Positions 1 to 20,015 of a stretch of 20,015 nucleotides of DNA are shown piece by piece (position 1 is the first letter of the stretch; the number at the start of each line of letters is the position of its first letter). This DNA is from a virus: the IMG/VR virus record IMGVR_UViG_3300042988_001244, positions 1 through 20,015 of that record, one strand, 5' to 3'. Under the pieces are notes generated by a model, which had not been told where the DNA came from, made no database searches, and worked only from the letters and a program-made list of their open reading frames with translations. Both the position numbers and the translations under genes were made by a program.

Positions 1-169
1 CGCTGAATGCTGCACCAAGCAGCTTGAGTGTCGATGTGACTTTCGACAACTGCGCTTCAGCCTTAACAGCGCTGTCGCCAGTCGATTTCAAACTGGCGGT
101 CAGCTTGTCAGTCGCCTGGATTGCCCCGGTTGCGTCAACCCGCAGACCTAGCGTAGCGATATCAGCCAT
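1..169 (-). CDS. Tape measure protein, N-terminal part (cut by window edge)
   Basis: This frame starts at ATG 169 and runs open off the left edge, so only the first 56 residues are visible. The start MADIATLGLRVDATGAI, followed by alternating small and charged residues (DKLTASLKSTGDSAV), is typical of tape measure proteins, which set tail length and sit inside the tail tube during assembly. A good ribosome site (GGAG and AAGGA on the minus strand) lies just upstream. The start overlaps the end of the preceding chaperone-like gene by 8 bases. Position right after the major tail protein and chaperone pair is the canonical place for this gene. The family call rests on the N-terminus and on context only; length and the rest of the protein are not visible. 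Confidence 0.75.
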   Translation of the reverse strand, partial: MADIATLGLRVDATGAIQATDKLTASLKSTGDSAVKAEAQLSKVTSTLKLLGAAFS

Positions 170-539
170 CGTCCTTCTTCTCCGCAGGGGGATTTCGACG
201 TACCGTATCCAGCATCAGCAGCGCGTCAAACTCGTGGGGCAAGACATAAATCTGCTGAAGAAACGCCCAGTCACGTACCACGGTGGGGCTCAACGGCAGG
301 AGCCCGTTCAATCCTTCACCGGAGCGACCGTGTAACTGGTCTGACCACTGCTTGAGATACTCGAGCGCAGGGGGTACCGCAGGACCGCTCAGCTGCTCTG
401 TGATGCGCTCGAGTTTATCACGAACTCGTGTATCCCCTTCCCGTAGCTGCCGCTCGAGGCGAGCCTGTAACCCTTCCAGGTGTTTTCTGGTAGATGCGTC
501 AACCCCGGCGCCGCGCTCTAATCGCGCTTCGTAGATCAC
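162..539 (-). CDS. Tail assembly chaperone, distal (gpT-like) part
   Basis: The 125-codon frame begins at GTG 539, which has no convincing ribosome site. The same frame is open further upstream, back into the end of the preceding chaperone gene. The product has a charged helical N-terminal half (arginine and glutamate rich, about residues 1-50) and ends in a short hydrophobic segment with LQQIYVLPHEFDALL before a lysine-rich tail. In siphoviruses the gene between the tail chaperone and the tape measure is usually expressed as a frameshift extension of the first chaperone, and together they hold the tape measure protein during tail assembly. Here the frame relation is +1 (or -2) relative to the upstream gene. 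It could instead be an independent gene started at GTG 539. I did not recognise the sequence itself; the call comes from position and frame. Confidence 0.6.
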   Translation of the reverse strand: MIYEARLERGAGVDASTRKHLEGLQARLERQLREGDTRVRDKLERITEQLSGPAVPPALEYLKQWSDQLHGRSGEGLNGLLPLSPTVVRDWAFLQQIYVLPHEFDALLMLDTVRRNPPAEKKDDG

Positions 540-564
540 GGCGCGCCGGAGTTGCCACAGCTGA

Positions 565-981
565 TTAGTCCAGAAATCGGGCCGGTTCGCTCATCACTTT
601 CTCGATGCGCTCCTTGATCCACGGTGCCGCCTGCGCCACCGCGATGAAGTTCTCGGTGTTGAGCTCGATAGGCGTACCGCCATCCGTGAGGTTCCACGAC
701 TTGACGCACGCGGCGATCTTCTCCAGTTCGTTGCGCTCGAGCATGTCCGCCGTGATTTCCAGCGCCCGACGCTTGATCGTGCGATCGTTGATGCGCTGCT
801 CCGCCTTCTTGAACGTAGACGACAACTTACCCGTGACCACCACCTGCGCGTCTTCCACCGTGCCGTCGGGCTGCTGACACTGCAACGCATCCCCGTGCTC
901 GTCCGTGAGAATGACGACCGTACCCTTGTCTTCCCGTGCCGCTACGGCACGAGCACCCGCGAGAGAGAAAACCTTGGACAT
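565..981 (-). CDS. Tail assembly chaperone (gpG-like)
   Basis: A 138-residue protein. The start ATG 981 (MSKVFSLAG) is chosen over the longer frame because the upstream extension is low quality and a GGAG lies about ten bases before this ATG. The central and C-terminal part reads like siphovirus tail assembly chaperones: helical, with VKSWNLTDGG followed by an asparagine in TENF and a C-terminal PWIKERIEKV segment. These proteins bind the tape measure protein and recruit tail tube subunits; they are not usually in the finished virion. It lies between the major tail protein and the tape measure, exactly where this gene is expected. The last codons include TTT followed by C, a possible +1 frameshift site leading into the next frame. 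Family assignment is from pattern and order. Confidence 0.68.
   Translation of the reverse strand: MSKVFSLAGARAVAAREDKGTVVILTDEHGDALQCQQPDGTVEDAQVVVTGKLSSTFKKAEQRINDRTIKRRALEITADMLERNELEKIAACVKSWNLTDGGTPIELNTENFIAVAQAAPWIKERIEKVMSEPARFLD
573..576 (-). other. Candidate +1 frameshift site in tail chaperone genes
   Basis: Seven codons before the end of the first chaperone the zero frame reads CGA-TTT-CTG-GAC-TAA. A phenylalanine tRNA on TTT can re-pair perfectly with TTC after a +1 slip. Reading then continues TGG-ACT-AAT-CAG into the 125-codon downstream frame without a stop. The fusion would be about 272 residues. That is the usual G/GT arrangement of tail chaperones, though most phages use a -1 slip. 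The region where both frames are open is only about 25 bases long, so any slip must happen here. Confidence 0.4.
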
Positions 982-1015
982 GTTGTGCGTGCTCCAACAG
1001 GATGTTAGATGGGGT

Positions 1016-1076
1016 GCTGTCGTACCGTGGCACGCCCCCGCGTGCGGGACTGCACAACGGGGCACGATACGACAGC
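1016..1076 (-). other. Large stem-loop between major tail protein and chaperone
   Basis: Bases 1016-1029 and 1063-1076 form a 14-bp stem with one mismatch (C against A on the plus strand), which becomes a G-U wobble in minus-strand RNA. Inside it, 1030-1035 and 1040-1045 form a perfect 6-bp hairpin with a four-base loop. The structure lies in the 151-base gap after the major tail gene. No T-run follows on the transcribed strand, so it is not a classical intrinsic terminator. An RNA processing, stabilising or attenuating element is more likely. Confidence 0.6.
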
Positions 1077-1132
1077 AAGACCCACGATTGCTTCGGACTT
1101 ACGCATCACGCGTGCAGTGATGTCCTACGAAT

Positions 1133-2335
1133 TTACGCAGCGCTCGTGCAGATGGTGAGCATGGTCGCATCCACACCCGACGACGCCGTCTGCGCACCAG
1201 TCTGGAACGGCAGCGACTCGATCATGGCGCCATCGCCGCCAAGGGGTGCCGACGCATCCGTGAACTTACACCGCGGAACGAAGAACGAGATGTAATCCTT
1301 GGGCTCGCTCTCCGGCTCAGTCAGCAGGATGTGCAGCGCGAACTCCGTTTCAGCGCTGAACGCCGTCACGTTGTCGAAGTCTTCGCGAATCATCGAGAAC
1401 GTGCCGTTCATGGTCACGTCGTTGTCGAACACATCGGGAGACGTCGTGGACCCGACCACCGGCTGAAGGGCCGCGTTGATCGCGTAGGTGAGCTCGAATG
1501 CGGTAGCCACCGCGATGTCCACACCACCGACGTTCACCTTCGCGTCTGCGAAGACGAGCGGGACGCTGTTGTACACCGTGGGGCTCACGAAATACGGCGC
1601 CGACCCACCAGTCAGGACGTTCATGCTGGCGCCCAGACACGTGAATTCCAGCTGCGCCATGCCGTCCGGAGATCCCGTCAGCTTGAAACCGACCCAGCGC
1701 ACACCGCCGAACACCTGCGACGCATCGATGTCGACGTTGTTCTGCTCGATGTAGAACGTACGCTTGACCGGCGTTGCCGGGTTGGACAGCTTCTTCCCAC
1801 GCGTGATGGTGTACGCCGTATCCGCCACCGCATTGAGCGTGAGCGTCTCGTACACTTCGATCTCCAGCGCCGAGATCGACTTGATACGGAGATTCCGGTC
1901 GTTGTTCGCAGACGTTGCGTGGTTCGTGAGACGAATCACATCGCCCACACGTAGTCCTGCCACAATCCAGGACCCCGCGTTGCCGACAATCTTACTGGCG
2001 GTCGTCGTGATGGACGCGGCAGCACCCGAGGTCGCTTCCGTGATGACCAGCGCCGGATCCCACGTGGCGCGCATCACCGCTTCGTAGATGGTGTCGTGCG
2101 AGCCCAGCGACGCTTCCGCGCCGTAGGTGCCGTTGACTGCACGACTGCCGTTGCGCCCCATGGTCTGCAGCGCATCGGCACGCTGCTCATTGGAGCGAAT
2201 GGTGGCGGCACTCTGCGTCAGGCCGGGGCTCGGCGTGAAGCGCAGATACTCGGCTGAACCGGTTCCCGGCGCCGTGTTGAAGGTGCCTTCTTCCTTGAAG
2301 GCAACCGTGACGTTCTTTGCAGACTGAAGAGCCAT
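1133..2335 (-). CDS. Major tail (tube) protein
   Basis: A 400-residue protein that forms the tail tube by stacking of subunits. It starts MALQSAKNVTVAFKEEGTFN, a common opening of siphovirus tail tube proteins (MALQ..K.v..a.KeE.t.g...), and contains the typical SRAVNGTYGAE and GVRWVGFKLTGSPDGMAQLEF segments rich in beta strands. Residues about 108-178 look like an inserted beta domain (GSWIVAGLRVGDVIRL and following), which resembles an insertion in the neighbouring tail terminator. The gene follows the tail terminator by 29 bases with only a weak ribosome site and is followed by the tail chaperones, the standard order. A stem-loop just downstream could adjust its expression relative to distal genes. 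The call is firm on context and style; no catalytic residues apply. Confidence 0.85.
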   Translation of the reverse strand: MALQSAKNVTVAFKEEGTFNTAPGTGSAEYLRFTPSPGLTQSAATIRSNEQRADALQTMGRNGSRAVNGTYGAEASLGSHDTIYEAVMRATWDPALVITEATSGAAASITTTASKIVGNAGSWIVAGLRVGDVIRLTNHATSANNDRNLRIKSISALEIEVYETLTLNAVADTAYTITRGKKLSNPATPVKRTFYIEQNNVDIDASQVFGGVRWVGFKLTGSPDGMAQLEFTCLGASMNVLTGGSAPYFVSPTVYNSVPLVFADAKVNVGGVDIAVATAFELTYAINAALQPVVGSTTSPDVFDNDVTMNGTFSMIREDFDNVTAFSAETEFALHILLTEPESEPKDYISFFVPRCKFTDASAPLGGDGAMIESLPFQTGAQTASSGVDATMLTICTSAA

Positions 2336-2364
2336 GATGAACTCGGAAGTGAGGGATCTGAACG

Positions 2365-3033
2365 TTACGGGGCGATCGTATTACGACGAAACACCCTGTA
2401 TGGAACCGTGAGTGTGGCGAGGGCGTGCCCGCTCGCTCGTTGCTGGATGCCACTGACAAACGGGGTCACGTCCGTACGCACCTGGACTGCTTCGCCGTCG
2501 GCCGTGGAGAAATACGTGCCTGGAGTGAACAACGCCTTCAAGGCATCAACACACTCGCGGAGCCCCTTGGCGCCTGTGTTGCTGATGCCGTACCACCGCA
2601 CTACGTACAGCCCTCGTTCTTCTTTCCATCCGTCGCGCGTTGCGCTGATCATTTGCGCGGGCTGCTCGAGTATCTCCGTCTCGATGTAGACCCGCCCTGT
2701 CAGCGTCGATGTATCTGCGCGCGTGTTTTCGAAGAAGCGTGTGGTGGGAAGTCCAACCACAAGACTCCGACCGGTGGCAGCGGCGGCACTGGTGCGCCCC
2801 CCTGCGATGGTCAACCGCTGCGCACTAACTGCGCTGATCACCCCCGGCGTGGTTTGGGTGAAACCCGTGGGAACGACTTCCATTCCCACAGAAAAGCCGT
2901 CCGTGATGAAACTACCCGTCGTGCGCGCATAGCCTTGAGTCGTCGCTGACAGGGTCGTCACCGTAGTCGTGACCACCACGAGCGTTTCCATCCGCGTACG
3001 AAACGCGACTTCAATTGGCATCAGCCCGCTCAT
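2365..3033 (-). CDS. Tail terminator / tail completion protein
   Basis: A 222-residue protein in the place of the siphovirus tail terminator, which caps the tail tube and joins it to the head. The N-terminus (MPIEVAFRTRMETLV) and C-terminal half (GRVYIETEILEQPAQMIS, then a WYGIS strand and a C-terminal ALATLTVPYRVFRR strand) fit the alpha/beta fold of tail terminator-like proteins. Residues about 22-92 look like an added beta domain with GSFITDGFSVGMEV that splits the expected fold and resembles a segment of the adjacent major tail protein. The start is at ATG 3033, which shares one base with the stop of the preceding gene (TGATG) and has a strong GGAGG six bases upstream. Confidence 0.7.
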   Translation of the reverse strand: MSGLMPIEVAFRTRMETLVVVTTTVTTLSATTQGYARTTGSFITDGFSVGMEVVPTGFTQTTPGVISAVSAQRLTIAGGRTSAAAATGRSLVVGLPTTRFFENTRADTSTLTGRVYIETEILEQPAQMISATRDGWKEERGLYVVRWYGISNTGAKGLRECVDALKALFTPGTYFSTADGEAVQVRTDVTPFVSGIQQRASGHALATLTVPYRVFRRNTIAP

Positions 3034-3419
3034 CAGGCGCCTCCGACTACTTGGTCACGGGCCCACGCTACGATATCGCCGTAGGCCGCTTCCGTAAGTT
3101 TCACGCTATGAAACCCACCGACTTCCGAGCGCAGCGTGAATGCCGCGATGTCGTTACCGCCATCCTCAATCCACTCGGCGTACTCCACGTTCGTGCTGAT
3201 CATCCACAACGTCGCCGACGGATAACTCTCTACCCAGCTATTCCGCAGATTTCCCGTATCAACAGGTTGTCCCGGTGCGCCAGTAAGTTCAGAGCCCGTG
3301 CGGATACTCCGCCCGATCTCCCGCTGCACCATCGTCCAAATGCCGATAACGTTGGCGCGCATGGCATCGCTCTTGCGCTTGAGCGTGCTCACGAACTCGA
3401 TGGCGTTATTGCTACTCAT
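3033..3419 (-). CDS. HK97 gp10-like neck / head-tail connector protein
   Basis: A 128-residue protein. The central motif PVDTGNLRNSW followed by VEYAEWIEDGG is the signature of the HK97 gp10-like family (PVDTG.LR.S ... YA.yvE.G), neck proteins between head and tail. The start is ATG 3419, which overlaps the preceding stop by ATGA; the longer frame upstream lies in the preceding gene and lacks support. There is no good ribosome site of its own, so translation is probably coupled to the upstream gene. Length is close to the family norm of about 120-150 residues. Confidence 0.85.
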   Translation of the reverse strand: MSSNNAIEFVSTLKRKSDAMRANVIGIWTMVQREIGRSIRTGSELTGAPGQPVDTGNLRNSWVESYPSATLWMISTNVEYAEWIEDGGNDIAAFTLRSEVGGFHSVKLTEAAYGDIVAWARDQVVGGA

Positions 3420-3775
3420 CTGGAGATGATGACGTACGCGAACACCGTAGTTCCATCGGGACGAAACGGTTTCACACTGCGCGCCGTGTAAGACAGTCCC
3501 GCCCACGTACAGGTCATCCCAGGCTCAGGCGTTTCCCCATAGGTGCTCGGGACCCAGAACAACCGAGGCGCTTCGTGCGGAGTTAGCCCGAGACGCTCGT
3601 ATTCCTTGGCGTCGCCACCATCTTCAATGGCTACCCCGCTCACCGTGCTGGTCGCGTCGCTCGTGAACGTGCCGTCTGTCTGCTCCACACGAGTGTCCAG
3701 ACTAAACGTCACCGCTGCTCCCGCAGTCGTTACGTCAGTCAGTGCTCCGGCATGGTCACTCGCGTACTTGCTCAT
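3416..3775 (-). CDS. Head closure / head-tail connector protein
   Basis: A 119-residue beta-rich protein without a motif that I recognise with certainty. Its place, between the DnaT-like connector and the gp10-like neck protein, is where siphoviruses encode the head closure protein (connector type Ad2/Hc1). The sequence has a long strand-rich centre (ATSTVSGVAIEDGGDAKEY) and a C-terminal segment on a positive-charge patch (ARSVKPFRPDGTTVFAYV), compatible with the small beta-barrel connectors. It overlaps both neighbours by ATGA, suggesting tight coupling. The function is inferred from gene order. Confidence 0.62.
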   Translation of the reverse strand: MSKYASDHAGALTDVTTAGAAVTFSLDTRVEQTDGTFTSDATSTVSGVAIEDGGDAKEYERLGLTPHEAPRLFWVPSTYGETPEPGMTCTWAGLSYTARSVKPFRPDGTTVFAYVIISR

Positions 3776-4329
3776 ACGCGACGCACCATCAGCTGACCAG
3801 CACTGGACAGCAGTAGGGGACGAATGTAGTTGAGCACCCGTGGAAAGCGCGCCCAGCCGACCCGCTTGGCGGTGCGTGCTGTATCGTACTTGGTGGTCAG
3901 CGGTCCGACCGTCTTTTCCGTGATCCCCAGCGTCGTATCTACGGCGCCTGCGTCGATCGTACCGAGGAGGTACTGCAACGCCAGTTCACACGTAGCGTCC
4001 TTGATACGCTGGGGAATGAGATCCGGGTCATACATCTCCGGCAGATGGCGGTTCAACACCTGTACCACGATGTTATCCCCCACGCCCACACGGTCCGGGT
4101 CGATCACGTAGTCACGAGGCCACGCCAACGCCTGCGTCCCCGTGGTGCGGGCCCCCTGCCAGTTTAGCAACGACAGATCATCCGTTGCGGTCACCAGCGC
4201 CCAAAGCTGCTCATCGTCACCTGTCCAGATAGCGCTCCCCCGCTTCTCGCAGTATGCCGCCATCTCGGCCGCTGAGACGAAACTGTTGGCGTCATCGGCT
4301 TTGGGCGTGGGTTCGATCGTGAGTGCCAC
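3772..4329 (-). CDS. Head-tail connector, DnaT-like family
   Basis: A 185-residue protein matching the phage connector family often labelled 'putative DnaT-like ssDNA binding protein'. Diagnostic parts are ADDANSFVSAAEMAAYCEKRG near the start (here in two halves: ADDANSFV and AAYCEKRG), a WALVTATDDLSLLNW stretch where all tandem residues become helical, QALAWPRDYV, and a helical C-terminal half (IKDATCELALQYLL). In siphoviruses this gene lies after the capsid gene and acts as the adaptor that docks on the portal; no ssDNA role is implied by the context. The start is GTG 4329 with GAGGG seven bases upstream, one base after the preceding stop. Confidence 0.75.
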   Translation of the reverse strand: MALTIEPTPKADDANSFVSAAEMAAYCEKRGSAIWTGDDEQLWALVTATDDLSLLNWQGARTTGTQALAWPRDYVIDPDRVGVGDNIVVQVLNRHLPEMYDPDLIPQRIKDATCELALQYLLGTIDAGAVDTTLGITEKTVGPLTTKYDTARTAKRVGWARFPRVLNYIRPLLLSSAGQLMVRRV

Positions 4330-4330
4330 G

Positions 4331-5356
4331 TTACCGCCCTCGCTTGTGGGTTACAGGCTTGCCACCCCGCCGCAAGTCCTCGTTCTTGGTCCGAGACGGT
4401 CCTACAGCGTCCGATCGCCCCTCCGTTGGGGTGCTAGGGCCTACCGGTCGGGACACCGGTCCCTGGGACGTCTCAGGGGCTGGGGACGGTGCGCCCACGA
4501 GGACTTCCTCGGCGTGGGGCCAGAACTGCCCCAAGCAGAGGCACGCCAGCGCCGTCCCATCGGCCAACTGTGCCATCGTCCATTGCGACGCCCCCACCCG
4601 ACCAAGAAATATCCGGCGCTCGAAGGTGCTGAGGGGGCGGATAGGGTAACCGAGCGGGGTGGCGTAGGGGGCGAAGCAACAGGCGTTGGATGCAGCGGTG
4701 TAGAGGACGGGGACACCGGCATCGATTGCATCAATGCCGACAGTGCTGTTGTGAACGACAACCGCCGCAGCATGCGCCAGCGCCTCCCGCAAGGGTACCG
4801 AAGGATCCTGCCGCTCGTCCGCGCCGAACGTATCAGCACTGGCGGGGGCATGGGGGTGAGGACGGTACACCACAGGGAGTCCGTACTGACGCGCCACGGC
4901 GATCGTGTCCGTAGCCCAGCGCGCCACCTGCCACTCCGTCATGTCGTGCGCCGCATCGTGCGGCTTCTGTCCGCATACCAACACATGCGTCGGCGTATGA
5001 ACAGACAACGGTCCAAGCACGGGGTAGCGATTACCGATGCGGATAGGCAGGTGGTGCAGGCTGTTTTCGTACAGTCCAACGTAATCCGTAGGTTGATCCC
5101 ACGTATGCGTCGAACCGGCACGTAGGCGCGGAAGATCCGCAATGAACACGGGTACTCCGCCGCGCACGTACACTTCCCCCAACTCTCGAGCGACGCCCCG
5201 CCACCCGTCCACAATGACATGGGTCGCAGTGGGATCGTAGGCGCCGTCGAAGTGGGGGCGCATGAGGGTCGGACGGAGCCCGACAGCTGCGGCACCTTGT
5301 AACAGTGCCGCAACCGCCGGACGCGCCGTGCGCCCATAGATCACGAGATTCGTCAT
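4331..5356 (-). CDS. Glycosyltransferase-like protein (GT-B type) in capsid operon
   Basis: A 341-residue protein with the pattern of GT-B glycosyltransferases of the capsule/CDP-glycerol transferase style. The N-terminal half starts MTNLVIYGRTARPAVAALL, a Rossmann-like beginning. The C-terminal half has VVYRPHPHA (residues 162-170) and HNSTVGIDAIDAGVPVL (202-218), matching the 'RPHP ... NST-x-G-x-(D/E)A-x-x-x-G-x-PV' donor-sugar-binding signature. The last 55 residues are proline, serine and arginine rich and probably disordered. The start ATG 5356 is chosen because the longer frame runs through the capsid gene end; it has no clear ribosome site and lies 26 bases after the capsid stop. Placement between capsid and connector suggests that it glycosylates a virion protein such as capsid or tail, though a role in sugar decoration of modified DNA bases is possible. 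Substrate is unknown. Confidence 0.55.
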   Translation of the reverse strand: MTNLVIYGRTARPAVAALLQGAAAVGLRPTLMRPHFDGAYDPTATHVIVDGWRGVARELGEVYVRGGVPVFIADLPRLRAGSTHTWDQPTDYVGLYENSLHHLPIRIGNRYPVLGPLSVHTPTHVLVCGQKPHDAAHDMTEWQVARWATDTIAVARQYGLPVVYRPHPHAPASADTFGADERQDPSVPLREALAHAAAVVVHNSTVGIDAIDAGVPVLYTAASNACCFAPYATPLGYPIRPLSTFERRIFLGRVGASQWTMAQLADGTALACLCLGQFWPHAEEVLVGAPSPAPETSQGPVSRPVGPSTPTEGRSDAVGPSRTKNEDLRRGGKPVTHKRGR

Positions 5357-5382
5357 CGGCGTGCGCGATGCGGTCGTCGTGG

Positions 5383-6501
5383 TTATTCCGAGACCAGCCG
5401 CACACCCGCGCACAGCTTGTCGTCCGACGCCACCTTGTCCCAGTTGGTCGTCGTGCCCAGCGTCGCATCCGCCGGATTGATGCCACCGTTGGCCGTATCG
5501 TACTTGTGACCCTTGACCGTGATGTTGTAGGCGTATTCCGCCTGCCAAATACGGGCAAGGTTTTCCAGGCCGGGAGTGATGTCGGTGAAGAACGTCTCAT
5601 CCTCAGACTCTTCGATCACCACGGCACCCGCCACCAGACCGAGCGTGTTGTACGTATCGGTGAGTGATCCGTTGGCGTCGGTCAGCGCCGGCGAATCCGT
5701 GATCACAGCGGGGCGACCCAGATACGCCGGAATCGCGCCCTGAATGGTCACGATGTCCGTCAGACCCGTGACGTTCTGTGCCATGAGCGCACCGACGATG
5801 TCGAAATGTGGCTTCGAGTGCGAAATCCAGCACACGATGTCCTGTGACGCGTCGCCGAACTTGGCCAATGTGCGCTGAAGCGAACTGGTGCTCGCCGTCT
5901 TGGTCGCATCACCAGTGATGTCCAGGTTGTTGGCCGCCACATTCTGAATCGCCGTTTCCACCGCGACGAGTGCGGTGTTGAGCATGTCCTTCATCTTGCG
6001 CTGACCTGCCAGCACACCGAACGCACGGCTGGCATCCGCCTCGCTGAGCCCCGCCTTCTTGATCGCGTCCAGCGTCTGCGACACCGGACCAATCTTGCGG
6101 TTGATCTTCACACCGATCACTTCATCCTGCGTCATGGGCAGGATCGTCGCAGCCGAGACCGACGTAATGTCACGACGCGAGACCAGCGTGCTGATGTCCT
6201 TGAAGAACGCCGCCTTGCTGTAGTGCCCCTTCAGCGCACGCGGCACCAGTCGAATCGCACCACGGCTGGATTCGTTGAATACGTTCAGGAACTGAGTGAC
6301 CGCTTCCACCTGACCGGTCTGAAACTCTTCCTGATAGATGACCATGTCGCTGTACTTGCCGATCGCACCAATGGCGAACAGGCCGGTCATGTGCTCGACC
6401 GACAGCGGGGTGCTCGCGGCATGCGCAAGCGTGGGACTGACGAACAGGGCGAGCAACAGCGCCGGAATGGCGAGGGCTGCCCAACGGAAGAAGTTCCGCA
6501 T
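5383..6501 (-). CDS. Major capsid protein with an N-terminal signal peptide
   Basis: A 372-residue HK97-fold-type capsid protein, by position after the scaffold and by sequence: a helical N-terminal arm (YSDMVIYQEEFQTGQVEAV), a middle with DIVCWISHSKPHFDIVGAL, then GRPAVITDSPAL, and a C-terminal domain ending in NPADATLGTTTNWDKV and VRLVSE, as in many siphovirus major capsid proteins. Unusually, the first 28 residues form a textbook Sec signal peptide: positive start MRNFFR, hydrophobic core ALAIPALLLALFV, then AHA before the cut at residue 28/29. The start ATG 6501 is preceded by GGAG at about ten bases. A second ATG at 6390, after the signal peptide, would give a normal capsid length but has only a weak ribosome site. 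Capsid identity is fairly safe; the function of the leader is not known. Confidence 0.82.
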   Translation of the reverse strand: MRNFFRWAALAIPALLLALFVSPTLAHAASTPLSVEHMTGLFAIGAIGKYSDMVIYQEEFQTGQVEAVTQFLNVFNESSRGAIRLVPRALKGHYSKAAFFKDISTLVSRRDITSVSAATILPMTQDEVIGVKINRKIGPVSQTLDAIKKAGLSEADASRAFGVLAGQRKMKDMLNTALVAVETAIQNVAANNLDITGDATKTASTSSLQRTLAKFGDASQDIVCWISHSKPHFDIVGALMAQNVTGLTDIVTIQGAIPAYLGRPAVITDSPALTDANGSLTDTYNTLGLVAGAVVIEESEDETFFTDITPGLENLARIWQAEYAYNITVKGHKYDTANGGINPADATLGTTTNWDKVASDDKLCAGVRLVSE

Positions 6502-6771
6502 GGTGTACACGCTCCGAGTGGGAGTGCGCCAGTACGGAGATCCGGCACCTACCGGTCAACCGACAGCGCGAGAGTGAAGGGACAACTCACTTCACCGACC
6601 GAGCATCGCGCTGCGGTGCGGGGTACTGCATGCGGGCCTCGCGCCACGCGGTCCATCAGTTGTCGGGCATCGCGCCCCATTGGGAGCCCCGACAGGGTGG
6701 TAGGAAGCGCGGAAGCTTGCGTCGCGCAAACTGTGACCCCTTCCTACCAAGACCCTGCCGGGGTATCTACA
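6502..6771. other. Gene-free gap between scaffold and capsid
   Basis: The 270 bases hold a large stem-loop (6687-6763), a small hairpin (GTGAAG 6574-6579 with CTTCAC 6590-6595), and a 43-codon open frame on the minus strand (6680-6549) without a ribosome site. I see no convincing coding sequence and no promoter that I would defend. The stretch is the longest gap inside the structural operon and probably works as an RNA leader for the capsid gene. Confidence 0.5.
6687..6763 (-). other. Large stem-loop upstream of capsid gene
   Basis: Bases 6687-6698 pair with 6752-6763 (12 bp; the only mismatch on the plus strand, A against C, becomes U-G in minus-strand RNA). Bases 6699-6707 pair perfectly with 6740-6748 (9 bp), leaving a 3-base bulge (6749-6751). 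The 32-base loop holds a smaller TTGCG/CGCAA hairpin (6717-6729). There is no T-run on the 3' side in the direction of transcription, so it is not a standard terminator. The wobble pattern shows that the structure is kept at RNA level on the transcribed strand. Confidence 0.65.
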
Positions 6772-7560
6772 TCACTTGGCCTTCACGGTCGCCGCGTCAG
6801 CCAGATGCTTGTCCAGCAACGCCCGATAGGCGGGCTGGCCATGCGTTTCGATGTACGTGCGACGCTCGTCACTGGTCCACTCAGTCGGTGGCTTCGCGCT
6901 ACCGCCTGCTCCACCAGCCCCGCCGTTACCCGTACCACCGCCTGCTCCACCGCCCGATGCCTTGCTACCCTCGTACCACTCCGGCATCTCGTTCTTGAAA
7001 TCACCCGCGAAGTAGTCGGTGACGCTGGTCGTCTGAATTTCACCGTTGACCTTGCGCACCACCTTACCATCCACCAACTGGAAACCGTTGAGCTTGGCCA
7101 GCGCCACCGCCTGCTGACGGCGCTTCTCCGTGCCGCCTGCACCCATGAACGATCCGCCCAGCACATCGTCCAGTTCGTACTTCGTGAGGCGCTCCCGATC
7201 CGCTACGTACGGCTTCGTCGCCTCTTCGACCGCTGCCTGGATGGCCTTCTGCTTCTCGACTTCCCACTTGTCGAGCAGTTCCTTCACCTTGGCATCCGTC
7301 AGCTGTCCACCGGCCTGTCGCGCCTCGAGTTCGCGCTGTGCGTTGGCCACCGCATCTTCGGCGTCCTTCTTGGCCTTCTCCGCAGCAGTCTTCTCATCGC
7401 GCACCTTGCCCAGCGTGGTTTCGAGCTTACCCACGCTGGTCTTGAGCGCCGCGATTTCGTCCGCATCCGTGTCGAGTACGAAACTACCATCCTCGAGCTT
7501 CAGTGCGTCTTTCTGGCGATCGGCGGGGATTTGGTCGAACGCGGTGAATTTCTTGAACAT
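6772..7560 (-). CDS. Capsid scaffolding protein
   Basis: A 262-residue protein just upstream of the major capsid gene. Residues about 31-120 are alanine, lysine and glutamate rich, with a heptad-like pattern (DEIAALKTSVGKLETTL), so probably a long coiled coil. Residues 203-220 are a glycine-rich linker, and a charged helical C-terminus follows (WTSDERRTYIETHG, then LLDKHLADAATVKAK). This layout, coiled coil and small basic C-terminal helix, is that of phage scaffolds, which direct capsid subunit assembly and then leave or are cut. The start MFKKFTAFDQ at 7560 is preferred over ATG 7590 because it begins the conserved-looking segment; neither has a good ribosome site. Function is inferred from composition and gene order. 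Confidence 0.75.
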   Translation of the reverse strand: MFKKFTAFDQIPADRQKDALKLEDGSFVLDTDADEIAALKTSVGKLETTLGKVRDEKTAAEKAKKDAEDAVANAQRELEARQAGGQLTDAKVKELLDKWEVEKQKAIQAAVEEATKPYVADRERLTKYELDDVLGGSFMGAGGTEKRRQQAVALAKLNGFQLVDGKVVRKVNGEIQTTSVTDYFAGDFKNEMPEWYEGSKASGGGAGGGTGNGGAGGAGGSAKPPTEWTSDERRTYIETHGQPAYRALLDKHLADAATVKAK

Positions 7561-7602
7561 GTCAGTCCGTAGTGAGGGTGGCGTGCGCATCCCGTGCGTA
7601 CA

Positions 7603-7950
7603 TCATACGCTCGGGGTGCCCAACTGGGTAGGACGAGCCCCTGCCACGGTGGGCAGGTCCCGAGGGAACGGAGGCGTAGCGAACGGGCCCGTCTCAAAGA
7701 TCTTGCTCGCTTCCATCGTGAACGATTTCTGACACTTCGGGCAGCGACAACCCGTCCACGTAATCTTCAGTGAACCGGCATGGTGTGGGTCGTTTGACCA
7801 GTGCATGCGCAAGGCGTCGTCCGTGTGCATCTCCACCAGTGTTCCGGCGAGTTGACACATCGGACACGCAAACGCAAGGTTCATCACGAGGCGGTCGTAG
7901 ATGGGGATCGGGTAGCGAAGTTCTTCATCCGCGGTAATCTGTTGCGGCAC
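7603..7950 (-). CDS. Small zinc-ribbon protein
   Basis: A 115-residue protein with two CxxC pairs (C29-P-M-C32 and C70-P-K-C73, with an extra cysteine at 68), which indicates a zinc ribbon. The region between is histidine rich (DDALRMHWSNDPHH). It starts at GTG 7950 with GGAGGG seven bases upstream, two bases after the stop of the head morphogenesis gene. I do not recognise a named family. Small zinc-ribbon proteins occur in the head region of several siphoviruses, without a known role. The tail of about 30 residues is proline rich and probably flexible. Confidence 0.7.
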   Translation of the reverse strand: MPQQITADEELRYPIPIYDRLVMNLAFACPMCQLAGTLVEMHTDDALRMHWSNDPHHAGSLKITWTGCRCPKCQKSFTMEASKIFETGPFATPPFPRDLPTVAGARPTQLGTPSV

Positions 7951-7952
7951 GG

Positions 7953-8900
7953 TTACGCCCTCCGGCGTGGGGCACGGGTTTCATATTCTACGTTACAGCG
8001 GCAGTTCCACTCGCTCGGGTAGAGTAGCCCGTTACTGAACGTGTCGTCCATGGGCCGACGTTCCCCTTCCATCACACGGTGGTCATCGCGTACACGACTG
8101 TCACCCACCGTGCGCCACACCTTCGTCACGTACTCGTCGATCGCTCCGTTGCTAATCGCCGTTTGGATGTTGCTCCATTGGGCGGTGCGATACGCATTCA
8201 GCGTGGCCGTGCGGCTAATCGTTTCAGCATGTAGTGCAATCAACCGCTTCTCGTAAGCGGCGACCATCTTGTCCACCTGTGTAGGTGTCAGGTCCTTGCC
8301 CTGCTTGCGGAGGCGGGCAATGGTCGTGTCGAAGCGCTTATCGCGTCGCGTGTACGTGCGATAGCTGCGTCCCTCCCGCCCCTCGAGCGCTGCGCGAAAG
8401 TTGCGCACCCAGACCGCTTGATTAGGCGCCAGCCCCACCACATCCCGCACGCCTCGCGCAATGTCGACGGGGTTCTTACCGGCTTCCACCCCCGCCATCA
8501 CGTGTTGCAGCACGGTCTCGCGCACACCCTTCTTCGCATCCTTCAGAATCATGTCGTCCAGTTTCTGCAACGCGGTCCGCACCGCAGGATCCAGGGTGTT
8601 GAACACCACGGTCGCCCGTGCAGGCGTGCGCGGCAAATCGTTCGTCAGCCAGTCGAACGCCCTGCCTGTGGTCCGCTGCAACTCGGCGCTCAGCTGCGCA
8701 AACGCACGATCGAGCAACTCGGGCGGCACCAAGTCAAAGAACGCCCCCGCCTTGACGGCGTCGATGAGAAACTCGACGGGGAGTTCTTGCCGTAGAATCT
8801 TCACGGCGCGCAAGTAGGCAGCCCGCACCGCTGGGGACAGGCGGGCCACCCGTGCGTTGACCAGCGCCTCGAGCGCTTGGGCCTTAGTCATCTTCGCCAT
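7953..8900 (-). CDS. Phage head morphogenesis protein (SPP1 gp7 / Mu F-like)
   Basis: A 315-residue protein with the C-terminal signature of this minor capsid family: DSRVRDDH (267-274), then P-M-D and LYPSEWNCRC (293-302), i.e. the 'D-x-x-V-R-x-x-H ... P-x-x-x-x-NCRC' motif. These proteins are carried inside the head, bind the portal or DNA and help DNA entry or exit. The N-terminal part is helical and rich in alanine and arginine. The start at ATG 8900 has GAGGAG at seven bases and overlaps the end of the preceding gene by 17 bases. It follows the portal after two small genes, the usual place. Length is close to SPP1 gp7 (about 300). Confidence 0.88.
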   Translation of the reverse strand: MAKMTKAQALEALVNARVARLSPAVRAAYLRAVKILRQELPVEFLIDAVKAGAFFDLVPPELLDRAFAQLSAELQRTTGRAFDWLTNDLPRTPARATVVFNTLDPAVRTALQKLDDMILKDAKKGVRETVLQHVMAGVEAGKNPVDIARGVRDVVGLAPNQAVWVRNFRAALEGREGRSYRTYTRRDKRFDTTIARLRKQGKDLTPTQVDKMVAAYEKRLIALHAETISRTATLNAYRTAQWSNIQTAISNGAIDEYVTKVWRTVGDSRVRDDHRVMEGERRPMDDTFSNGLLYPSEWNCRCNVEYETRAPRRRA

Positions 8901-9186
8901 ACTGTCGCTCCTCTTTCTCCGTCAGTTCGCCATCCAAGCGGTTCCGCTCTTTAGCCAGTACCGAGCTATACATCACCAGCTGGATGTCGCTGCGCATGAA
9001 ATTGAACAGGTGTCCGTAGAACCCTTCAATCTCCAAGCACGCGGTCGGCTCAGCGGTCTGAAAGAAGTGCTGAAGCTGCTCGTACTTGTTCTTATGAAAC
9101 ACGAACCCGATATCGTGCCCATACAGATACACCGCGACGGTGTCCACATGTCCTGCGCGTGGGACCTGTTCCGGTCTAAGTGTCAC
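8884..9186 (-). CDS. Unknown small protein between portal and head morphogenesis genes
   Basis: A 100-residue protein from GTG 9186 (VTLRPEQV), chosen because GGAGG lies nine bases upstream; a second GTG at 9216 would give 110 residues but has no ribosome site. The middle carries VAVYLYGHDIGFVFHKNKYEQLQHFF, read as two beta strands and an amphipathic helix, then CLEIEGFYGHLFNF and a highly charged C-terminus (EKEERQYGEDD). I do not recognise the family. The layout (short strands, aromatic loops, acidic tail) could be a small adaptor or binding protein. It overlaps the next gene by 17 bases, so it is probably translated with it. Confidence 0.62.
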   Translation of the reverse strand: MTLRPEQVPRAGHVDTVAVYLYGHDIGFVFHKNKYEQLQHFFQTAEPTACLEIEGFYGHLFNFMRSDIQLVMYSSVLAKERNRLDGELTEKEERQYGEDD

Positions 9187-9275
9187 GCCACGTGACCTCC
9201 ACCACGCCGTACACACGATCGATCATGTCTGCTGCTCGCTCATGCGCGTCTCCGTTGCGTCATCGCGTCTGGTGC

Positions 9276-9476
9276 TCATGGCCGTCCCCGCTTGTTCGGC
9301 TTGATGTGAGTACGCTTCCGTTGCTGCTGATCCGCGTGATGGCGCGATGATTCGATCGCAAACGTGAGCATCCAGCCGCCCACCTTGCGGAAGCCTGCCT
9401 GCTCCACGAACAACCGTTCATTCGGCAGTGCCAACCAGTAGCCTACGCCCATCAACCACTCTCCCGCCGCTCGCAT
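9276..9476 (-). CDS. Unknown 66-residue basic protein
   Basis: A short frame with a good AGGAG ribosome site about six bases before ATG 9476, which begins 44 bases after the portal stop. The protein has an aromatic and hydrophobic first half (MRAAGEWLMGVGYWLAL) and a basic C-terminus (QQQRKRTHIKPNKRGRP). No membrane segment is long enough to be clear and no motif is recognised. It fills a gap in an otherwise dense operon. Function is unknown; a nucleic-acid-binding tail is a loose guess. Confidence 0.6.
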   Translation of the reverse strand: MRAAGEWLMGVGYWLALPNERLFVEQAGFRKVGGWMLTFAIESSRHHADQQQRKRTHIKPNKRGRP

Positions 9477-9520
9477 CTATGCTCCTGTGTTGTGGGGGCG
9501 TGCGCCCCACAGTGAAATGA

Positions 9521-11125
9521 TTACGCCGTGCCTTGGTCCTGCGTCCCTGCGTCCGTCCCGCTGGGATCGGTCGGTATGGTATCGAGCCCCTGTTGCAACC
9601 GTGCGGCCTCCTGCTGCCGCTGCGCTTCGAGTTCGGCGTCCCACTCGAGTGCGAGGTCTTCCAGATTGGCGTCCTCGGGGATGCGTCCGCCGTCTTGCAG
9701 GGCTTGCAACACCACCAGCTTCGGGAAACCGCTCTTGACGAGCGTGGCGTACGCCATCATGACGGGTGCCGCCATCTTCGTGCTATCGAAGTCGGTGTTG
9801 ATCTGCACCGTCATGGCCTGCGTCTTGTCCATGCCGTAGTACCACGCCAACCACTCGCCAACCACGTTACACGCATCACTCAGCCCAACCCCGGCAGTCG
9901 CCAGCGTGCTCTTCTGCGCATAGTTCTCGAGTGCCGCTTCGGTCGCCGTGCGATCGACGGTTTTGTTGGGGACCAGGAAGCCCAGCCCCATCACATCCAT
10001 CTGTTCCATCTTTTCGACACAGCCCTTCTCCAGCTGCTCCAGGCCCTTGCCACTCGGACCCACCCACGCCACCGAGCCTTCCTTCTCCAGATGAATCGCC
10101 ACCAGTGGGCCGGTCTTGATCGAACCAGCGACGAGCGTGGTGCTGCCGTCCGCGCTCATCTGGTCTGGCTTCAAATCACCAACGACCACCAACTGCTCAA
10201 TTCCGGCGATCATCCGCCCAAACCGCAACTCTGTCGCATACCGCCAATGCGCGAGGTTGGCGTAGGCGTTGCCCTCGAGCGGAAAGTCTGCGACGAAGGT
10301 GGCGTGCTTGCGTCCAGTGTACGCGACCGCAATGGGCAGCGCCGTCGCAGGATCTCCCAAGCGATTCGTGAACGCCCCGTTGCTGACGCGCACGTACATC
10401 AGCCCACCCTTTCCATTGTCCTGTTCTTCGAGTACTTCCCAGTGTGCCGTCAGCACCCCGTTCTCGTCAGCAGCCATGTAGAGGCGCCGCCACCGCTCCT
10501 TCGTCTCCACCCCGTACGTTCCACTATCCACCATGGTCGGCTCGTGGAACACCACCTGTACCACCGTCGTGACGTTGTTCACCGTCTGCTCGCGCCACGA
10601 CCACACCTGTCCACGCGTGTAGCGCGCGACCATAGGGCGGAGGTTGTACTGCGCCTCGTTGGCCAGTGTGATCCGAATGCGGTTACCTTCCGCATCGACC
10701 GGCGCTGGCGGGTGATCCACCAACAGCACGCCCAAGCCTTCCGGAATCGCGTGGGCGGCAAAGTGTGCCAGGAACACATCCCCTCGCGTGCCGCGTCCAT
10801 CCAGGTTGTTCCACAGCGCTTCCATCACCGCGTCGTTCCCGTTGTACGTCACCTGCGGGGGCTTGGCGAACAGCAGCCCCGTCGCCGCGAGCACTGTACG
10901 CTTCAGTCCTTCGAATACGGGTTCGCAGGTCCGGCGCACCTTGTACACATCCGGGTCTTCGTCGGTCCACTTCTTGATGTACTCGGTGCTGTGCTCCCAC
11001 ATACACTCGGGGCCCTCGAGCAGCCGATGTACGAGCGTGAGGGTGGTACTGGCCTCGCAATACTCGGGGCGCTGAAAGGTGGGTTGATTGGCGTCTTTGG
11101 TGCTGCGCTTGGTAGGGATCGTCAT
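9521..11125 (-). CDS. Portal protein, DUF4055 type
   Basis: A 534-residue portal protein; twelve copies form the ring through which DNA is packed. The opening part (YIKKWTDEDPDVYKVRR at about 49-65, followed by LKRTVLAATGLLFAKPPQV) is typical of the DUF4055 family, in which the conserved 'Y-K-x-R ... G-x-x-F-x-K-P-P' runs before the wing domain. The middle has ANLAHWRYATELRFGRM, equivalent to the portal stem region, and the C-terminal half is helical (alanine and glutamine rich tail). The gene overlaps terL by ATGA (11122-11125). Length is usual for portals of about 450-550 residues. No truncation is seen. Confidence 0.85.
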   Translation of the reverse strand: MTIPTKRSTKDANQPTFQRPEYCEASTTLTLVHRLLEGPECMWEHSTEYIKKWTDEDPDVYKVRRTCEPVFEGLKRTVLAATGLLFAKPPQVTYNGNDAVMEALWNNLDGRGTRGDVFLAHFAAHAIPEGLGVLLVDHPPAPVDAEGNRIRITLANEAQYNLRPMVARYTRGQVWSWREQTVNNVTTVVQVVFHEPTMVDSGTYGVETKERWRRLYMAADENGVLTAHWEVLEEQDNGKGGLMYVRVSNGAFTNRLGDPATALPIAVAYTGRKHATFVADFPLEGNAYANLAHWRYATELRFGRMIAGIEQLVVVGDLKPDQMSADGSTTLVAGSIKTGPLVAIHLEKEGSVAWVGPSGKGLEQLEKGCVEKMEQMDVMGLGFLVPNKTVDRTATEAALENYAQKSTLATAGVGLSDACNVVGEWLAWYYGMDKTQAMTVQINTDFDSTKMAAPVMMAYATLVKSGFPKLVVLQALQDGGRIPEDANLEDLALEWDAELEAQRQQEAARLQQGLDTIPTDPSGTDAGTQDQGTA

Positions 11126-12522
11126 GAGGAGAACGGCTTGAGGGTTTGAAACGACGTTCCCGTCTGTACGACCGGAAACTTGGCGACCACGTAGTAGCCC
11201 AACGCGTCACTGATGTGGGTACGCTTGGGATCCCGCTTCTTGTCAATCTCACCGCTGCCACCGGCTACCGTCTGCACCCCCTCCAAGTCAATGACCACAT
11301 GGGACGCGTGCTTGGGATCCACGAACAACGCGAGGTCACCGTTGCCCTTGCGCAACCGCTGGTTCACAGCATTGACACGCGCCCGCTCGCTGGGGTTAGC
11401 GCTGGGTACATGGTACGACACCCGCTCGCCAAACCCCCTGACGTCATGACCGGCATCGCCGTAGCGTAGTATCCGCTTCACAATGTCCCAGTCACTGCCC
11501 GTCGTCTTTGCCGTACCCCGACTGCCGCCGGTCGCATCGCCGTACACCTGTACAATCCCCTGATGCACGCCGACCCAGTCCTTGCACAACTTGCGACAGA
11601 CAATTTCGGTGTTGCTGAAGTCGTCCACCCACACTTCCCCAATGACGCACGTGACGGTTCGGCCCAGCGTCTTCAGGTGCAGTTCCTGGCACACCACCGC
11701 CACACCGGGACTCACGTTGAAGTCGAAGCAGAAGATCAGCGGTTGGCGAGGGTCGTACAGTTGGCGACACGCCAGTTTGTGTCCATCGCCGAAGTTGTAA
11801 TACGCCCGACCGAGGAAACTGATGAAGCTGGCCTCGTACTCCTGCGCAAAAATCATCGGGTCCAGATCGCGCTTCGCGGCCGCAATTTCCTTCGCCGGTA
11901 GAATGTCGCTACTGAACCACGTATAGGCGCCCCACTCGCTGTCGGCGCCCATGGTCATCATGTCCGCCACGGCGCGCTGATAGGTTTCGTAATAGTGATT
12001 GCGCCCCTCTGGCACCCCAGTCAGGTCGCACCACCCGTTCCGGTCCGCCAACGCGGGACGAACGTGCGCACCCCACGCATGCGCTTTCATGTTGGCATAT
12101 TCGTCCAGGATCCCCCCATCCCACGGGCTACCCTCGATGCGCTCAGGCTTATCCATACCCAACACCTGCACTTCCACATCGCCCAGCACGTACAGGATGA
12201 GCTCACTTTCGCTGGGCTTGCGCCACATATAGCCCGCGAACATTCGCTTCAGGTCGTCCCAGAAGATGCGCTTCGCTTGGTCTCGCGTCGGGGCAGCGGC
12301 GAAGTAGCGCGCCGTATCCCGGTGCGTCACCCCCAATCGCCGCAAGGCCCGCCGTCGCAACCGGCGCTTCGCCCGTTCGGTCTTGCCGCTTCGCCGTCCA
12401 GCAGGCACCACGTTGAAGCGATGCGGGCTGCTGGCGTACTGTACCTGCTTGGCGTGGTAGCGCAGCCCGTACAAGCGGGGGTTCTCGGCCGTGACGCTGG
12501 CTAAGGTGATGCCATACTCCAT
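11122..12522 (-). CDS. terL: Terminase large subunit
   Basis: A 466-residue packaging motor with ATPase and nuclease halves. The Walker A motif is at residues 40-49 (PAGRRSGKTE) and Walker B at 136-141 (GGILDE). The nuclease part shows acidic residues D267 (FDFN), D329 (YGDATG) and D439 (HISDALGYY), as expected of the RNase H-like fold. A stretch of arginines (RAKRRLRRRALRR) follows Walker A. The gene starts at ATG 12522, sharing one base with the preceding stop (TGATG), and overlaps the portal by ATGA. In the finished cell it cuts and pumps concatemeric DNA into the prohead at the portal. Everything expected is present. Confidence 0.93.
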   Translation of the reverse strand: MEYGITLASVTAENPRLYGLRYHAKQVQYASSPHRFNVVPAGRRSGKTERAKRRLRRRALRRLGVTHRDTARYFAAAPTRDQAKRIFWDDLKRMFAGYMWRKPSESELILYVLGDVEVQVLGMDKPERIEGSPWDGGILDEYANMKAHAWGAHVRPALADRNGWCDLTGVPEGRNHYYETYQRAVADMMTMGADSEWGAYTWFSSDILPAKEIAAAKRDLDPMIFAQEYEASFISFLGRAYYNFGDGHKLACRQLYDPRQPLIFCFDFNVSPGVAVVCQELHLKTLGRTVTCVIGEVWVDDFSNTEIVCRKLCKDWVGVHQGIVQVYGDATGGSRGTAKTTGSDWDIVKRILRYGDAGHDVRGFGERVSYHVPSANPSERARVNAVNQRLRKGNGDLALFVDPKHASHVVIDLEGVQTVAGGSGEIDKKRDPKRTHISDALGYYVVAKFPVVQTGTSFQTLKPFSS

Positions 12523-12791
12523 CAGGGGCTGGCCTCCTCTGAGTAAGGTTCTGAGGATGCCGCTGAGGTCTCTGCTGTGATCATCGATACAGTCTCAGAC
12601 CCTGTCTCTGAGGACGGCAGAGCCACCCTCTGAGGCATCGAGGCAGTCCCAGAGGCACCATCAGACCCACCCTCTGAGGGTCGGCTGATAAGGTTCGCTC
12701 CTCTGATGTGTGGGAGATGACTGGTGGGAACGTTGCGGTACACCACCATCGATTCCACCACGTAGTCTTCAATACAGAAGCGCTTACCCAT
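12522..12791 (-). CDS. Unknown 89-residue protein between TerS and TerL, serine/glutamate-rich tail
   Basis: A short frame from ATG 12791 (MGKRFCIEDYVVESMVVYRN), with a purine-rich GAGGGAGAG site four bases upstream. It overlaps terS by 8 bases and terL by one base, so it is embedded in the packaging module. The first 40 residues are mixed and probably folded; the last 50 are serine, glutamate, threonine and alanine rich (PSEGGSDG, PSSETGSET, SAASSEPYSEEASP) and look disordered. The DNA coding for this tail carries repeated TCTGAG on the plus strand (see the repeat entry), which argues that part of its sequence is shaped by a DNA role. No family is recognised. Confidence 0.7.
   Translation of the reverse strand: MGKRFCIEDYVVESMVVYRNVPTSHLPHIRGANLISRPSEGGSDGASGTASMPQRVALPSSETGSETVSMITAETSAASSEPYSEEASP
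12538..12679. repeat. Cluster of TCTGAG(G) repeats inside the terS-terL gap gene
   Basis: TCTGAG occurs at 12538-12543, 12550-12556 (TCTGAGG), 12607-12613, 12629-12635 and 12673-12679, with CTGAGG at 12563-12568 and one inverted copy CTCAGA at 12594-12599. Two copies share a 13-base block CCACCCTCTGAGG (12623-12635 and 12667-12679). The CCTCTGAGG core is nearly self-complementary. Copies fall in more than one reading frame of the host gene: most are read as Ser-Glu, one as Pro-Gln-Arg. Position next to terS and terL suggests a terminase recognition or cos/pac site. Confidence 0.6.
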
Positions 12792-13431
12792 CGTTCTCTC
12801 CCTCGGTGCCGTCGTCAGTAGGGGCAGGGCCCAGCCCTTCTTTCGCGTCCTGTGCGTCCAGCTGTTGCCGAATGGCGTGGGCCAACACCTGCGGATCCAC
12901 CTTTTCCGCCTGTTCACGGGTGAGGCCCAAGTGTTCACGCGCCAGCTTGAGCGCTTCGGTCTTAGACCACAGCCGGACCTCTACCTCGCGAATGACCTGC
13001 CGTTGGCCGTTGTTCATCTGCACCGTGCGGATCCGGTGCTTCACACTGCTCACGGCGCGCCATGCCGCATCGGGGGCACCGGGGCGCAACGTGAGGCGAC
13101 CCGACGTTTTCACCCGAAAGTCACGGACGTCACTGCGACACAGCACGGTCAACTCCCGCAGAATTTCGTCGGCGTCGATCTGCAGGCGTTCTTTCCGTGC
13201 ATTCAGCGCATCACGGAGTTTTTCCTGGACCGAAATCTTCCGCAAGAGCTCGGTACCTTTCGCAGTCGCGGTATTCGCAGAATAACCGACGGCTTTCGCG
13301 GCCCGCGTTCCGTTGAAATCCTTCATATACTCGAGCACGAACAGGTCCTCACGCACATCGGCCTTCTCCGTGCGCGCCCCCTTCGGCATCGCCTTCGTCT
13401 TCGCCACCTTCTTCGGTGTGGACTTCTTCAT
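12784..13431 (-). CDS. terS: Terminase small subunit
   Basis: A 215-residue DNA-recognition subunit. The helix-turn-helix segment FVLEYMKDFNGTRAAKAVGY (31-50) followed by SANTATAKGTELLRK is the standard opening of the Terminase_2-type small subunits ('f...yl.d.N.t.AA..aGYs...a...G..Ll...'). The second part is a helical oligomerisation region, and the tail (APTDDGTEGENDG) is acidic. The start is MKKSTPKKVAKTK at 13431, with a lysine-rich N-terminus, a GGAG five bases upstream, and an ATGA overlap with the preceding gene; the upstream extension of this frame is not supported. It binds the packaging site and hands DNA to TerL, encoded after one small gene. Confidence 0.88.
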   Translation of the reverse strand: MKKSTPKKVAKTKAMPKGARTEKADVREDLFVLEYMKDFNGTRAAKAVGYSANTATAKGTELLRKISVQEKLRDALNARKERLQIDADEILRELTVLCRSDVRDFRVKTSGRLTLRPGAPDAAWRAVSSVKHRIRTVQMNNGQRQVIREVEVRLWSKTEALKLAREHLGLTREQAEKVDPQVLAHAIRQQLDAQDAKEGLGPAPTDDGTEGENDG

Positions 13432-13811
13432 CGCGTCTCCGGACGTCGCGTGAGATGATACTGGTGGCAAAACGGACAGGGATACGCCACCTGACGCACC
13501 CCAAACACGCGACTCATCCGCACGGCCAAGCGCTCCGCATAGTCCGGCGTGCGATACGCTTTCTTCTGCGTACACGCCCGATCCCGCGTCACACTGCCAC
13601 TCGCCACCGCTTGCACCAAGGCATCCACCACATGGGCCACATCGGAGGGAGAAGCAGTAGGAGCGGGTCCGACATGAGGCGCCAGCGCCAACACCGATCG
13701 AAAGTGGGCACGGACCCGTTCGTTGCGGTCGGCCACCTCGGCAATCGGGGGCGGAAACGTCAACGCCTCCCTCACGGGGTCGTACGTGTAGGCGTGGCGG
13801 CGTCGGCCCAT
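13428..13811 (-). CDS. Small protein with C-terminal zinc knuckle
   Basis: A 127-residue protein. The last 30 residues contain C112-P-F-C115-x3-H119 with aromatic residues around (YPCPFCHQYHLTRR), the compact 'Y-x-C-x-x-C-x-x-x-H-L-T' motif seen in many small phage proteins and thought to bind zinc. The preceding basic stretch (QKKAYRTPDYAERLA) is also typical of that group. The start ATG 13811 (MGRRRHAYTY) has a GGAGGGG close upstream; the longer frame is not supported. It overlaps the winged-helix gene by 40 bases and terS by ATGA. The role is unknown; DNA or RNA binding is likely from the zinc knuckle. Confidence 0.72.
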   Translation of the reverse strand: MGRRRHAYTYDPVREALTFPPPIAEVADRNERVRAHFRSVLALAPHVGPAPTASPSDVAHVVDALVQAVASGSVTRDRACTQKKAYRTPDYAERLAVRMSRVFGVRQVAYPCPFCHQYHLTRRPETR

Positions 13812-14128
13812 AGCCCCTCCGTGTGCAGGGGACAGAGCGTAAACTGGCGGGGATCGTTTTGCGTGGGTCGCGGATGCTCCACGATATAGCCCAGCGCCGT
13901 CAACGTGGACCAGTGCTTCCACACATCACGCTCTTTACACCCTACCTGCTCAGCCACGTACCACGCGGGCAGCCCCAGTGGGGTCGTTTCGCTGTACCGC
14001 GTGTCCATGAACTTCAGCACACGCAGCAACGGATGATCGGGGGTGCGGCGATCGTTCACGAAGAGGGCGATCCGCCCACTCAGCGTCGTCGGATGAATGA
14101 TCGCGCGCATCGGTGTTGGTGCTGCCAT
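13772..14128 (-). CDS. Winged-helix DNA-binding protein, first gene of late operon
   Basis: A 118-residue protein from ATG 14128 (MAAPTPMRAI), with GGAGG about seven bases upstream; the longer frame from 14197 adds a region without support. Residues about 50-98 fit a winged helix: PAWYVAEQVGCKERDVWKHW is the helix-turn-helix, followed by TALGYIVEHPR as wing strand. It lies next to the divergent control region and leads the packaging and structural operon, so it could be a regulator of the divergent promoters or of the late genes, or a terminase-associated DNA-binding protein. Which one cannot be told from the sequence. It is helical and moderately basic. Confidence 0.72.
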   Translation of the reverse strand: MAAPTPMRAIIHPTTLSGRIALFVNDRRTPDHPLLRVLKFMDTRYSETTPLGLPAWYVAEQVGCKERDVWKHWSTLTALGYIVEHPRPTQNDPRQFTLCPLHTEGLWADAATPTRTTP

Positions 14129-14208
14129 TCCACGCCTCCACAGGGTCAAGCGCTGACGTCCGATGGGCCCACTATGGCTCAGCGGAAGACCCAACACAAC
14201 ACACGAAA

Positions 14209-14496
14209 CGGGGCGGGTAGGTACAGCATTCGGACCATTTTAGGAATCCTTCCCAATGTACCACTTTTCCGCGGTCTTTTCAGCGGTTCACATAGACCGC
14301 CTGCAAGTGGTACATTGGGATACTTTTACTTTTTCTAAAATACCCTTACCAACGACTATTTCTCCTAGAGATCCGGTACAGCATATACCCGCCCCGATTA
14401 TTCACCGCATGACATATGCACCCCCAAGGGCTACCCCGTGCCGCCGGACCGCTGCACCCCCACACACCCCCACCACACCCAAAATATACCCGCCCC
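14209..14496. repeat. Iteron-like repeats of the control region
   Basis: ATATACCCGCCCC occurs at 14383-14395 and 14484-14496 as a direct repeat, 101 bases apart. Its core TACCCGCCCCG also appears inverted at 14209-14219 (CGGGGCGGGTA). GGTACAGCAT is repeated directly at 14220-14229 and 14375-14384, on either side of the hairpin. These could be binding sites for a replication initiator or a repressor. Confidence 0.55.
14251..14320. repeat. 16-bp perfect inverted repeat forming a long hairpin
   Basis: TCCCAATGTACCACTT at 14251-14266 is the exact reverse complement of 14305-14320. Inside it, GCGGTCT (14271-14277) pairs with AGACCGC (14294-14300), leaving a 16-base loop. It lies between divergent operons, so it is not a terminator for either. 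An operator pair, cruciform or replication-origin hairpin fits better. Confidence 0.75.
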
Positions 14497-14515
14497 ACAT
14501 TACACCCCCGGTCCC
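14457..14515 (-). other. G-quadruplex-capable C-run block (G-rich minus strand)
   Basis: On the plus strand seven runs of three to five C lie within 59 bases (14457-14461, 14467-14471, 14478-14480, 14489-14491, 14493-14496, 14505-14509, 14513-14515), in a stretch nearly free of G and T. The minus strand can therefore form G-quadruplexes with short loops. It lies upstream of the first early gene. Confidence 0.5.
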
Positions 14516-14685
14516 GCACACACGACGCCAACCTGCGCCCATGCAACGGGTTGCCTTTAACACACACAAACTATTTGCCAAAGCGACTCCGACCGTGGCA
14601 CATTGTAGGGCCTGCCGGGGCCTGCCGCACTACAGCGGCACCCCATGCAGCCAGCAACCCCAGCCACGCACGGAGTGTCCGCCGC

Positions 14686-14937
14686 ATGTCACAGTCCATC
14701 CCCGATTGCGAAGTGTTCCAGCGTCCCCGCAAAGCCCGACCCGTCCGTATCAAGGCCACCCGCATTGAAACCGCCAAGCTGTGCGACGCCCTGGAACACC
14801 TGACCGCGATGGTCACGGACAAGCGCCTGAACAGCAGCACCGACGTTGACGCGTTGGCCACGGTGGTCACCTTCATGCACGCCTTGCGGGGCGTACTGCC
14901 ACCGACGCTCCTCACGCCCACGGGACCCAGTCGGTGA
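14686..14937 (+). CDS. Unknown 83-residue protein, first gene of rightward operon
   Basis: The start ATG 14686 (MSQSIPDCEVFQRPRKARPV) has a GGAG about ten bases upstream; the longer frame to the left runs through the C-run block and is not supported. The protein has a basic N-terminal third, an amphipathic helix (ETAKLCDALEHLTAMV), and a second helix (DVDALATVVTFMHALRG). It overlaps the next gene by ATGA. It could be a small two-helix DNA-binding or regulatory protein. No family is recognised. Being the first gene behind the control region, it is probably expressed early. Confidence 0.65.
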   Translation: MSQSIPDCEVFQRPRKARPVRIKATRIETAKLCDALEHLTAMVTDKRLNSSTDVDALATVVTFMHALRGVLPPTLLTPTGPSR

Positions 14938-15149
14938 AAACGCCGGGACAGCGGTTGTATGAACACCTGTCCCCACCGACGATTGCGATGGTGCCCTACC
15001 ACAATCGTCAGTTCGCCACATCCCGCGACATTGTGTTAGTACCGAACGACAAACACGTCCCGTGGGAGTTTCTGTACGAACACCGTCGCCAGTCGTACGA
15101 AGAACAGGCGAAAACCCACTGGTTCACCACTAGCCCCGCAACCCGATGA
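14934..15149 (+). CDS. Unknown 71-residue protein
   Basis: A short frame coupled by ATGA overlaps to both neighbours (14934-14937 and 15146-15149), which supports it as a real gene. The sequence (MKTPGQRLYEHLSPPTIAMV, then VPWEFLYEHRRQSYEEQAKTHW) is hydrophilic with a charged helical C-terminal half and no membrane segment. No motif is recognised. Its place immediately before the thymidylate synthase-like gene hints at a nucleotide or DNA role, without direct evidence. Confidence 0.65.
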   Translation: MKTPGQRLYEHLSPPTIAMVPYHNRQFATSRDIVLVPNDKHVPWEFLYEHRRQSYEEQAKTHWFTTSPATR

Positions 15150-16360
15150 CACGCATTCCCACTCCGCTCACCATTGGCGCTCGCAACGTCAACGACGCGT
15201 TCCAGCTGGCGCACCTGCACTATCTCCAGTTCCAGCAGGGGCAGACGCCGTGGGCGTTTCACCGCAACGCAGAACATCGCAACATCGCCGCGCTGGGTCC
15301 CGTGGTACAGGCAGTGCATCCGGTGTTGACCGTGTACGATCGCCCCGATGAGTGCGTGCTCACGCACCCCACGCGCAACGCCAACCCGTTCTTCCACCTG
15401 CTCGAAGCCCTCTGGATGCTTGACGGAGGGAATGACGTCGCGCTGCCTGCCTACATGGTGCCGCGGATGCGTACCTACAGCGACGACGGGGCGGTGTTCT
15501 GGGGCGCCTATGGGCACCGCTGGCGCGAGTGGTTTCAGCATGACCAGATTCTGACGGCTCTCGATGAACTCGAGCGCGACCCGCTGTCGCGACGGGTGAT
15601 CATTGGTATGTGGGATCCCAGCGTGGATCCGTTGCAGGGCCCAACCGCGAAAGACCTGCCCTGTAATCTGATGATGAAGGTGGAGATTGATCCGGTGTAT
15701 CATCGGGTCAACGGTACGGTGTACAACCGCAGCAACGATGTCATCTGGGGATGCTACGGCGCCAACGCCGTACAGTTCAGCATCCTGCTTCAGTTCATTG
15801 CCGGAGCCTTGCGCCGACAGGTGGGCTGGTTGGCGCAGTTCAGTGCGAACTGGCATGTGTACGAAGGTACCAGTAACCTGTTCGGGCGGATCAGCGAGCA
15901 CGAGCAGCCGTACGGAAACGCACACCCTCAGTATATCACCCCGCTACCTCTGTTCTCGGGCATGACGGGTGAGAGCCGAGGAGCGCGCTTTCTGGCCGAA
16001 GTCAACCGCCTACTCGAGTTCGTGCGGGTGCAGCACATTCCCTTCGTGGAAGCGGCGGTCCCGGGGTATGAAGCCGTACTGCCCAGCGCGACGCACTACA
16101 CGCGTACATTCGGCACCGCACCGGCCGACGTTCCCTTTGTGGCGCTAGTCGCCGCCCCTATGGCCGATGCGCTGTGTGGGGTGCGTCTGTTCCTCGAGCA
16201 TGGTGATGCGACGCACCTGTACAGCGCCTATGCGATCGTCCGCAACGCGCTGCAGAGCGTTCCGCACAACGATTGGCTCACGGCGGGTGCGCGTTGGCTG
16301 GAGCGCCTTGGTCAGCGTCGCGGAGAAAACCTGTACGGGCATTTTGACCAGCAGGCGTGA
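15146..16360 (+). CDS. Thymidylate synthase-like enzyme (ThyA fold; dUMP methylase or hydroxymethylase)
   Basis: A 404-residue ThyA-type protein. It shows the catalytic cysteine C173 in LPCN, a YGHRWR segment (122-127), the R195-S-N-D198 phosphate/dUMP-binding motif, WGCYGANAVQFS with asparagine N207 in the place of E. coli Asn177, and NWHVYEG with H237 and Y239, equivalent to His207 and Tyr209. In ThyA the asparagine selects dUMP; in dCMP hydroxymethylases it is aspartate. So this acts on dUMP and makes either dTMP or hydroxymethyl-dUMP; sequence alone does not decide. The WGxYGAN form is common in phages with modified thymines. The C-terminal 100 residues are extra compared with E. coli ThyA (264). 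It starts by ATGA overlap. Near neighbours include base-modification-type genes, favouring 5-hydroxymethyl-dUMP synthesis. Confidence 0.85.
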   Translation: MTRIPTPLTIGARNVNDAFQLAHLHYLQFQQGQTPWAFHRNAEHRNIAALGPVVQAVHPVLTVYDRPDECVLTHPTRNANPFFHLLEALWMLDGGNDVALPAYMVPRMRTYSDDGAVFWGAYGHRWREWFQHDQILTALDELERDPLSRRVIIGMWDPSVDPLQGPTAKDLPCNLMMKVEIDPVYHRVNGTVYNRSNDVIWGCYGANAVQFSILLQFIAGALRRQVGWLAQFSANWHVYEGTSNLFGRISEHEQPYGNAHPQYITPLPLFSGMTGESRGARFLAEVNRLLEFVRVQHIPFVEAAVPGYEAVLPSATHYTRTFGTAPADVPFVALVAAPMADALCGVRLFLEHGDATHLYSAYAIVRNALQSVPHNDWLTAGARWLERLGQRRGENLYGHFDQQA

Positions 16361-16388
16361 CGACTCTTCCCTATCACCAACTCCTCTG

Positions 16389-16877
16389 ATGACTCCGAAC
16401 CGCCTGACCCCCGAAACGGTGTTGCACCTGCTGGGCACCGTGTTGGCCACCCAACCCATCAGCGATGCCCAGCAGCACGCCGTCATCGCCCTCATGTACG
16501 AGCGCCTCATGCCGCCCGCACCCCCCATTGACCCGTTGGCCAGTGTACGGTCCTGGTGCGTCCGTACAGAAGCGCCCGAGGGGGTCATCAAGGACCTTGA
16601 GTGGTCCGCCACGCTCCTATCGCGGGTGCCGCTCAACCCTAGCACCCCCACACCGCCCGCCCCCGACAGCGGACGCGTGAGCGGGGCGCCCATGCCTGCC
16701 GCCCTGTTTCGACATGTGGATGGGTTGTGGTACGCCACCCGCGATGTCGCCATGGGGTCAACCGGCCTGACCACCGCCGAAGGACGAGGTACGGCACCAC
16801 TCGAAGCAATCATCGCGTACGTGGACGCGTGGCACCGCCTGCAAGACATGGCGCGTCGCACGGTGGAGATGACCTGA
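16389..16877 (+). CDS. Unknown 162-residue phage protein
   Basis: The start ATG 16389 (MTPNRLTPETVLHLL) lies 28 bases after the thymidylate synthase-like stop and has no ribosome site that I can see; the longer frame to the left overlaps the upstream gene and is rejected. Residues 1-80 are helical, then comes a proline-rich linker (NPSTPTPPAPDSG) and a C-terminal domain with ALFRHVDGLWYATRDV and AIIAYVDAWHRLQDM. The gene shares one base with the next start (TGATG). No catalytic motif or family is recognised; a two-domain layout is clear. No P-loop is present. Confidence 0.68.
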   Translation: MTPNRLTPETVLHLLGTVLATQPISDAQQHAVIALMYERLMPPAPPIDPLASVRSWCVRTEAPEGVIKDLEWSATLLSRVPLNPSTPTPPAPDSGRVSGAPMPAALFRHVDGLWYATRDVAMGSTGLTTAEGRGTAPLEAIIAYVDAWHRLQDMARRTVEMT

Positions 16878-17071
16878 TGACGCATGTGTGGCTCTTGCGA
16901 GCGTTGGTCGTGTGGGGCTGTCTGTGGTTCGTGGCACACCGTGCGGTGAACAACGTCAACGCTCGCCCGTGGCGCCAGCAAGGCGCCTTCACGCATAACG
17001 TAGAGATCGTATGTATGCTGGGCTTCCTTCTCACCTTGATCGGAGTGGTGTTCGCGTGGCCCGTTATATGA
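16877..17071 (+). CDS. Small membrane protein, two predicted TM helices
   Basis: A 64-residue protein starting at ATG 16877 with a TGATG overlap. Hydrophobic helices lie at about residues 4-22 (WLLRALVVWGCLWFVAH) and 43-64 (a segment ending LLTLIGVVFAWPVI), joined by a basic loop containing NARPWRQQG. It looks like an inner-membrane hairpin. Function is unknown. A holin-like role is possible by size, but no lysis genes are near. It is followed by another membrane protein and lies in the nucleotide-modification gene group. Confidence 0.68.
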   Translation: MTHVWLLRALVVWGCLWFVAHRAVNNVNARPWRQQGAFTHNVEIVCMLGFLLTLIGVVFAWPVI

Positions 17072-17349
17072 AGCGCCTACCGTGGTACCGCTATTCGCTG
17101 TATGCGGCCATGGACTGGATCGGCGACGCGTGGTGGCGGGTGATGCTGGTCACCGTGGCGGCGGTCATACTGATAGCATGGGCAGCGGTGCAGTTGGATG
17201 CGTGGGATCGCCGTGCGTGTATGCAGCGGGGCGGCCACACTGTCAAAGAGCAGATCTGGGTTCCGCAGTACACTATGATCGGCAATCAGATGGTTCACAC
17301 GGGTACCACCCGCGAAATCGTTTCCCATTGTGAGGAGCGTAGCAAATGA
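17068..17349 (+). CDS. Small membrane protein with one TM helix
   Basis: A 93-residue protein with a basic, aromatic start (MKRLPWYRYSLYAAMDW), one TM helix at about residues 22-43 (VMLVTVAAVILIAWAAV), and a soluble tail of about 50 residues with cysteines at 51 and 88. It starts with an ATGA overlap at 17068 and ends with an ATGA overlap into the next gene at 17346. The two membrane proteins and the membrane-anchored MazG-like protein downstream are unusual together in an early operon. No family is recognised. Confidence 0.68.
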   Translation: MKRLPWYRYSLYAAMDWIGDAWWRVMLVTVAAVILIAWAAVQLDAWDRRACMQRGGHTVKEQIWVPQYTMIGNQMVHTGTTREIVSHCEERSK

Positions 17350-18050
17350 GCGCCAACATCCCAGGCCTCAATATCGAGAGCCCTTACTACGACAAAGTAC
17401 GTGCCCTTCGCCCAGAGGCGCGCTTTGCTCGCTACGTGCGGGAGCGCTACAAGGTACGGTCGCGCCGGTTGGCCGGAGAGCACCCGGACAAGTGGACCGA
17501 CGACATGATTCTCCGCTCATTCAAGTTCACCAACGTCAAGCGTGACTGGGACTATACGAGCACATGGTTGAAGAAGCGCTGGTATGCGCCCAACTACGGC
17601 CATGAGCTTATCGGTCTTATGTGCGCTGTGGCGCGCTTCGTGTGTCTGGTACCGTCACTGCAAGCCATCGGTATTCCAGGCGCAGCCCAGCGCAAAGTGA
17701 ACACGCGAGCAAAGCTCTATCTGGAAAAGGTGGAGAAGACCATGCTTGCACGGCAGGACGCCGGTCACAAGGTGTTCACCAGCGCCTATGTAATCGGCGG
17801 CGTGGCAGCGGGTCACAAGAAGGCGTCGTGGGTGGTGTGGGAATATCTGTGGCCCGCGTTTGAGGCGGGGCTGCTCACGCGCAAGTGGGAGACGTTGGAT
17901 GAAGCGCACGAAGCACTCAACCAGTTGAACGGGTGGGGTCACTTCATGACGCAGGAAGTGGTCCTGGACTTCGTGCATACGTGGTACGGAAGCGGTGTCA
18001 CAGACCGTGAGTCGTACGCCTATGCGGGCCCGGCGCCATTCGTGGTCTGA
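17346..18050 (+). CDS. DNA base hypermodification protein, N-terminal frame (5-hmdU DNA kinase helical domain / aGPT-PPlase-like)
   Basis: A 234-residue zero-frame product. Residues 27-80 match the helical family found in phages with hypermodified thymine: FARYVRERYKVRSRR, then WTDDMILRSFKFTNVKRDWD (50-69), with DxILxxFxFTNVxRxxD as key pattern. Further family elements are VFTSAYVIGG (143-152) and WGHFMTQEVVLDF (197-209). The zero frame stops eight codons after the conserved AGP (227-229). Moving to the -1 frame there restores AGPGAIRGLNRVFD and continues to 18316, so the real product is probably about 323 residues, which fits the family. It starts by ATGA overlap at 17346. Such proteins act on hydroxymethyl-dU in DNA, either with a P-loop kinase or as pyrophosphorylase-type transferases; no kinase is in this window. 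The family call is from memory of its motifs. Confidence 0.72.
   Translation: MSANIPGLNIESPYYDKVRALRPEARFARYVRERYKVRSRRLAGEHPDKWTDDMILRSFKFTNVKRDWDYTSTWLKKRWYAPNYGHELIGLMCAVARFVCLVPSLQAIGIPGAAQRKVNTRAKLYLEKVEKTMLARQDAGHKVFTSAYVIGGVAAGHKKASWVVWEYLWPAFEAGLLTRKWETLDEAHEALNQLNGWGHFMTQEVVLDFVHTWYGSGVTDRESYAYAGPAPFVV
18026..18032 (+). other. GGGCCCG heptamer at the frame change of the hypermodification gene
   Basis: In the zero frame the codons are GCG-GGC-CCG, so GGGCCCG has the X-XXY-YYZ form of -1 slippery sites. A -1 slip after CCG continues GGC-GCC-ATT-CGT-GGT-CTG, giving G-A-I-R-G-L and the rest of the expected protein. A single G missing from a GGG run would give the same picture. Confidence 0.5.
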
Positions 18051-18055
18051 ATCGG

Positions 18056-18316
18056 GTGTTCGATCTGCCGTACGACGGGAGCATGCCACAGAGCAAGGCG
18101 CGTGACGCCATGCGGGTGCTCCACACGTACTGCACCGATGGACAGTTGCGGCGGCTACTACCGCCCGAGCTTCACCTGACGCTACACGACATCGAGTTCA
18201 ACCTCTGTGAATTCGACAAGTACGAACGCGTCCTGTTCGGCGATGGCACACCCAAGCAGAAGTTTCACGGCCCTGCGGAAGCGCAGTGGCTCGACCTCAC
18301 AACACCCATCCGATAA
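18056..18316 (+). CDS. DNA base hypermodification protein, C-terminal frame
   Basis: This frame carries the C-terminal part of the preceding gene. Read from the frame change at about 18032 it continues GAIRGLNRVFDLPYD, then helices and the segment DIEFNLCEFDKYERVLFGDG, the 'x-LCEFDKYER-x-x-x-G-x-G-x-PK' motif that ends proteins of the family, and PKQKF. As a stand-alone gene it would begin at GTG 18056 or ATG 18083, neither with a usable ribosome site, and would lack the rest of the domain. It is therefore best read as the -1 frame part of one protein of about 323 residues, made by programmed slip, or as the result of a recent 1-base deletion or sequence error. It ends at TAA 18316, six bases before the next start. 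Confidence 0.65.
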   Translation: MFDLPYDGSMPQSKARDAMRVLHTYCTDGQLRRLLPPELHLTLHDIEFNLCEFDKYERVLFGDGTPKQKFHGPAEAQWLDLTTPIR

Positions 18317-18322
18317 TCTCCC

Positions 18323-18871
18323 ATGTACACAGAAGCCATCAAGACCGCCATTGCTCTCGCCTCTGGGTTCACCACGCGCAGCGGGCAGGTGGAACTCAAC
18401 AACGCAGAAGTCTGTCTGCTCGCCGATGCTGTGCTGCAACTGAGCAGCCTGTTGCAGAAGCCGCTGGATCCTGCGGTAGCGGAGGGAGTGGTTGCCCGTA
18501 CTCTGCCGCCTGAACTGGTCATGGGCGATCACGCCCCCTGCGCGCATCTGCGTTATCTGGATGCAGTCTTGGAAAGCGACGCGGAACAGACGATAACAGC
18601 TGATATCAACTATCGCGGTAGCTGGAAGCGTCGCGGTGGTACCGGGGCGTTCCATATGCTGGCGCGCAAGTGGGATCGCCTCGAACCACGGGTAGAAGCA
18701 CATGGTTTCGATGTGTTCGACGCCATCAAGCACGATCGCCGGCGAGAAGGTGTCATCGACGATATCCGAGATCTTCGGAGATACTTGGCACTCGTCGAAG
18801 CGGAAGCGGTGCGGCTCGGGCTGGTACCGGTCCAGGTCCTCGGTAAGGACTCGGTACATGCCGCCGACTGA
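18323..18871 (+). CDS. DUF1599-like (nucleotide-modification-associated) protein
   Basis: A 182-residue protein. Residues 97-121 carry YRGSWKRRGGTGAF and MLARKWDRLE, the pattern 'Y-G-x-SW-x-x-RGG-x-GAF ... RKWDR-x-E' of a phage family linked to DUF1599 / nucleotide-modification-associated domain 1. The following helix pair (GVIDDIRDLRRYLALVEAEA) fits its acidic 'D-x-x-x-DL-x-x-YA' end. The function of the family is not established, but it is often found next to base-modification enzymes. The N-terminal 90 residues are helical and unrecognised. It starts at ATG 18323 without a good ribosome site, shortly after the upstream stop. The link to DUF1599 is a pattern match, not certain. Confidence 0.6.
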   Translation: MYTEAIKTAIALASGFTTRSGQVELNNAEVCLLADAVLQLSSLLQKPLDPAVAEGVVARTLPPELVMGDHAPCAHLRYLDAVLESDAEQTITADINYRGSWKRRGGTGAFHMLARKWDRLEPRVEAHGFDVFDAIKHDRRREGVIDDIRDLRRYLALVEAEAVRLGLVPVQVLGKDSVHAAD

Positions 18872-19211
18872 TCCACGTGTGCAGAACGAGCGCCTGCACG
18901 ACCTGTACATCCAACTGACGACGGGGCGTGGTACACCGTACGCAGAGGTCTACAGTAGCACCGACAGCGTACTGAATCTGGACTGGTTGCGCCAAGCTGT
19001 AACCGCCCCGAAATCAGCGCTGCACCCCGGTAGTGATACGGTGCGACCGATCCTTCGCCTTTGGGGCAGATGTCGAGAACTGGCGACGACCATGGTGTAT
19101 CGGCATTTTCAGACGCCCGTTGAGCGTGAAGCGTGGGAAACACAGCACTATCGTAACCGCCCCGGTAACGTGAATCGTGCCTTTTTCAAAGGAGTAGCCC
19201 GTGCCCGTTGA
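18858..19211 (+). CDS. Unknown 117-residue protein
   Basis: The start ATG 18858 (MPPTDPRVQNERLHDLYI) has AAGGA about eight bases upstream and overlaps the previous gene by 14 bases; the longer frame upstream is rejected. It overlaps the next gene by 11 bases. The sequence is hydrophilic, with a central helix (DTVRPILRLWGRCRELATTM) and a basic C-terminus (RNRPGNVNRAFFKGVARAR). No family is recognised. Its location between two nucleotide-related genes suggests a partner role, without proof. Confidence 0.62.
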   Translation: MPPTDPRVQNERLHDLYIQLTTGRGTPYAEVYSSTDSVLNLDWLRQAVTAPKSALHPGSDTVRPILRLWGRCRELATTMVYRHFQTPVEREAWETQHYRNRPGNVNRAFFKGVARAR

Positions 19212-19806
19212 TACCAGCGCCGTGATTCTGACCCCCGAATGGTTCAGTCAGTACCCCACGGTCACATGGATTCTGATTGCGTCGCTTTGGGTATTCACCT
19301 TCAGCGTTATCATGGACGTCGTGACAACAGTACGCAGCACGAAGACATACCGTGCCATGACCGCGTCGCACCTGACGCCCCATGTACCGTCTAACCTCAA
19401 GGACTTTACCGCCGCGTTCTGTCCGGATCAATTTCGTTCGACGCCAGGATTCCCCTCGGCGAAAATCGTGCGCAACCGGCTCCGACTGATCGATGAAGAA
19501 GTAGGAGAACTTCATCGTGCGGTCTCGTACGGCGATCTCGTTGCCGTAGCCGATGCTCTTGGCGATATCCAGTACGTCGTGGAAGGGGCCTTCTTGGCGT
19601 TCGGTATCGACAGCGACGCGATTCATCGTGCGATTCACGACAGCAACATGCGCAAACGGCAACCGAACGGCAGTGTGCAACGTGACGCAGGTGGAAAGGT
19701 GATCAAGCCGGACGGATGGACACCGCCTGATCTCGCCGATGTACTGAACCATCAGCGTAAGTTGCGTCTCCGTGTCGCACGTACGACCGTTAAGGTGGTT
19801 AGCTAA
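19201..19806 (+). CDS. Membrane-anchored MazG-like NTP pyrophosphohydrolase
   Basis: A 201-residue protein starting at GTG 19201 with an excellent AAAGGAG six bases upstream. Residues 20-43 form one hydrophobic helix (WILIASLWVFTFSVIMDVV), which would anchor it in the inner membrane. Residues 90-150 form the all-alpha NTP pyrophosphohydrolase core: EEVGE (99-103) is the metal-binding EExxE, and D118-A-L-G-D122 is the matching acidic pair. The C-terminal GGKVIKPDGWTPPD (164-177) is typical of phage MazG-like enzymes. These cleave (d)NTPs to NMP and pyrophosphate; in modified-DNA phages they can remove the normal nucleotide. The substrate is unknown. The membrane helix is unusual for the family; an internal ATG at 19354 would remove it but has no ribosome site. 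Confidence 0.78.
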   Translation: MPVDTSAVILTPEWFSQYPTVTWILIASLWVFTFSVIMDVVTTVRSTKTYRAMTASHLTPHVPSNLKDFTAAFCPDQFRSTPGFPSAKIVRNRLRLIDEEVGELHRAVSYGDLVAVADALGDIQYVVEGAFLAFGIDSDAIHRAIHDSNMRKRQPNGSVQRDAGGKVIKPDGWTPPDLADVLNHQRKLRLRVARTTVKVVS

Positions 19807-19809
19807 CGT

Positions 19810-20015
19810 ATGACCGCCTATCAGCACACCAGAAGTGACGAGATGCTCGCACTACTCGCGGCAGACCGTGAGCGTCTGTTACGGCGATACGCACAGGTGA
19901 TGAAGCGGGTAGGTGGGGCGCACCCCAACAGAAGCGCAGAGAATGCGCGGCGGGCAGAGTTGCGCAAGCGCTACCGCCAGTCCCTGCGTATCAACGCCGA
20001 TAAAATCGTACAGAC
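19810..20015 (+). CDS. Unknown protein, start only (cut by window edge)
   Basis: A frame open from ATG 19810 to the right edge, 68 codons visible (MTAYQHTRSDEMLALLAADR and on). It begins three bases after the MazG-like stop, so is probably co-transcribed. The visible part is arginine and glutamine rich, helical and strongly basic (ERLLRRYAQVMKRV, then RRAELRKRYRQSL), which suggests a nucleic-acid-binding or small regulatory protein. No family can be named from the part seen. Confidence 0.55.
   Translation, partial: MTAYQHTRSDEMLALLAADRERLLRRYAQVMKRVGGAHPNRSAENARRAELRKRYRQSLRINADKIVQ

Follow-up and report, generated by a model that had tools for sequence, protein, structure and literature searches.

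The operon at the right end of this virus DNA raises the question of which modified base it makes and which enzyme completes that base. The stretch that was analysed, called here the window, is the complete 20,015-base virus record IMGVR_UViG_3300042988_001244. The record is a fragment and the window is the whole of it; therefore, sequence past position 20,015 is unreadable. The genes named in an earlier note on this DNA are all present where that note placed them. The features are as follows.

14251..14320, no strand: perfect inverted repeat of 16 bp in the intergenic region from which structural and modification genes diverge (DNA fold z -6.9)
14686..14937, plus strand: small ORF opening the likely transcription unit; no Pfam or PHROG match; overlaps ORF 14934-15149
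15146..16360, plus strand: predicted ThyA-type dUMP hydroxymethylase, 404 aa (PF00303, phrog_5131, N207, Yuavirus relatives)
16389..16877, plus strand: 162-aa protein without a Pfam or PHROG match or a homologue in the fetched related loci
16877..17071, plus strand: 64-aa protein with hydrophobic segments (Kyte-Doolittle maximum 2.52) and no significant family match
17068..17349, plus strand: 93-aa protein with a single hydrophobic segment (Kyte-Doolittle maximum 2.48); no homologue in Pfam, PHROG or the related loci
17346..18050, plus strand: aGPT-PPlase1/HMUDK_hel (PF18723, 4e-20; phrog_2396), N-terminal 234 aa of about 320
18026..18032, plus strand: GGGCCCG, where the conserved frame of the aGPT-PPlase1 gene changes by -1, as judged from motif continuity and GC3
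18056..18316, plus strand: remaining C-terminal part of aGPT-PPlase1, 86 aa when started at a GTG (PF18723 positions 249-276; phrog_2396 positions 284-320)
18323..18871, plus strand: 182-aa protein; a YGxSWKKRGG...RKWDR...DDIRDLRRYL domain makes up its C-terminal half (similarity to Pam3_54; genomic company)
18858..19211, plus strand: 117-aa protein without a significant Pfam or PHROG match or a homologue in the related loci
19201..19806, plus strand: MazG/PRA-PH-type nucleotide pyrophosphohydrolase (PF01503, phrog_671, DR2231)

The genes are tightly packed: ORF 14934-15149 overlaps the start of the ThyA gene, and the gene at 16877-17071 shares a few bases with each neighbour. The products of 16877-17071 and 17068-17349, described earlier as small membrane proteins, do have strongly hydrophobic segments, with Kyte-Doolittle maxima of about 2.5. 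The inverted repeat is a possible control site. The tRNA and Rfam scans of the window gave no matches.

The ThyA-type protein exceeds the Pfam cut-off for PF00303, and its residues 51-388 match the thymidylate synthase family phrog_5131 (3e-77). Over its full length it is related to the Yuavirus (M6-type) dUMP hydroxymethylase, and its identity to the Yuavirus/Vojvodinavirus enzymes is about 36% across 94-95% of the length. Residue N207, which the earlier note took as a mark of dUMP selectivity, is invariant in 12 aligned homologues, as are C173, R149-R150, D198, H237 and Y239. The catalytic residues are all retained. Residue 207 does discriminate, because Asp occupies it (PYDV replaces GANAV) in the two phages whose terminase is most closely related. 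Thymidylate synthases also have Asn at this position and PF00303 cannot separate the two enzyme types, so that one could think of a divergent thymidylate synthase in a cluster for ordinary nucleotide metabolism. We regard this as highly improbable: the protein groups over its full length with enzymes annotated as hydroxymethylases, the solved structures nearest to its family profile are the CMP 5-hydroxymethylases 5b6d/5jnh (1e-36), ahead of thymidylate synthases, and PF18723 and the 18323-type partner co-occur with modification genes. From its sequence, the enzyme is predicted to make 5-hydroxymethyl-dUMP.

The gene at 17346 had been assigned to the group of the 5-hmdU DNA kinase helical domain and aGPT-PPlase. 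An HMM search placed it inside this hypermodification family, at 72.7 bits against a curated cut-off of 25. The ORF covers only model positions 6-191 of 281, however, and corresponds to the first 75% of the family sequence; a ribosome-binding-like GAGGAG lies upstream of it. The remainder of the same protein, overlooked in the earlier note, is the ORF 18056-18316 in the -1 frame. Its match to PF18723 is at 0.0012, under the cut-off, but it carries the DIExNLCEFDKYERV motif. In the -1 frame the open stretch reaches back to 18011, and the translation read from there matches the family profile at 6e-22. The conserved AGP is read in frame 0, and the -1 frame continues with GAIRGLNR, where M6 has GPGAIRGLNR; the GC3 periodicity shifts its phase around 18000-18035. 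The sequence belongs to PF18723, whereas the reading frame of the record would not give an intact protein.

One reading of the split is that programmed -1 ribosomal frameshifting produces aGPT-PPlase1 in a short and a full-length form. GGGCCCG fits the X XXY YYZ register exactly where the conserved frame changes, and the family motif is restored in the -1 product. Still, the whole domain is in one frame in 65 other family members, no stimulatory structure above background was found 3' of the heptamer, the shift is known from one record only, and a single-base error or mutation accounts for it equally well. We consider frameshifting very unlikely. An exact 24-mer from the gene was absent from IMG/VR, so no second copy was found to check the frame change, and single-sequence IMG/VR scans with the ThyA, the aGPT-PPlase1 and the glycosyltransferase-like ORF (4331-5356) gave no close relatives.

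For the protein at 18323, the label of DUF1599-like was kept only in part. The protein itself did not match Pfam PF07659 (DUF1599/Nmad1), and neither did 12 of the 14 aligned members; the two that did match occupy that position in L158 and L159, as identified by sequence. The profile comparison by hhalign gave a weak resemblance (in one comparison, a probability of 17% and an E-value of 0.0014). Pam3_54, which lies within an M6-type cluster, is 43% identical across 53% of the query. The C-terminal half represents a recurrent partner family of ThyA and aGPT-PPlase1, with at most a distant likeness to DUF1599 (Nmad1).

The protein at 19201 matches PF01503 at 2e-13 (51 bits against a cut-off of 21.3) and phrog_671 at 1e-28, and its residues 88-183 match the solved Deinococcus DR2231 structure with phmmer E-values of 1e-13 to 7e-13. 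An N-terminal hydrophobic segment reaches a Kyte-Doolittle value of 2.09 at residue 24. The earlier description of a membrane-anchored MazG-like NTP pyrophosphohydrolase agrees with these results. Relatives of it occur in MW202657, L144 and Pam3.

The P-loop kinase was reported earlier as absent, and indeed neither the family search nor a Walker A scan found one: PF18748 (the HMUDK kinase) and PF18724 (the amino acid:DNA transferase) have no match within the 20,015 bases of the fragment, and TerL alone among the window ORFs has a genuine Walker A motif. The ORF 4331-5356 on the minus strand, between structural genes, looks like a GT-B and is at best a lead for the missing tailoring enzyme. Its Pfam, PHROG and PDB sequence searches gave no match, its structure model was poor (pLDDT 39) with partial GT-B matches at E of about 3e-3 only, and its sole relative (MW202713) comes from a phage that lacks a ThyA-type gene. 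We also found no TAGT or GT-B gene between 14,200 and 20,015, where the cluster runs off the record.

The window has ThyA, aGPT-PPlase1 and the 18323-type protein together, and relatives of this set were surveyed in two samples. With the 18323 protein as the query, the first sample comprised 80 IMG/VR loci; ThyA adjoined the 18323-type gene in 79 of them and aGPT-PPlase1 was present in 66. After the removal of near-copies, a glycosyltransferase was found in 31 of the 55 non-redundant loci, a kinase in 12 and both in none (p = 6e-6); among the 48 non-redundant loci with all three core genes, 12 had the kinase. In the second sample, found through aGPT-PPlase1, a glycosyltransferase was present in 14 of the 28 kinase-less loci compared to none of the 38 kinase loci (p = 5e-7). 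Pfam confirmed TAGT in eight records, with the kinase detected in none, and GT-B in L102 and L124. Kinase-less loci as a single clade were rejected, since the tree needed 14 changes, a count inflated by fragmentary contigs.

It follows from these counts that the kinase-less state is the commoner one in the gene set. The earlier idea that the kinase belongs to the set and is merely missing or beyond the edge does not agree with this, as most relatives have no HMUDK kinase and many have a glycosyltransferase. The same counts make a glycosyl-5hmdU branch likelier for the window virus than the amino-acid branch of M6.

An ordinary M6-type system, with the PF18748 kinase and the PF18724 transferase past base 20,015 and thymine finally bearing an amino-acid-derived group, is in our view unlikely. 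The best-scoring relatives of the window ThyA in the second sample are mostly in kinase-containing loci, the relative of the 18323 protein sits inside the complete M6-type cluster of Pam3, and a quarter of the loci with the same three genes do have the kinase (the 12 of 48 above). But the kinase usually adjoins aGPT-PPlase1 in kinase loci, while here at least 2 kb on each side of aGPT-PPlase1 are free of one, and the three best matches of this protein in the second sample are kinase-less loci with TAGT. Another reading is plain 5hmdU DNA, as in SP8, with the tailoring enzymes lost and aGPT-PPlase1 decaying. The window holds no tailoring enzyme, the aGPT-PPlase1 gene has its frame change, and its end branch of 3.15, compared to a median of 0.33, far exceeds every other branch of the tree; with the frame broken and the branch so long, the protein may be failing or may have taken on a new role. 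On the other hand, both halves keep family-conserved residues (26 of 35 columns before the shift and nearly all after it), so any loss would be very recent or not real, and the DIExNLCEFDKYERV motif would have been lost from a gene that had long escaped selection. We judge this reading quite unlikely. The search for avoidance of restriction sites (T-containing palindromes, 20 kb) showed no clear sign of modification.

What we put forward, tentatively, is that the window may belong to a widespread and apparently uncharacterised branch of viral thymine modification, where a glycosyltransferase stands in for both the 5hmdU DNA kinase and the amino acid transferase. Glycosylated 5hmdU would be the product, as a counterpart in phages to base J, and ThyA, aGPT-PPlase1 and often the 18323-type protein would be the core common to both branches. 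The broader claim, that the operon makes 5hmdU in the virus DNA in place of part of the thymine and decorates it, with tailoring more often by a glycosyltransferase in the relatives, we consider probable; the earlier proposal of an operon that modifies thymine by way of hydroxymethyl-dU and varies on the known system agrees with the family matches and with the constant genomic company in the first sample.

As judged from families and residues, the MazG/DR2231-like enzyme would cleave dNTPs such as dUTP to monophosphates, feeding dUMP and possibly limiting dTTP. The ThyA-type enzyme would convert dUMP to 5-hydroxymethyl-dUMP, to be phosphorylated and polymerised, and aGPT-PPlase1 may act on 5hmdU in the DNA duplex or present it. 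By analogy with the relatives, a tailoring transferase, whose gene is not within the 20-kb fragment, would load a group on the hydroxymethyl oxygen. The likely purpose would be protection against host nucleases. If glycosylated 5hmdU is indeed the product, many uncultivated phages are predicted to have a sugar-bearing thymine, which would bear on restriction resistance, DNA sequencing and the discovery of enzymes. One core would then serve two chemistries that exclude each other, one with a kinase and an amino acid and one with a glycosyltransferase, and the role of aGPT-PPlase1 would shift from its namesake kinase step to a common handling of 5hmdU.

The structure model of aGPT-PPlase1 (pLDDT 94.5; alignment rows from the fetched IMG/VR loci and the window sequence only) allows a comparison with known enzymes. 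The predicted fold resembles the 5-PmdU glycinyltransferase of phage PaMx11 (gp46/PUGT, 8z2n), with Z 12.2 over 213 residues at 11% identity, as well as OGG1-type DNA glycosylases. This similarity came from the VIA-align comparison and not from Foldseek, which gave no significant match (best E 0.5). PUGT stood only about 2 Z units over unrelated glycosylases, and a Z near 12 for helical folds is suggestive but no proof.

Pseudomonas phage M6 has 5-(2-aminoethyl)deoxyuridine in its DNA, with 5hmdU as the intermediate (PMC6449724). In the cultured phages M6, SN1, CN1 and Pam3, the same ThyA lies with the same aGPT-PPlase1 in a single cluster. In the M6/Yuavirus thymidine hypermodification cluster (5-NedU), the homologous genes are gp58 (ThyA) and gp55 (the same family as the window aGPT-PPlase1), on one strand; as judged by sequence, the window has the ThyA-fold dUMP hydroxymethylase of an M6-type system. 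M6 has, in addition, the HMUDK kinase gp54, the ADDT gp51, a PLP enzyme, a radical SAM enzyme and Nmad5, all absent from the window, whereas the window adds the MazG-like protein, the small membrane-type proteins and the 18323-type protein, has a different gene order and has its aGPT-PPlase1 split by frame. The cluster of Pseudanabaena phage Pam3 shares ThyA, aGPT-PPlase1 and relatives of the 18323 and MazG proteins, and differs in having aGPT-PPlase2, a kinase-type NTPase and Nmad5. With Deinococcus DR2231 the MazG-like match is common, and the phage protein adds its N-terminal hydrophobic segment. Compared to the relatives, where the order is aGPT-PPlase1, tailoring gene, ThyA and the 18323-type gene, the window has ThyA, three genes, aGPT-PPlase1 and 18323. 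The kinase-less IMG/VR loci with TAGT or GT-B (L090, L091, L125, L102, L174, L183 and others) hold a glycosyltransferase between aGPT-PPlase1 and ThyA, where the window has none, but they share ThyA, aGPT-PPlase1 and the 18323-type protein with it and give the best matches of its aGPT-PPlase1 and 18323 proteins.

The window spans an entire IMG/VR virus record of 20,015 bases and contains two gene blocks:

1-14,200, minus strand, siphovirus-like structural module (tail tube, major capsid protein, Mu F-like head protein, portal, terminase subunits)
about 14,686 to past the right end, plus strand, rightward gene run, most genes overlapping or separated by short gaps

The terminase is 54% identical to the closest one among annotated phages. 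No homologues were found for genes 16389, 16877, 17068 and 18858 (genes are named by their starts). In the divergent intergenic region between the structural and modification genes, a 16-bp perfect inverted repeat at 14251-14320 (TCCCAATGTACCACTT / AAGTGGTACATTGGGA; DNA fold z -6.9), with no second copy elsewhere in the window, is a candidate operator, promoter or origin/cos element. The minus-strand ORF 4331-5356, between the capsid and head-tail genes, has a C-terminal half that is possibly GT-B, and shares 28% identity over 155 residues with an unannotated ORF adjoining the MW202713 terminase. Against Markov expectation over positions 1-20015, CGCG (o/e 0.67) and CTAG (0.32) were depleted; the T-containing palindromes showed no clear pattern in common.

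The ThyA gene (15146-16360) belongs to phrog_5131 (3e-77). Over 94-95% of its length, the product shares about 36% identity with enzymes of Pseudomonas Yuavirus and Bordetella Vojvodinavirus, several of them annotated as deoxyuridylate hydroxymethyltransferase. At position 207, Asn marks the dUMP type and Asp the dCMP type. We observed that Asn207 and every catalytic residue are retained, in agreement with the dUMP-type enzyme that the earlier note had proposed; among solved structures, CMP 5-hydroxymethylases are nearest to the group profile. The phages with the closest terminase have Asp at this position: L085 (15522-16310) and L086 (31269-32165) carry such a hydroxymethylase without aGPT-PPlase1, so that related virions appear to differ in which base gets modified.

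The ORF 17346 matches PF18723 (HMUDK_hel), the family of M6 gp55, and is called aGPT-PPlase1 in the annotation of related phages; its placement in the hypermodification family is borne out. The final part of the Pfam and PHROG families that it matches is matched by the next ORF, 18056-18316. Frame 0 is conserved through AGP, after which the conserved sequence runs on in the -1 frame as GAIRGLNRVFDL and, further on, DIEFNLCEFDKYERV, like M6; the GC3 periodicity shifts phase at the frame change. The sequence GGGCCCG at 18026-18032 stands in slippery register, with no stimulatory structure by it, and all 65 other members compared have a single frame. Though one record by itself does not distinguish an error or fresh mutation from a programmed event, we regard an error or recent mutation as more likely.

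A fold model (pLDDT 94.5) was made for the aGPT-PPlase1 of L090, the nearest relative lacking the 5-hydroxymethyl-2'-deoxyuridine (5hmdU) DNA kinase, from 61 sequences including that of the window. Foldseek alone gave nothing significant. A structural aligner gave the top rank (Z 12.2, 213 residues) to PUGT, the PaMx11 5-PmdU glycinyltransferase, and the next places to HhH DNA glycosylases, archaeal OGG among them; these matches make a DNA-base-handling fold likely. In L090 (9353-9968), an HNH/NUMOD3 homing-type endonuclease lies directly upstream of aGPT-PPlase1, and beside it the start of aGPT-PPlase1 (model positions 3-35) is repeated as a second, short copy.

The 18323 protein, earlier labelled DUF1599-like, was not matched by Pfam DUF1599, though a recognisable DUF1599 occupied the equivalent position in two loci of the sample; a profile comparison gave weak likeness. 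The name Nmad1-like is no more than a reasonable lead. The C-terminal half carries YGxSWKKRGGxGAFMMLARKWDRxE...DDIRDLRRYLLLVEAE, common to its family.

When IMG/VR was scanned with an aGPT-PPlase1 profile, 191 relatives were found, 80 of which were fetched. Together with phage references, the non-redundant loci comprised 38 with the HMUDK kinase and 28 without. In 30 of 34 records, picked mainly for absence of a local kinase and with records of 54-80 kb among them, Pfam PF18748 detected no kinase anywhere. The kinase-less loci had other transferases, mostly placed between aGPT-PPlase1 and ThyA: TAGT (PF20691, also phrog_842 beta-glucosyl-HMC-alpha-glucosyltransferase), GT-B proteins (PF00534) and GT61, besides a sulfotransferase-like protein and radical SAM/SPASM proteins. 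Glycosyltransferases of the two main families occurred in 14 of 28 kinase-less loci but in none of the 38 that have the kinase (p = 5e-7; our p-values assume independent loci, which holds only partly, and kinship inflates significance). The Pfam TAGT model matched eight of 65 records, none with a detected kinase. In the kinase-less cluster of L146, the radical SAM protein (11955-14552) has Hint/intein splicing domains and is apparently intein-interrupted. Sulfotransferase-like and PIG-L deacetylase-like genes near aGPT-PPlase1 in kinase-less clusters (L093 2384-3019; L161 8923-9507), both below the Pfam cut-off, hint at further tailoring chemistries.

Since these loci had been selected via aGPT-PPlase1, the 18323-type protein served as query for a second scan; the two samples share a few contigs (e.g., the records of L125 and L138). 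It found 495 relatives, and the 80 fetched had ThyA in 79 and aGPT-PPlase1 in 66 within the fetched stretch. When loci whose ThyA was 90% or more identical were merged, 55 were left, of which 31 carried a glycosyltransferase and 12 the kinase, with no locus having both and 12 having neither (p = 6e-6, subject to the same inflation). Both core genes were present in 48 of the 55 (glycosyltransferase 27, kinase 12). These cluster genes were all on the ThyA strand, at a median distance of at most 1.3 kb from ThyA. The kinase label changed at least 14 times on the aGPT-PPlase1 tree; therefore, the pattern is not that of one clade. That aGPT-PPlase1 occurs in the glycosyltransferase branch as well as the kinase branch speaks against its being specific to the kinase step.

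The 19201 ORF encodes a MazG/PRA-PH protein whose closest PDB entry is DR2231; a Deinococcus radiodurans MazG-like enzyme reportedly cleaves several dNTPs, dUTP among them (PMC5122711). In the pathway we propose, the MazG protein would supply dUMP, the operon would form 5hmdU, and a transferase encoded outside the 20-kb fragment would perform the tailoring. Judged by the composition of the relatives, we assign a little over one half of the probability to a glycosyltransferase, about one fifth to kinase plus amino acid:DNA transferase, and the rest to another step or none.

In M6, ViI and phiW-14, the bases are thought to be made via 5hmdU: the 5hmdU DNA kinase phosphorylates it, and further modification follows (PMC6449724); phosphorylation by itself already increases restriction resistance (PMC7653180). 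The cultured cyanophage Pam3 has an 18323-type protein within a complete M6-type set. Glucosyl groups on a hypermodified uracil are known from SP-15, although its gene cluster differs (PMC5977210).
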